From Halovivax cerinus (GTDB taxonomy: Archaea; Halobacteriota; Halobacteria; Halobacteriales; Natrialbaceae), in contig NZ_CP101824.1 of assembly GCF_024498195.1 (NCBI RefSeq), positions 496,001 to 560,000 of the forward strand: a stretch of DNA of 64,000 bases. The letters are read 5' to 3'. Positions 1 to 64,000 of this stretch are shown here, one piece after another; the stretch's first letter is position 1; each line of letters begins with the position of its first letter. The position numbers and the translations under genes were made by a program. The notes under the pieces are model-generated. The model saw only the letters and a list, made by a program, of their open reading frames with translations. It had not been told where the DNA came from and did no database searches.

Positions 1-1
1 G

Positions 2-961
2 GACGTTCGATGTCGCGATTGTGCGGGCTGTTGTCTCGACTGGCGAGCGCTGGCCGAGACGCTCGCCGTCGACGACGAGGGTGGGTCGTCCGAATCGGGG
101 GAGACGAGTGACGGCCGGCGCGGCCCGTTTCCGTCACTCGACGGCGTCTACAACCTCGTTCCGCTGGAGCGCGACGAGGTCAGCGCGTTCGTCGACGCCG
201 GGCTGGGCGACGTCCTGACGCCGCGGTTGTGGGAGGCCGAGGAGGACGACCCGAACGTCGTGATCGGGACACACCGCGTCGCCGCCGTCCGGGGACGTCC
301 CGCGTTCTTCGTGGGGCTGCGAAAGCCACCGAAACCGGTCGCACCGTTCGGCCGGACGGACGCCGCCTGGCTACCGACCTGCGCCTTCCTCGATCCGACG
401 ACGCTGCAGTGTCGCATCCACGACGACGGCCTGTACCCGTCCGAGTGCGACGCGTACCCCGCACACAACGTGGCCCTCGGCCAGGAGACGGAGTGCGAAC
501 GAGTCGAGGCCGCGACCGGTGAACAGCGGCTCCGGGACGCCGAGGGCGCGGGGGACGCGACCGGGGACGACGGCCTCCTCTTCGGACCGCAGGCGATCGG
601 CGGGAAAGTGTTCTGTCACCCCGAGCCGGCCGAGATCGAGGGAGCCGTCGACCGGATCGCCCGGGGAGCGACGACGGCCGAGGACCGGGCGGAGTTCGTC
701 GCGGTCGCCGCCGCGTCGAGCCCCGGGACGCTGGGACAGTCCCGACCCCACTACGAACGGGCACGCGAGGCGACGCTAGAGACGGACTCCTGGGCCGGCG
801 AGGCGATCGCGGAGTGGACGCGACTCGCGAGAGACGGTCGGAGTGAAGCGGCCGGTGCGGTCGAAGTCGACGACCACCCGACCCCCCATCCCGCGCTGGC
901 AGAACAGGTCGAAGGTGCACGCGGTGCGCCGGAGACGCCCGGGTGGGACACGACCGAGTGA
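2..961 (+). CDS. YkgJ-family cysteine cluster protein, 5' end cut by window
   Basis: The frame is open from base 2 without a start codon, so the N-terminus lies outside the window; 319 residues are visible. Visible residues 4-11 read CRDCAGCC, the Cx2Cx2CC signature of the YkgJ (zinc- or iron-chelating) family. Further cysteines sit in the central part (TCAFLDPTTLQCRIHDDG and SECDAYPAHN) and near FCHPEP, as expected for a metal or cluster site. The C-terminal third is acidic and poorly conserved. Family members are thought to bind metal, but the substrate is unknown. An internal ATG at 227 would drop the cysteine motif and is therefore rejected as the start. Confidence 0.85.
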   Translation, partial: DVRCRDCAGCCLDWRALAETLAVDDEGGSSESGETSDGRRGPFPSLDGVYNLVPLERDEVSAFVDAGLGDVLTPRLWEAEEDDPNVVIGTHRVAAVRGRPAFFVGLRKPPKPVAPFGRTDAAWLPTCAFLDPTTLQCRIHDDGLYPSECDAYPAHNVALGQETECERVEAATGEQRLRDAEGAGDATGDDGLLFGPQAIGGKVFCHPEPAEIEGAVDRIARGATTAEDRAEFVAVAAASSPGTLGQSRPHYERAREATLETDSWAGEAIAEWTRLARDGRSEAAGAVEVDDHPTPHPALAEQVEGARGAPETPGWDTTE

Positions 962-988
962 AGCGGTCTGGACGATGAGCCGCTGTGG

Positions 989-1059
989 CCGGACGAGACT
1001 GTCTGTTCGAGTGAGACGGACTGGCCTGGTGAGACGGTCTGACCGGACGAGACTGTCTG
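989..1059. repeat. Two-copy 17-bp direct repeat in spacer
   Basis: The 17 bases beginning ccggacgagactg occur at 989-1005 and again at 1043-1059. The DNA between them also carries near-repeats of gtgagacgg. No coding sense was found. Similar two-copy duplications sit in other nearby spacers. Confidence 0.7.
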
Positions 1060-1129
1060 ATCGGGTGAGAAGCGGTGCGGAGACCGGTCGCGTCGCTACG
1101 GGGCGCTGGAGCGGTGAGAACGCGGACGT

Positions 1130-1303
1130 TCAGTTGGATTTTATCTCCTGGAACTGGTTCAACAGTGCCTCCGCAGAGTCACCGGAGTCGTACTCGACCT
1201 GTCCGTGGTAGATCGTGCGTTCGTCGTCGAAGTCGGCGTCGACCGTCGAGACCTGTTGTTCACGACGCTCGTGCTCGTCGTCGTCATAGGCACCCATTGA
1301 CAT
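1130..1303 (-). CDS. DUF5786 family small haloarchaeal protein
   Basis: This 57-residue acidic protein starts MSMGAYDDDEHERREQQ and ends with ALLNQFQEIKSN. That pattern matches the small DUF5786 proteins found across haloarchaea, whose function is unknown. I chose the ATG at 1303 because the conserved family sequence starts there; the longer reading from 1357 adds hydrophobic residues that do not fit the family. A central DDERTIYHGQVEYDSGDSAE segment is typical. It stands alone between two plus-strand genes. It looks cytoplasmic, with no membrane segment or signal peptide. Confidence 0.8.
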   Translation of the reverse strand: MSMGAYDDDEHERREQQVSTVDADFDDERTIYHGQVEYDSGDSAEALLNQFQEIKSN

Positions 1304-1509
1304 GGTAGGTACACACAGTGTAGGGAGGAAGCCGATATCAATGTAACGGTCGTTCACGACAGTTCGGTCCCTGTATGAAACCCTAACGCACCCCGTACAG
1401 GGACGAGAACCGATCTCGATACGGTTTCCGACGGTGTCCGAACGGTCGGCCGCTCGCCGTCTCCGACCGAAGGCGAAGACGTATCAACTCGACCGGCCTA
1501 CACTATGGC

Positions 1510-2517
1510 GTGGCACGGCCGCTACGCTTTCGATATTCGCCGGAGTCGTGGAGTCACGGACGCGTCGAGCGACAGGTGCTCCACCCGCTGCAAGCGAACA
1601 TCGGCGCCCGTGCCGTCTCACCGCGGTACGATATCGGTGGCGGGTGGGAGACGCACCGCTTCGAGATGGACAACGGCGACGTCGCCCTCTTCGTCAGAGG
1701 GGACGACGAGGCCTACTGGATGGGTAACACGGAGACGCCGCAGCCGCTCTGGCGCACGAACAAGATAGGCTGGGACGACGCCCCCTATCGGGTCGCTCGC
1801 TGGGCGCGACGCGAGTTGATCGACACGCTGTACGACGAAGACCCCTGGCTCGAACCGTATCCGCACCTCTCGTGGTTCTTCCTCCCCGTTTTCATGTCGA
1901 AGGACGGACGAGAGTCCACGCGGGCGTTCTTCCGCGACCACGCCGGAGGCTTCCCCGACGCCGACCGCGACGACGTCCTCGCGTACTTCGAGGAGCTCCT
2001 CAAACCCGGGACGCTGGACCCGTACCGCCACACGATGGCAGGCAAGCTGGGAACCAGCGAGCGCGTCGACGCGGTCCGAATGAGTGCCGCGATGGCCGAG
2101 TTCATCGCGGCGAAGATACTCACCGACGCCGGCTACGGCCTCACGCCGGAGATCGAAGTGACGACCGGCCACTCGCTCGACTTCCGGGCCGAAGGCGACG
2201 GGTCGAACGTCCTCGTCGAGGTGACGCGCCCGCAGGCGCCATCGACGCGGGCCGCGTCCGGGCCGATCGCCGCGATCAGAGACACGGCAGAGACGAAAAC
2301 CAGCGGGCAGCTCTCGAAACACGGCGGCGGTGCCGTCCTCTTCGTCGACTGTTCGTCGTTCCCCGACGACGCCTGGCGCGCCATCGTGGCCGAACGGCCC
2401 GACGTCCGCCACCGGCCGGCCGTGGTCTACCGCACCCGGCCGTCCGGCCACGTCGAGGGGTATCGGAAGGGGTCGGTTCCACTGGCGCTCTCGGCAGCGA
2501 TCGACTTCGTCGACTGA
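1510..2517 (+). CDS. DUF5784 family protein
   Basis: This 335-residue protein uses a GTG start at 1510 (MARPLRFRYSPESW). An overlapping ATG at 1505 is in another frame and encodes nothing conserved. The stretch WMGNTETPQPLWRTNKIGW followed by RWARRELIDTLY and EDPWLEPYPHLSWFFLPVF matches the haloarchaeal DUF5784 family as I remember it. The C-terminal half contains VLVEVTRPQAP and GGGAVLFVDCSSF, which resembles a nuclease-like or NERD-like fold, but catalytic residues cannot be assigned with confidence. There is no signal peptide or membrane segment. Function is unknown; it is monocistronic here. Confidence 0.75.
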   Translation: MARPLRFRYSPESWSHGRVERQVLHPLQANIGARAVSPRYDIGGGWETHRFEMDNGDVALFVRGDDEAYWMGNTETPQPLWRTNKIGWDDAPYRVARWARRELIDTLYDEDPWLEPYPHLSWFFLPVFMSKDGRESTRAFFRDHAGGFPDADRDDVLAYFEELLKPGTLDPYRHTMAGKLGTSERVDAVRMSAAMAEFIAAKILTDAGYGLTPEIEVTTGHSLDFRAEGDGSNVLVEVTRPQAPSTRAASGPIAAIRDTAETKTSGQLSKHGGGAVLFVDCSSFPDDAWRAIVAERPDVRHRPAVVYRTRPSGHVEGYRKGSVPLALSAAIDFVD

Positions 2518-2551
2518 TCGGCCTGACGACCGGCGGTGACCGCGATGTACC

Positions 2552-2597
2552 GACGGTGGCGGGGCGACGGCTCCTCACTGACGGTGGCGGGGCGACG
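2552..2597. repeat. Two-copy 18-bp tandem repeat
   Basis: The 18 bases beginning gacggtggcgggg occur at 2552-2569 and 2580-2597, a 28-bp period. They lie in the spacer just after the DUF5784-type gene. Confidence 0.7.
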
Positions 2598-2637
2598 ACT
2601 GTGTACCGACAGGAGGCCAGGACACCAGCGACGAACC

Positions 2638-2835
2638 CTACCCGGTCCGTTCGTGACCGGGTTCCGGCACGTCGAGCACGGCGAGCCAGAGTCCGACGAT
2701 ACCGGCGAACGCGACGATAATACCGGCGTACGTGACGAGATTCAATCCACCGACGACGAACATCCCGGCGACGAGGACGGCCATTCCGACGAGCAGGCCG
2801 ACGATCGGGACGTCGAATCCGAACGAGGGAGCCAT
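2638..2835 (-). CDS. Small two-helix membrane protein
   Basis: This 65-residue protein starts MAPSFGFDVPIVGLL at 2835. Two hydrophobic helices cover roughly residues 10-32 and 36-56, separated by a short GLNLVT turn, and the C-terminus is charged (PEPGHERTG). A longer reading from 2862 adds MPLCVVHSD, which I do not think is translated. Such tiny double-spanning proteins are common in haloarchaea and generally lack a known role. The neighbours (DUF5784 and DUF5789 types) give no functional hint. A DUF assignment was not possible by eye. Confidence 0.65.
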   Translation of the reverse strand: MAPSFGFDVPIVGLLVGMAVLVAGMFVVGGLNLVTYAGIIVAFAGIVGLWLAVLDVPEPGHERTG

Positions 2836-2900
2836 GTCTGAGTGTACCACGCACAACGGCATAATAGGCGACCGTGACAGGGATGATGTCTCTCGTTCTC

Positions 2901-3188
2901 TCAGAAGGACAGCTGCGTGGAGTGATAGAGGCTTCCGGGCGGGTCCGGATCGCGATCGCTGTACCCGTACCGGCCGATCGCCTTTCGACTCAGGCCGCTC
3001 TGGAGCGTGAGTCGCACGTCATCGGGTGACTCGAACGTCTCTGCGGAGATTCGGCCGAGTACCTCGCCGACCGTCTCCGAGCCGTTCGGCAGATCGATCC
3101 GTCGATCGCCGTGCGTGGCGATCAGTTCGTCGGTGGTCAGCGGATACTCGAGGTCGTCAGCGATCGTGACGCTTCCTGGAGCGTGCAT
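2901..3188 (-). CDS. DUF5789 family small protein
   Basis: This 95-residue acidic protein starts at the ATG at 3188 (MHAPGSVTIADDLEYPLTTDEL). Its order of blocks, PLTTDELIATHG, then LPNGSETVGEVLGRI, then AIGRYGYSDRDP near the C-terminus, matches the haloarchaeal DUF5789 family. It appears soluble and has no cysteines in its core. Function is unknown. It is encoded opposite to the PHP phosphoesterase gene downstream, and the 138-bp divergent spacer (3189-3326) probably holds both promoters. Confidence 0.75.
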   Translation of the reverse strand: MHAPGSVTIADDLEYPLTTDELIATHGDRRIDLPNGSETVGEVLGRISAETFESPDDVRLTLQSGLSRKAIGRYGYSDRDPDPPGSLYHSTQLSF

Positions 3189-3326
3189 TACGGCGGAACA
3201 CACCCCACGCGTAAACTTAACTATTGTCCATTATAGACTCGGGCAAGTTGGTCGATCGGTCCCCGACGGTGACGACGGTCGACGGGCGGCCGAATGGCTT
3301 TCACCCCTGCGACCGTCGAGTCGGTC

Positions 3327-4238
3327 ATGTCGTCGACGGCATCCGGCCCGTACGCGGACCTGCACGTGCACACGACGCGGTCCGACGGGTCACTCGCACC
3401 CGGAGCCGTCCCGGAGGCGGCGGCACGCGCGGGACTCTCCGTCGTCGCGATCACTGATCACGACACGATGGCGCCGTTCGAGGGACCGACGATCGGCGCC
3501 GACGAGTGGATCGATGGCATGGAGTCCGATGCGGGCCCGTCCGGCGGTGAGGAACGCCGTGTAGATCCATCAGCCGGTGGCGAACACACCGACTCGGGTG
3601 ACGGCCACCGAGACGTGACGCTCGTAGCCGGGATCGAACTCCGCGTACAGCCGGACGGCGACCAGGCCGTCGACCTGCTCGGCTACGGGCTGCGTCGGAC
3701 GGACGCTCTCACCGCGGTCCTCGACCGGATCCAGCAGGACCGTCGCGAACGCGGACGGGCGATCGTCGAGCGCGTCGAGGACCGGCTGGGGATCGACCTC
3801 GATGTCGCGATCGGCGACGGGTTCGGCCGACCGCACGTCGCCCGCGCGATCGGCGAGCACCCCGAGACTGATCTCGGGTACCAGGACGCCTTCGACGAAC
3901 TGATCGGGGACGACGGGCCGTGCTACGTCTCCCGCGAGCTCCCGAGCTTCGAGCGTGGCCGCCGACTGCTCGGGGAGGCGTGCGACGTCGTCGGGCTCGC
4001 GCACCCGCTTCGCTATCGTGACCCGGCGAGGGCGCTCGACCTGGCGATCGAACTCGATGCCGTCGAGTTGGCGTACCCGTACAACCGGCCGGTCGACACG
4101 ACGCCAGTCGAGCGGGCGATCGAGCGCGGAGATCTGCTCGCGACCGGTGGGAGTGACGCCCACGGCGAGCGGCTCGGTTTCGCTGGGCTCGACCGGACGG
4201 AATACGACCGCCTGGCCCCCGATGGCTGGCGGTCGTGA
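3327..4238 (+). CDS. PHP domain phosphoesterase
   Basis: This 303-residue protein has the polymerase-and-histidinol-phosphatase (PHP) fold. Residues 11-20 read DLHVHTTRSD (motif 1, with two metal-binding histidines), followed by ITDHDT (motif 2) and a C-terminal GGSDAHG (last metal-ligand motif). GLAHPLRY supplies another ligand histidine. The family hydrolyses phosphomonoesters or phosphodiesters, for example nucleoside 3',5'-bisphosphate or 5'-3' RNA ends; the substrate here cannot be read from sequence. An acidic, low-complexity insertion of about 40 residues follows motif 2. I prefer the ATG at 3327, immediately before the conserved start, over the one at 3294. Confidence 0.85.
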   Translation: MSSTASGPYADLHVHTTRSDGSLAPGAVPEAAARAGLSVVAITDHDTMAPFEGPTIGADEWIDGMESDAGPSGGEERRVDPSAGGEHTDSGDGHRDVTLVAGIELRVQPDGDQAVDLLGYGLRRTDALTAVLDRIQQDRRERGRAIVERVEDRLGIDLDVAIGDGFGRPHVARAIGEHPETDLGYQDAFDELIGDDGPCYVSRELPSFERGRRLLGEACDVVGLAHPLRYRDPARALDLAIELDAVELAYPYNRPVDTTPVERAIERGDLLATGGSDAHGERLGFAGLDRTEYDRLAPDGWRS

Positions 4239-4301
4239 CGGTACGACGTCGAGCGAACGCGTCGGTGACTGTCGATCGGGTTCGACAGGGTCGCTCCCGG
4301 G

Positions 4302-4344
4302 CGATAGCGGCAGGGTCGGGCCAGGACGATAGCGGCAGGGTCGG
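4302..4344. repeat. Two-copy 18-bp tandem repeat
   Basis: The 18 bases beginning cgatagcggcagg occur at 4302-4319 and 4327-4344, a 25-bp period, in the spacer before the small zinc-ribbon gene. Confidence 0.7.
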
Positions 4345-4387
4345 TCCCGAGCGGTGGGTTCAAACCGGTCCGGCCTCTAGGGTGGGT

Positions 4388-4552
4388 ATGCACTGTCACT
4401 ACTGCGATCGGCCGGCGGCGTTCGCCGCCGAGTCCGACGGAGTTACGGTGGGACTCTGTGAGACCCACTTCCAGGAGCGCCTGGAGGAACTCGCCGACGC
4501 CGACGGCCTCGACGCGCTCAAGGAACGCGTCGACGTCGACCGGACCGAGTAA
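4388..4552 (+). CDS. DUF6757-like zinc-ribbon small protein
   Basis: This 54-residue protein reads MHCHYCDRPAAFAAES at its start and VGLCETHFQERLEELA in the middle. The CxxC and later CxxH pair suggests a single zinc-binding knuckle. Length and pattern fit the haloarchaeal DUF6757 family of unknown function. I chose the ATG at 4388 because it places the CHYC motif at residues 3-6; upstream in-frame sequence is unrelated repeat DNA. It is monocistronic and plus strand. Confidence 0.75.
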   Translation: MHCHYCDRPAAFAAESDGVTVGLCETHFQERLEELADADGLDALKERVDVDRTE

Positions 4553-4698
4553 CGACGTTCGTTTCTCAGCCGTTCTCGATCGCCCGTCAGCGGGCGCTGA
4601 CCGCCGGGGAACGCCCCCTGGCGGCGTCCACAGCAGTGCGCAGTTGCAGTGATCGATGCGACACAACGGTTAAGAAACGGCCGGACGGATCCGCCGAT

Positions 4699-5277
4699 AT
4701 GGTCGATCTCTCAGACGACGCCATGGGGAACTTCCCGGTCCCGGCCGACGAGGACGTGCCCGCGGACCTGCGAGAACGCATCGAAGAGGAGACCGAGCGC
4801 GCGGGCTTCACGCCGAACGTCTTCGCCGGCTTCGCGTACAAACCATCGCACTTTCGCGCGTTCTTCCAGTACCACGACGCGATCGTCGACGACGCCGCGC
4901 TCGCTCGCGAGGAGATCGAGATGATCATCGTCGCGGTCTCGGGCGTCAACCACTGCTACTACTGCAACGTCGCCCACGGCGCGCTCGTCCGCATCTACGC
5001 GGACGATCCGCTACTGGCCGACCAGCTGGTGGCGAACTACCGCACGGCGGACATAAGCGACCAGCACCGGACGATGCTCGACGTGGCCGTGAAACTCACC
5101 GAGCGCCCGGCGGCAGTGACCCGCGAAGATCTCGACGAACTGGCCGACGCCGGCTTCTCCGAGGAGGAGATCTGGGACGTCGGCGCCGTGACGGCGCTGT
5201 TCAACCTCTCGAACCGGATGGCCATGTTCGCCGATATGCGACCGAACGAAGAGTTCCACACGCTCGGACGGGAGTAG
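4699..5277 (+). CDS. AhpD/carboxymuconolactone decarboxylase-like peroxidase-related protein
   Basis: This 192-residue protein belongs to the AhpD-like fold. The signature SGVNHCYYCNVAHG contains the CxxC redox pair and the downstream histidine used as a proton relay in AhpD. YKPSHFRAFFQYHDAIV and ISDQHRTMLDVAVKLTERP are further family blocks typical of the peroxidase-related (uncharacterised) branch. These enzymes reduce peroxide-linked disulfides or decarboxylate lactones; the exact reaction is not known here. A TATA-like gttaaga sits about 28 bp before the ATG, consistent with a leaderless transcript. It appears monocistronic. Confidence 0.85.
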   Translation: MVDLSDDAMGNFPVPADEDVPADLRERIEEETERAGFTPNVFAGFAYKPSHFRAFFQYHDAIVDDAALAREEIEMIIVAVSGVNHCYYCNVAHGALVRIYADDPLLADQLVANYRTADISDQHRTMLDVAVKLTERPAAVTREDLDELADAGFSEEEIWDVGAVTALFNLSNRMAMFADMRPNEEFHTLGRE

Positions 5278-5297
5278 CGCACTCGGGGACCGCGACG

Positions 5298-5870
5298 TTA
5301 CTCCGGATACGTAACGCTGCCGTTCGACCAGTGGACGGGCCGGTCTTCGTACAGCTGGAGGCACCCGGTATCGGGGCCCGAACTGGTCCAGCCGCAGGCC
5401 TGAAACCGCCCGTCGATATAGCGCTCGACGCGCACCGCGTCCGCCGCATCGGGGGACGGTGCGTCGTACTCGACCCGATAGACGATCCGCCCGGGACAGG
5501 ATTCGGTCCCGACGGACGTGTTGTGCGTCTCGAGTTGGACACGATACGCCGCGACTGTCGCCTCTGGCCGCGACGCGCGATGAATCTCCGCCGAGACGAC
5601 GGTATCGACGGAGGTTTCGTTGATCGTGCCAACCCAAAGCCCGCCGCTCGAAGAGACGCTTCGCCCGCGGACCTCGTCGTGACACCCCGCGTCGACCACC
5701 GAGACGGATTCGATGCGCGGCTCCGGCGGGTCCCCGCTGTCGCCGAGCGGTACCGCTCCTACGACCACGAGAGTTGCGAGTACGGCGACGAGCGCGACGA
5801 GAAGTGCGCGAACGATTGGGCTCCGGAGCGTGCGGGCGGACGCTCCGTCCCGGTCGGTAAACCGCCCCAT
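5298..5870 (-). CDS. Secreted or membrane-anchored hypothetical protein
   Basis: This 190-residue protein has a charged N-terminus (residues 1-17) and one strong hydrophobic helix at about residues 18-40 (PIVRALLVALVAVLATLVVVG), followed by a polar extracellular domain. The domain contains four cysteines (AGCHDE, ESCPGR, QACGW, DTGCL), which could form disulfides outside the cell. I recognise no family. The gene is convergent with the AhpD-like gene (20-bp gap) and divergent from the BAAT-like gene. The role is unknown; topology (N-in, C-out) is inferred from the charge distribution. Confidence 0.65.
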   Translation of the reverse strand: MGRFTDRDGASARTLRSPIVRALLVALVAVLATLVVVGAVPLGDSGDPPEPRIESVSVVDAGCHDEVRGRSVSSSGGLWVGTINETSVDTVVSAEIHRASRPEATVAAYRVQLETHNTSVGTESCPGRIVYRVEYDAPSPDAADAVRVERYIDGRFQACGWTSSGPDTGCLQLYEDRPVHWSNGSVTYPE

Positions 5871-5998
5871 TATCAGTTCATCCCAAACCAGTGTTCAAAT
5901 AACCGTCGTCTCACCTCTGGCTGGCCGGGAGTGGACTCGGAATATTCGGTCGCAGAACCGACACTAATTTACCACCGCTTCCGGCATCCCTACAGGCC

Positions 5999-7216
5999 AT
6001 GTCGAACGCCCCCGATCCATCGCGGTCAGCGGCTCACGCCGGATCGCTTGCAATTCGAGCACCCGATACGAGTGCGTACGACGAACGGATCGCGATCCGG
6101 GTCACCGGTGCGGAGCAGAACGAGCGCGTCGACCTTCGGGCGTCACTCGTCGACGACGACGGCAGCATCTGGGCGTCTCACCTGACGTTCACCGCCGACG
6201 AGGATGGAGTCGTCGACCTGACCGAAGTGGCGCCGGACGACGGCGCGTACGAGGACGCCGAACCGATGGGATGGCTCAGATCGATGGAACCCGCGGGCGA
6301 CGAGTGGCTCCCGCGGCTCGAGACCGACCCGACGATCGCGATCGAACTCCGCGCCACGGCCGGCGATCGGACGGTCGAGCGAACCATCCACCGGGAGGTG
6401 TACGACGCCGGTATCTCCGCCCAACAGATCGATCGGGAGAATTTCGTCGGTTCCCTGTTCGTCCCGGCCGGGGACGGCCCACACCCCGCCGTTATCGACT
6501 TGCACGGCGGCGGTGGTCGCCTGACCGTCCGGACCGCGAAACTGCTCGCGACCGAGGGCTACGTCACGCTCGCCCTGGAGTACGTCGGCGAGGCGAGCGC
6601 GATCCCCGACGAGTTCGGACGTATTCCGCTCGGCACGTTCGACGATGCCGCCCATTGGTTGCTGGATCAATCGACGGTGTGCGGCGATCGAGTCGGCCTC
6701 GTCGGTCGATCTCGAGGGGCCGAACTGGCGCTGTTGCTGGGTGCACGGTACGACTGGGTCGGAGCGGTCGTCTCCTGTGCGGGCAGCGGCGTCGCCTGGG
6801 ATACGCCGAGCGGTGATCCGGCGTGGATCCACGACGGGCTGCCAGTCCCGCACCTCACGGCCGAGGAATCGCCCGCGACGCGGATGGAAAGAGGCGTCGA
6901 CGACGAACGAATCCAACAAGCGACCGCCGCAGTCGAGAACACTGACGGCCCGATCCTCCTCATCTCCGGCGACGACGATCGGGTCTGGCCCGCCCGACGA
7001 CTATCGAACGTCGCGATAGACCGGCTCGACGACGCCGGTTTTGCGTATCGGTACGAGCACCGCACCTACGACGACGTCGGACACACGATGACCGCTCCCT
7101 CCACACCCATCAGGGAATCGCTCCCGACCGGCGGCTCCGGGGCGGCGACGGCGACGGCGGCCGAAGATTCCTGGCCAGCGATCCTGGAAACGCTCGACCG
7201 CGGCCTCGATAACTGA
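5999..7216 (+). CDS. Acyl-CoA thioester hydrolase / BAAT-like alpha-beta hydrolase
   Basis: This 405-residue protein has the two-domain layout of the BAAT/acyl-CoA thioesterase family. An N-terminal beta-sandwich-like region (about 1-130, with VDLRASLVDDDGSIWAS) precedes an alpha/beta hydrolase domain. Within the latter, DLHGGGGRL is the oxyanion region and LVGRSRGAELALLLG carries the nucleophile elbow with serine instead of the cysteine of mammalian BAAT, favouring a thioesterase. ISGDDDRVWPA and a late GHT supply the acid and the histidine. The substrate is unknown. The C-terminus has a short Ala/Thr-rich stretch. The ATG at 5999 follows a TATA-like taattta about 30 bp upstream. Confidence 0.8.
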   Translation: MSNAPDPSRSAAHAGSLAIRAPDTSAYDERIAIRVTGAEQNERVDLRASLVDDDGSIWASHLTFTADEDGVVDLTEVAPDDGAYEDAEPMGWLRSMEPAGDEWLPRLETDPTIAIELRATAGDRTVERTIHREVYDAGISAQQIDRENFVGSLFVPAGDGPHPAVIDLHGGGGRLTVRTAKLLATEGYVTLALEYVGEASAIPDEFGRIPLGTFDDAAHWLLDQSTVCGDRVGLVGRSRGAELALLLGARYDWVGAVVSCAGSGVAWDTPSGDPAWIHDGLPVPHLTAEESPATRMERGVDDERIQQATAAVENTDGPILLISGDDDRVWPARRLSNVAIDRLDDAGFAYRYEHRTYDDVGHTMTAPSTPIRESLPTGGSGAATATAAEDSWPAILETLDRGLDN

Positions 7217-7306
7217 GTACGCACGCCGTCTCACCGGATCCCAGTCCTTCGCGCCGGGCGGAGTCGAAACGGCTTAGACCAGACCGGCCCACCTCCGCGT
7301 ATCGTA

Positions 7307-7486
7307 ATGCAAGCCCAGAGCTTCCTCCTCGCGACAGCCGTCGCCCACGTCGGACTCGCGATCTTCGTCACCGCACACGCCCACCTGACCGACGAGGAGC
7401 GCGGCAACTGGCCGTTGATCACGCTCTTCCTCGGTATCGCGGGCGTCGCGGGGTACTTCTTCTACGAGCCGGACGGCGATATCTGA
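7307..7486 (+). CDS. Small two-helix membrane protein
   Basis: This 59-residue protein starts MQAQSFLLATAVAHVGLAIF and has a second helix at about residues 35-52 (WPLITLFLGIAGVAGYFF). The loop between them (HAHLTDEERGN) is charged. The ATG at 7307 is about 40 bp downstream of a weak TATA-like region. It ends 23 bp before the convergent pitA gene. Haloarchaea often encode a protein like this, but I cannot name a family. Function is unknown. Confidence 0.65.
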   Translation: MQAQSFLLATAVAHVGLAIFVTAHAHLTDEERGNWPLITLFLGIAGVAGYFFYEPDGDI

Positions 7487-7509
7487 CAGAACGGAGAGAA
7501 AGCGGCCGA

Positions 7510-9162
7510 TCAGGCCAGGAAGACGTGCCGCGGCCGCTCTTCCAAGATGTCCCGGCCGTACTCGACGGTCTCGGCGAAGTCGTCGCTCCGGAAGAACGCC
7601 ATCGCGTCCTCGCGGGAATCCCAGCGGCTGGCGATGAACATGTCGTTCTCGTCCTCGCGATTGGCGAGGAGGTCCGTCTTGCGGTGGCCATCCATGCCCG
7701 AAAGCGCCTCGCCGACGTCGGCGAAGGTGCCGACGAAGTCCGATCGGTGTTCCGGCTTCACGGTGTAGAACATGCCCATCGTCCCCCACGAGTCGTCGCT
7801 CGCGGGACGGTCGTCCCGCTCGCCATCGGCGCCAGCGGGCGCCCCGTCCCCTGCCTGACGGACGACGTCGGGCAGGTCCGCGAGGAACCCGGCCGCCGTC
7901 TCCGCGGCGCTCTCGGTCTCCCAGAGGCTGGCGACCGCCGATTCGGCGTCGTCGCCAGCGACCTCGGTGGGCTGGTAGACGACCGTTCTCACGTGCGTGT
8001 CGTAGTGGTCGAAGTTCGTGCGGAGACCGTCGACTTCGGAGAAGAGTTCGTCGGGATCGGCCGCGGAGTAGAGGACGACCGCGTGGACGTCCTCGCCGTG
8101 GGGCTGGCCGGCGTAGACGCCGAGGTCCTCGAGTTCGCTCCGGACGTCCCCGGGGGCGCCGGACTCGTCGTCGTGGTGATGGCCACCGTGTCCGTGTCCG
8201 TCGCCGTGGGCATCGTCGTGTCCGTGCGCCGAGTCGCCGTGCGCGCCGTCGTGTCCGTGTCCGTCGCCGTGGTGGTCATCCGGGGCCTCCCCGTGTGGGT
8301 AGCCGTTCGCCTCGCCGCCGTGTTCGCGGCCGGTCCCGGACGCGTGCGGGTGCCCGTCACCGGCGTCCGGCTCCCCGGTGAGCGACTGGCCGGCCAAGAA
8401 CGCGCCCAGATTCGTGGGATCGAACTGGCGACCGAGGCGGAAGCGGCCGAACGCGGCGTACTTCGAACTGGAGGGGTCGAAGCGCATCTCGTAGAGCAGA
8501 TCCTTGATGTCCGTCGGGTCGTCGGCGAAGAGGGTGACGCCCCACTCGTGGTCGTCGAGGCCGGCGCTGCCGGAGATGATCTGGCGAACCTTGCCGGCGT
8601 AGGTCTTGCCGATCTCGCCGTGGCTCGAGACGTGCTCGGCGCGCTCGTCGAACGGCGTATCGTACCAGTTGTACTCGGGGGGATCGCGGCGCTTGTCCAT
8701 CGGGTAGAAGCTGACGTAGTCGGCGTCGGGGATGGTGGGATAGAGCCGCGATTCGATGTACCGTTTCATCCCGGGGTCGGCGTCGGCGTCCGGGTCGAAG
8801 TAGTCGCTCGCGCCGCCGTAGCCCGAGGCTTCCGTCACCGAGACGTACGAGTCGCTGTGCTCGGTGAACGCCGCGAATTCGGTGGTTTCGAATCGCCGTT
8901 CGAGCGCGTCCAGGTCTGCGAGTGTCGGTCGAAGGTGGATCAGACACAGGTCCGCCTCGTGGCCGAGTACCGCAACGGTCGTCGAGGCGCCCTCGTCGGC
9001 GTCGGCAACCGACTCGGCCGCCCGAAGGTACTCGACGCCCTCCGTGATCGCCCGATCGCGCCGTCGGTCCGGCGCCTCACGCCAGGCGTCCCAGTCGACC
9101 GTCCGAAAGTCGTGGAGCATGTACCAGCCCTCCGCGGTGTCCGGTGGCGTCCGTCGGTCCAT
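7510..9162 (-). CDS. pitA: PitA-type heme-binding protein: chlorite dismutase-like domain fused to an Abm monooxygenase-like domain
   Basis: This 550-residue protein fuses a chlorite dismutase/HemQ-like ferredoxin fold (about residues 1-255, with PTIPDADYVSFYPMDKRRD and EWGVTLFADDPTDIKDLLYE) to an antibiotic-biosynthesis-monooxygenase-like module at the C-terminus (GMFYTVKPEHRSDFVGTF through PRHVFLA). This is the PitA architecture described in haloarchaea. Between the two is a histidine- and glycine-rich linker (about residues 275-335, repeated DGHGHDGAHGD-like units) that could bind metal or heme. It is probably cytoplasmic, and a role in heme synthesis or handling is likely but not shown by sequence. 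The ATG at 9162 excludes a non-homologous extension. It is divergent from a PadR regulator. Confidence 0.88.
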   Translation of the reverse strand: MDRRTPPDTAEGWYMLHDFRTVDWDAWREAPDRRRDRAITEGVEYLRAAESVADADEGASTTVAVLGHEADLCLIHLRPTLADLDALERRFETTEFAAFTEHSDSYVSVTEASGYGGASDYFDPDADADPGMKRYIESRLYPTIPDADYVSFYPMDKRRDPPEYNWYDTPFDERAEHVSSHGEIGKTYAGKVRQIISGSAGLDDHEWGVTLFADDPTDIKDLLYEMRFDPSSSKYAAFGRFRLGRQFDPTNLGAFLAGQSLTGEPDAGDGHPHASGTGREHGGEANGYPHGEAPDDHHGDGHGHDGAHGDSAHGHDDAHGDGHGHGGHHHDDESGAPGDVRSELEDLGVYAGQPHGEDVHAVVLYSAADPDELFSEVDGLRTNFDHYDTHVRTVVYQPTEVAGDDAESAVASLWETESAAETAAGFLADLPDVVRQAGDGAPAGADGERDDRPASDDSWGTMGMFYTVKPEHRSDFVGTFADVGEALSGMDGHRKTDLLANREDENDMFIASRWDSREDAMAFFRSDDFAETVEYGRDILEERPRHVFLA

Positions 9163-9227
9163 ACGAGATCTTGGGGCGGTGGCGTCAAGAAAGAACGGAT
9201 TCGAGCGTGACAACGTGGAGCGCTCAC

Positions 9228-9314
9228 AACGTCGACGTTCAGCGGCTGAACGTGGTGATCCGTGGTGGGTACCGAAACTCTTTACCAACTTCCGTTTCAT
9301 ACGGTTTGCGTATG
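9228..9314. promoter_or_regulatory. Inverted repeats in the pitA-padR divergent promoter
   Basis: Three symmetric elements lie in this spacer: a 12-bp perfect palindrome aacgtcgacgtt (9228-9239), a 7-bp-arm inverted repeat gttcagc-g-gctgaac (9237-9251), and catacg-5 bp-cgtatg (9298-9314), which spans the padR start codon. A TATA-like ctcttta lies around 9279-9285. PadR proteins bind such palindromes, so these are candidate autoregulatory operators. Confidence 0.5.
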
Positions 9315-9833
9315 CGGAAAAGTGGACCACCGAAAGGGCTCATCGCCTATCTCGTACTCGAGCTACTCGAAGAGAAACCGCGGTACGGGTACGAGATCCT
9401 AAAGGAGATCAAGGACCTGAGCGGTGGCCACTGGGAACCGTCCTACGGCTCCGTCTACCCGATCCTCTACAAGTTCGAGGAGAAAGGGTGGGCCGAACGG
9501 ATCGAACGCGAGGACGAACCGGACCGAAAGTACTTCCAGCTCACCGACGCGGGCGCCGACGAACTGGCAGATCGACGCGAGGAAACCGCGGGGAACGCCC
9601 GCGAATTCGTCGACGTCATCCTCGGCTTCTACCACGTCTACGCGGTCATCGCGACCGACGAACGCTTTACCGTCCCCGAACTCGAAGAGACCTGGCACTT
9701 CGACGAGGACTTCAGCCGCTGGATCGTCGAACAGGTCGCCCGCCACCACGAGCACTACTTCGACGCAGACTTCGACCGGCTCGCTGAGACGCCCGAGGAG
9801 TTCTACGAGTCACACGGCATCGACGACGAGTGA
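9312..9833 (+). CDS. PadR family transcriptional regulator
   Basis: This 173-residue protein has an N-terminal PadR winged helix: LIAYLVLELLEEKPRYGYEILKEI, then SYGSVYPILYKFEEKGW and a wing ending RKYFQLTDAGADEL. A helical C-terminal dimerisation region follows (residues about 90-173). PadR proteins are repressors that respond to phenolics or other small ligands. The ATG at 9312 lies inside an inverted repeat (9298-9314), which suggests autoregulation. It is divergent from pitA with a 149-bp spacer, so control of pitA is a reasonable inference but not proven. Confidence 0.88.
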   Translation: MRKSGPPKGLIAYLVLELLEEKPRYGYEILKEIKDLSGGHWEPSYGSVYPILYKFEEKGWAERIEREDEPDRKYFQLTDAGADELADRREETAGNAREFVDVILGFYHVYAVIATDERFTVPELEETWHFDEDFSRWIVEQVARHHEHYFDADFDRLAETPEEFYESHGIDDE

Positions 9834-9867
9834 TGCGGTTCCCGACCGAGGGTGGCCCGCACCCGAT

Positions 9868-11679
9868 TCAGGCGAGCAGGGTCGGTGCGAAGATCATGAC
9901 GAGGAAGCTCGCGAGCATGGTGACGCCGACCATCGTCGTGACGACTCGCACCATGCCCCGCGTCGCGTCGACGCCCGGAAGACGAGCGAGTACGGTCTCG
10001 GTCGACGTCCGGAGGATGTGCCCGCCGTCTAGGGGAAACGCCGGGATACAGTTGAAGAAGGCGAGATTGAGGTTGATCCAGCCGGTCCAGAACAGCAGGT
10101 TCGCGACGCCGAAGACGACCGGTTCGCCAAGCGCGCTCAGGCTGCCCTGGAGTTCGTAGACGTTCTCGACACCGCCCGCGAATCCGGCGAAGTTCGACTG
10201 CAAGCCGGCGATCGCCATGATCGGGAGCATGAGCGTGATGAACACCTTGCCGAAGAACGTCTCCCCCAGCGGGCCGAATCCACCGGGACTGTCGCCCCCG
10301 AGGGCGCTGTGGAAGGTCTCGGCCGGGTAGAGCTGAACGCCCACGTCGTTGACCTGCATCCCCGAGATGCCGTCGTGAACGGCGGGCCCGTACTGTTCGG
10401 CGTCGGCGTCGACCGCGACCTCGTAGGTGACGCGCTCGCCATCCGCGTATCCGGACAGGGCCAGTGTCTCCCCGTCGTGCTCCCGGATCAGCGTTTCGAG
10501 GTCGCTCCCGTCGTGGATGCGCTGGCCATCAGCGGTCGTCACGACGAGGAACGAGTCGACCGGCGCGCCGGCGTCCGCGAGGGAACTCCCCTCGAGTACT
10601 TGCATCGACGCGCCGACCGGTATCTCCCGGGTCTCTCTCGTTCCGTCCGCGGATTCGGTCTCGACGGCGACGCGTTCCGCGTCGCCGACGGCGTCGACGA
10701 GGTCTTCGCGCGTCGAGACGGCCGTCCCGTCGACTGAGAGAATTTGGTCGTGCAACTCGAGTCCGGTCGGGCCATCTGGAAGGGTCGAAAAGACGATCGG
10801 CGTTCGATGGACGGGAACGTCGCGTTCGCCGTCGATCGTCAGCGTGATCGTCCCCGCACCGGTCGCGTCCAGCACGTCTGCGAACTCCCGATTGTTCTCG
10901 ATCGGCTGGCCGTCTACGTGCGTAATGCGATCGTACTGGTCGAGGTCGGCGTCTGCTGCCGCCGAGTTGTCGACGACGCCGCCGATCGCCGCGCCCGGAG
11001 CGACGGCGACGGCGGTACCCACGAGCCAGAACAGCGCGAGAAACGCGAGGATCGTCACCGCGAGGTTGTTGGTGACGCCGGCGGCGAACATCCGTGTCTG
11101 CCCGCCACGGCTCGCAGCCTTGCTGCTCTCCTCGTCGGGCTGGACGAACGCACCGATCGGCAACACGGCGAGCAGCGCGACGCCCATCGAGTCGATATCG
11201 ATGTCTTCGACTCGACAGAGCAGGCCGTGGCCGCCCTCGTGGACGACGAGTCCGACGAAGAGGCCGACGACGATTCCCGGCGTGGCCGACAGCGGGAGGA
11301 AGTCGTTGACCCCGGGGATGACGAGGACGTTCCGGGGCTGCTGAATTCCCGTCGGTTCCGGCGCCAGGAGGGAACTGATCGCAGAGAGGAGCAAGAAGAC
11401 GAACATCGCAACCATCACCACGAGTGCGATGCCGACGCCGAAGTTGCTCCACGCACGCCAGAAGCGTTTCGGCGTCGCCAGTCGATCGAGGAGATCACGA
11501 CCGCGTTTGGTGTGTAGCGTGAGTATCGGCCCCTGCGTGCTGACCCACTCCGGAAGGAGGTCGCGCCGTTTCATCGCGAGCAGACCCGCCCAGTAGAGAC
11601 CGACGCCGATCACCACCCACGTCACGAGCGTCGACCCGAAGAGTTCCGGGACCAATCCGGCAGAGAGGGCATCGTCCAT
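9868..11679 (-). CDS. M50-family site-2 metalloprotease with PDZ-like domains
   Basis: This 603-residue polytopic membrane protein has the zinc motif HEGGH at residues 147-151 inside a hydrophobic helix, and a second conserved block NCIPAFPLDGGHILR near the C-terminus, which supplies the third zinc ligand. N-terminal helices occur at about 16-36 and 80-105. A large middle region contains two PDZ-like segments (DQYDRITHVDGQPIENN and ELHDQILSVDGTAVSTRE). Family members cut within membranes in regulated proteolysis. It lies about 96 bp after lysS on the same strand, so it may be read through from the lysS-pyrH unit. The target is unknown. Confidence 0.88.
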   Translation of the reverse strand: MDDALSAGLVPELFGSTLVTWVVIGVGLYWAGLLAMKRRDLLPEWVSTQGPILTLHTKRGRDLLDRLATPKRFWRAWSNFGVGIALVVMVAMFVFLLLSAISSLLAPEPTGIQQPRNVLVIPGVNDFLPLSATPGIVVGLFVGLVVHEGGHGLLCRVEDIDIDSMGVALLAVLPIGAFVQPDEESSKAASRGGQTRMFAAGVTNNLAVTILAFLALFWLVGTAVAVAPGAAIGGVVDNSAAADADLDQYDRITHVDGQPIENNREFADVLDATGAGTITLTIDGERDVPVHRTPIVFSTLPDGPTGLELHDQILSVDGTAVSTREDLVDAVGDAERVAVETESADGTRETREIPVGASMQVLEGSSLADAGAPVDSFLVVTTADGQRIHDGSDLETLIREHDGETLALSGYADGERVTYEVAVDADAEQYGPAVHDGISGMQVNDVGVQLYPAETFHSALGGDSPGGFGPLGETFFGKVFITLMLPIMAIAGLQSNFAGFAGGVENVYELQGSLSALGEPVVFGVANLLFWTGWINLNLAFFNCIPAFPLDGGHILRTSTETVLARLPGVDATRGMVRVVTTMVGVTMLASFLVMIFAPTLLA

Positions 11680-11775
11680 GTGTCGTCGTCGATCACCACG
11701 GTGTGGAGTGATTTGGGTCTGGCGCTTCGACCCACTCGAACGAACCGTACGTGGGACGGGAGACGACCCGGCCGG

Positions 11776-13629
11776 TCACCGGTCGCGGCGGAGTCGATCG
11801 ACGACGAACTCGCGATCGAGCTTCGCGAGGAACTGGCCGAGCTTCGGTCCTTGCTCGTCGTCGAAGAACAGGCGATAGCCGGCGGCGAAGAAGTCGCCGA
11901 CGGGGACGTCGTGCCGTTTCGCCGTCTCGTATATCTCGCCCTGCAGTTCGTCGGGTGTGTCGTCACCGCCCGCGGCGACGAAGTCGGCGAGTTCGTCGAG
12001 GGCCGTCTCCGTGGCCTCGTCGAAGTCGTGGGCGGGAACCGCCGAGCGCTTGAGTTCGTAGTCGAATTCGTTGCCGGTGCGCCTGGCCCACCGCTGGGCG
12101 CGCTCGACTCGGGCGAGTGCAGCGTCGACGGCCCACTCGGGCGCATCGTCGGGAACGTGTCCCTCCGCCCGGGCGATGTCCTCGCGGATCGACGGCTCGT
12201 CGGTCATTCCGAGGACGGCGGCGAACGTGTAGGGGAGCCGGACGCGCTCCGGATCCGGCTCCGACGCGCGCCCGCCGGCGCGCTCCGATTCGTCGCCGGA
12301 CGTCCCGACGATCAGTGGATACACCCGCTCGGCGAATCGTCGTTCGTCCTCGCTCGCGTCGACCTCGCCGAAGTAGATCCGCTCGAAGCGATCGAACTCG
12401 TCGACGAGCTGGTCGAGGCGCTCGACGCTGAAGTCGCGGGCCTTCGAGGGGTCCTTCGCGAAGAAGTACCGGAGGACCTCGGGTTCGATCAGCTCCAAGA
12501 CGTCGGAGACGAGGACGACGTTCCCCTCGGAGGAGGAGAAGGCCTCGCCGTCGAGGGTGAACCACTCGTAGACCATCGGCACCGGTGGTTCGTTGCCGAG
12601 GACGGTCCGGGCGATGTCCTCCCCGCTCGGCCAGGAGCCTTCCGCGTGATCCTTCCCGAAGGGTTCGAAGTCGACCCCGAGCGCCTGCCACTGCGCCGGC
12701 CACTCGAACCGCCAGGGGAGTTTGCCCTCACGCAGGGTGGCCGTCCCCTCGTGACCACAGCCCTCGATGGTCCGATCGCCGGCCTCGAGATCGGTGCACT
12801 CGTAGTCGACCGTACCTGCCTCGCCCGCGGTCTCGCGGGTCGCTTCGCTTCCCGCTCGACTGTTCGAGGCGCTTCGTGCCTCGCCATCCAGATCGACGCT
12901 CGTCACCGTCTCGGTGATCTTTCCGCAGTTCTCACAGATCGGGTTGAAGGGCACGTAGTCGCCCGCGGCATCGACCGTGGCCTGGTACGCAGAGAGGACT
13001 TCGCGCGCCCGCTCGCGGTGTTCGAGCAGGTACCGGGTCACGTCCTCGAGCGTGCCGTCCTCGTAGAGGGCGGTGGTCGAGCGGAGGTCGATCGGCACGT
13101 CGACCGCGTCGGCGCTCTGGGCGATGATCGTCGCGAAGTGGTCGCCGTAGGAGTCACAGCACCCGAACGGGTCCGGGATGTCGGTGTAGGGATGGCCGAG
13201 ATTGCGCCCGAGCGCGCCCGCGTCCACGTCGCCGAGGTCGACGAGGTTGCCGTCGAGGTCCGCGAGGGTGCGCGGGAGTTTTCGGAGCGGGTCACGATCG
13301 TCGGCCGTGAACACCTGACGGACCTCGTGGCCGCGTTCGCGGAGGACTTCGGCGACGAAGTAGCCGCGCATGATCTCGTTGACGTTGCCGAGGTGGGGGA
13401 CTCCGGAGGGGGAGATACCGCCCTTGATCACGATCAGATCGGCGGGGTCGCGCTCGCCAGCGTCGACCTGCGACTCGACGCGGGCTTCCACCCGGTCGGC
13501 GACGGCGTCGGCCCAGAATACGTGGTGATCGGCCGATCCATCGGCACCGTCGTCGCGCTGGAGCGTGTAGGGGCTCGTCTCGCCGCCCGAATCGCCTCCG
13601 GAGCCTGTCGCGTCGTCGTCTGCGCTCAT
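11776..13629 (-). CDS. lysS: Class I lysyl-tRNA synthetase
   Basis: This 617-residue enzyme charges tRNA-Lys in the archaeal class I manner. The HIGH-equivalent lies in GGISPSGVPHLGNVNEI (about residues 70-86), and a KMSKS-equivalent SSSEGNVV follows the motif DGEAFSSSEG. A zinc-binding insertion shows CENCGKITETV and later cysteines. The C-terminal half is helical, as in class I synthetases that recognise the anticodon. The start at 13629 overlaps the stop of pyrH (4-bp ATGA overlap), so the two are co-transcribed, pyrH first. Length agrees with archaeal LysRS plus an acidic N-terminal extension. Confidence 0.95.
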   Translation of the reverse strand: MSADDDATGSGGDSGGETSPYTLQRDDGADGSADHHVFWADAVADRVEARVESQVDAGERDPADLIVIKGGISPSGVPHLGNVNEIMRGYFVAEVLRERGHEVRQVFTADDRDPLRKLPRTLADLDGNLVDLGDVDAGALGRNLGHPYTDIPDPFGCCDSYGDHFATIIAQSADAVDVPIDLRSTTALYEDGTLEDVTRYLLEHRERAREVLSAYQATVDAAGDYVPFNPICENCGKITETVTSVDLDGEARSASNSRAGSEATRETAGEAGTVDYECTDLEAGDRTIEGCGHEGTATLREGKLPWRFEWPAQWQALGVDFEPFGKDHAEGSWPSGEDIARTVLGNEPPVPMVYEWFTLDGEAFSSSEGNVVLVSDVLELIEPEVLRYFFAKDPSKARDFSVERLDQLVDEFDRFERIYFGEVDASEDERRFAERVYPLIVGTSGDESERAGGRASEPDPERVRLPYTFAAVLGMTDEPSIREDIARAEGHVPDDAPEWAVDAALARVERAQRWARRTGNEFDYELKRSAVPAHDFDEATETALDELADFVAAGGDDTPDELQGEIYETAKRHDVPVGDFFAAGYRLFFDDEQGPKLGQFLAKLDREFVVDRLRRDR

Positions 13630-14351
13630 CGGTCGTCGACCGCCCAGTACGTCGGTTCGTCGCCAGCACCCGTCGGGATCACGTCGGTGCCTTCGTGCGA
13701 TCCGGAGCGAACGGCCCGTGCGATCCGGTCGGGATCCGTTCCGTCGAGGACGATCGTTCGCATGCCCGAGCGCTGGATGATCTTCGCCGCGAGCAGGTCG
13801 ACCGGCGCCGACGCGCCTGCGGTCATGTCCAGGTCGGCGATGACGTCGACGAGTTCGCCCGCGTTCAGTTCCTCGAACTTCGTCGCCTCCTCGTCCTCGT
13901 TGGGGTCCGCGCTGTAGACGCCGGGGACACTGGTCGCGTAGACGAGCAGATCGGCGTCGACGTACTCCGCGAGCGCCGCGCTCACGGCGTCGGTGGTCTG
14001 AGCCGGCGCGACGCCGCCCATAACCGACAGGCCGTCCCGTCGGAGCGCCTCGCCTGCCTCCTCGTAGTCGTGCGCCGGCGCCGTCACCGAGTCCTCGCCC
14101 AGAGCCGCGATCAACAACCGCGAGTTGAGCCTGGTGACGTCGATCCCGATCTGGTCGAGTTCGATCTCGTTGGCGCCGAGAGTCCGCGCCGCTCCGATGT
14201 ACTCACGAGCGACGCCGCCGCCCCCGACGACACACCCCACGCGACAGCCCTCGGCGACGAGATCCTCGACGACGGCTGCGTGTTTCGATACCCGCTCGGA
14301 TCCGGGTTCGGGCATCAACACGCTGCCACCGATGGAGACGACTACCTTCAT
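13626..14351 (-). CDS. pyrH: Uridylate kinase (archaeal type)
   Basis: This 241-residue amino-acid-kinase-fold protein phosphorylates UMP to UDP in pyrimidine synthesis. MKVVVSIGGSVL gives the phosphate-binding loop; GCVVGGGGVAREYI and DLLVYATSVPGVYSADPN are further family blocks, and GTDPDRI is near the C-terminus. I chose the ATG at 14351 because the conserved beta-strand starts directly; the longer frame upstream is spacer DNA. A TATA-like cttaaga lies about 30 bp upstream (minus strand). It overlaps lysS by 4 bp, forming a pyrH-lysS operon. Confidence 0.93.
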   Translation of the reverse strand: MKVVVSIGGSVLMPEPGSERVSKHAAVVEDLVAEGCRVGCVVGGGGVAREYIGAARTLGANEIELDQIGIDVTRLNSRLLIAALGEDSVTAPAHDYEEAGEALRRDGLSVMGGVAPAQTTDAVSAALAEYVDADLLVYATSVPGVYSADPNEDEEATKFEELNAGELVDVIADLDMTAGASAPVDLLAAKIIQRSGMRTIVLDGTDPDRIARAVRSGSHEGTDVIPTGAGDEPTYWAVDDR

Positions 14352-14393
14352 GCTGTGGCGTCGTAACTCGGTTGGAATCTTAAGGGTTGTCAA

Positions 14394-14439
14394 GTGCGAG
14401 GGCCTGAGCGCATGCGAAGGCCCTCGACATACTGAGCGG
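14394..14439. repeat. 46-bp direct repeat, copy 1
   Basis: This 46-bp unit is identical to 14525-14570, 131 bp away. Inside it, cgagggcct and aggccctcg form a 9-bp-arm inverted repeat around gagcgcatgcga, so each copy can fold as a hairpin. No coding sense was seen. Confidence 0.85.
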
Positions 14440-14524
14440 TGACCAGCGGGAGCCGCGAAGTGGGCGGAACCGAGCGAAGCGAGGTTCAGCCGAATCTCGA
14501 GCGGCGAACGCAGTGAGCCGTGAG

Positions 14525-14570
14525 GTGCGAGGGCCTGAGCGCATGCGAAGGCCCTCGACATACTGAGCGG
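14525..14570. repeat. 46-bp direct repeat, copy 2
   Basis: Second exact copy of the unit at 14394-14439, with the same internal hairpin. The DNA between the copies is also GC-rich and non-coding. Confidence 0.85.
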
Positions 14571-15094
14571 GGAGCATCGCCGTTCGCGATTCTCACACCA
14601 TTTCGAACCGCGCCTCGTTCGCACTGCGACTCGTCTGCTCAAATCACCGGTTGCCGTCACTTCCGCGGCGAATACTCACACCGCTACGCGGTGCTCGTGA
14701 GGTTGTCGCGGAAGAACGACGTCCTGACGGAGTCCAACGCGAACCGGGCGGGACCGGAGGTCCCGCTAGAAACCGGCGGCTATGCCGCCGGTGACGAAGT
14801 GAGCGTTGGGCACGTCAGGACCGAACGACGAAGCGAGTACTTCGCGTTGCGAAGCACTCGCGACTCACGGTTCACTTCGTTCACCGTTCGTCTGATTGAG
14901 GCCCTCGCTCCCTTCGGTCGCTCGGACCTCGCATGAGGAGTGAGCGTCCGACGAGATTTGAACAGGTGAAAGACGGTTGTGCTCGCTCCCTACGGTCGCT
15001 GCGCGCACTGCGACTTTCGTGTTCAAATATCCGTGTTAGAGTTTCCTTCAGCACAGACTGCTCGCTACGCTCGCAGTTTTGCGCTGAAGAGAAA

Positions 15095-15167
15095 CGTCCT
15101 GACGGAGATTTGAACTCCGGTCCCTGGCTCCGCAAGCCAAGAGGATAGTCCACTACCCTACCAGGAC
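15095..15167 (-). tRNA. tRNA-Arg (anticodon GCG)
   Basis: Read on the minus strand, 73 nt fold into a cloverleaf: acceptor GTCCTGG/TCAGGAC with discriminator G, D-stem GGGT/ATCC with one G-T pair, anticodon stem TTGGC/GCCAG with loop TTGCGGA (anticodon GCG, reading CGC), and T-stem CGGAG/CTCCG with loop TTCAAAT. There is no intron and CCA is not encoded. Partial copies of its 3' part lie in the spacer to its left. Confidence 0.93.
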
Positions 15168-15339
15168 TCGAATATTCCTATCGCGGGTTCGGTTAAAGCC
15201 CTTTCGAAACGGCGCCTTCGGAGTCCGGTGATCGGGTGACGCCGGGTTGCGCGCACACGAAAGAAAACAAAATACAATTGCTACAATATCTATTTTACCC
15301 TTCGAAGGTCACTTTATAATAGGCGGCGAAGTGGCGGGT

Positions 15340-15942
15340 ATGCGACGACGCACACTCATCGCAAGCCTCGCAAGCACCGCAACGATCCCGGTCGTGGCCG
15401 GCTGCCTCACCGACGACGATACCGACAATCCGGACGACGGCAACGAATCGCCGGAGGACGATTCGGGAGCCGGCGACGACGGTTCGGGCGAGGACAACGA
15501 ATCGACGGGGGACGGCAACGGTGGATCGGGTGACGACAACGAATCCATCGGCGACGGGAACGAGTCTGACGGCAACGAGTCGAACGAGAGTACGCAGTCG
15601 ATCGAGACGCTCTCACAGACCGAAGTCGATGGAGCCGACGTGGACCAGCGCAACGTCGAGTGCACGGCGTCCGTGTCGGTAGACGCCGAGACGATCGAGA
15701 TAAACGGGCAGCTCGAAGCCCCGACGCCGTGTCACGAGGCCGTCATCGGCGACGTGACGGTCGAAGACGACACGATGACCGTCACCGTCGAACTCGAATC
15801 CGGTACTGACCCGTGCACGCAGGCGATCAGCCAGGTCGAGTACGAGGCGACGCTCGTCGTCGTCGACCAGGACGTATCCACCGTCGTCGTCATGCACGAA
15901 GACCGAGTCGGCACCGAAACGGCGGAACGAAACGAACTGTAG
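15340..15942 (+). CDS. Secreted lipoprotein with Asp/Glu/Gly/Asn-rich linker
   Basis: This 200-residue protein begins MRRRTLIASLASTATIPVVAGCLTDDD: a signal with arginines near the start and a lipobox ending at the cysteine in VAGC (residue about 22), so it is likely lipid-anchored outside the membrane after Tat-type export. Residues about 25-85 are an acidic GDGNES-like low-complexity linker. A compact domain (about 95-200) contains three cysteines and alternating beta-strands (VECTASVSVDAETIEINGQL). No known family was recognised. It is monocistronic, and its AT-rich upstream region around 15270-15300 is probably the promoter. Confidence 0.75.
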   Translation: MRRRTLIASLASTATIPVVAGCLTDDDTDNPDDGNESPEDDSGAGDDGSGEDNESTGDGNGGSGDDNESIGDGNESDGNESNESTQSIETLSQTEVDGADVDQRNVECTASVSVDAETIEINGQLEAPTPCHEAVIGDVTVEDDTMTVTVELESGTDPCTQAISQVEYEATLVVVDQDVSTVVVMHEDRVGTETAERNEL

Positions 15943-16021
15943 ACGGGACGCGGACGCTACCGCCGATCACGGATCGTCGCCGCCCGTCGACATCCGAGTC
16001 GCTGCGCGCGACACCGACGTG

Positions 16022-16059
16022 TCCCTACGTGGCGATCGATCCCCTACGTGGCGATCGAT
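16022..16059. repeat. 19-bp tandem duplication upstream of rpa2
   Basis: Two adjacent 19-bp units (16022-16040 and 16041-16059) share the core ccctacgtggcgatcgat and differ at one base. They lie about 90 bp before the rpa2 start and could be regulatory or a slippage product. Confidence 0.8.
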
Positions 16060-16146
16060 CACCCGCCTCCGGGCGGTCGATTCGTCGACTGCAAGCCACG
16101 GATTTTGACAATACTTATGCGCGGTTGCGTCCTGTTCGGCCATAGC

Positions 16147-17637
16147 ATGAGCGACATCGAGGGGATCTACGAGGATCTCGAGGCGGACGTCTCCCTCGAG
16201 GAGTTTCGCGAGGCCGTCGAGGCCAAGGTCGAGCAGATGGGCGGGCTCGCGGACGAGGAGACGGCGGCGATGCTCGTCGCCCACGAGGTGGGCGAGAGCG
16301 AGGTCAACGGCGTCGCGGACATCGAACCCGGTATGGAGGAGGTGAAGTTCGTCGCGAAGGTGACGAACGTCGGGGAGGTCCGCACGTTCGAACGCGAAGG
16401 CGAGGACGAGGACGGTCGCGTCGTGAACGTAGACGTCGCGGACGAGACCGGTGCCGTCCGGATCACGTTCTGGGACGAGCGCGCCGCGGCCGCCGTCGAG
16501 GAACTGGAGACTGGACAGGTCCTGCGGATCAAGGGTCGTCCGAAAGACGGGTACAGTGGCGTCGAGGTCAACGTCGACGAGGCCCAACCCGACGACGACA
16601 CCGAGATCGAAGTCACGCTCTCGGACACCCACACCGTCGAAGACCTGACGCTCGGCCTCTCGGACGTGTCACTCGTCGGGAGAGTGCTAGAGTCGGACGC
16701 CGTACGCACGTTCGACCGCGACGACGGCTCCGAAGGGAAGGTCTCGAACCTCACGCTCGGCGACGAAACCGGGCGCGTCCGGGTGACCCTCTGGGACGAG
16801 CGGGCCGACCTCGCGACGGAGATCGACGCCGGCGAGACGGTCGAGGTCGCAGACGGTTACGTCCGCGAGCGCGACGGAACCCTCGAACTCCACGTCGGCG
16901 ACGGAGGTACTGTCGACGTCGTCGACGAGGACGTCCAGTACGTCCCCGACGCGACGCCGATCGAGAACGTAGAGATCGACCAGACGGTCGATCTGATAGG
17001 CGTCGTCCGCTCGGCCGACCCCGTTCGCACCTTCGACCGCGACGACGGCTCCGAAGGGCAGGTCAGAAACGTCCGCGTCCAGGACGCCACCGGCGACATA
17101 CGCGTCGCCCTCTGGGGCGAGAAGGCCGACGTCGACCTCGGGCCCGGCGACGAGGTCGCGCTCGCCGACGTCGAGATCCAGGACGGCTGGCAGGACGACC
17201 TCGAGGCCTCCGCCGGCTGGCGGTCGACGATAACCGTGCTCGACGCAGCCGAGACGGCGAACGACGACGGCGGGTCGCCCGACTCGCCCGGTCTCGACTC
17301 ATTCGCCGACGACGGGTCGGCTGCGGACGACGAGTCTGAAACCGGGACGGCGACCGCGGACGGCGGACCGGCGGGAGCGTCGGCTGGCAGCGACGCCACG
17401 GACGCCAGCGCGGAGACCGGCGCCTCGGGCGAGACGGCGGAGATGGACGACGGCCCGACCGACGGCGACCGCCTCGAGTTCACCGGCGTCGTCGTCCAGG
17501 CGGGTGACCCGATCATCCTGGACGACGGGGAGACGACCATGCGCGTCGAGTCCGGGACGGACGTCGGACTCGGCGAAGAGGTGACCGCCCGCGGCGTCCT
17601 CGACGACGGCGTCCTCGACGCGGACGAGCTCTTCTAG
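16147..17637 (+). CDS. rpa2: RPA-type single-stranded DNA-binding protein
   Basis: This 496-residue protein coats single-stranded DNA in replication and repair. After an N-terminal helical region (GIYEDLEADVSLEEFREAVEAKVEQ) come three recognisable OB folds, each carrying the pattern RTFxRxxxxxGxVxNxxxxDxTGxxRVxxW: about residues 65-130, 170-235 and 280-340. An acidic Asp/Gly/Ser-rich linker and a final small beta-rich domain (LEFTGVVVQAGDPIILDDGET) close it. The layout matches the stand-alone haloarchaeal RPA2, which unlike RPA1 and RPA3 has no partner gene next to it. I chose the ATG at 16147; the longer frame is non-conserved. Confidence 0.9.
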   Translation: MSDIEGIYEDLEADVSLEEFREAVEAKVEQMGGLADEETAAMLVAHEVGESEVNGVADIEPGMEEVKFVAKVTNVGEVRTFEREGEDEDGRVVNVDVADETGAVRITFWDERAAAAVEELETGQVLRIKGRPKDGYSGVEVNVDEAQPDDDTEIEVTLSDTHTVEDLTLGLSDVSLVGRVLESDAVRTFDRDDGSEGKVSNLTLGDETGRVRVTLWDERADLATEIDAGETVEVADGYVRERDGTLELHVGDGGTVDVVDEDVQYVPDATPIENVEIDQTVDLIGVVRSADPVRTFDRDDGSEGQVRNVRVQDATGDIRVALWGEKADVDLGPGDEVALADVEIQDGWQDDLEASAGWRSTITVLDAAETANDDGGSPDSPGLDSFADDGSAADDESETGTATADGGPAGASAGSDATDASAETGASGETAEMDDGPTDGDRLEFTGVVVQAGDPIILDDGETTMRVESGTDVGLGEEVTARGVLDDGVLDADELF

Positions 17638-17754
17638 GCGGACGGCGTCTCGGGATCGAGAGGCTGGCGTCGGGGACGGTGTCCGAAGCGTCGAATCCGC
17701 GATCGACCGCGCAGTGACGGAAGGATTAAGGGTCTCACCCGCCGCGGTTTCCCT

Positions 17755-18186
17755 ATGAACGTGGAGTTGCCGTTCGCGCCGGTAGATGCTGTCATCCGGC
17801 GAAACGCGGACGATCTGCGCGTCAGCGCCGACGCCGCCGAGGAACTGGCGCGGCGCATCCAGATCCACGGGGCGGACGTCGCGGAAACGGCCGCAGAGCG
17901 GGCCGAATCCGACGGCAGAAAGACCCTCATGGCCGAAGATTTCGACGTCGAGACGGTGATCGACGACGACGAACTGACGCTGCCGATCGCCCCCGTCGAT
18001 CGTATCGCCCGCCTCGACATCGACGACCGATACCGGGTGTCGATGGACGCCCGAATCGCGCTCGCCGACATCCTGGAAGATTACGCCGACAACGTCGCCC
18101 GGGCGGCGGCGATCCTGGCACGTCACGCCGATCGGCGCACGATCATCGACGACGACGTCGAGACCTACTTCGCCCTCTTCGAGTGA
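17755..18186 (+). CDS. hstA: Archaeal doublet histone (two fused histone folds)
   Basis: This 143-residue protein contains two histone folds in one chain: residues about 3-68 (LPFAPVDAVIRRNADDLRVS through EDFDVETVI) and about 76-141 (LPIAPVDRIARLDIDDRYRVS through IIDDDVETYFALFE). Each fold has the paired loop and RxTxxxxD-like end (RKTLMAEDF, RRTIIDDDV). The end-to-end fusion is the haloarchaeal form and can fold as a pseudo-dimer. It is very acidic compared with other archaeal histones, so strong DNA wrapping is uncertain. Seven bases separate it from a deacetylase-family gene, so they are probably co-transcribed. Confidence 0.95.
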   Translation: MNVELPFAPVDAVIRRNADDLRVSADAAEELARRIQIHGADVAETAAERAESDGRKTLMAEDFDVETVIDDDELTLPIAPVDRIARLDIDDRYRVSMDARIALADILEDYADNVARAAAILARHADRRTIIDDDVETYFALFE

Positions 18187-18193
18187 ACACCTG

Positions 18194-19204
18194 ATGCGCT
18201 TTGGGTACAGCGACGTCTGCCTGCGTCACGATCCCGGGCCGCGCCACCCCGAGTCGCCGGCACGCCTCGACGCGATCCGCGATCGGCTGGCCCGCGCCCA
18301 CGGCGTCTCCTACGTCGAGAGCGATCCCGCAGCCGCGTCGGTCGTCGAGGCCGTCCACGATCCGGCCTACGTCTCGCGGTTTCGCGAGTTCTGTGCCGAC
18401 GGTGGCGGCGACTGGGACCCGGACACGACCGCCGTCGAGGCGTCCTGGGACGCCGCGCTCCAGAGTGCCGGCCTGGCGTGCTGGGCCGCCGAAGAGGCGA
18501 TGGCCGGCGACATCGGACGGGAGACGCCCTTTTCGATCGGGCGACCGCCGGGACATCACGCGGTCGCCGACGACGCCATGGGCTTTTGCTTCTTCAACAA
18601 CGTCGCCGTCGCCGCACAGCACGCCATAGACGAAGCCGGCGCCGAACGCGTCGCCATACTCGACTGGGACGTCCACCACGGCAACGGAACGCAAGACGTG
18701 CTCTACGACCGCGGCGACGTCTTCTTCGCATCGATCCACGAGGACGGACTGTACCCCGGAACCGGCGCGGTCGACGAGACCGGCGAGGGAGCGGGCGAGG
18801 GAACGACGATGAACGTACCGATGCCCGATTCGGCCGCCGACGCCGCGTACCTCGCCGTCTTCGACGACCTGCTCGAACCTGCACTCCGCGACTTCGATCC
18901 CGACCTCCTCCTCGTGAGTGCGGGCTTCGACGCCCACCGCCACGACCCCATCTCCCGGGTGCGGCTCACGACGGAAGCGTACGCGCTCATGACCGATCGA
19001 GCCCGCTCGATCGCCGAGACGGTCGGAGCCGGGCTGGGGTTCGTCCTCGAAGGAGGGTACAGCCTCGACGTCCTCGCGGACAGCGTCGCACTGGTCCACG
19101 AGACGTTCGACGGTCGCGAGCCGATCGAACCGGACGACGGCTACGACGACGGCGTCGACGCGCTGCTCGACGACGTGGCCGCGGCGCACGACATCGAACG
19201 GTGA
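18194..19204 (+). CDS. Histone deacetylase family (AcuC/HDAC-like) amidohydrolase
   Basis: This 336-residue protein has the arginase-deacetylase fold. RPPGHHAVADDAMGFCFFNN provides the catalytic His-His pair, ILDWDVHHGNGTQ two zinc ligands, LLVSAGFDAH the third, and VLEGGYSLD the transition-state tyrosine. All catalytic residues appear present. Family members remove acetyl groups from lysine or act on small N-acetyl amines. It starts 7 bp after the histone gene, which suggests operon transcription, but a histone substrate is only an inference. The ATG at 18194 gives MRFGYSDVCLRHDPG, the normal family start. Confidence 0.92.
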   Translation: MRFGYSDVCLRHDPGPRHPESPARLDAIRDRLARAHGVSYVESDPAAASVVEAVHDPAYVSRFREFCADGGGDWDPDTTAVEASWDAALQSAGLACWAAEEAMAGDIGRETPFSIGRPPGHHAVADDAMGFCFFNNVAVAAQHAIDEAGAERVAILDWDVHHGNGTQDVLYDRGDVFFASIHEDGLYPGTGAVDETGEGAGEGTTMNVPMPDSAADAAYLAVFDDLLEPALRDFDPDLLLVSAGFDAHRHDPISRVRLTTEAYALMTDRARSIAETVGAGLGFVLEGGYSLDVLADSVALVHETFDGREPIEPDDGYDDGVDALLDDVAAAHDIER

Positions 19205-19334
19205 ACCGGGACGGACGCAGCGAGTCGGCGGTACCGACGCGTCGTCGGTGAGCGGTTCGCGTCGACTCACGGCTGCGAGTCGGGGCACGACTGACCGCGA
19301 CGCGGACGTCGTGGCGGCTCCACCCCGGAGGGTC

Positions 19335-20741
19335 TCAGGGTCGCGGATCGAAGTACGCGGCCAGTTCGCCGCCGAACTCGTCGCAGAGGGCGGTGACGTC
19401 GTCGCCGACCAATAACTCGTAGGTGTCTTCGAGCGCCGTCTCGACGTGGGCGCCTAGTCGAATCTCGAAGACGGCGTCACTGTCGAGGAAGGCCGCGGCG
19501 GATCGAAACGCGCGTTCACGTTCGACGACGTAGCGGTTGCCGTCGACGAACGGGCCGTACACCGCCGGGTCGTCGGCGTACGCGTCGAAGAAGTCTGTGG
19601 CGTGCTCGCGGACGGCGACCGGCGGACCCTCGTGGTGCTCGACGGCGGGCCGTTCCGCGACGGCGAGTTCGGCCCAGAGGACGGCAGAGTCGTCGGCCCA
19701 GGCGTCGCTCCGACAGACGTCGAAGCCACGCCGGTTCAGCGCGTCGACGAGCCCCGCTCGCGAGCGTTCGAGCTGGGGGTAGAGCTGGTCGTCGACGAGG
19801 TCGGGCGCGTCGAGCCGGATCGCGACCGGCGTGGTGGCGCGGTCTGCCAGGACGGCTTCGAGGTCCGCCGGCGCGAGCGGCGCCGGCTCGTCGGACTCGA
19901 ACTGATCGAGTCCAGGATCGGCGAGGAGCGCACGGGCGTAGTGCTGAAACCGGGCGACGTTCTCGGCCGAGCAGACCGCCGCGACGTTGCGCCCGGGATC
20001 CGTCGGATCGATGACGATCAGCGGATCGTCGAAGGGGCGTTCGGCATCTCCGGCATCCGACTCCCGAGACGACGCCGTCTCCCCGTGATCCTCGGGGTCC
20101 AGGCGGACCGGCGGGTGCCAGTCGGCCGCCGCCTCGATCAGGGGGCGAAAGCCGCCGTACTCGAGGACGAGCAGTTCCGTCAGATAGCCGCTGAACCCGC
20201 GCGTCCGGAGGTCGCTCCCGTAGACGCCGATCGCCTTCAGAAACGCCTTCGCGAGTCGAACCGAACCCGCGAGGTCCTCGTCGAGGCGCTCCTGAAGGTA
20301 CGTCGTGTGGAACGGCGTCCGATCGACGGCCGACCGGATGTCGGTCGCGTCGTCGAGGCGGTAACAGGGGACGACGTCGACCGCGAAACCGTCCCGCTCG
20401 CCGGTGACGTAGGGGTGCTCGGCGTACTCCTCGTGACCCCCGGGCAGCGTCTCGTGACCGACCGCGAGGCCGTCCCGTTCGAGCGTCTCGCGGTCGACAG
20501 CCGGCGGGAAGCGCACGAAGACGTCGACGTCGCGATCGCCGCTGATCCAGGTGTCCCGCGCCGTCGAGCCGACCAGCATGACGTCCGCGTCCGGGTGTCG
20601 CTCGGTCACCGCCGCCTCGGCCCGCTCCAGCAGGTCCGCGGCGACGGCCTGCATCGCGGCCCGTTCGTCCGCATCGGGTTCGACGCGGGCCAGGACCGTC
20701 GACAGCACGTCCGCGAGCCGGTCGTCACCGTCGATACTCAT
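19335..20741 (-). CDS. cca: Archaeal (class I) CCA-adding tRNA nucleotidyltransferase
   Basis: This 468-residue enzyme adds or repairs the 3' CCA of tRNAs, needed because none of the three tRNA genes here encodes CCA. LVGSTARDTWISGDRDVDVFV is the class I nucleotidyltransferase motif with the two catalytic aspartates, and FAVDVVPCYRLDD supplies the third carboxylate. The RTPFHTTYLQERL block and a C-terminal tail domain are typical of archaeal CCA enzymes. I chose the ATG at 20741; the upstream extension is not conserved. It is convergent with the deacetylase-family gene. Confidence 0.93.
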   Translation of the reverse strand: MSIDGDDRLADVLSTVLARVEPDADERAAMQAVAADLLERAEAAVTERHPDADVMLVGSTARDTWISGDRDVDVFVRFPPAVDRETLERDGLAVGHETLPGGHEEYAEHPYVTGERDGFAVDVVPCYRLDDATDIRSAVDRTPFHTTYLQERLDEDLAGSVRLAKAFLKAIGVYGSDLRTRGFSGYLTELLVLEYGGFRPLIEAAADWHPPVRLDPEDHGETASSRESDAGDAERPFDDPLIVIDPTDPGRNVAAVCSAENVARFQHYARALLADPGLDQFESDEPAPLAPADLEAVLADRATTPVAIRLDAPDLVDDQLYPQLERSRAGLVDALNRRGFDVCRSDAWADDSAVLWAELAVAERPAVEHHEGPPVAVREHATDFFDAYADDPAVYGPFVDGNRYVVERERAFRSAAAFLDSDAVFEIRLGAHVETALEDTYELLVGDDVTALCDEFGGELAAYFDPRP

Positions 20742-20866
20742 CGACTGTGACTTCGCGCGCCCGCCGGGAAAGCGTATCGAAGCGCCCCGACCACCTGTGC
20801 GTGCGAGTGATTCGCAGGCCGGCAAAGCGAAAGCCCTATGAAACGCTCTCGTCTACTCGAAATCGA

Positions 20867-20970
20867 GCCGAAGTAGCTCAGATGGTAGAGCACCTCGCTG
20901 TTACGGCGATACAGGGTCTCTGATCGCCGCAGATACGAGGTTGTCCCAGGTTCGAGTCCTGGCTTCGGCG
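20867..20970 (+). tRNA. tRNA-Asn (anticodon GTT) with intron
   Basis: The exons form a full cloverleaf: acceptor GCCGAAG/CTTCGGC with discriminator G, D-stem GCTC/GAGC, anticodon stem CCTCG/CGAGG with loop CTGTTAA (anticodon GTT), and T-stem CCAGG/CCTGG with loop TTCGAGT. A 31-nt intron interrupts it after position 37. CCA is not encoded. Its last 20 bases are repeated at 21111-21130. Confidence 0.92.
20904..20934 (+). other. tRNA-Asn intron, 31 nt
   Basis: The junctions fit a strict bulge-helix-bulge: a 4-bp central helix (CTGT with GCAG), a 3-nt bulge TAC cut after TA, and a 3-nt bulge ATA cut after AT. An outer helix GGCGAT/ATCGCC closes the intron hairpin. Removal restores loop CTGTTAA. 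This is the standard 37/38 position for the archaeal splicing endonuclease. Confidence 0.88.
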
Positions 20971-21110
20971 CTGTTTTTCGAACACCACTCGCGAGGAGCG
21001 ATAGCTCCGAGCGAACGCTGTGAGAAATAACAGCGACACCAACAGGCTCGAACATGCGAGTCGCAGCGAACGAGCGAGCGCAGCGAGTGAGTTCGACCGT
21101 CTCGCACCTG

Positions 21111-21130
21111 TTCGAGTCCTGGCTTCGGCG
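21111..21130 (+). repeat. Duplicated 3' end of tRNA-Asn
   Basis: These 20 bases are identical to the last 20 of tRNA-Asn (20951-20970), 140 bp downstream of it. Each copy is followed by a similar block tcgcgaggagcga-agctccgagcgaa (at about 20988 and 21150). Nothing else in 20971-21231 looks like a gene. It resembles an attachment-site remnant. Confidence 0.8.
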
Positions 21131-21231
21131 TCCGCTTCTCACTGTTTTCTCGCGAGGAGCGAAAGCTCCGAGCGAAGGGCGATGGGTTCGGTCCCCGGTC
21201 TTATTTCGGGTTCGGGCCCCGATACGCGGAT

Positions 21232-21780
21232 ATGAGCGACTCCGACAGACGATCGACGGGTGATCACGGCCACGACGTCATCGACCCACTGTCCGTCGCG
21301 ATCGTGACGGTCTCGAGTTCGCGAGCGGCGCACGTCGATGATTCGCCCGACGATCCCGGCGGTGACAGGATCGAGGCGTGTTTCGAGGCCGCCGGTCACG
21401 AGGTTCGCGATCGAGTGCTGGTTCGCGACGACTACGCCGCGATCCGCTCGGCGGTCCGCGGGCTGGTGAACCGCCGCGAGATCGACGTGGTGGTGACGAC
21501 CGGCGGGACGGGCGTGAGCGCGGACGACGTCACGCCGGAGGCCGTCTCGTCGCTGTTCGAGCGCGAGTTACCCGGATTCGGCGAACTGTTCCGCATGCGT
21601 TCGTGGGAGGAGGTGGGAACGCGCGCGATGGCCTCCAGGGCGACGGCCGGGCTCGCTGTGGATACGCCCGTCTTCTGCCTCCCTGGGAGTACGAACGCCT
21701 GCGAGACGGCCTGCGAGGAACTGATCGTCCCCGAAGCACCCCATCTGGCTGGCGTGGCGACCACGCATCGGACGGAGTGA
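21232..21780 (+). CDS. moaB: Molybdenum cofactor biosynthesis protein, MoaB/Mog family
   Basis: This 182-residue protein has the MoaB/Mog fold that binds or adenylates molybdopterin. VAIVTVSSSRA starts the core, VVVTTGGTGVSADDVTPEAV is the pterin-binding motif, and FCLPGSTNACETACEELIVPEAPHL is the second conserved block. The N-terminus has about 20 polar non-conserved residues. It is monocistronic, lying between tRNA-Asn and tRNA-Met. It is the last clearly chromosomal protein gene before the accessory region. Confidence 0.9.
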   Translation: MSDSDRRSTGDHGHDVIDPLSVAIVTVSSSRAAHVDDSPDDPGGDRIEACFEAAGHEVRDRVLVRDDYAAIRSAVRGLVNRREIDVVVTTGGTGVSADDVTPEAVSSLFERELPGFGELFRMRSWEEVGTRAMASRATAGLAVDTPVFCLPGSTNACETACEELIVPEAPHLAGVATTHRTE

Positions 21781-21868
21781 GCGGAGACGACGCTGGACGC
21801 CTACGAGGGGTGACGGGGTTGACCCAGACAGAAACTGTTACTACCGTGGCGGAATTCACTCGACACGA

Positions 21869-21973
21869 GGGCCCTTAGCTCAGTCTGGTACGAGCGCTCG
21901 GCTCATAACGAAGCCGGTGTATCCGGACTCGTGGGATACCGAGTGGTCGTTGGTTCGAATCCGACAGGGCCCA
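21869..21973 (+). tRNA. Elongator tRNA-Met (anticodon CAT) with intron
   Basis: The exons give acceptor GGGCCCT/AGGGCCC with discriminator A, D-stem GCTC/GAGC, anticodon stem CTCGG/CCGAG with loop CTCATAA (anticodon CAT), and T-stem GTTGG/CCGAC with loop TTCGAAT. A 30-nt intron follows position 37. CCA is not encoded. An accessory region starts directly downstream, which makes this tRNA a likely integration target. Confidence 0.92.
21908..21937 (+). other. tRNA-Met intron, 30 nt
   Basis: The bulge-helix-bulge has central helix CTCA/TGGG (with one G-T pair) and 3-nt bulges TAA and ATA. The outer hairpin uses CGA/TCG and CCGG/CCGG. Splicing restores loop CTCATAA. Confidence 0.85.
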
Positions 21974-22001
21974 TGCGGAAACTACTCGATTTGTGACCGT
22001 C

Positions 22002-22022
22002 CCCGGAAAGGCGGTTTCCGGG
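22002..22022. terminator. Hairpin just downstream of tRNA-Met
   Basis: cccggaaa and tttccggg form an 8-bp perfect stem around a 5-nt loop, 28 bp after the tRNA. It may end tRNA transcription or lie next to an element border. Confidence 0.4.
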
Positions 22023-22150
22023 AAGCTTACCCACATAACGCCCCGTTTTCCTGATTCGAAAATCGCCGGTTCGAAAGTGGAGCCCAGGTGGCGACCACCC
22101 GCGGGTCGCCGCCGTCTTGCGATTTCTATAGCCGTAAATTGGTGGTTAGT

Positions 22151-22387
22151 ATGAGCTCGAAAGATATCGATATCGGGCTCGAGACGCTCCGAAAGCGCGC
22201 TTCGAGTAATCCGAAGCCCGTGAAGGAGCGGGAGTTTTGCTGCTCGGAGTGCGGCGCGCGCTGTACGCGACTTCTCGATGGTCAATCGGAGGCCGGTCAC
22301 GCGCGCACCTGCTCTCGTCGACTCGAACGCACGGGTTCGTACCGGGTTCGTCCGACGAACCCGGACAAGGTGGAGGTACCACGATGA
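22151..22387 (+). CDS. Small cysteine-rich (zinc ribbon-like) protein
   Basis: This 78-residue protein starts MSSKDIDIGLETLRKRASSNP. The block FCCSECGARCTRLLDG with a later HARTC suggests one zinc-binding site. It is the first gene of a polycistron of ten overlapping or abutting genes that runs to 27,225. The ATG at 22151 follows a gttagt promoter-proximal sequence; a GTG at 22088 in the same frame adds a non-conserved stretch and is less likely. Its stop overlaps the next start by 4 bp (ATGA). No family was recognised. Confidence 0.65.
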   Translation: MSSKDIDIGLETLRKRASSNPKPVKEREFCCSECGARCTRLLDGQSEAGHARTCSRRLERTGSYRVRPTNPDKVEVPR

Positions 22388-22512
22388 CGGGGTTCGTCCT
22401 CGCGTCGTCGCTCTACGACGTCGAGACACGGACGTCGGTCCCACATCCCGCGTCCGAAGAGTCCCCTGAAGATCGTGACCAGGTCGATGGACCAGGAGGT
22501 GACCTGGCATGA
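22384..22512 (+). CDS. Hypothetical 42-residue protein
   Basis: This small acidic ORF (MTGFVLASSLYDVETRTS) is joined on both sides by 4-bp ATGA overlaps, to the gene before at 22384-22387 and the gene after at 22509-22512. That double overlap is the main evidence it is translated. The C-terminal half is Asp/Glu/Pro-rich and has no motif. Function is unknown. Confidence 0.5.
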   Translation: MTGFVLASSLYDVETRTSVPHPASEESPEDRDQVDGPGGDLA

Positions 22513-22625
22513 GTCGCGTCGTCGAACGGAAGTGTCCCCGTTGCGATGAACCCGTCTCCGCAACCCGGCCACTCTGCCCCGAGTGCTCTCGCGAGCTCAA
22601 CCGCGTTCGAGGTGAGTTGCTGTGA
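22509..22625 (+). CDS. 38-residue zinc-ribbon protein
   Basis: The protein reads MSRVVERKCPRCDEPVS followed by LCPECSRELNRVRG: two CPxC knuckles 13 residues apart make a complete treble-clef-like zinc ribbon. It starts in an ATGA overlap with the gene before and its TGA overlaps the next GTG start. Tiny single-ribbon proteins of this kind are common in haloarchaeal plasmids and viruses and may bind DNA or partner proteins. The role is not known. Confidence 0.6.
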   Translation: MSRVVERKCPRCDEPVSATRPLCPECSRELNRVRGELL

Positions 22626-23092
22626 GCGTCGCCGACAACGCCGACTGGGGCCGAACGGTCGAGACGGCCGCGTGCGAACGCTGGCCGCTCGAACACGTCG
22701 CGGGCGACGACAGAGAGCCCGACTGGTTCGACGCGCGTTTCGTCGCCCCGCTCGAAACCGAGTTGGCGTCGGGGCCGATCATCGAGGCTGGAACGCCGGT
22801 CGAGGTGAAGTCCTGCCGGACGCGCTACCGCGGGCGATACGGCCGCTGGTGGATTCGACGCGAGAGTCACGAACGGCTCCTCGAGGCGGGCGGTGAGTAC
22901 GTCCTGGCGATCTACGATACCGGGGGCATCAAGCGGATGTCGCTACTGAGCGCGGAGACGGTCGACTGTCTCATTTCCTCGTGGTGGGAGACGGGCGACG
23001 GTGGGAGGGACGCCGACGAGTACCGCCAGGTACCGTGGACCGCCGTCTTCGAGGACCTCGTCGGGCCTGGAGGTGAGCTTTGTGTCGAGTGA
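22622..23092 (+). CDS. Possible PD-(D/E)XK-type nuclease, 156 residues
   Basis: The GTG start at 22622 overlaps the previous stop. The core PLETELASGPIIEAGTPVEVKSCRTRY has the E-x-K pattern (VEVKSC, about residue 62) with preceding acidic residues, and WWIRRESHERLLEAGGEYVLAIYD resembles the helix-strand after the catalytic lysine in restriction-like nucleases such as Holliday resolvases. This is a motif-level inference, and no specific family was recognised. The C-terminus overlaps the next gene by 11 bp. It could serve replication or recombination of the element. Confidence 0.6.
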   Translation: MSVADNADWGRTVETAACERWPLEHVAGDDREPDWFDARFVAPLETELASGPIIEAGTPVEVKSCRTRYRGRYGRWWIRRESHERLLEAGGEYVLAIYDTGGIKRMSLLSAETVDCLISSWWETGDGGRDADEYRQVPWTAVFEDLVGPGGELCVE

Positions 23093-23969
23093 CGGCGCCG
23101 GTCACGTTCGTGTCGAGATCCACAAATTCGGCCGTCTTGACGAAGTGATCGAGATTCCGCCCGAAAAGATCGGTCTTTACGGCCTCCTCCGTCACGTCCT
23201 GGCCGATGCTCGCGTCCCGAAGTCGATGCCGGCCCGCCTCGCACTCACCTGTGACGATCTCGTCGGGGTCCAAGAACTGGTCGGGTCGCCGGATCGAGGA
23301 CTGATCGACACCGACGGCTGCGCGTACGGGCTCGGATATGCGCTGGAAGCCAAGCGAGCGATCCAGGCCTACCGCGATCGACCGCCCGTCACGCTCGTTG
23401 CCGTGGGGTGTTCGAAACGCAAGTATCCTTCGGACGACCCGATCCCAGCAGCGGACCGGTATCAGGGTGGCTACTGGACCAACAAGCGCGAGTACTACGA
23501 GACGATCGGCGACGACGGACGGATCATCTCGGCCAAACACGGGGTACTGAAGCCGTCGGATCCGATCGGGTACTACGAGACGCACATCGAAGATCTCGAC
23601 GACGTCCCAGTCGATCACAACGGGCGGCTTCCGTCCGGCGACGATGTGACGACGCTCGTAGATCTGTGGGCGCTGGACGTCCACACCTCTCTCGCGACGT
23701 GGATCGACGACGTGGCCGGCGGTGTCGATCCGCATGACGTCGAGCTGCAGGTACTGCTCGGGAAACAGTATCACGAGCGGCTACGCGATCGCGACGTATT
23801 CGACGGTCTTCGGACACGAGGCGACCTGACGGTCTCGTTCCCGTTTCGCGACGCGATCGATTACAGCGACGGGGGCGGCATCGGGAAGCAGCGAGGCTGG
23901 ATGGCGAGCGAGATCGAGGCCGCGAGTGCGCCCGTCGCTACGGACGGAGGTGATCAATGTGCCGAGTGA
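23082..23969 (+). CDS. DUF6884-like protein
   Basis: This 295-residue protein starts at the GTG at 23082, inside the end of the previous gene. The N-terminal third (VEIHKFGRLDEVIEIPPEKIGLYGLLRHVL) has no known domain. The central part, VAVGCSKRKYPSDDPIPAADRY then NKREYYETIGDDGRIISAKHGVL, matches the DUF6884 pattern, which relates to YaaA-like proteins: a CSKxK loop and an SAKHG motif. A DNA- or nucleotide-related role is plausible but unproven. It overlaps the methyltransferase gene downstream by 11 bp. Confidence 0.65.
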   Translation: MSSDGAGHVRVEIHKFGRLDEVIEIPPEKIGLYGLLRHVLADARVPKSMPARLALTCDDLVGVQELVGSPDRGLIDTDGCAYGLGYALEAKRAIQAYRDRPPVTLVAVGCSKRKYPSDDPIPAADRYQGGYWTNKREYYETIGDDGRIISAKHGVLKPSDPIGYYETHIEDLDDVPVDHNGRLPSGDDVTTLVDLWALDVHTSLATWIDDVAGGVDPHDVELQVLLGKQYHERLRDRDVFDGLRTRGDLTVSFPFRDAIDYSDGGGIGKQRGWMASEIEAASAPVATDGGDQCAE

Positions 23970-24540
23970 GGCGATCGAACGGCCGGAGCCAGTCACGAAG
24001 CTCGTCTCGAACGGCGGTCGCGATCCTGATGGGTCAGCGCGGATGATTGGTCGATGGACGTTCCAGTACACGCCTGCTCGTCGTCTCGTCGAGAAGAACC
24101 TGACCGGACGGGTTCTGAACGCCTGCGCCGGGAAAACGAAGCTGCGCCACGACGGAGAAATCGTCAGGAATGACCTGAACCCGGATCTCGACGCGGATAC
24201 GCACCTCGACGTCGCTACGATCGCGGATCATTTCGATCCCCAGTCGTTCGACACGGTGGTTTTCGACCCGCCGTTTGATCAGAAACAGGCAGAGGAGAAG
24301 TACGACGGCCTGCACGCAAGCGACGTCTACAGCGCGCTAGAGCAATTCAATGAACTCGTCCGGCCTGACGGGGCCGTCATCGTATTTGGCTGGAATTCGT
24401 GGGGGATGCGCTCCTTCCATGCGTTTGAGCGGGAAGAGACGGTTCTGCTCCAGCGCGGTCCGATTCATCGGGACGTGATCGTCACGGTTGATCGGCGAAC
24501 GAGTTCGACGTTGGCGACCAACGGAGGGGATCCACGGTGA
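23959..24540 (+). CDS. SAM-dependent DNA methyltransferase-like protein
   Basis: This 193-residue protein, with a GTG start at 23959, carries VLNACAGKTKLRHDGEIVRNDLNPD (SAM-binding motif I region with an acidic strand end) and FDTVVFDPPFDQKQAEEKY, a DPPF motif typical of N6-adenine or N4-cytosine methyltransferases. VIVFGWNSWGM follows. It is short and lacks an obvious target-recognition domain, as in phage or plasmid orphan methylases. It overlaps both neighbours (11 bp and 4 bp), so it is part of the cassette. It could protect element DNA from host restriction. Confidence 0.75.
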   Translation: MPSEAIERPEPVTKLVSNGGRDPDGSARMIGRWTFQYTPARRLVEKNLTGRVLNACAGKTKLRHDGEIVRNDLNPDLDADTHLDVATIADHFDPQSFDTVVFDPPFDQKQAEEKYDGLHASDVYSALEQFNELVRPDGAVIVFGWNSWGMRSFHAFEREETVLLQRGPIHRDVIVTVDRRTSSTLATNGGDPR

Positions 24541-24728
24541 CGCGTTGCTACGAGTGTTCCGAGGTCGTGGACCCGCGACTTGCGGCGGTCTACGTCCGGC
24601 CGGACGAGGCCGTCGGGCTAACGCTGTGTTTCAACTGCCAAACGCTGTACCCGCGCGACCGGCAGTACACGCCGCGCCGTCTGCCGCGGTTGTCGTGTGC
24701 GCCGATCGAGGACGGTGAGCTGCCGTGA
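24537..24728 (+). CDS. 63-residue zinc-ribbon protein
   Basis: The GTG at 24537 overlaps the methyltransferase stop by 4 bp. CYECSEVVD at residues 4-7 and LCFNCQTLYPRD at about residues 31-34 form a two-knuckle zinc ribbon; a fifth cysteine is in LSCAPIED. The C-terminus is joined to the next gene by another GTGA overlap. No name could be given. It is the third ribbon protein of the cassette. Confidence 0.6.
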   Translation: MTRCYECSEVVDPRLAAVYVRPDEAVGLTLCFNCQTLYPRDRQYTPRRLPRLSCAPIEDGELP

Positions 24729-25258
24729 GCGTCCGGACGACCTATTTCGGCGGACTCAGTCAGTTCGAACCCGACGACGATGCCGAGGTGATCGGCGTCG
24801 TGCGGCGTCCGAAGCCGTTTCTCGACCGACTCATCGACAGGAACGTTCCTGCACTCGGTCCGCCGGCGAATCTGCTCCACGCGTACAAGACGGTCGAAGC
24901 CTCCGCCGAGGATGATGGTGCACCATTTCCGAGCCACGTGGCCTGGCAAACCGTCGACTTCGAACGGCGGTATCTGAGCTACGTTCGATCGTATCCGGGT
25001 CCGTGTACTCTGGTCGAGGAACTGCGGGCTGTCGCGACCGAGCGAGACCTCTGGCTCGTCTGCTGGGAGAAGGACTGCCGGTGGTGTCACCGGCGACTGC
25101 TCGCGAAGGAGATCGTTGCCGAGCTCGAGGACGTCGAGATCGTCCACCATCCGGATCCGACGACGATCAATCCCTGCAACGCGGACCGGACGACGGAGGA
25201 AGAGAGGGAGTCACCACGTAACGCGGTGCTCTCGGCGTTCCCTTCGACGGAGGCGTAG
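24725..25258 (+). CDS. DUF488-like protein
   Basis: This 177-residue protein starts at the GTG at 24725 (MSVRTTYFGGLSQFEP). The late block LWLVCWEKDCRWCHRRLLAKEIVAEL resembles the CHR-x-LLA motif of the DUF488 family; FERRYLSYV and LGPPANLLHAYK fit the same fold. DUF488 proteins are small, widespread and uncharacterised, and are seen in viruses and plasmids. The last 20 residues are acidic and variable. Two bases separate it from the next gene. Confidence 0.65.
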   Translation: MSVRTTYFGGLSQFEPDDDAEVIGVVRRPKPFLDRLIDRNVPALGPPANLLHAYKTVEASAEDDGAPFPSHVAWQTVDFERRYLSYVRSYPGPCTLVEELRAVATERDLWLVCWEKDCRWCHRRLLAKEIVAELEDVEIVHHPDPTTINPCNADRTTEEERESPRNAVLSAFPSTEA

Positions 25259-25260
25259 CC

Positions 25261-25455
25261 GTGACCGATTTGACGGCCTTCGGGGTCACGGAGCCGCAGG
25301 AACCAGTCGCGACGGATGACGAGAGTGACGACGAGCCGGGCGTTCGGTGGCCGGAATGTGTGGGTTGTGGGTGCCAGGATCGCGACGTACGCGAACGGTT
25401 GGGCCAGTCGGTAGCGCTCTGTCCGAACTGTTTCCGAGACAGGGAGGGGCTGTAG
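25261..25455 (+). CDS. 64-residue zinc-ribbon protein
   Basis: The GTG start at 25261 gives an acidic N-terminus of about 30 residues, then WPECVGCGCQDRDVR and LCPNCFRDREG. The CVGC and CPNC pairs form one zinc site. The stop directly abuts the next ATG (25456), so translation is probably coupled. No family was recognised. It is the fourth ribbon gene of the cassette. Confidence 0.6.
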   Translation: MTDLTAFGVTEPQEPVATDDESDDEPGVRWPECVGCGCQDRDVRERLGQSVALCPNCFRDREGL

Positions 25456-27225
25456 ATGGCGGTCCAGCAGTTCCTCCGATTCCAGTGCCACGAGTTCGAC
25501 GCGCACTTTCACATGGTGCGCGACGGCCTGAAACCGTACTACGCGCTGACGAAGACGCGGAAGGAGCACGACTGGCAGACCGGCGGGAAGCCGACGGCGA
25601 CGTTCGACGTCGACGGCGAGACCTGGCACGCCTGTCTCGACTACGACGATCAGCCGATTGTTCCGTGGGACGACCCCAGCTACCGACTGAATACGGCCTA
25701 CCTTTATCGGATCTATATCGTTTGCGAGGACGAGACGTACGACGACGAGCGCGCGGATCGATCGAAGCGGGTGAAGGGCGGGACGATTACCTACCGGCCG
25801 CGGTGGCCTGGCATGAAGAAGCGCGACGACGAGACTGGCGAGGTCAGCGAGGTGAACGGCTACATGGACCTGGGACTGCCGTATCTCGACGCGCAGATCC
25901 AGGCGTCGAACGTCGACTTCGATCGCTACCCGGACCTACTGGCCGAGGCGTCGGCGGCGTTCGGACTCCCTCGGCGGTACTTCCACGAGTTCCACGAGAC
26001 GAGCACCATCGTCGACGCCGCGGTCTACGTTCGTGTCTGCCGGGATGATAGCGGACCGATCTACGCACCCGACGGGCCGCTCGCGCGGATTCACAGTCTT
26101 CTCGAGGGCGATCGGTCGGGGTATCGGAAACACGTCGAGGACAATCGCGACCGACCGGGTGACTACGTCGCGACGATCGTCGACGACGAGCGAGCACGAA
26201 AGCTCATCCGCGGTCACCGTATTGGGAAGGAGGTCAAGCACTACTATCTGAAAGACCCGGAGACGTACGAGTCGGACGAGTTCGGGCATCATCCGAAGCT
26301 CGAGGTCGGGTACCAGACGAGCGTGACCGAGGAAACGGTGTACTGGGACCGCGAGGACGGTCTCGATCGGAACGACCTCCGGCGTGAGCTGGAGGAGACA
26401 CTCGCGAACGTCCTGGAGTGGGCCGGGTTCGACGTCACCGGCGGTGGTCGGTACTTCGGTGATGCGTACTTCGACCCGGACGATCGCGAGCGACGGTCAC
26501 TGAAACTCGTCGACTGTCCGCTTCCGAAGATCGAGAGCGAGCAGGAGGCCGCCGTGATGTGCCTGTGGGGCGACATGAAGCCGTCGGACGAGGCCCTGAC
26601 AAAGTTCCTGTTAAGCGACGGCGGCGAGGTCTCGCCGGCCGACGCGGCCGACGGCACCGGCTACTGTTACGACACGATCCTCCGAGCGGTCGATCGCCTG
26701 GAGGGATTCGTCCGGCACACCTACGGCCAGCTGGAGATCGAGAGCGATTACGCGGCCGAGGCGATGATCAAGCGGGTACGGTCCGCCGGCGAGCAGTTCT
26801 CTCGCGAGATCGGGAGCGCGGCGATGCAAGTTGCCGAGGACGCCCAGGGTGTCGCGAGCGATGCGCTCGACACGTGGCGGACACGATACGACGCCGGGAT
26901 CGAGTGTGATCGCGACGATTGTCGCCTGTTGCTGAAGCCGCGCCTGACCGCGACCGACCGAGAGCACGCTCGCGAGATTGCCCGCGAGGCATACACGGCG
27001 GTCTGCGAGCGGTTCTCGTCACATCACGGCGTCCACATTCGCGTCGAACTCTCGGACGGCTCGATGATCCGGTGGCGGAATCTGATGGAGGCGTTCACCA
27101 ACGCACCGGATCACGATGCGATTCTCGAACACCGCCGGTCGGAACGACACGCGGAGATGGATGAACGGATCGAGCGCAGCCAGCTCGAAGCCCTCCGACT
27201 GAAGGGACGTCGCGCGACCCGATAG
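25456..27225 (+). CDS. Large conserved-looking element protein with winged helix, 589 residues
   Basis: This is the last and largest gene of the cassette. Residues about 1-180 contain aromatic-rich blocks (FLRFQCHEFDAHFHMVRDGLKPYY, WHACLDYDDQPIVPWDDP). At about 355-440, QEAAVMCLWGDMKPSDEALTKF followed by GTGYCYDTILRAVDRLEGFV looks like a winged helix-turn-helix. A helical region (SAGEQFSREIGSAAMQVAEDAQGV) and a basic C-terminus follow. I do not recognise a family. Its place at the end of the cassette would fit a replication or regulatory protein of the element, but no primase, polymerase or Rep motif was seen. Confidence 0.7.
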   Translation: MAVQQFLRFQCHEFDAHFHMVRDGLKPYYALTKTRKEHDWQTGGKPTATFDVDGETWHACLDYDDQPIVPWDDPSYRLNTAYLYRIYIVCEDETYDDERADRSKRVKGGTITYRPRWPGMKKRDDETGEVSEVNGYMDLGLPYLDAQIQASNVDFDRYPDLLAEASAAFGLPRRYFHEFHETSTIVDAAVYVRVCRDDSGPIYAPDGPLARIHSLLEGDRSGYRKHVEDNRDRPGDYVATIVDDERARKLIRGHRIGKEVKHYYLKDPETYESDEFGHHPKLEVGYQTSVTEETVYWDREDGLDRNDLRRELEETLANVLEWAGFDVTGGGRYFGDAYFDPDDRERRSLKLVDCPLPKIESEQEAAVMCLWGDMKPSDEALTKFLLSDGGEVSPADAADGTGYCYDTILRAVDRLEGFVRHTYGQLEIESDYAAEAMIKRVRSAGEQFSREIGSAAMQVAEDAQGVASDALDTWRTRYDAGIECDRDDCRLLLKPRLTATDREHAREIAREAYTAVCERFSSHHGVHIRVELSDGSMIRWRNLMEAFTNAPDHDAILEHRRSERHAEMDERIERSQLEALRLKGRRATR

Positions 27226-27645
27226 CGCGGCCCCTGTGAGTGGCAACACTATTCTGACCCCCTCGTTTCGCGTACATTTCCGTGAAATTCTCTACTTCGT
27301 GGGCGTTGGGCCGGGTCGGTCGGCCCGGTCACCGGCACGATCGTCGTCGAGCCGACGACGAACTTCGACCCTGCGGGTCGACTTTCGTGTTAGAACGTGT
27401 GGCTAAGGCCAAGGTCCCAAACTAACCGCCCCGCCTCCGCTCAGCGGAAGCGTAGGGGACTGGATCGCTCCGCGACCCTACCATTCCCGTAGGGGCGCGC
27501 GAAAATTTCGAAACTCCGCCTCCTCTCAGCCCCGCCAGAGTCTCAAAGGCTGTGGCTCATCCCTATGCTGGTCGGTGGAGAGGAGAACTTTTCACTTTCA
27601 TTCCGGTCTCGGAATCGTTTTCAGTCCACCGTGTGATTATCAGGC
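27226..27645. other. Non-coding spacer with alternative hairpins
   Basis: 420 bp have no convincing gene. A cctaccattcccgtagg-type hairpin lies at 27476-27494, and its left arm CCCTAC (27476-27481) can instead pair with GTAGGG at 27452-27457, so two exclusive stems are possible. A palindrome tccgctcagcgga sits at 27436-27448. It separates the cassette from the lower-GC genes beyond. Confidence 0.5.
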
Positions 27646-27939
27646 ATGGCAACGTATGTTGTCCAGTGTGTGAATATTGATGAAAATTCCACACACGACG
27701 ACTGCCGGTGTATAGAAGCCATTGGCTTCCCTGGTGAAAACACAGATATCGTAACAAGAACCCCTGCGCAGGTCTACGATATGGTGGAAGTCGACGGCGA
27801 TACAGTGATCGTGAAGTATCAGGGACAGGAGACAGAGGTACACGGAGCAACGACATCAAGCGGGAAGAAGTACGTCAGGACAGAGCCGAACGACACGAAA
27901 GCGGATAACCTTCTAAAACAGGACTCCTGCCCGGTCTAA
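27646..27939 (+). CDS. DUF3892 domain protein
   Basis: This 97-residue protein reads MATYVVQCVNIDENSTHDDC, then CIEAIGFPGENTDI with TPAQVYDMVE, and ends KYVRTEPNDTKADNLLKQDSCPV. The final K-Y-x-R-T plus D-N-L-L pattern is the DUF3892 hallmark. Function is unknown. Its GC is clearly lower than in the genes to the left, which suggests another source. The start is supported by an AT-rich region before 27646. It is monocistronic. Confidence 0.75.
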   Translation: MATYVVQCVNIDENSTHDDCRCIEAIGFPGENTDIVTRTPAQVYDMVEVDGDTVIVKYQGQETEVHGATTSSGKKYVRTEPNDTKADNLLKQDSCPV

Positions 27940-28043
27940 CTCTTCGGTCGTTACGGGAGATGTATCACTCCGCGATTCGATACCGAGTGTAGGATCGGCC
28001 GCCCCACCGAGGGCAGTCAGTCCACCGACTTCAGAGAGGCCGG

Positions 28044-28250
28044 TTAGGCGATTGCGGACGGTTCGACGACTAGGGGATTCGACCCGAACTCGTCAGCAAG
28101 AATTTCCTCCACGTCGTCGACTGTCCACCAGTCGAGCGATCCCTTGGGGTCGCACGTCGAGAGAATCCGTTTCCCGAATATGAACACGAGCGGGAGGCGT
28201 CCGTGTTCATATCGCGCCGATTGAACTGCGATCGAGACCGCGATCCGCAC
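28044..28250 (-). CDS. Small hypothetical protein, 68 residues
   Basis: The GTG at 28250 begins MRIAVSIAVQSARYEHGRLP. A minus-strand TATA-like tttaagtag lies about 27 bp upstream (near 28278), which fits a leaderless GTG start. The protein has a WWTVDDVEEILADEFG stretch but no known domain. It is divergent from the DUF7692-like gene. Because it is short and unmatched, it could be a chance ORF. Confidence 0.4.
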   Translation of the reverse strand: MRIAVSIAVQSARYEHGRLPLVFIFGKRILSTCDPKGSLDWWTVDDVEEILADEFGSNPLVVEPSAIA

Positions 28251-28338
28251 TGATCACGGTCATGAGCTTTAGACTACTTAAACGAAACCCGATCCAGTGA
28301 CCGCAAAAATCTAGGATTTGCGGCTCGTGTTCACGAGT

Positions 28339-28620
28339 ATGGGACGGACTACGATCCCGGCGAGCGTACGAATCCGCACCGACGATGGCAACGAGTGGCG
28401 GTTTCGGTCGATCGAGAGGGCTTCCGAATTCTACGACTGTAATCGAAGCGATGCGGTCGCATACGCCTGTGAGGACCTCGTTTCGCAGGTTGCAGCCGCC
28501 CGGAGGGTCCTCGAACGTGAGGATTTGACTACCACTCAGCGCGAGGAGATCGCCGAGACGCTATCGACGAGGGCGGTTTCATTCGAAGTCACGACGGGAA
28601 CTGAAATCCAGAAGGGCTAG
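28339..28620 (+). CDS. DUF7692-like small haloarchaeal protein
   Basis: This 93-residue protein contains RIRTDDGNEWRFRSIERASEFYDCNRSDAVAYACEDL and REDLTTTQREEIAETL, a pattern I associate with DUF7692, small haloarchaeal proteins common on plasmids and proviruses. It resembles a ribbon-helix-helix or small DNA-binding fold (NRSDAVAYACED), but this is not certain. I chose the ATG at 28339 rather than an upstream non-ATG start, because conservation begins near it. The following 153-bp spacer carries the operator-like repeat of the next gene. Confidence 0.6.
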   Translation: MGRTTIPASVRIRTDDGNEWRFRSIERASEFYDCNRSDAVAYACEDLVSQVAAARRVLEREDLTTTQREEIAETLSTRAVSFEVTTGTEIQKG

Positions 28621-28699
28621 GGGCTGATGGGGACGGGTATTCTCGAGAGACGCTATGGTGACGTTCGGTAAGACGGTACGTGAAGTAGGAGGGTCTCAG

Positions 28700-28751
28700 C
28701 TACCAGTATCTACAGAGATGCTGGTAGTCTCGACGGCGGGTATGTTTATCT
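28700..28751 (+). promoter_or_regulatory. Large inverted repeat and TATA box upstream of the AddB-like gene
   Basis: CTACCAG-t-ATCT-acag-AGAT-g-CTGGTAG (28700-28727) is a 28-bp inverted repeat with one mismatched pair. A TATA-like tttatc lies at 28745-28750, about 25 bp before the GTG at 28774, the normal distance for leaderless archaeal mRNA. The repeat sits just upstream of the box and could be an operator for the helicase-nuclease pair. Confidence 0.55.
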
Positions 28752-28773
28752 ACGGGGAATATGACACTAGGGT

Positions 28774-31470
28774 GTGTCTCTTTCGCGAACGAAACCCATC
28801 GAAACACTCTACGACGAGGTGGCCGAGTACGACCTCGTCATCGTTCCCGACGCGCCGCTCGCGAGCGCGCTCAACCGTCGTCTCGAACGGCCCCACTTCG
28901 GCCCCTTCGCGATCACGCCCCGCCGGCTTGCGGCTCGCCGCCGAGAGACCGCCGAGGATCGCCTCGCGTTCCTCGAGGTGATCGACCGGACTGACCTGGG
29001 ATGGAAGGAAGCAGCAGCTGCCATCGGCGACGTACTCCAGTGCTGGGAGCACCAGGGCGAGATCGACGCCGTCCGTACGTACGAGGGGTTCGACACGCCG
29101 GCTATTCGCACGGTGATCGAGGCGATGGAACCACTCGAGACGACGTCACAAAAGCTGACGACCTACCACGTCGATCTGACGGAGTACCCGTCGGTCGCCG
29201 TCGTAGGCAGGGACCAGTTGACGCCGCTCGAACGATCGATCCTGCCGTCGTCGTACGACGACGTCGAGCGATTCACGGACGAGCCGTTCGACCTGCCGCC
29301 GTTCCGACTCTTCGATTCGCCCTCGGCGATCGTCGACGCCCTCCTCGAGACGATTACCGAGGAGACGGCAGCGGACGTCGGGATCGTTCTCGATGCCGGA
29401 AGCGAGTACTCGGCGCTACTAGAATCGGCGCTCGAAGCCGAAGGGATTCCATTCTACGGCGGGCCCGGGTTCACTGAGGACCGGGACATTCGGTGCCTTC
29501 TCGACCTACTGCGGGCGGTGTTTGCGGGCTCGGATCGCACGGTGGGCGACATTCGGCCGATTCTCACCCACATCGGTGCGACGGTCGACGTCGAACACGA
29601 GGAGAAGCGACTGTCTGGGGTCGACGATCCGGCTATCGAGTCTATTCGTGAGTATTGCAGTTCGTGCCGGGAGGGAACGGTTGCGGAGGCGATGGCTACG
29701 TACGAGGGGTGGATCGATCGAGATCTCGATCGTTTCGAGGACGAGCTGGATCACCTCGGTATTCTCGACGAGCCACTCACCGAATCGGTCGTCGATCGCC
29801 TGCGTTTCTACCTCCAGACGTACGAAGTTCCGATCGACCGGGAAAACGAAGGCGTCCTCCTCGCGGACGCAACGTCGGCCGGCTTCGTCGACCGACCCGT
29901 CGTTTTCTGCCTGGGCCTCGGCAAGGGCTGGACACACTCGGCGCCCCAGAGACCGTGGGTCGACCGAGACGAGGAGTTCGCGCGAAACGTTCGCGACTTC
30001 CAGTCGCTCATGCAGAGCGGCGTGGAGCAGCACTACCTCGTCGTCGACGAGGCTGGCGGGTCGCCAGTAGCGCCGACCCTGTACTTCGAGGATCTGCTCG
30101 ATGAAGCGTTCGAACAGTTCAGTGACTTCGACTCGGTCGCACACACCTGGACGGTTCGAACGAGTGGCCACGGGTTCGACCGGGAGCCTGTAGCGGCCGA
30201 TATCGAACCGAATACCGTCGAGACGATTAGCCAGTCGAGTCTCAACTCGTTCGCCAACTCCCCCAGGGACTACCTCTTCGGGCGCTTAGTTGACGGTCCG
30301 GACAAGGACTACTTCGCGGAGGGAAACCTCTTCCACGATTTCGCGGAGTTCTACGCGACACACCCCGGCGTCGTCGCGGACGACGATGGTGGGACGCTTG
30401 ATCCGGACGTCGTCGACCAGCTCGTCGATGTAATGCTCGAGGAGACGCGGTCGTTCCACCGACCCGTGGATCTGGAGATCCAACGGACGAAGTACAGAGC
30501 CGGTCTGGTCACGATCGCACAATTCCTCGACGAGCGCGGCCCCGATACCGTCGACGACGAATTCGACTTCCTCACTCCTGCCAGCGGTTGGGGGACGAAC
30601 TTCTTCGCGGAGTACTTCGGCCGACCCGTCGACTCGCCGCTCACCGAACGGTGGTTCGAGGACGACGACATCGGTCTCAAGGGGAAAATCGACCTCGTTC
30701 TGGGACCGAATCGACTGCTCGACTTCAAGAGCGGCTCGAAGAAGAGTGCGTCCGAGGTAACCAAGAACTCCGCCCTCGATCAACCTGGTGATCCACCGAA
30801 TTACCAGGCCCTACTCTACCTGACCTACTACCGTCGATTACGTCCTGGAGAGCGCCTCCAGTTCACGTTCTTCCACTTCCTCGAAGGCTTGGACGACGTG
30901 GTCGCCGGAGATCCCGACCTGGACGATTGCCTGACGACGGTCGAGTATCGCCCGATCGCCTACGACGAACACGTGACGATGCCAGAGGTCTTCGACGGGC
31001 TGTGCGAAGACGCCTCGAACGCCTGCAACAAGACGTTCTCGAAGGTCGACCACGAGGCGCTCTTGTCCGTTCTCGATACGCATCCGATCCCGAAGACGCG
31101 CGACGGGAACGAACTGGCCGAGTCGCCGTTCGGCGAAGCGCTGACCGAACACATGATCGACGCCGTCGGGGACTACAAGTACGTTCGCAAAGGCTGCGTC
31201 CAGGCGTGTCGGTACCTGGCTGGGCTTCGGAAACGAAACTACTTCGCGGACGACCTCGACGCGTTCGAGCGGTTCGTCGAGGAACGGATCGAGGAGCTGA
31301 ACGCGTACCGACGCGGCGAGGAGCGGTTCCCGGTCCACGGACTCGGCGGCGAACCGAACGACCGATACGTCGATCACCGGGATCTCCTGCTCGAGGACGA
31401 AGCGGCCGCGTCCGGGGAGGCCAGTACCACGAACGGCGAGCCGGCGACTGACGGAGGTGCGGACCGATGA
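28774..31470 (+). CDS. AddB-like PD-(D/E)XK nuclease protein
   Basis: This 898-residue protein lacks a Walker A motif but resembles an inactivated SF1 helicase body followed by a RecB-family nuclease domain. The nuclease motifs are GNLFHDFAEFY (His 521), GLKGKIDLVLG (Asp 640) and LLDFKSG (Asp 650, Lys 652). AddB-type proteins normally have a four-cysteine iron-sulfur clamp; the first cysteine position reads FANSPRDY here (serine), and only C-terminal cysteines such as GCVQAC remain, so the cluster may be absent. The GTG start fits the promoter. It overlaps the UvrD-like gene by 4 bp, forming an AddAB-like pair. Confidence 0.78.
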   Translation: MSLSRTKPIETLYDEVAEYDLVIVPDAPLASALNRRLERPHFGPFAITPRRLAARRRETAEDRLAFLEVIDRTDLGWKEAAAAIGDVLQCWEHQGEIDAVRTYEGFDTPAIRTVIEAMEPLETTSQKLTTYHVDLTEYPSVAVVGRDQLTPLERSILPSSYDDVERFTDEPFDLPPFRLFDSPSAIVDALLETITEETAADVGIVLDAGSEYSALLESALEAEGIPFYGGPGFTEDRDIRCLLDLLRAVFAGSDRTVGDIRPILTHIGATVDVEHEEKRLSGVDDPAIESIREYCSSCREGTVAEAMATYEGWIDRDLDRFEDELDHLGILDEPLTESVVDRLRFYLQTYEVPIDRENEGVLLADATSAGFVDRPVVFCLGLGKGWTHSAPQRPWVDRDEEFARNVRDFQSLMQSGVEQHYLVVDEAGGSPVAPTLYFEDLLDEAFEQFSDFDSVAHTWTVRTSGHGFDREPVAADIEPNTVETISQSSLNSFANSPRDYLFGRLVDGPDKDYFAEGNLFHDFAEFYATHPGVVADDDGGTLDPDVVDQLVDVMLEETRSFHRPVDLEIQRTKYRAGLVTIAQFLDERGPDTVDDEFDFLTPASGWGTNFFAEYFGRPVDSPLTERWFEDDDIGLKGKIDLVLGPNRLLDFKSGSKKSASEVTKNSALDQPGDPPNYQALLYLTYYRRLRPGERLQFTFFHFLEGLDDVVAGDPDLDDCLTTVEYRPIAYDEHVTMPEVFDGLCEDASNACNKTFSKVDHEALLSVLDTHPIPKTRDGNELAESPFGEALTEHMIDAVGDYKYVRKGCVQACRYLAGLRKRNYFADDLDAFERFVEERIEELNAYRRGEERFPVHGLGGEPNDRYVDHRDLLLEDEAAASGEASTTNGEPATDGGADR

Positions 31471-34325
31471 CGTCGCCGAACCCCCGACAGCGCGAGTTGA
31501 TCGAGAGCACGGACGGGTGCTACCTCGTCGACGCCGGACCCGGGACCGGAAAGACGTTCACCATCACCCGGCGGTACGCCGAGATCGTCGAACAGGACGA
31601 TGTCGAACCAGACGACATCCTGCTAAATACGTTTACGCGGAACGCCGCGACGGAGATGCGCGACCGGATCGTCGCCCACTCCGAGTACGGCGCACGCGAA
31701 CTCCGCGATGCCCCGATCGGAACCTTCCACTCGCTCTGTAACGACATCCTCCGCGAACACGGCTTCGACGCGCCCTCGCACCTCGGCCTCGACGAGGCGA
31801 TCACACGGTCGACCAGTGTGCTCGAAGACGAAACGATCGAGGGCAAATACTTCCGGGAGTTCGTCGGCAAGTTCACGGACGATCACCCCGAGCACCACGA
31901 TCTCCTTCGGGCGATCTCGGATCCTGACGACATCCTGGACGTGATCAAGAACCTCGCAGCGAACGGCGTCTTCCCGACGATGGAAGGCTGGTATCGTGAC
32001 GCCGAGGAGCAGCTCTACGGCGACGCCGACGCCTTCGAGGCCGTCTTCGAGGAACTGAACCGCCCCCGGAACGGCGGGAGCAAACAGTCCGAGCTACGAG
32101 AATCGCTCACCGACTACGACTCCGATGCGTGCTATCTGCCCGACGCTCCGTCCAGAGCGGAGATTCGCGGCGAATCGGGATCGAAGGCGATTCCAGGGCA
32201 CGTCCGGACCCGTGTCTTCGAGGAGGATCGCGAGGGCCTGCTCGCGTTCGTCCACGACGTCTACGTCGAGTACCTGGCGTTCGCCCTCTCGCGAAACTAC
32301 CTCAATTTCTCGTTCCTCCAGCTGTTCGCGTTCGTCCACCTGTGCGAGAACGAGGCGCTACGCGACCGACTCACGTTCGAGTACGTGATGATCGACGAGT
32401 TCCAGGACACGAGCGAGATCCAGTTCAAACTCGCACTCTTACTCGCCGGGACTGAGAACGTCTGCGTCGTCGGCGACTGGAAGCAGAGCATCTACTCGTT
32501 CCAGTACGCCGACGTCGAGAACATTACCCAGTTCCAAGACCGACTCCATCGGTTCGTCGAGGACCTGAATTCCGACAGGTCCCGGATCGATGCGTCGTTC
32601 GACGAGGTGAACGAGATCGAACTGGACCGAAACTATCGATCCACGCAGGCGATCGTCAATCGATCCGAGGACGCGCTGGTCGTCCCCGGGACCGGGAGTG
32701 AGGAGGTCGACGCCGAAGCCGTGCTCGAGGACGTCGTGTCGCTCGAGGCCGAGACGGACGCGGATCACTCACACATCGAAGCGATCCAGCACGAGAACGA
32801 GCACGAAGCGGTCCTCACGAAGATCGGCGAGATCGTTGGGAACGAGGAGTACGCGGTTCGGGACGATAGAGACGGTGGAGGGAGTGATGGGCTCCGGCCA
32901 CCCAGGTATGGCGATATCGCGATCTTGACCCGTACGCGAGACTTCGGTCGGGAGCTGTTAGCGACCGCCGAGGAACACGGATTTCCGATGGCCTACGAGG
33001 GCGGCGTCGAACTCTTCCGGACCGACCCGGCCAAACTCCTGCTGGCGTGGCTGCGGATCCTCGAGGGTGGGACCGACGAGGATCGCGGCTGGGCGGTCGT
33101 CCTCGAACGAGCCGGCTACACGCTCGACGAGATGAAGCACGTGCTTTCGACTGGGTCCTATCCGTCCGGGATGGTCGCGTTCCGCGACGAACTCGACGGC
33201 CTCGAGACGGTGAGCGCCGTCGCCCACCGAGTCTTCGATCGGTACGGGTACGACGGTCCGACGGCCGAGGTTCTCAGCACGACGATCCAGTCGGTGTACG
33301 ACGCGACGACGATGACCCGCGGCGACCTGATCCGCTTTATCGAGCGCGAGGTCGAATCCGGTGCAACCCACGAGGTGACCGCTGCCGCAGGGTCGAACGC
33401 GGTTCGGGTGCAGACGATCCACGCGGCGAAGGGACTCGAGTATCCGATCGTGATCTTGGCGAATATGAACGCGAACAAATTCCCGTCGACGGGCGGGAGT
33501 GACGGTCGGATCGTCTACGACGAGCGATTCGGCCTTCGACAGCGAACGTGCTACGGAGAGGCCCACGACCAGCCGCACGTCTACGACAACTGGTATTGGG
33601 ACGTCCTCAAGTGCTGTCGTCCGACGGAGTACGACGAGGAACGCCGGCTGCTGTACGTCGCGATGACGCGAGCTGAGGACCACCTGGTATTCACGGCGGG
33701 CGAGGAGCCGAATACCTTCCTCGAAGAGCTGCCGGTAGCGGTGGAGACGTACGAGCCTGCAGTGGAACGGCCAGCCGTTGGTGAGACCGTCCAGACCCGG
33801 TTCGACGTCGGGATCCCGGAACCGGCGGGGCCGCGAGGCTACTCGCCACACTCGCTGATGAACGACGAGGTCTTCGAGGCGGTCGACGAGGGTCGGGGTG
33901 CCGAGTACGGGTCACGAGTGCACAATTTCGCCGAACGGTACGCGCTGGGCGAGGACGTCGAACCGCGGAGCGACGAGGAAGACGAGCATCATGTGGCAGA
34001 GCTGCTCGACTCGTTCGAGGGCGAGTTACGGGTCGAGGAGGATGCGTACATGCCACTCGAGGTCGACGGCGAGCAGGTAACCATACGCGGGGTGGTTGAT
34101 CTCGTCCACGTGGCCGAGGACGCTGTTGAGATCGTCGACTACAAAACCGTTCTGGGACGGCACGCCGAGGACGAGTACCGGACGCAACTGAGCGTCTACT
34201 GGCACGTGTTGAACGAGGTGTATCCGGATCGGGCGGTGACGGCGAGTCTGTTCTACACGGCCGAAGGTGAGTTGGTGGAGATGGAGCCGCTATCGAAGGA
34301 CGTGATCGGCTCGTTGATGGAATAA
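31467..34325 (+). CDS. AddA/UvrD-like SF1A helicase with C-terminal PD-(D/E)XK nuclease
   Basis: This 952-residue protein has all SF1A motifs: Q-motif NPRQRELI, Walker A AGPGTGKT (23-30), Ia LNTFTRNAATEM, II IDEFQDTS (DEFQD at 310-314), III VVGDWKQSIYSFQ (335-346), IV LDRNYRST, V VQTIHAAKGLEYP and VI LLYVAMTRAEDHL. The C-terminal 80 residues carry a RecB-type nuclease (Asp 878 in GVVDL, Asp 891 and Lys 893 in VDYKT). Together with its overlapping partner it forms a helicase-nuclease that would unwind and cut DNA ends, as in AddAB. It could act in recombination or in degrading foreign DNA. Confidence 0.88.
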   Translation: MTSPNPRQRELIESTDGCYLVDAGPGTGKTFTITRRYAEIVEQDDVEPDDILLNTFTRNAATEMRDRIVAHSEYGARELRDAPIGTFHSLCNDILREHGFDAPSHLGLDEAITRSTSVLEDETIEGKYFREFVGKFTDDHPEHHDLLRAISDPDDILDVIKNLAANGVFPTMEGWYRDAEEQLYGDADAFEAVFEELNRPRNGGSKQSELRESLTDYDSDACYLPDAPSRAEIRGESGSKAIPGHVRTRVFEEDREGLLAFVHDVYVEYLAFALSRNYLNFSFLQLFAFVHLCENEALRDRLTFEYVMIDEFQDTSEIQFKLALLLAGTENVCVVGDWKQSIYSFQYADVENITQFQDRLHRFVEDLNSDRSRIDASFDEVNEIELDRNYRSTQAIVNRSEDALVVPGTGSEEVDAEAVLEDVVSLEAETDADHSHIEAIQHENEHEAVLTKIGEIVGNEEYAVRDDRDGGGSDGLRPPRYGDIAILTRTRDFGRELLATAEEHGFPMAYEGGVELFRTDPAKLLLAWLRILEGGTDEDRGWAVVLERAGYTLDEMKHVLSTGSYPSGMVAFRDELDGLETVSAVAHRVFDRYGYDGPTAEVLSTTIQSVYDATTMTRGDLIRFIEREVESGATHEVTAAAGSNAVRVQTIHAAKGLEYPIVILANMNANKFPSTGGSDGRIVYDERFGLRQRTCYGEAHDQPHVYDNWYWDVLKCCRPTEYDEERRLLYVAMTRAEDHLVFTAGEEPNTFLEELPVAVETYEPAVERPAVGETVQTRFDVGIPEPAGPRGYSPHSLMNDEVFEAVDEGRGAEYGSRVHNFAERYALGEDVEPRSDEEDEHHVAELLDSFEGELRVEEDAYMPLEVDGEQVTIRGVVDLVHVAEDAVEIVDYKTVLGRHAEDEYRTQLSVYWHVLNEVYPDRAVTASLFYTAEGELVEMEPLSKDVIGSLME

Positions 34326-34385
34326 GCGATTCCGAGAGCCAACGAATCCGACGCTTGCCTCCCTCGTTTCTGGATTGCTGTCCGC

Positions 34386-34562
34386 TCACTCGATGGGTAG
34401 CTCATCGTATGCATCTTCAATCGCGAGGTCACACTCCAGCTGTGGCTCCAGTGTCGTACTTCGACAGTCGAGTTTCAGCCGCTCGCGTTGCCAATCGAGT
34501 CCGTCCTTTCCGCGCCAGACGCCATGAAACCCGTAACAAAGAACGGGGGACTTTCTTCCCAT
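34386..34562 (-). CDS. Small hypothetical protein, 58 residues
   Basis: The minus-strand ORF starts MGRKSPVLCYGFHGVWRGK and ends EDAYDELPIE. Its amino-acid composition (Trp, Asp, Glu, few repeats) looks more protein-like than random frames nearby. No similarity was recognised. It may be a real small gene, or the remnant of a longer one, since the frame is open for some 20 codons upstream without a start. Confidence 0.35.
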   Translation of the reverse strand: MGRKSPVLCYGFHGVWRGKDGLDWQRERLKLDCRSTTLEPQLECDLAIEDAYDELPIE

Positions 34563-34585
34563 CCCGAAATAGCGGAGGGACCTGT

Positions 34586-34614
34586 CTGACTTTTTTAGCC
34601 AAAAGTTTTGTCAG
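34586..34614. promoter_or_regulatory. Inverted repeat in AT-rich promoter region of the DUF499 operon
   Basis: ctgac and gtcag flank an AT-rich core (tttttt, aaaag), giving a 29-bp imperfect palindrome about 230 bp before the DUF499 gene. It may be an operator or terminator. The flanking DNA is strongly AT-rich compared with the genes to the left. Confidence 0.35.
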
Positions 34615-34721
34615 TGGGCTCAATTGATATCCTCATCTCAATGACCCGGAAGCCAACTAACCAAAATAGTTTGAGGTCGATTAGTGTGCAATTATTGATT
34701 TCTAAATTAAATATCCTCAAG

Positions 34722-34838
34722 ATGAATGACAGTAATTTGGAAGGCTTCATCGAACAACCCCACGGCGTTACTCACTCCATAATTTCAGGGTTATCACAAA
34801 GCGAGTTCTTGACCGTTTTAGAATCTTATTGGAGGTAA
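34722..34838 (+). CDS. Small leader ORF, 38 residues, upstream of DUF499
   Basis: MNDSNLEGFIEQPHGVTHSI runs to a TAA that overlaps the ribosome-binding sequence ggaggt (34831-34836) of the next gene. This overlap suggests translational coupling and supports the ORF. A longer start at 34641 is possible. No family is recognised. It could be a real small subunit or only a leader peptide. Confidence 0.4.
   Translation: MNDSNLEGFIEQPHGVTHSIISGLSQSEFLTVLESYWR
34831..34836 (+). promoter_or_regulatory. Ribosome binding site of the DUF499 gene
   Basis: ggaggt lies 9 bp before the ATG at 34846. Strong Shine-Dalgarno sequences are unusual in haloarchaea, where most first genes are leaderless, so it marks an internal gene of a transcript that begins upstream. 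Confidence 0.6.
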
Positions 34839-34845
34839 ATCAACA

Positions 34846-37800
34846 ATGAATAGCCAATATCCAAGCCTGTTCGAATCATGCACTCCGCGAGACGATGTAC
34901 TGGATGGAACACTGCAGGAGGAGCAGTTCGCTGCGAGTCTCGCGACAGTTGCTCACTCATCCGACGATGCTGCGCCGGTGTATCGCGATGCAGCTGAGTT
35001 CTACGATATGACGTATCCCACTGACGGGCTTCGAACGCTCCTCAGTAATCTCACCGGCCGGTTTCTTTCGAGTGGTGGCTATGATAGCGGAGGCTATTCG
35101 AGCAGTATTCTGTGCCTCGACACTCGTTTTGGCGGTGGAAAGACCCACGACCTAATTGCGTCATATCATTTGGCTACGAATCCTACCGCTGTGGACGATC
35201 TCGGTCGCCATCTCCTCGATGCCGATGCAGATCTCGCAACGAACTACGTCGATGCCGTGGAGGAAGGGCTCGAAGTTGATTCCGCCGTATTCGTCGGTGG
35301 CCACGTCGACGCACGGAATGCCCGAAGCGACCGATCGGATCCAAACGCCCCGAACACCAGAACGATGTGGGGTGAGCTTGCCTATCAACTCTACGGGAGT
35401 GAGGGCTACGAACAAATCAAGGAGTATGACCAGGAACGGCAGGCTCCAGGCGGGAATACGCTCAAAGCCCTCTTCGAGTTTGGTGAAGGACCAGCGCTAA
35501 TCCTCGCGGACGAAATTGCGGCGTATCTAAAGGCCGCGTCCGGTGTCGAGGTGGGCAATACGACTCTCGCCAGCCAGACGCTCACGTTCATCCTATCGCT
35601 GCTGGAGACCGCATCGGAAGTCGAGAAGGTAACTGTCGTCTACAGTATCGCGGACACGGCATTCGAGGACGAAGCCGAGAACGTTCGTACTCTCATCGAC
35701 GAACTGAACCAGATCGGTCGTCGCCAGCACAAAACCATCACGCCGACGTCCGAAAACGAGGTCGGACAGGTACTCCAACACCGTCTCTTCGAGAATATTG
35801 AACGTGCACAGGCCGAGTCGATCGCGGAATCCTATTTCCAATATTATACTGAGGGAGATCGACAGTTCACGCAAGAAGCGACTGACGCGAGTTACGTCAA
35901 CCGACTCGAACGCGAGTATCCATTCCATCCAACGATCATCGATACACTCACCGAGAAGATTGACACCATTCCGAAGTTCCAGCGAACACGAGGCGCGCTC
36001 AAGCTCCTCGCTCGTGCCGTCTACTATCTCTGGAACAACCAGCCCGATCATTACGACCGACACTGGATTCGGCTCTACGACCTTTCCCCCGCAGATAACG
36101 CCCCTGATGGGAGTATTGACTCGACACTTCGTGAGACGCTATTCGAATTCGTCGATCTAAGTGCAGCACTCTCTGCAGATATCTACAGCGAAGACGATAC
36201 GGCGCACACACAACTCGAAGACAGGAAGTGGACCGAGAAAGGGATACCACGTCTGGGTAGTCACCTGACCACTACATTTCTCTGGCACAGCCTCGCCTAT
36301 GGGGAGCAAGCGACCGGGCTTACGCGTGCGGAGATGAATATCTCGCTCGGACATCCGGACATCAGATTCGACAACTACGACTCGGCGCTGGAGGCGCTCA
36401 CGGGGGGCGATATGAACGTCGCGTGCTACTACCTCTACGACGAGGAGCGCGTCCGCTTCAAGTCCGAACCGAATCTCCTCAAGATCATCAATCAGCGCGT
36501 GGATAACACACCCGACGCGCAGGCTCGTAATCGGTTCAAGTCGCGCCTTCAAAAATCCGAGGTGGGAACAGGCGGTTTCGAGACAGTAGTCTTCCCAGAG
36601 GCACCGGCCGATCTTCCGGACAAGGTGTCCAAACCGCAACTCGCCGTCATGCACATGGACTCGGCGCCAGTCTCCGACGGCGGAAACGAGATCCCGGACA
36701 AAATCCAGACACTGTATCAGAAGTCGGCCTCCAAGCACGGTGGAGAGACCCAAAGCCGTGTGTACAAGAACTACGTTCTCTTCCTCGCACCCAACGAGGA
36801 ACGCATCGATGGCGCCATCGACGCAGCACGAGAGTTGGAAGCCATCGAAGCACTACTTGACGACTCCCAACAGACTGCTGACCTCTCTAACGAGCAGCTC
36901 GAAGAACTTCGGGAGCGCCGCGACCGGACACACGGACTCCTTGGTGAACAGATTCGAGGCGTCTACCGACACCTGTACTATGTCGACCGCAACGGCCTGA
37001 CACACCTGGCAATCAACGCTACCGAGGCCAATGGTGGGACAACGCTGGTGAACGCCGTCGAAGAGACCCTTGAGGGCCGGTTGATTCGGGCCGACGCGAG
37101 CGCGAAGGGTGTCGCGTTTTTCAAGCAGAAACTCTGGCAGCAAACCCAGGATAGCATGACTACGGAACAGCTGGTCACGCAGTTCGCTAAGAAGCCAGGG
37201 CTTCCGTACCTGCTGAACACGAAGCCGGTCAGAAAGACGGTGGCGAAGATGGTGGACGACGCGGGGTACACCTACTGGGATAGTACGGCCAGTGAGAGCG
37301 GCCTTGCGTACTGGGATGGCGACGAAGACGACAGCCCAGAAAACTGGGGGAAGGCAGACCCACTCGCGGAGTCGGACGACGTCCGAACCAGCATCCGCGA
37401 TTCGGACGTGAAAATCGGTGACGGCTACGTTGTCTACACGGACATCGGCTCGCTCCTCGACGTCCATCACGAATCGATTCGAGCCCCGGCGGTCGAAGAA
37501 GCGCTGTGTGCGGAGGACAGTTGTAACGTTGAAGTCGATGCAGTTGGCGACTACTGTCCGGAGCACGAACCTGACAGTCCGACCTGTAGCCGATGTGGGA
37601 CGGCCGTCGAGGATGAAAGTCAGCTGAACGCACAGGGACTGTGTGATAATTGTAGCCGGCCCAGTGACTGGGAGCAATCGACCAGTCTGATGGCAGCCTC
37701 GCGTGCTTTCAACGAAGTCCGAACGCACGCACTGGGTAAGGCGACGTCCGGCGGTGATCCTGGCGTCGACCGCGTCACGGTCGAGACCGGCGGCGACGAA

Positions 37801-38151
37801 CAGCTTTCGAAAGGGTCGTTCATCGCTGGACGGCAGGCCTTCGGCGATCGAGCCGACTCCGTTTCGGTGCGGATGCAGTACGAGACGGAGTCGTCTGGCG
37901 GAGCCTCGTACCGCGCAACGTTTACTGGTGGCATCGACGAGTTCTCGAACGTGACGAACCAGCCGGATTCTTTCGGTGATGCGTCGCGAGTCGAGTTGAA
38001 GTTCCGCGTCGAGCTGGACGATCCGGAACCACTTACTGACGCTGAGGATGACGTCCTGGCAGAACTCAGAGAAGCCCTCGGAGACACCAGTATCGATGTG
38101 AAGGTTCAAGCACGAGGACCGGTCGAAGTAGCCCCAGAGGTTCACCAATGA
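34846..38151 (+). CDS. DUF499 (COG1483-type) AAA+ ATPase, predicted defence protein
   Basis: This 1,101-residue protein carries Walker A in LDTRFGGGKTHDL (94-101) and Walker B in ALILADEIAAYL (Asp-Glu 222-223). These are the hallmarks of DUF499 ATPases, which usually sit beside DUF1156 methyltransferases in anti-phage loci. A zinc-binding segment near the C-terminus (CAEDSCNVEVDAVGDYCPEH, then CSRCGTAVEDES and LCDNC) could bind nucleic acid or a partner. The last 150 residues are beta-rich. It overlaps the next gene by 4 bp (ATGA). GC is lower at the 5' end. Its exact action is unknown; a sensor or motor role is likely. Confidence 0.85.
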   Translation: MNSQYPSLFESCTPRDDVLDGTLQEEQFAASLATVAHSSDDAAPVYRDAAEFYDMTYPTDGLRTLLSNLTGRFLSSGGYDSGGYSSSILCLDTRFGGGKTHDLIASYHLATNPTAVDDLGRHLLDADADLATNYVDAVEEGLEVDSAVFVGGHVDARNARSDRSDPNAPNTRTMWGELAYQLYGSEGYEQIKEYDQERQAPGGNTLKALFEFGEGPALILADEIAAYLKAASGVEVGNTTLASQTLTFILSLLETASEVEKVTVVYSIADTAFEDEAENVRTLIDELNQIGRRQHKTITPTSENEVGQVLQHRLFENIERAQAESIAESYFQYYTEGDRQFTQEATDASYVNRLEREYPFHPTIIDTLTEKIDTIPKFQRTRGALKLLARAVYYLWNNQPDHYDRHWIRLYDLSPADNAPDGSIDSTLRETLFEFVDLSAALSADIYSEDDTAHTQLEDRKWTEKGIPRLGSHLTTTFLWHSLAYGEQATGLTRAEMNISLGHPDIRFDNYDSALEALTGGDMNVACYYLYDEERVRFKSEPNLLKIINQRVDNTPDAQARNRFKSRLQKSEVGTGGFETVVFPEAPADLPDKVSKPQLAVMHMDSAPVSDGGNEIPDKIQTLYQKSASKHGGETQSRVYKNYVLFLAPNEERIDGAIDAARELEAIEALLDDSQQTADLSNEQLEELRERRDRTHGLLGEQIRGVYRHLYYVDRNGLTHLAINATEANGGTTLVNAVEETLEGRLIRADASAKGVAFFKQKLWQQTQDSMTTEQLVTQFAKKPGLPYLLNTKPVRKTVAKMVDDAGYTYWDSTASESGLAYWDGDEDDSPENWGKADPLAESDDVRTSIRDSDVKIGDGYVVYTDIGSLLDVHHESIRAPAVEEALCAEDSCNVEVDAVGDYCPEHEPDSPTCSRCGTAVEDESQLNAQGLCDNCSRPSDWEQSTSLMAASRAFNEVRTHALGKATSGGDPGVDRVTVETGGDEQLSKGSFIAGRQAFGDRADSVSVRMQYETESSGGASYRATFTGGIDEFSNVTNQPDSFGDASRVELKFRVELDDPEPLTDAEDDVLAELREALGDTSIDVKVQARGPVEVAPEVHQ

Positions 38152-38789
38152 CGTCCCACCCCACTACGGAATCCGATCTGCAGGGAGCGAAGCCACTCCC
38201 CCAAAACAATCTCAGTACTGGACACTTCGGTAGTAGCGTGTATGGTGGCCGTCCAACGTTTGCGCTCACCAGGCGCGACGGCCCCGACGGTGCTCGCTTG
38301 ACACTATACGAACTCCTCCCGGAAGACCAAGCAACGGCACGTTGCGAGCGCCTGAAGCGCGGGAATCCGAACCGTGGACTCGTGATTGAGCCTTTCGACG
38401 AGGTGTTCGACGACTCGACCGATCCCGATGCAGACTGTTGGGAATGGGATACCTGGACAGCGGTGAAGGTATCCCGACTCTCTGAGAGTCGTCTACGGTC
38501 CATCCTCCCACTCGTTAAGGAAACCCTCGACGGTGCGGACATCGACGACACGGCTGTCACGAGCGGCGGTCACACCGATGTCTTCCTCCCGGAGACTGTG
38601 GGCGTCCGTCTCGCGCTGGGTTTCTTGGGTGTGAAGCCCATCCAGCGCGTCGATCGGATGCGGGCGTTCTGTCGTGGTATCGCGCAGATGAGCGACGAGG
38701 AGTGCTACTACTGGCACGCGAAGTGTCGATCGCCATCGAGCCCGAACGGCGAGAAGGCCTTACGAACGATGCTGACTTCGCATATCTAA
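38148..38789 (+). CDS. Conserved-looking protein between DUF499 and DUF1156 genes (possibly DUF7680)
   Basis: This 213-residue protein overlaps the DUF499 gene by 4 bp and precedes the methyltransferase by 3 bp, so it is translated as part of the same unit. It reads FALTRRDGPDGARLTLYELL and ends with MRAFCRGIAQMSDEECYYWHAKC. I tentatively link it to DUF7680, but the memory is weak. In bacterial DUF499/DUF1156 loci a DUF3780 protein takes a similar place, so this may be the functional equivalent. No catalytic motif was seen. Confidence 0.55.
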   Translation: MTSHPTTESDLQGAKPLPQNNLSTGHFGSSVYGGRPTFALTRRDGPDGARLTLYELLPEDQATARCERLKRGNPNRGLVIEPFDEVFDDSTDPDADCWEWDTWTAVKVSRLSESRLRSILPLVKETLDGADIDDTAVTSGGHTDVFLPETVGVRLALGFLGVKPIQRVDRMRAFCRGIAQMSDEECYYWHAKCRSPSSPNGEKALRTMLTSHI

Positions 38790-38792
38790 CTC

Positions 38793-41684
38793 ATGAGTGA
38801 ACAACCGGCGCAGGAAACGGACGAGCAGGAGTCGTTGAAACCACTAGCCATCGAGGGGAAGTTGCCGCTGAAAGCGGTCGGTATCGAGAACTTGAAGGAG
38901 GCAAATCCAAAGCATATGCCTCCTCATCGTTATCTTCATCCATGGTTTGCTCGGAGGCCGACTCCTGCCACTCGTTTGGCAATTCTAGCCTCGGTGTTTC
39001 CAAAGAACACAGACCCCGACGATTTGCTTCGATGGATGCAAATTGGACCGAAAGAAGGCGTTGAAGATGAATCCATCAGTGAGTACGTAGAACGCAAGAA
39101 GGCTAATGAACAGAACCGAGACGGGAACTTAGAAGGTCACTACGGCTATCCACGGCCGTTCACGTCCTCTCCCAACGATACAGAATTAGAAACCTTCCAT
39201 GAGAGTCTACGCAAGCACTGGGATGGTTCCCTTCCAGAGATTATTGATCCAACAGCAGGAGGGGGAGTCATTCCTTTCGAATCGCTCCGTTACGGGCTTC
39301 CGACAAAGGCAAATGAGCTTAATCCGGTTCCTTCACTAATACTCAAAGTCCTTCTACAATATGCTCCTAAGGAAGGTTCTCTGGAAGAAGAACTCATTAA
39401 GTGGAGTAAGACGATCGACGAATCTGCCGAAGAAAGGTTACGAGAATATTTTCCAAGTGGAGAAGATACAGCAACCGTCGATTCTTATGTGACAACCCAC
39501 ACCATTGGATGTCCGACGTGCGGATCGGATCTCCCTTTGGTTTCAAAGTGGTCTATCCGGACTCGAAAGAGTGCAGATACAGTTATTACTAAACCTGATC
39601 TGGACGAATCTGGTTCAATTTCGTATGACTGCCTTGTAGAACCGGATCAAGAGATTTTAAAAGAGTTCGATCATTCTGATGGACCCGTTTCGCGCGGAGG
39701 AGATGCTGAATGTCTGCAGTGCGGGGTTGTAACCGAATCAGAAGCAATCCAAGAGCGATATCAAGATGGTGAGTTTCGATTTGATGTTTACTGTGTTCGC
39801 GAAATCACCACAAATGGGGAGTATAAATTTCGTGCGCCCAACGATGCAGATCAAAAGGCACTAACGAAAGCCAAAGACCGAATTGAATCTGATTATCAAA
39901 TTTCGTCTTTTCTTTCGACCGAAGTTCCGGAAGGTGAAAAAACCCGAGAGCCACGAGAGTACGGCGTCACCGAATGGAAGAACATGTATACTCCTCGCCA
40001 AATAGTCTCTCATTATGAATACCTGCAGTCATTCCGCGAACACATCGGCCAAATTCAGGACAAGTATTCAACTGAAAAAGCCGAAGCGATTTTAGCTATT
40101 CTTTCTCTTGCGCCAGGAAAATTAATAGACTATAACTCTCGATTTTCACCATGGCATACCGGGAAGGGCTACCCATCTAATGCAATGGGCGGAAAGCATT
40201 TTTCATTAGCCAAATCATTCGCCGACATCAATATGTCTGTTGGGGGTATGGGAAGCTATCAATCTGCAATTGAGAAGATAATTGAATCTTATGAAATATT
40301 AGTCCGTTATTTGCCCGGAGATGTAGGGGCTGCAGATGTCGTTTCTGGAGACGCAGCAAAAATGCCGTTTGCAGATGGTAGTGTTGACGCTGCTATAATG
40401 GATCCTCCCTACTACAGTAGTATCATGTACGCGGAGCTGTCTGATATGTTTTATGTTATTCTTAAACCATACCTTAAGGATACATTGCCAAATCTGTTCT
40501 CTTCAGATCTTACCGATAAAATGGATGAAGCTGTGGCTAACCCAAGCAAATTCGCTACAGTCGCTAGTAACGAACATTCGAAGAAAGAGCTTGCAGACCA
40601 AAATTACGAAGATAAAATGGGCGATATATTCTCTGAAGTGTATCGGGTTTTAGATTCTGGTGGGGTGATGACGGTGATGTTCACTCATAAAGAGACTGAT
40701 GCCTGGGATACACTAACTATGTCTCTTATAAATTCTGGATTCACAATCACTTCCACTCATCCAATTACAAGTGAAATGCCAGCACGAATTGATACCCAAG
40801 GAACAGGATCGGCAGACTCCACCCTCCTCCTCGTTGGTCGTAAACCCCACGAAGAACGCGACCCCGAGGACACGACTCCAACGCTCTGGAGCGACGTCAA
40901 AACCGACACCCGGACTGCAGCGCAGGAGGCCGCCCGCGACCTCATCGACTCCGGGTTGAGCCTCACTAAAACCGACGTCATCATCAGCGCATTCGGCCCG
41001 ACACTACGTGTGTTCGCGGACGCCTACCCGGTCGTCGACGACGAAGACAATGAGGTCAAGCCTCGACGCGCGCTCGAAGAAGCCCGGGAGGCGGTCACGC
41101 GGATCCTCATCGACGAGTACCTCGAAGTCGAGGGCATCGACGATCTCGATGACATCACAGAGTGGTACGTGCTCTGTTGGCTCGTCCACGAGAAGCAGAC
41201 GTTCTCCTACGACGATGGTCACCAACTCGGATTAGGGATCGGCGTCGACATCGACGATATCAAGCGCAACACGAAGACGTGGCGAAAGAGCACCGGCGAC
41301 ATCAGCCTCCGCGGGCACGCCGATCGCGTGCAGAATAGCAACGAGAAACCTGAGAATCGGTCCAGTCGGACGCCGGTAAATCCCGACGACTTGTCGTTCG
41401 GACTCGCGCTGGACAAAGTCCATGCGGCGATGCACATTTACGACGTACAGGGCGAGAGCGCGTGCTGTGACTGGCTTCGCGAGCGGAACTTCGATTCCGA
41501 TTCGACGTTCAAATCCACACTGAAGGCACTCCTCCAGGTGCTCCCGCACGATCACGACGACTGGGAGCTGGCCCGTGATCTTGCAGTCGGACGAACGCGT
41601 GACGTCCTGGACCTGGAATTCAGTCCGAACGTCTTCGCGGATGACGGCGATAAAATGTCTCAATCGAAACTTAGCGACCACTAA
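38793..41684 (+). CDS. DUF1156 DNA methyltransferase (COG1743-type) with zinc ribbon
   Basis: This 963-residue protein begins with the DUF1156 block KLPLKAVGIENLKEANP, HRYLHPWFARRPTPATR. SAM-binding is in IIDPTAGGGVIPFE (DPTAGGG 152-158) and the catalytic motif is MDPPYYSSI (DPPY 537-540), typical of N6-adenine or N4-cytosine methylation. Zinc ribbons appear as CPTCGSDL and CLQCGVV. A long C-terminal region (about 670-963) has no named domain. The gene is compositionally mosaic: 38,890-40,800 is AT-rich (39,841-39,900 is 38% GC) while the ends are GC-rich (40,861-40,920 is 63% GC). It probably marks self-DNA for the defence system. Confidence 0.87.
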   Translation: MSEQPAQETDEQESLKPLAIEGKLPLKAVGIENLKEANPKHMPPHRYLHPWFARRPTPATRLAILASVFPKNTDPDDLLRWMQIGPKEGVEDESISEYVERKKANEQNRDGNLEGHYGYPRPFTSSPNDTELETFHESLRKHWDGSLPEIIDPTAGGGVIPFESLRYGLPTKANELNPVPSLILKVLLQYAPKEGSLEEELIKWSKTIDESAEERLREYFPSGEDTATVDSYVTTHTIGCPTCGSDLPLVSKWSIRTRKSADTVITKPDLDESGSISYDCLVEPDQEILKEFDHSDGPVSRGGDAECLQCGVVTESEAIQERYQDGEFRFDVYCVREITTNGEYKFRAPNDADQKALTKAKDRIESDYQISSFLSTEVPEGEKTREPREYGVTEWKNMYTPRQIVSHYEYLQSFREHIGQIQDKYSTEKAEAILAILSLAPGKLIDYNSRFSPWHTGKGYPSNAMGGKHFSLAKSFADINMSVGGMGSYQSAIEKIIESYEILVRYLPGDVGAADVVSGDAAKMPFADGSVDAAIMDPPYYSSIMYAELSDMFYVILKPYLKDTLPNLFSSDLTDKMDEAVANPSKFATVASNEHSKKELADQNYEDKMGDIFSEVYRVLDSGGVMTVMFTHKETDAWDTLTMSLINSGFTITSTHPITSEMPARIDTQGTGSADSTLLLVGRKPHEERDPEDTTPTLWSDVKTDTRTAAQEAARDLIDSGLSLTKTDVIISAFGPTLRVFADAYPVVDDEDNEVKPRRALEEAREAVTRILIDEYLEVEGIDDLDDITEWYVLCWLVHEKQTFSYDDGHQLGLGIGVDIDDIKRNTKTWRKSTGDISLRGHADRVQNSNEKPENRSSRTPVNPDDLSFGLALDKVHAAMHIYDVQGESACCDWLRERNFDSDSTFKSTLKALLQVLPHDHDDWELARDLAVGRTRDVLDLEFSPNVFADDGDKMSQSKLSDH

Positions 41685-41707
41685 GGTCGCGGAAAACTAT
41701 CTCCAAC

Positions 41708-43924
41708 ATGAATGTTAACGAACTCTTCGACGGCTGGCACTACAGTGGTGCGGACTTGCTCGACACTGACGTGCGTGGGACGGAGTATGCCCGTGTTGAC
41801 GTAGCGGAGGCGGCATCCCGCGCGAAGGACATACTCGGGATGAAGGCGAACGACAAAGACGCGTTCGTCGTCCCGTTATTCGCGACCGACGGACCACACC
41901 CTACGAACGAGTATGTCTATTACCGGCCAGAGAGGGAAGAGATCGGCTGGTACGACGCAGGATTCGGCGTTTCTGGCACGGAACGGTTCGCCTCGTGTGA
42001 TAGGTTAGAGACGAACGAGATCGGACATCGGATCCGGTTCTGGCTTCCGTCGAATCACGCCGACCTGGAGGTCGAATTTGACGAGTCGAAACTACCACCA
42101 GAACGGGTTGATCCAGTAGACCGTCTAAGCAGTACTGAGGAACAGAAGTTGTTCAGCCAATTGAAGAACTTCGTCCGGTCCGAGCGAGACGCGGAACGAG
42201 ATGCCAACTGGGAGAACTACAGAGACCTTGGCCTTCAGGAAGGGATACGTCGAAATCGGGTATCGGGACCGTTTGTCCACATTTCCAAGACCAGAGGGGC
42301 GGACGGAAAACAAGCTTACCGGTATCAGTTAGCTGTTGACGAAGACGAAGAAGTAGACCTACGAGGCGATGAAGGGCTCTTTGAAGGGAACCAGTGTATT
42401 CTGGATATCAAGAATGGTGAAGACAACTTCCCCATCGAAGTCGAACTTCTGTCGGTTGACGATGTGACGATCACCTTCCAACCGATGTGGGGGAACATCG
42501 AGAAGGATACAGCTGTGGATATGCTTCTCATCGGAGAGGATGCCGAAATTTGGCTCCACGAGTTATTGAACCCTGTACCGTTCGACCGACGTCTCAGGGC
42601 AATCGAGCAGGTCCAGCACAACGACGAGAAACGGGAACTTCTCACCGGGCAACGGGCAGTGAGTTTCTCAGTCAATAAGTACGACCTGCCAGAAGGAGTC
42701 ATCGACCTGAACGAGTACCAGCGGTTGGCACTTATCTGGGCCGAGTGTTCGGACGACATCGTTTGCATTCACGGCCCTCCTGGGACTGGTAAGACGCGCA
42801 CACTCACAGCGTTAGTGGAAGAAGCAGCATCACGTGGCCAATCAGTCCTCGTAACGGCACATTCGAACCAGGCAGTGGACAATCTATTAGTAGGGGATAG
42901 CACTCGGGGTTCCCCCGAAGAGGACACCCTGCATGCGATGGCACAGGATCCGGATCGAGAGCTCTCGATCGCGCGTGTCGGGTACAACACGCGAAACAAG
43001 GTCGTCCAAGAGACGTATGTGGATCAGCCGGTGGATAGCGCTGACGTCGTTGCATCGACTACGAGTGGCGCCGCACAGTTCGAACAGGACAAGTTTGATA
43101 TTGCGGTTATGGATGAGGCGACCCAGGCGAGCAGGCCAGCCACAGCTATTGCCCTGAACTGTGCAAGAAAACTAGTACTAGCCGGAGACCACAAGCAACT
43201 TTCCCCGTATTGCGCCAATGAGGCGACACAGGAGGAGGATCTGCACGTTTCGCTTTTCGAATATTTACTTGAACGATACGGGGATGACATTTCCATTCTT
43301 CTCCGAAAACAGTATCGAATGAACGGGGCCATCGCGGAGTTTTCTAATCGAATGTTCTACAACGGAAATCTCGAAACAGACGAGCGAAATAGGGATTGGA
43401 CCGTTGACGAGTTAAAACCGCTAATGGGAATCGATATCGACGGGAATGAGCAGAGACAAATTCACGGGAACTCGTACTACAATGTTCAGGAAGCCGAGGC
43501 CGTAGCAAAGCAGGTAGAACTTCTCGTTCGGAGTGGGCTTGATCCCGAAGACATCGGAGTCATTACTGCCTACAGTGGACAGATTGGGAAGGTTGGGCAA
43601 CGAATCAATCAACTCGATATCGATAATCCGGAGCGAGTGACCGTCGACACGGTGGACTCGTTCCAGGGAGGCGAACGTGAGGCGGTCATCGCTTCGTTCG
43701 TTCGCAGCAACGACGAAGGACATAGCGGTTTTCTGGAATTCCCGGAGGAAGGTGCACGCCGACTAAATGTTGCGGTTACGAGAGCCCGAAAACGCTTGGT
43801 CCTTGTAGGAAACTGGGACACGTTAGGAACGACGGCTCCCCACCGGTCTCAGGAAGAGAGTTGTGCCCACCTCTATGCTGAACTAGCAGATCAAATTCGA
43901 TCGAACAACTTGATGTTGTCATGA
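41708..43924 (+). CDS. Upf1/Dna2-like SF1B helicase
   Basis: This 738-residue protein has an N-terminal region of about 340 residues without a known domain, then an SF1B helicase core: IHGPPGTGKTRTLTALV (Walker A 356-363), Ia VTAHSNQAVDNLL, II VMDEATQA, III LAGDHKQLSP, IV RKQYRMNGAI, V VDTVDSFQGGERE and VI RLNVAVTRARKRLVLVG. These match the AAA_11/AAA_12 pattern of Upf1, Dna2 and Nam7. It lies 23 bp after the methyltransferase and is likely co-transcribed. Proteins of this type translocate on single-stranded DNA or RNA. The 3' half is lower in GC than the 5' half. Confidence 0.85.
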   Translation: MNVNELFDGWHYSGADLLDTDVRGTEYARVDVAEAASRAKDILGMKANDKDAFVVPLFATDGPHPTNEYVYYRPEREEIGWYDAGFGVSGTERFASCDRLETNEIGHRIRFWLPSNHADLEVEFDESKLPPERVDPVDRLSSTEEQKLFSQLKNFVRSERDAERDANWENYRDLGLQEGIRRNRVSGPFVHISKTRGADGKQAYRYQLAVDEDEEVDLRGDEGLFEGNQCILDIKNGEDNFPIEVELLSVDDVTITFQPMWGNIEKDTAVDMLLIGEDAEIWLHELLNPVPFDRRLRAIEQVQHNDEKRELLTGQRAVSFSVNKYDLPEGVIDLNEYQRLALIWAECSDDIVCIHGPPGTGKTRTLTALVEEAASRGQSVLVTAHSNQAVDNLLVGDSTRGSPEEDTLHAMAQDPDRELSIARVGYNTRNKVVQETYVDQPVDSADVVASTTSGAAQFEQDKFDIAVMDEATQASRPATAIALNCARKLVLAGDHKQLSPYCANEATQEEDLHVSLFEYLLERYGDDISILLRKQYRMNGAIAEFSNRMFYNGNLETDERNRDWTVDELKPLMGIDIDGNEQRQIHGNSYYNVQEAEAVAKQVELLVRSGLDPEDIGVITAYSGQIGKVGQRINQLDIDNPERVTVDTVDSFQGGEREAVIASFVRSNDEGHSGFLEFPEEGARRLNVAVTRARKRLVLVGNWDTLGTTAPHRSQEESCAHLYAELADQIRSNNLMLS

Positions 43925-44387
43925 ATCGAGGGCGCTTAACCCGATTATACACCACACGCACCCCTTCACTGCCCGATTTTTACATTTAATATAAGGACAG
44001 CTAACTACCGGGCTACTTTTCGATAGAACCACTTATACGAAATCTTAGAATCTCCCGCTCAGTCAAATCTACAGGAACCTGTTTCGGTCCTCGGTCATTT
44101 TTACCTTCGGTACTGGAGCGACTTAGACCCCTTGAACACAACCTATTCCAAACAGTTCTACACCATTCTTGCGAAATCAAACTGTGATATTTTCACATAG
44201 AAGAACGACTGAGACATAAGAGATCCTAATCAGTGAGGGCTGAGAAAAAAGGCCATAAATTCGTTATTGGTGCTTGTTTGGTGAGAGCAAAATCAATTAA
44301 GAGACGTTGTATACTCTAAGGCATTATAAATAATCTGCCCTGTCACCGGCCCGAATTGTTATTGGGGAAGGGATTTACCTCCAGTAC
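43925..44387. other. AT-rich spacer without recognisable gene
   Basis: 463 bp hold only short, non-protein-like frames. GC is far below the chromosomal genes. The right end includes the promoter for the next gene. I see no repeat, tRNA or transposase remnant. Confidence 0.6.
44324..44333 (+). promoter_or_regulatory. TATA box of the 114-residue gene
   Basis: ttataaataa lies about 55-64 bp before the ATG at 44388, so transcription would begin around 44350 and leave a short leader with a purine-rich gggaaggg. Confidence 0.4.
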
Positions 44388-44732
44388 ATGGGTAAGCGGC
44401 GGCGGAAAGACGGGGCACACGACATTGGCGACTCGATGCCAGGTACAGTTGGTGATAGCCAAGGGTCGATTCACGATCGCCGAGAAGGGCCAACATTTGA
44501 TCCTGAAGAGGATGTTATCGTACCTAAACCGAGTAAAAAACAGAAGAAAGACCAGAACCAAAAGAACGATCGTTCAGAACAGAGTGAGGATACCGAAGAG
44601 TCAGAGGGAATGACGACGCGGATGAAATATGCCAAAAAGTACGGTGATTCGTGGCCTGAAAGCCGGCAACGCCGGTTCCTCCGGGAGCACGATGTGTCCG
44701 CAAAGGAGATGGGATGGAAGATTACTGAGTAG
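44388..44732 (+). CDS. Charged low-complexity protein, 114 residues
   Basis: The protein starts MGKRRRKDGAHDIGDSMPG. A central run of Lys, Gln, Asp, Asn and Glu (KPSKKQKKDQNQKNDRSEQ) is probably disordered, and the C-terminus (MKYAKKYGDSWPESRQRRFLREHDVSAKEMGWK) is basic and helical. The net basic tendency is unusual in a haloarchaeon and would fit a nucleic-acid-binding partner. It sits between the Upf1-like and PLD-SNF2 genes. No family was recognised. Confidence 0.55.
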   Translation: MGKRRRKDGAHDIGDSMPGTVGDSQGSIHDRREGPTFDPEEDVIVPKPSKKQKKDQNQKNDRSEQSEDTEESEGMTTRMKYAKKYGDSWPESRQRRFLREHDVSAKEMGWKITE

Positions 44733-44927
44733 TTAGATTGTACGTGCAGCCACCGTTCAGTTGTTCTTAATTAAAATCAACGAGTTTGTTCTATCATTCC
44801 TACTACGGATGGGTTTTGACCACTCAGTTGGATATCTGACCCAATCCTAAGACCAACTTATAGAGTGGATACAACAGTCTATCGGCGCTCAGTTATAAGT
44901 GACTAAGGGAAAGAACCTAGGGAAAGA

Positions 44928-47900
44928 ATGTGTTCGCTTTTATCTACCGAATGGGACTCTATTTACGAAAGTCAACCACGCTCTGAGGGTGCTCATCTCG
45001 TCGACGAGTTCTACGTCCCAGCGTTACAACGATCTACTCGGTACGACCGCATCGCCGGCTACTTCTCCAGTAGTGCACTCGCAGTCGCCTCCCGGGGAAT
45101 TACTGCGCTTCTTGAGAATGACGGTGAGATGCGATTGGTCGTTGGGACTGAACTCTACACCACCGATCGCCCTGTCTTCGAGGCGTTGACCGACGAGCTG
45201 ACCGATTCGTTGGATGAACTCGATGACGAACAACTCGACAGTCAACTCAAACTACTCGCCCGACTCCTTCGCGAAGATCAACTTCACATCAAAGTCGCTG
45301 TTCCCCGGCAGGGATCGTGGCGTCTCTTTCATCCTAAGATGGGGATTTTCCACGACGATGATGAGAACGCGATCTCCTTCGAGGGGAGTGTCAACGAGAC
45401 AGTCGGTGGGTGGAAAAACAACTACGAGCGATTCAAAGTACATCGATCTTGGGTTGACGAACAGGCGACGTACGTCGACGGTGACGTCGCCACGTTCGAT
45501 CGGCTGTGGGCGGACGAACATCCCTACGTCGAGGTGTACGATTTGCCCGAGGCTATCAAAGAGGAACTCATCGACTGGAAAGACCCAGACACACAATCGG
45601 AACTGGACGAAGCGGTTCAGATCGCCAGCGGCAACGCCCCGCCGACCGACCGGGATAAGGCAAACATCATCGCAGATGGCTATCGCTCGCCCGGCGCCCT
45701 TGCTCTCGCTGAACAGAGCAGCACCATCGAGCCGTGGCCACATCAGCGCGTCGTCTCTGACACGCTCGTCAACACCTATCCGAACAGTTTCTTGCTCTGT
45801 GACGAGGTCGGTCTGGGGAAGACGATTGAGGCCGGCCTGACGCTCTCGCGCCTCGGTCTGACTGGCGAACTCGAGACTGGACTCATGCTCGTCCCCGCGA
45901 GCCTCACCGTCCAGTGGCAAGAGGAGATGCGGGAGAAGTTCAACCTGAATACGTATCGATACGAGCGGGGCAGTAACTACGAATATGCCTTCATCGACGC
46001 GTTCGGTCGTGAACACTCACCACCACCTGCGTCTGAACTTGAACTCGACGGAGACGAACGCGAGCAGGCGTGGGTCGAGAGTCCAATCTGGCGCTTCCTC
46101 CACGACCACCAGAACGATGACGTCACCAACAGCCCCGCTATCGTCATCATGTCCTGGCACACGGCACGCCTGAGTGACCGATGGGATCAGGTGGCTCCAC
46201 AGGACGGGGGTACCGTCCGAACCCGGGACGAGGTGCCTGCAAGTTGCCGAGGACGATCGACATCGAACCGGGAGGGTGTCTGGGATGCAGTTGTCGTCGA
46301 CGAGGCTCATAACGGCCGTAAGGGGAGCAGTTTCTATTCGATGCTGGAACGACTCCGCGATCACACACAGACCTACTACCTGCTCACTGCGACACCGATG
46401 CAGTTGCACGCTGGCGAACTCTACGATTTGATGTCCTTGCTTGACCTCCCCGGAGGATGGGATACACAGGACAAGTTTGTCGAGTTCTTCAAAACGCGCC
46501 AGGCGCTTACAACGGCACTCAGCGACGTGTTCGGAGAGAGTGAGTCAGGAATGACAGATGATTCGTGGTCTGCACAAGCGACGCTTACTGAGAGTCGGTA
46601 CCAAGATAGACTTACTGGCGATCGAAGTCTGTCAGACCGAATATTCGACTCCCTCGCTACCGAATTGGATGTCGATGATGACCAGCATGCCCGTTCTATC
46701 GCAAAGCAACGCGTTCTGCGCGCTTGTGACCTCGCCAGTGACTACGGAGACCACTACGACGGGTATGTCGACACGTTCGAGGCCAAGATGGATGAGTACG
46801 GCGTCGACCCATTCGCTGCGAAGGAGGATGAGAAGCTCAAATATCTCCTCTACCCCGAGTGGAAGGTTGATGAGGAGTGGTTGACGTTCTCTCGGAACGA
46901 ACGCCTCGCTGCACTGGACGAGCTGACCGAGGCTGGTTGGCACGTCGTCCAAGATATACTCGACGAGTCGACACCGGTCGACGCACTCATCCACCGAAAC
47001 ACTCGGGATACGCTCCGGAAGTACGAACGTGTTGGTCTCCTCGACGCGATGGTCCCTGATCGTAAACCGGAGCAGCGCAAAATCGAACTGACGGATGAGA
47101 CTCGGCAGGTATACGATCGCATCCGCGAATTCACAAAGAAGTTCTACAAGCTCGCGCAGCAGTCCGACGAGGCTGAAACCCAGGCGATCGGGTTCGTCAT
47201 GACCACTTATCGGCAGCGACTAACGAGCAGTGTCTATGCGATTTCTCAGAGCCTCCAAAACCGCCTCACGAAGCTCCGGGGACAACAGACCATATTGAAG
47301 GGTAAACAGCGAGCAACGGAACGAGAAGTCGGAGATCCCCAGCAGGTCGTTATGGAAACACTCTCTGAACACGACCTTGAGGATCTCGACGCGCTGGACG
47401 AACTAGAAGGTGACTTAGAGGATGCAGACCTTGCGGAAATAATACCCAATGTCACCGACGAGGGGCTCCATCTACTAGAGCGTGAGATCAATGAGTTGGA
47501 ATCATTCGTCGATGAACTCGCCGCGATTGAAGAAGACCCAAAGATCGGCCAACTCAAGAACGATCTTGAGGAGTTAACTCGCGGCGGCCACAACCGAGTG
47601 ATCGTCTTCACCCAGTATACGGATACGATGGACTTCATCCGCGAGAATCTTTTATCGATTCACCGGGAGACGGTTGCGACGTACTCTGGGCGCGGTGGTG
47701 AGATCTACGACGGTGACTCAGATAGTTGGACTTCGGTAGGTAAAGAGCATGTTAAACGAGAATTTGCGGATGAAGACGGGAAGGTAGAAATCCTCATCTG
47801 CACGGACTCTGCCAGTGAGGGACTGAATCTGCAAGAATGTGGTGCACTCATCAATTACGACCTCCCGTGGAACCCGATGCGTGTCGAACAGCGCATTGGG

Positions 47901-48842
47901 CGTATTGACCGTATTGGACAGAACTATCCTGCGGTTAAGATACTGAATTATAGCTACACAGATACCGTGGAGACTGATATTTACGACCGACTCGACGACC
48001 GCATTGGACTGTTCGAGAACGTTGTCGGCGAGATGCAACCCATTCTATCGAGCGTGAGTGACCAAATCCGTGCTGCGACCCTCGAGTCTGAGGCCGAGAC
48101 AAGTGCTGAAAAAGTGGAGGCCGCCGACCGGGCTTTCTCCGAAAAACTCGAAGAACAGGATCGGAAGGGCCAGGTCGATGTCGGTGAATCGCTCGACTCA
48201 GTTGATACGCTTCTTGAGGAGGACGTCGTCGACGAGGCGAAACTTGACGCCTGGAAATCGTACAACCACCCCGATCTCGACGACGTGGGTGATGACGATT
48301 ACGCGTATCGCGACCCGTTCTATATTGATGGAGTCGAGCAACTCCTCGTCGATAACGATACCCTCACGGAGGCTGGAGTTTCGTTCACACCCGTTTCCGA
48401 AATCGACGGTTCAGGAGTGAGTTTTCCGCCACGGTTCGAATTCGCTGAGTCGACCTATCGTCTTGAATGGGATGGACTCGAAGAACAATCAATAGATGAC
48501 GGAGATACACTCGCGGAAACAATTGCGCCTAAGAAGGGAACGACCGCTGCCACCTTCGAAAGCGAATGTGCCGAAGAGTTCCCGTCAGTACAGTTCCTTT
48601 CACCTGGCAACCCGCTCTTTGATAGACTGGTCCGATTGCTTCACTCCAGAACCGACGACCCACAGCGCTTACGCAAGTACGAGGCAGGCCGCGCTCAATT
48701 TGATGAGAAACCGGTTGTGCGTTGTTGGGGACGAAATGGTACTCTCGCACGCCTGTCCAACAGGGGATCGGTAATTGAATCAGAAGAACACGCAAATCCC
48801 CAGGAGTGGCGCGACACCTTTCTCAGAAATCGAAGTGGCTGA
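44928..48842 (+). CDS. SNF2-family helicase with N-terminal phospholipase D-like domain
   Basis: This 1,304-residue protein has a PLD-like domain in the first 200 residues (YDRIAGYFSSSALAVA, then LFHPKMGIFHDDD with His 135 and Lys 137, and FEGSVNET). An SF2/SNF2 motor follows: LLCDEVGLGKTIEAGL (Walker A 292-299), VVVDEAHNGRK (DEAH 458-461), LLTATPMQL, and the C-terminal motifs ILICTDSASEGLNLQ and NPMRVEQRIGRIDRIGQ. The layout recalls SNF2 helicases of DISARM-type loci. Only one HxK motif is clear, so PLD activity would need dimerisation. It lies 195 bp downstream of the charged gene with its own AT-rich upstream region. Confidence 0.88.
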   Translation: MCSLLSTEWDSIYESQPRSEGAHLVDEFYVPALQRSTRYDRIAGYFSSSALAVASRGITALLENDGEMRLVVGTELYTTDRPVFEALTDELTDSLDELDDEQLDSQLKLLARLLREDQLHIKVAVPRQGSWRLFHPKMGIFHDDDENAISFEGSVNETVGGWKNNYERFKVHRSWVDEQATYVDGDVATFDRLWADEHPYVEVYDLPEAIKEELIDWKDPDTQSELDEAVQIASGNAPPTDRDKANIIADGYRSPGALALAEQSSTIEPWPHQRVVSDTLVNTYPNSFLLCDEVGLGKTIEAGLTLSRLGLTGELETGLMLVPASLTVQWQEEMREKFNLNTYRYERGSNYEYAFIDAFGREHSPPPASELELDGDEREQAWVESPIWRFLHDHQNDDVTNSPAIVIMSWHTARLSDRWDQVAPQDGGTVRTRDEVPASCRGRSTSNREGVWDAVVVDEAHNGRKGSSFYSMLERLRDHTQTYYLLTATPMQLHAGELYDLMSLLDLPGGWDTQDKFVEFFKTRQALTTALSDVFGESESGMTDDSWSAQATLTESRYQDRLTGDRSLSDRIFDSLATELDVDDDQHARSIAKQRVLRACDLASDYGDHYDGYVDTFEAKMDEYGVDPFAAKEDEKLKYLLYPEWKVDEEWLTFSRNERLAALDELTEAGWHVVQDILDESTPVDALIHRNTRDTLRKYERVGLLDAMVPDRKPEQRKIELTDETRQVYDRIREFTKKFYKLAQQSDEAETQAIGFVMTTYRQRLTSSVYAISQSLQNRLTKLRGQQTILKGKQRATEREVGDPQQVVMETLSEHDLEDLDALDELEGDLEDADLAEIIPNVTDEGLHLLEREINELESFVDELAAIEEDPKIGQLKNDLEELTRGGHNRVIVFTQYTDTMDFIRENLLSIHRETVATYSGRGGEIYDGDSDSWTSVGKEHVKREFADEDGKVEILICTDSASEGLNLQECGALINYDLPWNPMRVEQRIGRIDRIGQNYPAVKILNYSYTDTVETDIYDRLDDRIGLFENVVGEMQPILSSVSDQIRAATLESEAETSAEKVEAADRAFSEKLEEQDRKGQVDVGESLDSVDTLLEEDVVDEAKLDAWKSYNHPDLDDVGDDDYAYRDPFYIDGVEQLLVDNDTLTEAGVSFTPVSEIDGSGVSFPPRFEFAESTYRLEWDGLEEQSIDDGDTLAETIAPKKGTTAATFESECAEEFPSVQFLSPGNPLFDRLVRLLHSRTDDPQRLRKYEAGRAQFDEKPVVRCWGRNGTLARLSNRGSVIESEEHANPQEWRDTFLRNRSG

Positions 48843-48941
48843 TAATCGAATTCCCATGTATTCGAAAGCACTGTTCCCATTTGGGTAATGACAAGGATTG
48901 CTGAATAATTTGAGCACAGTTTTCGTGTCGACTTCAACCTC

Positions 48942-49304
48942 GTGACGGATCGCGTCGAAGACACGGAGCAGGAACTCCCGGCACTCGCGTTCTTCCGGAG
49001 GCTCGCCAGCACCGAGACGCTCCCACCTCGCCTCACAGTCACCCACCTCGAAGATCTGCTGGACGAAGCCGATGCAGAGCAACGCGACGACGCTGTCCGA
49101 AAACTAAGCGATGTACTTCGCGAGAGCGGCTCTATCCGCGGGCCGAAGGCGGTCCAGATCGTGTTCGACGGTGATCTCGTCGACGACGATGTCTTCACGA
49201 TCAGGATCGAGCGCGGCGGTAACCCGGTGTACCTCCCCGTTGGGAATCTCTTCGTGGAGGAACCGCGACTCGTCGAAGCTGGTCACGCGGTCGCTCGAAA
49301 GTAA
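48942..49304 (+). CDS. Hypothetical acidic protein, 120 residues
   Basis: The GTG at 48942 gives MTDRVEDTEQELPALAFFRRL. The protein includes RLTVTHLEDLLDEADAEQRDDAVRKLSDVL, a helical stretch, and FDGDLVDDDVFTIRIERGGNPVYL. It is acidic like true haloarchaeal proteins, unlike the competing minus-strand frame over the same DNA. No family was recognised. It follows the PLD-SNF2 gene by 99 bp and may be transcribed with it. Confidence 0.5.
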   Translation: MTDRVEDTEQELPALAFFRRLASTETLPPRLTVTHLEDLLDEADAEQRDDAVRKLSDVLRESGSIRGPKAVQIVFDGDLVDDDVFTIRIERGGNPVYLPVGNLFVEEPRLVEAGHAVARK

Positions 49305-49775
49305 CCCCCTCTTCGAAAGGGTCCAGCACTAGGCTTTCTGATCTACTTCTTCTCCCTTCTTCCCTCGAGGATGACTTTTCCTTATCTTTCGGCGAGGAGC
49401 AATTCCCCCTCCTTTCGAGGGACCCCTGTCTCCACTGTCGCGAGTCATTTGGTGATCCTTCTTTCTCGATACTCCGTGGTTTGTCCAGCTATGCTGTAGT
49501 CGTCGGGCCTCGCCCGTCGCTCCCAGGGTCGCTACCGGGTTCGACCCCTCCTTTGGTAGACGGCAATGGGGTGGAACAGGGGGTGATGGGGCGTGCCTGT
49601 TGTGCAGGTGTCGCGGTTACAGTGTGGTACGAGCGTAGTCGTTCCACACCCGTGAGAAACAGAGCCTGTGAAATGACCGTCTGCGTATCCGGCTGTGGGA
49701 AATCGGACTACGGCAGGTCCTGTCCGATCGAGCCGGGTGTCGCGAGTTGTTTGGTGTCACGCTATCTGTAGATTT
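49305..49775. other. Non-coding spacer with a spaced direct repeat
   Basis: 471 bp contain a pyrimidine-rich left part and no convincing gene. The 19-base pattern tgtcgcgagt-nn-tttggtg occurs at 49436-49454 and 49738-49756 with two mismatches, the second 20 bp before the next gene start. It may be an operator or iteron-like site. Confidence 0.5.
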
Positions 49776-50492
49776 ATGAGTTCGATTGCAGAACGTTTCA
49801 GTACGAGCGTGGCCCACATGAAGGACGAGAACCCCGATGAACCAGAGAACAGTGATCCGTCGACGGCGATCAATCCCCACCTCGGCGGGAAGGACATCCG
49901 GTTTCTGCAGGCGATCCAGACGGTGAACGAGCGAGCCGGGTACAAGTCAGGTACGGACGAGCGCCCCCCGGCAACGACGGGAAAGATCGCTTCCGCAGCG
50001 GACCTCAACAAGAACGAGGTCAACTATCGACTCAATCAGCGCGGATTCGACACCAATGGCCTCGGGTACATCCGGGTCTACGGATCGGAGCTGCTCCCGA
50101 ACGGCGCCCTGTCGGCGAAGTGTGCGGAGTTAACCGAAGCGGGAGAGGAGGCGCTGTCAGAAGTCCTCGAAGGACCGTCGCCGAATGCGGTCGATACGAA
50201 CGCGGATTTCGAGGGACGGCTCGCCGAGCTCGAGACGGAGATCGAGGCGATCCGCGAGGAAACCGAGACCATTCGCGAGGCACTCCCTCGCTCCGGTGGG
50301 GATGAATCGGATCCCCTGGGCGCAGATCGAAGCGAAGAATTCGACGCGGTCCTGAACGCGATGGTCGCCTATCAGCGGATATTCAGCACGGTGCTGGAGA
50401 TCGACGTCAGCGATTTCCAGGGAGATAATACTCTGTCTGAGGGGACAATTTCGAAAAACCGAAAGCGGGTACGGGAAGCAGTGCGGACGTAG
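49776..50492 (+). CDS. Winged-helix / coiled-coil protein, 238 residues
   Basis: After an acidic start (MSSIAERFSTSVAHMKDENPD) comes a winged-helix-like part: FLQAIQTVNERAGYK, TTGKIASAADLNKNEVNYRL, LGYIRVY, AELTEAGEEALSEV (about residues 40-135). A coiled coil follows (about 147-170: RLAELETEIEAIREETETIREA). The C-terminus is helical and basic. The combination suggests a DNA-binding regulator or a segregation-type adaptor. No exact family was recognised. The ATG at 49776 lies close to a TATA-like gatttat, and a repeated motif sits 20 bp upstream. Confidence 0.6.
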   Translation: MSSIAERFSTSVAHMKDENPDEPENSDPSTAINPHLGGKDIRFLQAIQTVNERAGYKSGTDERPPATTGKIASAADLNKNEVNYRLNQRGFDTNGLGYIRVYGSELLPNGALSAKCAELTEAGEEALSEVLEGPSPNAVDTNADFEGRLAELETEIEAIREETETIREALPRSGGDESDPLGADRSEEFDAVLNAMVAYQRIFSTVLEIDVSDFQGDNTLSEGTISKNRKRVREAVRT

Positions 50493-51070
50493 TTCTCCCA
50501 GTTTGCGTCTTTCGGAACATCCGATCGACGACGTGGTCCGACCACGCTAACCGACCGACCGGGTCAAGCACCAGTCCGCGTAATTTGGGTAGAAACGCTC
50601 CGGATACTACTGTTCCGAGACCTCGCTTTATCGAATCAACTACCCCCGGCACGGCCAAAATCTGCCAACAAGATTATAATAATCTGCATGGTACATTCTG
50701 CTGCGGGCAAGATCGTCTGTGGTTGCCACCCAGATCCCTGCCCCCTGGTGCCCGCATTTTCACAAACTCCTTCCAACAAGGATTAGGTTTACTGATTCCC
50801 GATATCGGCCAAAACCCCTATTCATGCAGGGTACAGACCATCTATTGGCGGGCAGCACCACTCCGATCCGACGTCAATAGCCACTGATCCCGCCACCGAA
50901 GACATGGGGGCCGTGCCCTCGATCGCCCCCCGGTCGAGGGCATCGCCATTCGTTTTCGATCGATTCTCACGCAAACAGATACCGGACTGAGTCTCGATAC
51001 GATCTGTTTCTGATGGGTCCGCGATATCAGTCTCACGTTGCCTGGGCCGTATAGTATTCTTCTGGACCGA
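50493..51070. other. Non-coding spacer between regulator and sensor genes
   Basis: 578 bp with several short frames, none protein-like. A hairpin gccctcga...tcgagggc lies at 50915-50941, downstream of the minus-strand sensor gene, and could terminate it. Otherwise nothing is recognised. Confidence 0.5.
50915..50941 (-). terminator. Hairpin downstream of the response-regulator gene
   Basis: Eight-bp perfect arms gccctcga/tcgagggc enclose an 11-nt GC-rich loop, about 130 bp beyond the stop at 51071. There is no clear T-tract, so termination is a guess. Confidence 0.3.
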
Positions 51071-52228
51071 TTAGGTGGAGAGACGGCGCCCAATCCCGAC
51101 GACACCGATGGTTTCGTCGTCGTCACTGACGGGGATACCGGTAAATTCGTACGGAATCGTCTCACCGTCTTTGGTCACCAGTTCTGCTTCGACGACGACT
51201 CGTTCCCCGTTAGAGAGAATTCGATCGATCTCCGCTTCGATTTTCGATTTCGTGTCGCCTTCGAACAGGTCCATCGGCGACAGGTCACGGATCTCCGCTT
51301 CGGAATAGCCGATAACTTCCTCGAATCGGTCGTTCCACCGGATGTAGGTGAGATCGTCGTCGAAGACGTAGAAGAGGTCGTCTATCGAATTGAGGGCCGT
51401 CTCCAGAAACCGCTGTTCGCGACGGAGGTGTTCCGCTCGTCGCCGTTCCTCGGTGACGTCGCGGACGACGCAGACGTGGCCGCCGTCGTCCAGGAGGGCT
51501 AGGCTGAGACTTTCGTTGATCCGGTCTCCGTTGGCAGTCAGTCCCACGGATCGGCCCGTCCACGTCCCCTCTGATTCGAGCGTCGGGAGGATCTCTCTGC
51601 GGAATCGTTCCGCCTCCGATTCGGGGTAGAGGTTCTCCCAGTGAGACTCGAGTATCTCGTCTCGGTCCGCGTCGTACACCTCGGCGTACGCCTGGTTCAG
51701 ATACACGTACTCTCCCTCGTCGTTCAAAATCCCGATTCCCTCCTGAGCTGACTCCAGCGCCTGAAACCCACGGAAGACTCCCCGCTCTGCGTTGTACTTT
51801 TCGACCAGATTCTCCACTCTGTTCGCCAGCACCGTATACTGGTCCGTACCCGTTCCCTTCTGCAGGTACTCCGTCACACCGGCTGTGATCGCTTCGCTCG
51901 CGATTTCTTCGTCGCCCTTCCCGGTGAAGAGGATAAACGGGAGGTCCGGATACTCGTCTCTGACGCGTTCGAGAAAGTCGAGGCCGTCCTGACCGGGCAT
52001 CTCGTAATCGCTGATCACGCAGTCGATACGCTCCTCCCGGAGCACCGACATCCCCTCCTCCACAGACGTTTCGGTTAGAACGGAGAGCGGTTCTCGTTCC
52101 CGTTCGAGGAACGTTTTGACCAGATCGACGAATGACTCGTTATCGTCCACGTGTAACGCACGTATGTATTCAGATTGTAGAGAAAAACTGAATTCCTCAA
52201 GCTCCAGATCGTACTCGAATTGAGACAT
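51071..52228 (-). CDS. Response regulator with receiver and two PAS domains
   Basis: This 385-residue protein begins with a receiver domain (about 20-140): ALHVDDNESF (Asp 28-29), CVISDYEMPG (phosphoacceptor Asp 74), ILFTGKG (Thr 102) and YLQKGTG (Lys 124). Two PAS domains follow (about 155-265 and 275-385: YVYLNQAYAEVYDADRDEIL and YIRWNDRFEEVIGYSEAEI). There is no kinase, HTH or output enzyme domain, so it probably passes a signal to a partner, perhaps the nearby histidine kinase. It has its own TATA box and is separated from that gene by 195 bp. Confidence 0.88.
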   Translation of the reverse strand: MSQFEYDLELEEFSFSLQSEYIRALHVDDNESFVDLVKTFLEREREPLSVLTETSVEEGMSVLREERIDCVISDYEMPGQDGLDFLERVRDEYPDLPFILFTGKGDEEIASEAITAGVTEYLQKGTGTDQYTVLANRVENLVEKYNAERGVFRGFQALESAQEGIGILNDEGEYVYLNQAYAEVYDADRDEILESHWENLYPESEAERFRREILPTLESEGTWTGRSVGLTANGDRINESLSLALLDDGGHVCVVRDVTEERRRAEHLRREQRFLETALNSIDDLFYVFDDDLTYIRWNDRFEEVIGYSEAEIRDLSPMDLFEGDTKSKIEAEIDRILSNGERVVVEAELVTKDGETIPYEFTGIPVSDDDETIGVVGIGRRLST

Positions 52229-52250
52229 ACGATCTACTGGCGCGCGTCGG

Positions 52251-52258
52251 TTTAAATA
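52251..52258 (-). promoter_or_regulatory. TATA box of the response-regulator gene
   Basis: On the minus strand, gtatttaaa is centred about 27 bp before the ATG at 52228, the expected distance for leaderless haloarchaeal transcription. Confidence 0.6.
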
Positions 52259-52423
52259 CTCTACTGCCGATAGTCGACAGAATTCGATATACCTGGGTTA
52301 GTATAGAAATCCAACAGCTGTTTGATAAAATTTCTGTTATAACGAAGTTCCTGCCGTGTTGCTGTGAGAATTGTACTTTCTACTGGCGAGGCTTTCTGCT
52401 GACGGGTCAGAGGGTCAGCGAGG

Positions 52424-53458
52424 TTAGTAGAACTCCATCCCAGTGATTTCGAAACGCGCACCGCCGGCCTCGCTCTCGGTGACGGTGATGTCCCATCCGT
52501 GGCCGTCGGCGATCTGTTTCACGATGGAGAGCCCGTAGCCCGTTCCGTCGTCGCTCGTCGTGTAGCCGTACTCGAAGACGTCGTCACGGATCGACTCGGG
52601 GATCCCCGAGCCGGTGTCCTCGACGTACAGGCCGCTGTCGTCGGAGAGCCGGCCAACACGGATGGAGACGTCGTCGCCGGCGTGGTCGACCGAATTGGTG
52701 AACAGGTTCTCGAAGAGGCCGTGCATACGGCTCTCGTCGGCCTCGATCGCCCCCACGTCGGCTTCGATCTCGAGAAGGGCATCGTCGGTTACCACGTTCT
52801 GCCACGCCTCTGTCGCACAGACTTCGACCGCAACCCGCTCCGTGCCGCCGATCGTTCGGCCGTCTCTCGCGAGGGCAGTTACGTCTTCAACAAGTGCATC
52901 GATCCGTTCGAGCGACTCATTGATCTGTTCTACTTCCGGACTATCGTGTTCGTCCTGGGCGGTTTCCGCGTACCCACGTGCGACCGACAGCGGGTTTCGG
53001 ATGTCGTGTGTCAGGACGTCCGAAAACTCGTCGAGGCGTTCTTTCTGATCGCGAAGTCGTTCTTCCCGGTGTTTCCGTTCGGAGATGTCACGAATGATCC
53101 CGGTGAAGTACCGACCGCCGTCGTGTTCGTGTTCGCGGAGGCTGATGAGCGTCGGGACCTCGTGGCCGTCCTTGTGAAGAGCCGGAAGTTCGACGCCGTC
53201 CCAGTCGATGTTCCGGTCGCCCGACTCGACGTAGGATTCCAGGGCGGCGGCGTGGACTGGTTCGAGGCGCTCCGGAATGATCTTCATCTTCGAACTCCCC
53301 ACCAACTCGTCCGGGGAATACCCGAGAATGGTCTCGACGGCGGGGTTCGCGTACACGATGTCGCTGTTCTCGTCTATCGTCAACATCCCCTCGGCGGCGT
53401 TCTCGACGAGGGTTCTAAAGAACTCTTCAGAACCGACGACAGCAGCTTGCTCACTCAT
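52424..53458 (-). CDS. PAS-sensor histidine kinase
   Basis: This 344-residue protein starts with a PAS domain (about 10-125: LVENAAEGMLTIDENSDIVYANPA, ILGYSPDEL). Then come a HisKA H-box (DVLTHDIRNPLSVARGY, His 151) and a HATPase domain with N-box LFENLFTNSVDHA, G1 VEDTGSGIP and GTGYGLSIVKQIADGHGW. It lacks membrane segments, so it senses a cytoplasmic signal. I prefer the ATG at 53458; a GTG one codon earlier is possible. A minus-strand TATA-like tttatatcc lies upstream near 53488. Its likely partner is the receiver protein next door. Confidence 0.9.
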   Translation of the reverse strand: MSEQAAVVGSEEFFRTLVENAAEGMLTIDENSDIVYANPAVETILGYSPDELVGSSKMKIIPERLEPVHAAALESYVESGDRNIDWDGVELPALHKDGHEVPTLISLREHEHDGGRYFTGIIRDISERKHREERLRDQKERLDEFSDVLTHDIRNPLSVARGYAETAQDEHDSPEVEQINESLERIDALVEDVTALARDGRTIGGTERVAVEVCATEAWQNVVTDDALLEIEADVGAIEADESRMHGLFENLFTNSVDHAGDDVSIRVGRLSDDSGLYVEDTGSGIPESIRDDVFEYGYTTSDDGTGYGLSIVKQIADGHGWDITVTESEAGGARFEITGMEFY

Positions 53459-53670
53459 CACCTACCAAATAGAAGAAGGAGAGTTGGATATAAACGCTTG
53501 CTGTACAATTCTCCAAGGAGGACTACATACCCCTACGTTTATATGTAATAACCTGACTTATTGGACATTTCCTATAATTACCACCAAACTCGAGACACTG
53601 TAATTGAACGTTCGGGACCCTACACATCTCATGCACGGTCCATCTCGGGATGGTCCCAGTCTGATTCTAT

Positions 53671-56600
53671 CTATTCGTCATCCCTGCCCATCATATTGAC
53701 GAACTCGTCGACGAATTCCTCTCGAACCGAGGGCACGGCTGTGCCATCTGTGTTGCTATTTTCAGAAGTTGGGGTTTCCGGCTCTTCGGGAGTAGCTCGC
53801 TCACTAGCGGAGTCGATGTCGTCGCAATCATCGAGAGGGTCATCTCGTCCTCCTTCAGCAGTGACCCCTTCACCAGAACCGAAACCGACGGCGAGTCCTC
53901 GATGTAGCGGTCGGAGTATCCCCTTCTCGTAGAGCTGTGGGCCGTCGAAGTCATCGTTATCCCCATCCGGGAACACCGCGAACGCGAAGTCCTCCTCCGT
54001 CGGCATCCGGTCGAATTCGTGTTCGGGGACGAACGGTGCGTAGACCCGTTTCCAGTCGTCCTCAAACTCCTCACGTGTGTTGTAGAGGTGCTTTTCACCC
54101 TCGACCCACACGATGAACTCCCCTTCGGCGCGATCGTACTCGTAGTACGCGGGGAGCGCGTTCGTCGACGGCTCCTCGAGCTCGTCCAGTTCGTCGAATC
54201 TGGCGTGGACGGTCCCGCTGCTATCGCGACAGACGACACCGTCGTCGGTCTCGACCCACTCCAGGGAGATAGAGCGCTCCGAATCCTCGTCGTAGGCCGG
54301 ACGGAGGGCATACACTCCATCGTCGAATTCGACGAAGGATGCCTTGTTGTAGAAGTGGCGGTGTCCATCGTCGTCGACGGCGTTCGCGAAGGTCAGTCGA
54401 TCGTAGTCGATCGCCGTCTCGGTGAGTTCGCGCCAGGAATCGTAGAGTACCTGCTCGGCCCGCCGTCCCCAGTACGAAAATTCGCCCCGGGTGGCGCTTT
54501 CGTCTTTGAGCGCGAACACGCAGAACCGATCCGCGTTGACGGCCTTCCGAAGATTCGTGAGCGTCTGCTTCGGCTTCTCGATCGTCGACGTCTCCGCCTC
54601 GATGTTGACGGGACGTCCCTCGCTCAGCTCCCACAGCGCAGGGTACTCTTCGCGGAGTTCGTCGCGACGAGCCTCCACCTCGCTCAACGTCTCGCCCTCC
54701 ATCGGATCGATCGGGAGGTCGGCGATGCCATCTGGGAGCTCACCACCCTCCTGCGTCGGGAGACTGGTGACGTAGCCGAGTTTCGTGAACGCCTCGTAGG
54801 CCTTCTGGAGGATGATACGGTGGTCGTCGCTTCCGCCGCTCGCGCTGCTTCCCGTATCCTGGCCGAAGAGCTCGACGAGCCCGGCGGTGGTGAGCTTCAC
54901 GACCGATTGCCCGCTCCGACGGTCTACTTCGGCGTACTGCCCGTCGTAGAGCGTCTGCTCGATGACGTTCGACAGTTGAGACTTGTAACCGGTGTCGCCC
55001 ATCCGTCGCTCGATCTCCCGCTTCGCGTCCGTGATCGCGACGAATCCCTCGTCGTCGACGTCGATCTCCGGGCGAATCTGCGCGGCGAAGACGCCCTCCA
55101 GGATCCGCTCGGTCGGGATGCTCCTGGTGTCAGCTTCCAGGTCGCCCTCTTCGTCGTTACCGTCCGGGGTGACGATCTCGTTGTACTCGCCGTAGATCAG
55201 GTTCGCCCGGATCTCGTCGTCCGTGAGGACGTCGGCGCCGTAGTGCTGCAGACTCTCCTCGATGATCGCGTCGACGTCTTCGTGGGGTCGAAGCGGCGGA
55301 TAGGGCGGGAAGGTGCGGAGCTTCACCGGCTCGGAGTACTTCCCACCCTTCAGCGGTAATTTCGTCCACACGGTGTACTGGTCGGTCGACATGAGGTCCT
55401 CGGCAGTGTAGCCGCGGAAGCGTTTCATCAGAATAGCGGCGTCCTCATCGTCGTTGACGCTGAACGTGACCAGATTGTCGCAGTTGTTCTTCATCGCCTT
55501 CACGACCGACTCCTCGAGCTGTGAGGGGTACTGTGAGGCGAGCGTAACCGACAGGCGCATCGAGCGGGCCCGGGCGAGCATCGATTCGACGTCGAGGCTT
55601 TCGCTGGCGATGTCGTCGAACTCATCAGCGAACACGAAGTAGGGCTTCGGCGTCTCGCGTTCCTCGTACGATCGGCGCTGGATCGCCGACCAGACGTTCC
55701 GCATCACGCCCAGCGTCACCATCTTCTTGATGTCTTTATTCTCGACTGGCGTCCGGACGATCACGATACGATCCTCGTCGACGACCTCTCGGAAGTCGAC
55801 CGTACTCTCGCGGCGGGCGATGATCCGGCGGATGATCGCGTTCTCGACCCAGGACTTGATCCGTTTGGTGAGTGGGCGGACGACGTCGTCCTCCATGTCC
55901 GCGATCTCCTGGCAGAACTCGGCGATGAACGGGTCCTCGACCTTCTCGGCGAAGCGCTGGCGGCGCTCGGCGTTCAGGAGGATGAAGTACATATCGATCA
56001 CCGAGAACTCGCGCTCGGACTTCATCATCGCCCGGCCCATCGACTCGGTGATCGACTCCATGTTGATCCCCCAGTACTCGTCCGTGTCGAAGATCGCTTT
56101 CAGGTTCTCGATGCGATTCTCGATCTCGTTCTCCAGGTCCGCCTCCGACTCCGCGGCCGGCGTTTCGAGGAAGTTCAGCCCGATGCTTCGGTCGTGGTCG
56201 CTCGACCCCGGCTCGACCCAGATGACGTCGTCGAGTCGATCCTGTGGAAGCCGTCGAAGGAGCTCCCGCGAGTCCTTCCCCTTGGGGTCGAAGTAGACGA
56301 AGCCGTGGCCCTGGTAGGCGAGCTGCAGCATCGAATTGACGAGCCACGTCGTCTTCCCGTATCCCGTCGTCCCGGCGATCCAGACGTGGCGAAACAGGGA
56401 GTCGAACTTGATCGGCGCCTCTCGAAAACCAGTCTGGGCCCCGTCGTCGTAGCCGATCCAGAGCGGCTTCTCCGGATCGTCGAGGCCGCTCTCGAACATC
56501 GATCGGACGTGCGGCCCGGCGACCAGGCCTTCGTCGTCCGTGTTCGTGATGACGGCCTTTCCGCCGACCCGCGTATGGCCGCGTTCCACGATCTCGAAGG

Positions 56601-56718
56601 GCTCCCCCGCGACCGTCGTCGGGCCGTCGGTCGTCTCGTCGTCCCCGTCGTCTGTCATCGGCCCATCGCTATCGAGTGTGACGTCATCGTCCCCGCCTCC
56701 GGTGAATCGATCGAACAC
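53671..56718 (-). CDS. VirD4/TraG-like coupling ATPase with C-terminal extension
   Basis: This 1,015-residue protein resembles type IV coupling proteins that bring DNA to the transfer channel. Walker A is WIAGTTGYGKTTWLV (116-123) and Walker B is YFVFADEFDDIA (Asp-Glu 365-366). The ATPase ends near residue 470. A winged-helix-like section (about 535-620) and a possible nuclease-like section (LPDGIADLPI about 661-670, VNIEAETSTIEKP about 704-716) follow, then a variable acidic tail. No N-terminal membrane helices are present, unlike classical VirD4. It is the last gene of the minus-strand operon, 6 bp after the 380-residue gene. Confidence 0.82.
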   Translation of the reverse strand: MFDRFTGGGDDDVTLDSDGPMTDDGDDETTDGPTTVAGEPFEIVERGHTRVGGKAVITNTDDEGLVAGPHVRSMFESGLDDPEKPLWIGYDDGAQTGFREAPIKFDSLFRHVWIAGTTGYGKTTWLVNSMLQLAYQGHGFVYFDPKGKDSRELLRRLPQDRLDDVIWVEPGSSDHDRSIGLNFLETPAAESEADLENEIENRIENLKAIFDTDEYWGINMESITESMGRAMMKSEREFSVIDMYFILLNAERRQRFAEKVEDPFIAEFCQEIADMEDDVVRPLTKRIKSWVENAIIRRIIARRESTVDFREVVDEDRIVIVRTPVENKDIKKMVTLGVMRNVWSAIQRRSYEERETPKPYFVFADEFDDIASESLDVESMLARARSMRLSVTLASQYPSQLEESVVKAMKNNCDNLVTFSVNDDEDAAILMKRFRGYTAEDLMSTDQYTVWTKLPLKGGKYSEPVKLRTFPPYPPLRPHEDVDAIIEESLQHYGADVLTDDEIRANLIYGEYNEIVTPDGNDEEGDLEADTRSIPTERILEGVFAAQIRPEIDVDDEGFVAITDAKREIERRMGDTGYKSQLSNVIEQTLYDGQYAEVDRRSGQSVVKLTTAGLVELFGQDTGSSASGGSDDHRIILQKAYEAFTKLGYVTSLPTQEGGELPDGIADLPIDPMEGETLSEVEARRDELREEYPALWELSEGRPVNIEAETSTIEKPKQTLTNLRKAVNADRFCVFALKDESATRGEFSYWGRRAEQVLYDSWRELTETAIDYDRLTFANAVDDDGHRHFYNKASFVEFDDGVYALRPAYDEDSERSISLEWVETDDGVVCRDSSGTVHARFDELDELEEPSTNALPAYYEYDRAEGEFIVWVEGEKHLYNTREEFEDDWKRVYAPFVPEHEFDRMPTEEDFAFAVFPDGDNDDFDGPQLYEKGILRPLHRGLAVGFGSGEGVTAEGGRDDPLDDCDDIDSASERATPEEPETPTSENSNTDGTAVPSVREEFVDEFVNMMGRDDE

Positions 56719-56724
56719 GGACGA

Positions 56725-57867
56725 TCACCCCTCGGCTGGGTCGTCACCGACCGAAACGGTCGGCTCTTCGAAGTCGGGTGCGGCGTCGAAGCGATCGGCG
56801 TCGGCGGGGATCCGGTCGCCCCGCTGCGTGTAGCGCCAGTCGATCTTCGGCGTCTCGATCTCGTCGTTCGGGATGTGCGCGACGCCGGCGAGCTCGTCGA
56901 CGGTCATGATCATTCGCCGATCGATCCACTCGCGATCGCACATCCGCTGGAGGTGATTCCGGAGACTCCGTACTCGTAGCGTCTCCCGGTGGTGCCAGAC
57001 CGGGATATCGTCGAGTCCCTGCTCGGTGACCGCGTTGTAGTACTTCCGGAACATCCCGGCCACGCCGCGAGCGCGGGCCTCGGCTTCGTCGGCACTCGGC
57101 GAGACGGCGAGGATGCGGACGTTGACGTGGAACGCCTGTTCGCCCCGTTGTTCCTCGATCGTCTTCGCCGCCTGCGTGTCCTTCGCGCTGGCCGGCCGGA
57201 CCGTCGGATCCAGCCACCCGACCGACGTCCCCTGCCGAAGGGCGTGTGCGAGGTCGTCGACGCTGTTGCGTTTGAACCGATCACCGTCCGTCCAGGACTC
57301 TTTCGCGGGGCGAAAGACGACCTGCGTGACCACCTTGCTGTCGTCGGTCGAGAGCATCTCGCTCGTGATCTCGCCGTACGGGTCAGTCTCCCATCCCTCG
57401 GCGTTGTGATGACGAATCGGGTAATACGGCATCTTTGCCATCTCCATCCACGCCCCGGCGACGTACTCGTCGGGTTCGATCACCGGGAAGGCGTACCCAT
57501 CCTCGACGGGGAACACCTCGCTGTTGGCGTAGCTGTTCCCGACGCGGCGCCGGAACTTGTCGGCTGCCGACGCCGTCGCGGCGTGCATGTAGAATTTGAT
57601 CTTCCCCTCGTCGAACCAGACCTCGAACGAGTGGTGGTCGCTCGTGTTCTTGCCACGGAAGTTCGTCGTCACGTCGTGGACGGACTGGAGCAACCCGGCG
57701 CCGTCGACGACGCCCTGATTCTCCTTGTACGGACGAATCCGGAGCAGGACGCCGGGCGCGCTTTCGGGATGCTGGATGTACGGCTCGTCGAGTCCCAGCG
57801 TCGTCGCTACGTACCCCGGCGATCCGAAGAGGGCGCGATTCATCCTGGATGCGATTGTGGACATCAT
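56725..57867 (-). CDS. Conjugation-operon protein of unknown function, 380 residues
   Basis: This protein lies between the VirB4-like and VirD4-like genes (16-bp and 6-bp gaps) and is certainly part of their operon. It reads LGLDEPYIQHPESAPGVLLRIRPYKENQG near the start, then HSFEVWFDEGKIKFYMHAATASAADKFRRRVGNSY. This last part resembles the N-terminal ferredoxin-like region that precedes VirB4/HerA ATPase domains, as if the ATPase partner had been split off. FHVNVRILAVSPSADEAEARARGVAGMF supports the same idea. No Walker motif is present. It may form a complex with the downstream ATPase. Confidence 0.6.
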   Translation of the reverse strand: MMSTIASRMNRALFGSPGYVATTLGLDEPYIQHPESAPGVLLRIRPYKENQGVVDGAGLLQSVHDVTTNFRGKNTSDHHSFEVWFDEGKIKFYMHAATASAADKFRRRVGNSYANSEVFPVEDGYAFPVIEPDEYVAGAWMEMAKMPYYPIRHHNAEGWETDPYGEITSEMLSTDDSKVVTQVVFRPAKESWTDGDRFKRNSVDDLAHALRQGTSVGWLDPTVRPASAKDTQAAKTIEEQRGEQAFHVNVRILAVSPSADEAEARARGVAGMFRKYYNAVTEQGLDDIPVWHHRETLRVRSLRNHLQRMCDREWIDRRMIMTVDELAGVAHIPNDEIETPKIDWRYTQRGDRIPADADRFDAAPDFEEPTVSVGDDPAEG

Positions 57868-57883
57868 CCTTCGTCGGTCGTGC

Positions 57884-60800
57884 TTACTCGCGTACTTCGC
57901 CGCCGTCAGGACGGGTGAGCGGTTCCGCTACGTTCTCTGCTGTCGCTTTCTCCTCCGTTTCCTCTCCCTCGCCTCCCATCTCCACCGTCTCGGTCGCTTC
58001 AGGGACGCCGTCCCCTTCCACGCCGCCGTATTCGGCCAGGGTTGCGAGCACTTCGTCCGTCAGTCCCAGCCGGTTCTGCAGCGCGTTCCGCCGCGCCTCG
58101 CTTTCGAGGAACTGCTCGAACTCGACGACGTCCTCGGGGACGCTGTTGATCGCGCGCTCGATGGTCGCCCGGTCGTCCGGCGTGTAATCGATCACGCGCT
58201 TCTCGAAGTCGTCTGCGACGACGTGGAGCGGGTACGTCCCGTGTTCCTCGACGCGGACGAGCGACTGCGAGTAGCCGAGTTCCTCCTTGCCGGCGTCGGC
58301 GCTGCGGACGTACTGGCGCTGTTCGCGGGTGAGGCCGACCGTGTCGGCCGTCTCGTCGTCGAGATCGGGCAGCTTGTGGAAGACCTTGATCGGACACATC
58401 CCGATGATCTTCTCCGCCTGCTCGGTCTCGTAGAACTCCTGGGCGGTCTGGGAGAGCAACACCATCCGAAGGCCGGCGTGGCGCTGGTGGCGGAACGCCG
58501 TCTCCAGGAAGTCGAGGTTCGCCTGATCCTCGAAGAGGTAGTGCGCCTCGTCGATCGCGACCTCCACGTTCTTGTCCGTCTTCTTCGCCTGCTGGTAGAC
58601 CGTCGACAGGAGGAGCTGCATCAGGAACGTCTGCCGGTCGATCCCGGATGCCGTCCCCTCGATCTGCCCGAGGTCGATGTAGACGACCTTGTCGTTGCCC
58701 TCCAGGATGTCGATCTCCGAGGGCTGCGAGAGGTTCTCGTACGCGCCGCCCTCGCGGAAGGGCTGGAACGCGATCGCGAGCTCGTCGGCGTACTGCGCCG
58801 CGCGTTCGCGAGCGGACTCGGATTCGGCGATGTTGTGCTCGTCGGGGTTCTCGGCGATGTCGGCGAGCACTCGGTGGACGTCCGCCATCGTCGGGGAGTT
58901 CTCTGGCGTGTGCGTACTCACGTCGTCCTCGACGACGCCCGCCTGGCGGTACGCTTCGTCGATGACGTACGACAGCACGCCGGTCTCGGTCCCGAGATCG
59001 ATGTCGCGAGCGGTCAGGAAGTTCTCCAGGACGGCCAGCACCTCGTCTTTCTTCGCCGAGAGGGGCGAGGTTCCGTCGTCGGATTCGATGATGTCCGCGG
59101 GCGTCTCGCGGATCTCCAGCGGGTTCAACCGCGTATCGCCGCCGACGGTGATCGTCTTCGCGTTGAGTGCGTCCGCGATGCCCTCGAACCCGCCGACGGG
59201 GTCGATCATCACGAGCATCGTGTCCTGGCGCCGCTTCATCATCCGGAGCATCCGCATGATGGCGCCGAACGTCTTCCCGGCGCCGGGCATCCCAACGACG
59301 AGTTCGCTGTGACCGGTCTCCAGGGACCACGGATCGATGCGAACCGGCGACCCGTTGTGTCCGTGGTAGCCGTACTCGACGCCCTCGTCCATCATCATGT
59401 AGTTCGACGAGAAGGGGAACGTGGCGCCGACCGCCTGGTTCGTCATCGTCGACATCCGGTCGCGACCGAGTTCGTTCCGGCCGAGCGGCGAGACCGTCGC
59501 GAGCCCCTTCTCCTGCCACCGATTGGCCACCTTGAGGGTGCTGTTCGCGGGGGCGTCCTTGACGATCGAGCGCAGGCGCGTCGTCTTGTTGTCGAGCTCC
59601 TGCTTGCTCCCGGCCGACAGCCGGATGAAGACGCCGCCCCGGTAGAACGAGGCCTTGTTCGCGCGGACGAGCGACCGCATGAACTTCGCGCGGTCGATGT
59701 CCTCCTGGAGGTCCTCGGCCTGCAGGCTGTTGGAGTCGTGCTGGTTGACCTTCAGATCGGAGATCCACGCGGCCATCATGTCCTCGGCCGACCGGTTGTC
59801 GAACGGATCGAGGTGGATGCTGACGTCCGTCTGCAGGTCCGTCTCCAGGAGTAGGCGCTCGAACATGCCGTCCGGCGGCTCCTCCGGGAACTGTTCGATC
59901 CAGAACGTCCGAACGTACGTCTCGTCGTCGATTACGGCGTAGGTCGTCTCCCAGTCGACCGTCGACGGGGCGACCACCGACTGGTGCAGGTTCGCGGGGT
60001 CGTCGAGGCGGTCCTCGTACGCGACCGACGTCTCGTCCGCCTCGCCTTTCTCCGATTCGTCTCCCTCGCTGGTCGCCGCCCCATCTCCCTCGCTTTCCAC
60101 CGATTCGTCCACCTCGTTGTCCGCCGTCCCGTCTGCCTCGTCGTCGAACTCGTCGAGCGGGAACTTCCACTCGGAATCGGCCTCGTGGTCCCGGTCGCTT
60201 GCCGTAGATCTCTTCCGACGGTCCGTTTCGCCGATCACGGCACCGACGTCGTCGGGGTGCGGGTTCGACGGGACGCGCTCGCTGAGCCCGTGGGCGACGA
60301 CGGGGAACGTCCCGATCGCCTTCGAGATGTCGCCGTACGTTTCGGTCCGTCCGGTCCAGTACTCCTTCGTGACGCGGGCGAGTTCGTATGCGTCGACGGT
60401 ACTCACCGAGCACCGATAGAGCGACGCGCCTCCGCGACGGAGCTGGGCGAGTCGCGACTCCAGCTTCTCCTCTTTGAGGCGCTCTCGTTCCCCGGCGGAG
60501 AGTCCGTCGGACTGGAACCGGCCGAACAGGCGGCCAACGACTCGCAGGTCGGCCAGGAACGCGAGCACGCTATCGCCGGTCTCGTCGAGGTGCGTGACAT
60601 CGCTGTCACGAACGGCCGTGATGATGTAGAACTCGCGGACGGTCGTCCGCTCGGAGTCGACGTCCCCGTCCGGGTTCGTGTTCCGGGCGACGTACTCCTT
60701 CAGGAGGCGCCGGAGGACCGGTCGTGAGCGGACGTCGGCGTCACCGAGCCGGTGCTGGTGGTCGCGGACGACGTCGTCCTGGTCGACTTCGCGGCTGGTG

Positions 60801-61315
60801 ATGTAGAACTTCACCGGGAAATCGACGGTCGCGTTGACGAACTCGGAGAGCGATTGAACGGCCCGCGCCCAGGCGTCCTCGTCCTCGAGGGCCATGTTCG
60901 CCGGCTCAATCTTCACCGCCCCGACGAGCGCGCCGTCGGTTCGCTCGATCGCGTGGGGGTATACTCGACCGAGTCGCGTCAGGTATCGGACGTCGCTGTC
61001 GTCCTCGCCGTGCGTGTACTCCTTGTTCTTGATCGCCCAGCCGAGTCGCGCGACCAGCCACTCGGTGAGCCACAGGTAGGACGGCTTCACCTTGTGGAGG
61101 ATTGCGAGCGAACAGCCGAGCATGAGGCCGAAGCCGATGACCGGGATCGTGAGGGCCGACGGGACCACCGCGGCGCCGACCAGCGTGACGAACGCCACGC
61201 CGAGGAACAGTAGGAGTTCGTCGATCGAATAGCCGTGGAAGAAGGCGGTCGTCCCGCCGAGCGATCGGTGAATTCGTCGCGCGCTGTACTCGCCGTCGTC
61301 TGTGGATACACTCAT
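57884..61315 (-). CDS. VirB4/TraC-like type IV secretion ATPase
   Basis: This 1,143-residue protein has two membrane helices near the N-terminus (about 31-52 and 54-74) that resemble a fused VirB3-like part. A VirB4-like N-domain follows, interrupted by a very acidic Asp/Glu/Ser linker (about 385-432). The ATPase has VVGMPGAGKTFGAIM (Walker A 675-682) and VEVAIDEAHYLFED (Walker B 918-923), plus LDDETADTVGLTREQRQYVRS, typical of VirB4. It powers pilus or channel assembly. I chose the ATG at 61315; the longer frame to 61519 overlaps the VirB6-like gene and is a shadow. Confidence 0.87.
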   Translation of the reverse strand: MSVSTDDGEYSARRIHRSLGGTTAFFHGYSIDELLLFLGVAFVTLVGAAVVPSALTIPVIGFGLMLGCSLAILHKVKPSYLWLTEWLVARLGWAIKNKEYTHGEDDSDVRYLTRLGRVYPHAIERTDGALVGAVKIEPANMALEDEDAWARAVQSLSEFVNATVDFPVKFYITSREVDQDDVVRDHQHRLGDADVRSRPVLRRLLKEYVARNTNPDGDVDSERTTVREFYIITAVRDSDVTHLDETGDSVLAFLADLRVVGRLFGRFQSDGLSAGERERLKEEKLESRLAQLRRGGASLYRCSVSTVDAYELARVTKEYWTGRTETYGDISKAIGTFPVVAHGLSERVPSNPHPDDVGAVIGETDRRKRSTASDRDHEADSEWKFPLDEFDDEADGTADNEVDESVESEGDGAATSEGDESEKGEADETSVAYEDRLDDPANLHQSVVAPSTVDWETTYAVIDDETYVRTFWIEQFPEEPPDGMFERLLLETDLQTDVSIHLDPFDNRSAEDMMAAWISDLKVNQHDSNSLQAEDLQEDIDRAKFMRSLVRANKASFYRGGVFIRLSAGSKQELDNKTTRLRSIVKDAPANSTLKVANRWQEKGLATVSPLGRNELGRDRMSTMTNQAVGATFPFSSNYMMMDEGVEYGYHGHNGSPVRIDPWSLETGHSELVVGMPGAGKTFGAIMRMLRMMKRRQDTMLVMIDPVGGFEGIADALNAKTITVGGDTRLNPLEIRETPADIIESDDGTSPLSAKKDEVLAVLENFLTARDIDLGTETGVLSYVIDEAYRQAGVVEDDVSTHTPENSPTMADVHRVLADIAENPDEHNIAESESARERAAQYADELAIAFQPFREGGAYENLSQPSEIDILEGNDKVVYIDLGQIEGTASGIDRQTFLMQLLLSTVYQQAKKTDKNVEVAIDEAHYLFEDQANLDFLETAFRHQRHAGLRMVLLSQTAQEFYETEQAEKIIGMCPIKVFHKLPDLDDETADTVGLTREQRQYVRSADAGKEELGYSQSLVRVEEHGTYPLHVVADDFEKRVIDYTPDDRATIERAINSVPEDVVEFEQFLESEARRNALQNRLGLTDEVLATLAEYGGVEGDGVPEATETVEMGGEGEETEEKATAENVAEPLTRPDGGEVRE

Positions 61316-61319
61316 GGGA

Positions 61320-62516
61320 TTACCACCGCGAAACCTTGTTCTTCGTATTTCTGAACGATTGCTTCGCCTGTACTGTCGCGATCTTCGCCGACTGGCCGAC
61401 GTCGAGCTTCGCCTTGTCCCGCATCCGTCCGGTCCTGGTCTTCCGCAGGTTGTTGTACCGGACGGCGTGATCCTTCGCCGACTGAGCGGCGGACCCCATC
61501 TTGTAGGCTTTCGAGCCACCGCTGCCGAAGGTCGTCTGGCCGCCCTTCGTCACCGCGCCGGTGGCGTTCTTGGCGTATCCCCGATGGACGTTCCGGGCCC
61601 CGCGGACACCCGACCCGACGCCGCGTTTCGTCGCAGCTCCGGCGGCCGCGGGATTCGTGTGCTGGACGCTCTTGTGAGCGAGGGACTGCATCGCGGGGGC
61701 CGACCAGTAGACGGTCATGATCGCCGCGATGAAGGCCGTCGGGATCAGCGCGAGTCCGAGCATCATGCTGAACAGACCGTCCGTGCTGGGCGACAGGTCG
61801 AGTTGCCAGCCGATCCGAAACACGACCGCACAGGGGATTCCCGCCAGGATGAGTCCCGGATAGACCGCCGCTGCCCGACGGGTGAGCTGGGCGGCCGGCG
61901 AGACCGGCCAGACGTCCATCGCCCACAGCACGCCGAGGAGCGGCATCAGGAGCGTCAACAGGATGATGGTGACGTACCTGATCGCGAAGACGAACGCCGC
62001 CACGAGCAGGAGGACGTTCGAGACGAGGACGACGAGCAGCGTGACGAACAGCCCGCCGACGCCGGCCTTGATCAGCTCCCCCAGCCCGCCGGACATCTCG
62101 TCGAGCGGCGCCAGCGTCATCCCGATGTCGTTCACCAGCTGCAACGGGAGCGAGACGATCGGGAACCAGACGAACGTCCCCAGGAAGACGATCCCGATGC
62201 GCCGCAGCAACCGTTTGCGCTTGTAGTTGCTGATCGAGCCGGATCGAAGGCCGATGAACGCCAGCGCGAGGAACAACAGCATGATCGTCAGCGGAACGAC
62301 GTACTGGAGGTAGAACTCCGCGTACAGCTCGTCCCAGGGGCTGTTGTCCGGCGTGCCGACGACGATGTACCGCGAGTCGGACGTCGGCGACGGAACGCCG
62401 ACGATCGGTTTGAGTAGTGCGTTGAACAGGTTGTCGGCGAAGTTTAGCAGTGCCTCCTGGATACCCGTGAGGACGTCCTCGATCGCCCCCTGTACCTCCT
62501 CACGGAGCCAGCCCAC
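61320..62516 (-). CDS. VirB6/TrbL-like polytopic membrane protein
   Basis: This 398-residue protein has about six to seven hydrophobic helices (residues about 70-290: YVVPLTIMLLFLALAFIGL, IGIVFLGTFVWFPIVSL, VGGLFVTLLVVLVSNVLLLVAAFVF and others). A basic, glycine-rich cytoplasmic tail (about 300-398: AAAGAATKRGVGSGVRGAR) follows. The arrangement and its place beside a VirB4 ATPase fit the inner-membrane channel component VirB6/TrbL. Sequence alone does not prove homology. It lies 4 bp before the VirB4-like gene and 2 bp after the lipoprotein gene. Confidence 0.65.
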   Translation of the reverse strand: MGWLREEVQGAIEDVLTGIQEALLNFADNLFNALLKPIVGVPSPTSDSRYIVVGTPDNSPWDELYAEFYLQYVVPLTIMLLFLALAFIGLRSGSISNYKRKRLLRRIGIVFLGTFVWFPIVSLPLQLVNDIGMTLAPLDEMSGGLGELIKAGVGGLFVTLLVVLVSNVLLLVAAFVFAIRYVTIILLTLLMPLLGVLWAMDVWPVSPAAQLTRRAAAVYPGLILAGIPCAVVFRIGWQLDLSPSTDGLFSMMLGLALIPTAFIAAIMTVYWSAPAMQSLAHKSVQHTNPAAAGAATKRGVGSGVRGARNVHRGYAKNATGAVTKGGQTTFGSGGSKAYKMGSAAQSAKDHAVRYNNLRKTRTGRMRDKAKLDVGQSAKIATVQAKQSFRNTKNKVSRW

Positions 62517-62518
62517 CG

Positions 62519-63358
62519 CTACTCACCCCCGTCAGTGGGTTCGACTGGACCGCCGTCGACGATCGACAACTCGCACGAGGTCTCCGTTCCACCGTACTCG
62601 ATGGTCTGGGTGTACTGCGGATTTGCTCCGGCCTGAACGATCGCGGTCACGGTGTGATCGTCGGTGTCCAGCTCGCCGCAGTCGAGCGACTCGCCGAAGC
62701 GACCCTCCGTCGCGTAGACCGCCGCTCCGTAGACCGTCGTCGTCTCCCCCGCCGGGAGGAGAACGCGGTGATAGAACTCCGTCTCCGCCGGGTGCATCAC
62801 CTTCGAGAGGGGTGCGTCCTCCCAGCGGACCTGTTCGAGGTACGACGGGGATATTCCGACGTTCTCGATCTCGAGCGCCGCCCGATCTTCCCAGTCGTCG
62901 CTCTCTTTGTCCCACTCCATCTCCGGGTACTCTTTCGCCCACTTGACAGCCGTGATCCTGAGCTCCGGTTCGAGGGAAACGTCCGTCTCGCCGATGGTCG
63001 AGTCTCCGTCCGACGCGACAAGTCGGTACTCGCCGAGTTCGTACCCGTCTTCCGCCTCTCCGAGCAGGGTATAGGAGACTTCTGACGTGTCTCGCGGGTG
63101 TTTCCGTCTCAGCGTCTCCCCGTCTGAATCGACGAGATCGACGTGGGTGGCGGCGACGTCGCTCGCGAGCGTTGCGACGAGCGTAGGCCCATCCCAGCCG
63201 ACAGAGTCGAACGTCTCGTTCCCGCCCGGGTCGTCGCCAGGATCCTGCGGGCTATCGCTGTCGGTCGTACACCCCGCGAGGGCGGCGAGACCACCAGCTA
63301 CGCTGGCGAGGGCTGTTCGTCGGCCGATTCTGCGTTGTGTTCCGTATCGTCTTCTCAT
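62519..63358 (-). CDS. Secreted lipoprotein of the secretion operon
   Basis: This 279-residue protein starts MRRRYGTQRRIGRRTALASV, a twin-arginine-rich signal, and has a lipobox ending in ALAGC (cysteine about residue 30), then a TDSDSPQDPGDDPGG linker. The mature part is beta-rich (ATHVDLVDSDGETLRRK, YGAAVYATEGRFGESLDC) with two or three cysteines. It would be anchored outside the membrane. In the T4SS operon it might act as a surface or channel component, in the manner of VirB7, but no homology was seen. It starts 30 bp after the stop of the next gene upstream. Confidence 0.7.
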   Translation of the reverse strand: MRRRYGTQRRIGRRTALASVAGGLAALAGCTTDSDSPQDPGDDPGGNETFDSVGWDGPTLVATLASDVAATHVDLVDSDGETLRRKHPRDTSEVSYTLLGEAEDGYELGEYRLVASDGDSTIGETDVSLEPELRITAVKWAKEYPEMEWDKESDDWEDRAALEIENVGISPSYLEQVRWEDAPLSKVMHPAETEFYHRVLLPAGETTTVYGAAVYATEGRFGESLDCGELDTDDHTVTAIVQAGANPQYTQTIEYGGTETSCELSIVDGGPVEPTDGGE

Positions 63359-63388
63359 ACGTATTCTCGTGGTGTCTTCGTCTGCTGT

Positions 63389-64000
63389 TCAGGAATTCCG
63401 CGTGAGGCCGACGAGCTCGCCGTCGGTCACGTAGTCGAGGCCGAGGACCAGGAGACTCAGCGGGAGGAACCAGAGCAGGGTCACGATGGCCAGGTCGACG
63501 AACGTCTGGAAGTCGAGTGTCTGGCCTCGAACGATCGTCGTCGCTTCGGCCGAGGAGTAGGGCTGGTCCGTCTGCCACCACCCGTCCGGGACGTACTCCC
63601 CGCGAACGATCAGGCTCGGATTCGAGACGGTGATACTGGCCTCCCCGTTCTGATCGAGCGCCACCGATCGATTGCCGATCTCGACCCGGCCCGCCGTCAC
63701 CGGGTCGCCGCTGGACGCGTCCGTGACCGTCGCCTGAACGGTCGCGTACGAAGAGTTGGAGTCCGTGACCGTAAGCGAGAGTTCCGCCTCGCGAACCGTC
63801 TGCGGATCGGCCAGCGTCACCGCCCGGGATTGACCGCGGACGATCCCGTCGACGGTGATCTCCTGGAGCATCGACGCGTCGAGCGTCTCCGAACTGAACG
63901 CGATCGAGTCGGCGTTCGCGTAGCGCCTCGCCGGATCGAGGTCGATGACCGACGGGAACGTCGGCCCGGTTCGTTCCTCGCCCCACGCCTCTTCGATCTG
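63389..64000 (-). CDS. Membrane-anchored Ig-like protein, 5' end beyond window
   Basis: The frame is open from the right edge (visible start QIEEAWGEERTG), so this is the C-terminal 203 residues of a longer protein. It includes a carboxypeptidase-regulatory-like or Ig-like repeat (VQATVTDASSGDPVTAGRVEIGN, SITVSNPSLIVRGEYV). A single hydrophobic helix lies near the end (FVDLAIVTLLWFLPLSLLVLGL, split by an aromatic) with a short cytoplasmic tail. It is probably a surface protein of the secretion operon. The internal ATG at 63871 is not the start. Confidence 0.65.
   Translation of the reverse strand, partial: QIEEAWGEERTGPTFPSVIDLDPARRYANADSIAFSSETLDASMLQEITVDGIVRGQSRAVTLADPQTVREAELSLTVTDSNSSYATVQATVTDASSGDPVTAGRVEIGNRSVALDQNGEASITVSNPSLIVRGEYVPDGWWQTDQPYSSAEATTIVRGQTLDFQTFVDLAIVTLLWFLPLSLLVLGLDYVTDGELVGLTRNS

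Follow-up and report, generated by a model that had tools for sequence, protein, structure and literature searches.

The 64,000 nucleotide stretch of Halovivax cerinus DNA analysed here (the window) contains an operon with a core of four genes, encoding a DUF499 AAA+ ATPase, a small DUF7680 protein, a DUF1156 methyltransferase (MTase) and an HKD (PLD) nuclease-SNF2 helicase. We judge it likely that these genes form a restriction-modification (RM)-like defence cassette that belongs to a DUF7680-bearing lineage of the DUF499-centred BREX-related (BR) class and works in the way set out below, and we infer its methylation, restriction and docking roles and an antiviral effect. The broad kind (DUF499/Hma/BREX-related) is already known. 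According to PMC12839542, the DUF499-centred BR class is RM-like and its helicase is experimentally anti-phage; Hma (PADLOC; PMC8565338) overlaps this class. As DUF499-centred RM-like defence has been published, the operon is ordinary in kind. New relative to published accounts, as far as the literature examined shows, are the DUF7680 lineage, the probable tie of DUF7680 to DUF3780, and the evidence for MTase exchange.

Gene content of the operon

A preliminary description of this DNA had assigned six genes to the operon. An ORF check of the window confirmed the coordinates of all six, each on the forward strand, along with the 4 bp overlap of the DUF499 and DUF7680 ORFs and the gaps of 3 bp between DUF7680 and the MTase and 23 bp between the MTase and the SF1 helicase. 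The features are as follows.

34846..38151, + strand: DUF499 AAA+ ATPase (HmaC-like), 1101 aa; core; PF04465 1.7e-33, HmaC 2.5e-91
38148..38789, + strand: DUF7680 small subunit (the '213-aa protein'), 213 aa; core; PF24728 2.3e-38
38793..41684, + strand: DUF1156 N6-adenine-type methyltransferase (HmaB-like, predicted), 963 aa; core; HmaB 1.1e-57
41685..44927, + strand: variable cargo slot from the MTase to the PLD-SNF2 gene, 3243 bp here
41708..43924, + strand: SF1 Upf1/IGHMBP2-like helicase, 738 aa; optional cargo; AAA_12 3.5e-49
44388..44732, + strand: 114-aa charged protein; probable SF1 helicase partner; motif GDSxPGxVGDSxGxxHDR
44928..48842, + strand: HKD (PLD) nuclease-SNF2 helicase, 1304 aa; core, effector candidate; PLD_Helicase 2.1e-68, PbeA 1.3e-66, NF042964 2.2e-102

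The domain identities proposed earlier were borne out by profile matches far beyond chance. The HmaC profile scored 305 bits on the ATPase, and the BrxC profile only 14.5 bits. The MTase matched PF06634 (DUF1156) at 1.1e-6, above the family cut-off, and the SF1 helicase matched the Pfam profiles AAA_11 (2e-34) and AAA_12 (3e-49) and scored under the family cut-off of TIGR00376. Profile searches with the 114-aa ORF returned no family match.

The DUF499 ATPase has intact Walker A and Walker B motifs (GGGKTH and DE, respectively), which are invariant across 61 aligned relatives. The MTase retains DPTAGGG and DPPY, both conserved in relatives, with DPPY (residue 537) invariant. Likewise, HxK...GSxNE (HKD), DEVGLGKT, DEAH and RIGRIDRIGQ are intact in the PLD-SNF2 protein and conserved in its relatives; the HKD motif is found in 75 of 78 aligned helicases and is missing from the remaining three, the Type-1 helicases. 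The catalytic parts are intact, and activity is predicted from these motifs. Searches of PDB sequences found no matches for the DUF499 ATPase or the MTase, and those with the PLD-SNF2 protein returned RapA and other helicase cores only. Together, the profiles and intact motifs support the outline first suggested for the locus, namely a putative self-marking methyltransferase with an ATPase and a candidate PLD-SNF2 effector.

A four-gene core in archaea and bacteria

When 391 Halobacteria genomes were searched for DUF7680, 64 gave matches, and up to 20 kb around 66 matches was retrieved for gene-order comparison. The order DUF499-DUF7680-DUF1156-PLD-SNF2 was found in all 67 haloarchaeal loci examined, incomplete only where the contig ends, with the ATPase gene usually running 1 or 4 bp into the DUF7680 gene. 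The core is four genes, not six. DUF7680 is invariant in the examined loci; this '213-aa protein' had been passed over in the preliminary description and is the most telling part of the operon. Many haloarchaea also encode another, weaker DUF499-like family of approximately 1085 aa (E ~1e-6), which was taken to be a different family.

The core order, with occasional insertions, is also present on plasmids of Sinorhizobium, Rhodococcus, Picosynechococcus and Nostoc, and in Leptolyngbya the core genes are more dispersed. In four cases, a small bacterial gene annotated as 'hypothetical' proved to be DUF7680 (1e-29 to 1e-47). A scan of approximately 85,000 species genomes, using a query built on four sequences and hence biased to cyanobacterial and similar sequences, found 79 DUF7680 loci. 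Many were in Cyanobacteriota, and the others included Actinomycetota, Desulforamulus, one Ktedonobacteraceae MAG, deltaproteobacterial and planctomycete MAGs, and Halobacteria. Where the contig was long enough, the neighbours were mostly the same core genes, and additional genes were often inserted in the cyanobacterial loci.

Near-identical cassettes were found in different haloarchaeal families with unrelated flanks, indicating that the cassettes move as units. In the window, the GC content of the operon is 0.46–0.59, compared with ~0.65 over most of the remaining sequence, and this low-GC island has genes for TraG/VirD4-like ATPases downstream. Given this setting, the movement of cassettes and the many relatives carried by plasmids of haloarchaea and bacteria, it is possible, if unlikely, that the cassette serves mainly in competition between plasmids or other mobile elements, guarding its own replicon less against viruses than against competing plasmids or conjugative elements. 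Such a role is compatible with antiviral defence, and relatives in the class are reported to be anti-phage (PMC12839542).

Variable cargo between the MTase and helicase genes

The slot between the MTase and PLD-SNF2 genes is 179 bp or less in 47 of the 64 loci where it could be measured. In the remaining 17, including the window, it is 0.7–6 kb and holds unrelated genes. Besides the SF1 helicase, the contents include an MCM_N/MCM_OB-HSDR_N fusion, a pair of adjacent genes of which one is TauD-like, a DUF3800 protein, a protein of ~316 aa with a HEPN-like RN..H motif (seen by eye; no Pfam match) and a PHP-ATPase-like gene on the opposite strand (also by eye).

The SF1 helicase is present in only six of the 67 loci: the window, L031, L034, L037, L046 and G018, the operon of the last being divided between L048 and L282. 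Relatives with 55–67% identity are also encoded away from such operons (L281, L283, L284 and L285; 60–67% for the first three). In L281 and L285, a small protein with the motif G[ED]SxPGxVGDSxG adjoins the SF1 helicase, as it does in the slots. The N-terminal motif of the 114-aa protein gave 24–41 bits to the small proteins next to the SF1 helicase in L031, L034, L037, L046, L281, L282 and L285, and on this basis the 114-aa ORF was taken to be a gene. The SF1 helicase is optional cargo in a variable slot, and the 114-aa protein is its probable partner. As the motif-bearing small protein accompanies the helicase within and outside the operons, the pair is best read, from the sequences compared, as an embedded accessory.

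The co-occurrence and conserved order of six families, envisaged previously as a system with 'two extra helicases', holds for the four core genes, in the 67 haloarchaeal loci and in bacteria, and fails for the SF1 helicase. The PLD-SNF2 helicase is in every complete locus. It is very unlikely that all six genes work as a single integrated system with both helicases taking part. The genes do lie on the same strand, the MTase-helicase gap is 23–30 bp in the five complete loci that contain the SF1 helicase, and this helicase travels with its small partner. However, 61 of 67 loci lack it, the slot is mostly empty or filled with unrelated cargo, the helicase is also found elsewhere, and in relatives the small partner gene is on the opposite strand. 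The six-gene system falls, and the earlier reading of the core stands. Defence genes embedded in Hma systems have already been described (PMC12988326); there, other defence-like genes sit inside an Hma-type operon, as the SF1 helicase does here. BR systems with auxiliary effectors are likewise described in PMC12839542.

Relationship to known systems

The features of the broad BR class, a DUF499 ATPase, a DUF1156 N6-MTase and a SNF2-type helicase, are all present in this locus. The DUF499-DUF1156 pair had been called a known defence signature, and such a class is described in PMC12839542 and PMC8565338. Type-2 BR systems (PMC12839542) consist of DUF499, DUF3780, a DUF1156 MTase and an HKD-SNF2 helicase, and the same four positions are occupied here. 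Shared features are the HKD nuclease at the helicase N-terminus, whose HxK...GSxNE motif is conserved in helicases of both types, a small alpha+beta protein between the ATPase and MTase, and auxiliary genes in the locus. However, DUF7680 is found here instead of a standalone Pfam DUF3780, and scores are far under the cut-offs of the NCBIfam equivalogs of the DUF3780 type (209 versus 1200, 139 versus 1000 and 344 versus 1100 bits).

For the MTase and ATPase, the best scores come from Hma profiles (HmaB and HmaC), as in Hma/Type-1 BR systems, and the helicase has an HKD nuclease, as in Type-2. Unlike Hma/Type-1, the operon has DUF7680 as an additional core gene and an N-terminal HKD on the helicase, which sampled Type-1 helicases lack. 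The C-terminal PD-(D/E)XK nuclease that marks the Type-1/Hma helicase had no Pfam match in the helicase here, and no HEPN fusion on the ATPase was found by Pfam. Type-3 BR is marked by PglZ and a fast-evolving iSTAND, and the PglZ profile had no match among the operon genes.

Among BREX systems, Type-3 in particular is close. PMC12839542 describes the ATPase, MTase and SNF2 helicase of the class as homologues of BrxC, BrxXI and BrxHII, and profile scores here were weak for BrxC and strong for BrxH. Unlike BREX, the operon genes include no matches to PglZ, BrxA, BrxB/F or BrxL. The absence of PglZ, BrxL, DrmA and DrmB reported earlier holds among the operon genes.

The PLD-SNF2 protein had been called DISARM-like. 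It is the normal core helicase of the published class (PMC12839542, PMC8565338) and not an import from DISARM. It matches the DrmD profile (7.8e-62), but PLD_Helicase, PbeA and NF042964 all outscore DrmD, and the operon contains no separate DrmA, DrmB (DUF1998) or DrmC gene. With DrmD not the top match and DrmA and DrmB absent from the operon, a link to DISARM was rejected.

In small, unrooted trees of the MTases, ATPases and helicases, the DUF3780-type proteins form fully supported clades that exclude the DUF7680-type proteins, including those of the window. In each tree a single branch sets the DUF7680 group apart, with good support for the MTase (99/98) and weak support for the ATPase (53/58) and helicase (50). 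In these trees, the DUF7680 lineage is distinct from the DUF3780-bearing Type-2 systems and from Type-1. Gao et al. (2020) reportedly tested a 'restriction-like' system of the DUF3780 type in E. coli.

DUF7680 and DUF3780

DUF3780 is located between the ATPase and MTase genes in Type-2 BR loci, the position that DUF7680 occupies here. No definitive homologues of DUF3780 are reported in PMC12839542, and the term DUF7680 is absent from its main text. Pfam DUF3780 had no match in the 391 Halobacteria genomes, in a search validated on a known record.

An early HMM comparison of DUF7680 and DUF3780 on few sequences gave P 0.026. A deeper, trimmed HMM-HMM comparison gave E 4e-5 with a probability of 70% over 144 columns, end to end. 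Among 242 controls and one reversed comparison, the best of 100 column shuffles reached 0.041 and the best of 142 windows from other real alignments 0.052. Only the trimmed figure is used, because the untrimmed alignment, which gave E 4e-6, contained a spurious upstream translation. AlphaFold2 models of DUF7680 and DUF3780 (pLDDT 85 and 82) have the same predicted order of elements, namely strands 1 and 2, strand 3, a long helix, strand 4 and four helices, with an insert following strand 2 in the haloarchaeal DUF7680. A Foldseek search of both models against PDB found no match with E <0.04, and neither fold has a convincing solved relative; LAGLIDADG nucleases were dismissed as noise (TM ~0.2).

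Operon position, the HMM-HMM comparison and predicted topology point to probable remote homology between DUF7680 and DUF3780. That the two are unrelated and only occupy the same position seems rather improbable. In absolute terms the HMM-HMM probability reaches only 70%, the sequences are <20% identical, and the models were compared by element order only. Against this, the end-to-end E value of 4e-5 is set beside a best control of 0.041, and both the predicted element order and the operon position agree.

Exchange of the N-terminal MTase module

The cassettes L066 and L067 share 98% identity in the ATPase, 100% in DUF7680 and 98% in the helicase, and their MTases are only 63% identical. In a set of 80 pairs with ≥90% identity in each of the other three subunits, 41 had an MTase identity of <75%; the 80 pairs are drawn from a few cassette families and are not independent events. 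The same count for each other subunit was 0 of 19–20 pairs. Between near pairs, the median identity per 100 aa is 0.61–0.72 in MTase residues 1–600 and 0.84–0.96 in residues 600–963. The MTase thus consists of an exchangeable module (residues ~1–600), to which the exchange is limited in most pairs, and a constant module (~600–963). Bacterial pairs follow the same trend more mildly (median 0.80 for the MTase versus 0.91–0.92 for the others).

Ordinary fast divergence under selection, with no module exchange and no message on specificity, is already disfavoured, and we regard it as highly improbable. Identity does drop gradually over 100-aa blocks, and the whole MTase gene differs in a few pairs, including L047/L055. 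However, nucleotide identity between L066 and L067 is 97% in the DUF7680 gene, drops to 53–66% inside the MTase gene and recovers to 96% across the helicase gene. Moreover, otherwise divergent cassettes can have an MTase in common: between L066 and L095 the MTases are 91% identical, compared with 78% for DUF7680 and 82% for the helicase (elsewhere 78–90%).

In BREX, PglX has been demonstrated to be the only specificity factor (PMC11341690). As the ATPase, DUF7680 and helicase are unchanged when the MTase changes, the target of the restricting complex would most simply come from the MTase. Module exchange suggests, by analogy with PglX, that the MTase alone may set target specificity for both protection and attack. 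Alternatively, the exchange could alter kinetics or evade an inhibitor, with the motif unchanged.

Proposed mechanism and implications

In the mechanism that we propose, the exchangeable N-terminal ~600 residues of the MTase would recognise a DNA motif, and host sites would be N6-methylated. The MTase would dock by its constant C-terminal ~360 residues, a role suggested by conservation of this module only, on the DUF499 ATPase and DUF7680, and would bring the complex to unmethylated sites on incoming DNA. The ATPase would drive assembly or scanning, and the HKD-SNF2 protein would translocate and cut. DUF7680, as the putative counterpart of DUF3780, would act between the ATPase and MTase as an adaptor or a reader of modification state. 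The SF1 helicase and 114-aa protein would be an embedded, separately mobile accessory, dispensable to the core.

More broadly, it is quite possible, and we put it forward tentatively, that DUF7680 systems are a separate, further BR type spanning several phyla, that the N-terminal ~600 residues of the two-module MTase serve as a plug-in specificity cartridge, which recombination exchanges into cassettes that are otherwise fixed, and that DUF7680 and DUF3780 belong to a single superfamily of obligatory coupling subunits linking methylation state to HKD-SNF2 cutting.

The DUF7680 lineage further subdivides the DUF499-centred systems, and DUF3780 gains a probable relative in a lineage found across several phyla. 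A role can now be offered for genes labelled 'hypothetical' in many haloarchaeal and cyanobacterial genomes. The natural swap pairs, cassettes that are 98–100% identical but for the MTase, make it directly testable whether, in DUF499 systems as with PglX in BREX, the MTase alone determines the specificity of both methylation and restriction.

Related genes in other genomes

The slot between the methyltransferase and PLD-SNF2 genes of DUF7680-type loci holds other cargo in other genomes. In one locus (L035) it carries a 431 aa protein in which MCM N-terminal and OB domains are fused to an HSDR_N-type nuclease domain, an unusual fusion. A protein of ~316 aa recurs in the slots of five others (L038, L052, L053, L054 and L058) and returned zero matches in a Pfam search; on sequence, RNxxSH close to its C-terminus is a possible HEPN motif.

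No DUF499-system genes were found within the 14 kb fetched for L285, where a TRAM-like small protein accompanies the SF1 helicase and a separate copy similar to the 114 aa protein is also present. Another DUF499-like family, with proteins about 1085 aa long, is common among the Halobacteria genomes searched; it matches the Pfam DUF499 profile PF04465 weakly (E about 1e-6) and is possibly a BrxC-type ATPase. A Halosegnis marinus plasmid (L153) contains three DUF1156 methyltransferase genes inside 20 kb, with HNH endonuclease genes nearby, and the record has eight matching places.

Regions flanking the defence operon

The operon lies immediately downstream of the first of these features (window positions):

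28774–34325, plus strand: AddAB/RecB-like pair of genes overlapping by 4 bp
51071–53461, minus strand: PAS response-regulator and histidine-kinase genes
53671–61519, minus strand: two large VirD4/TraG-like ATPase genes

The first member of the pair (898 aa) has a PDDEXK_1 domain, and the second (952 aa) combines a UvrD helicase with PDDEXK_1. The VirD4/TraG-like ATPases are 1015 and 1211 aa, and the former also has an 80-bit match to PADLOC mad8. Together with the response-regulator and histidine-kinase genes, these ATPases suggest that an integrated or conjugative element adjoins the defence operon.
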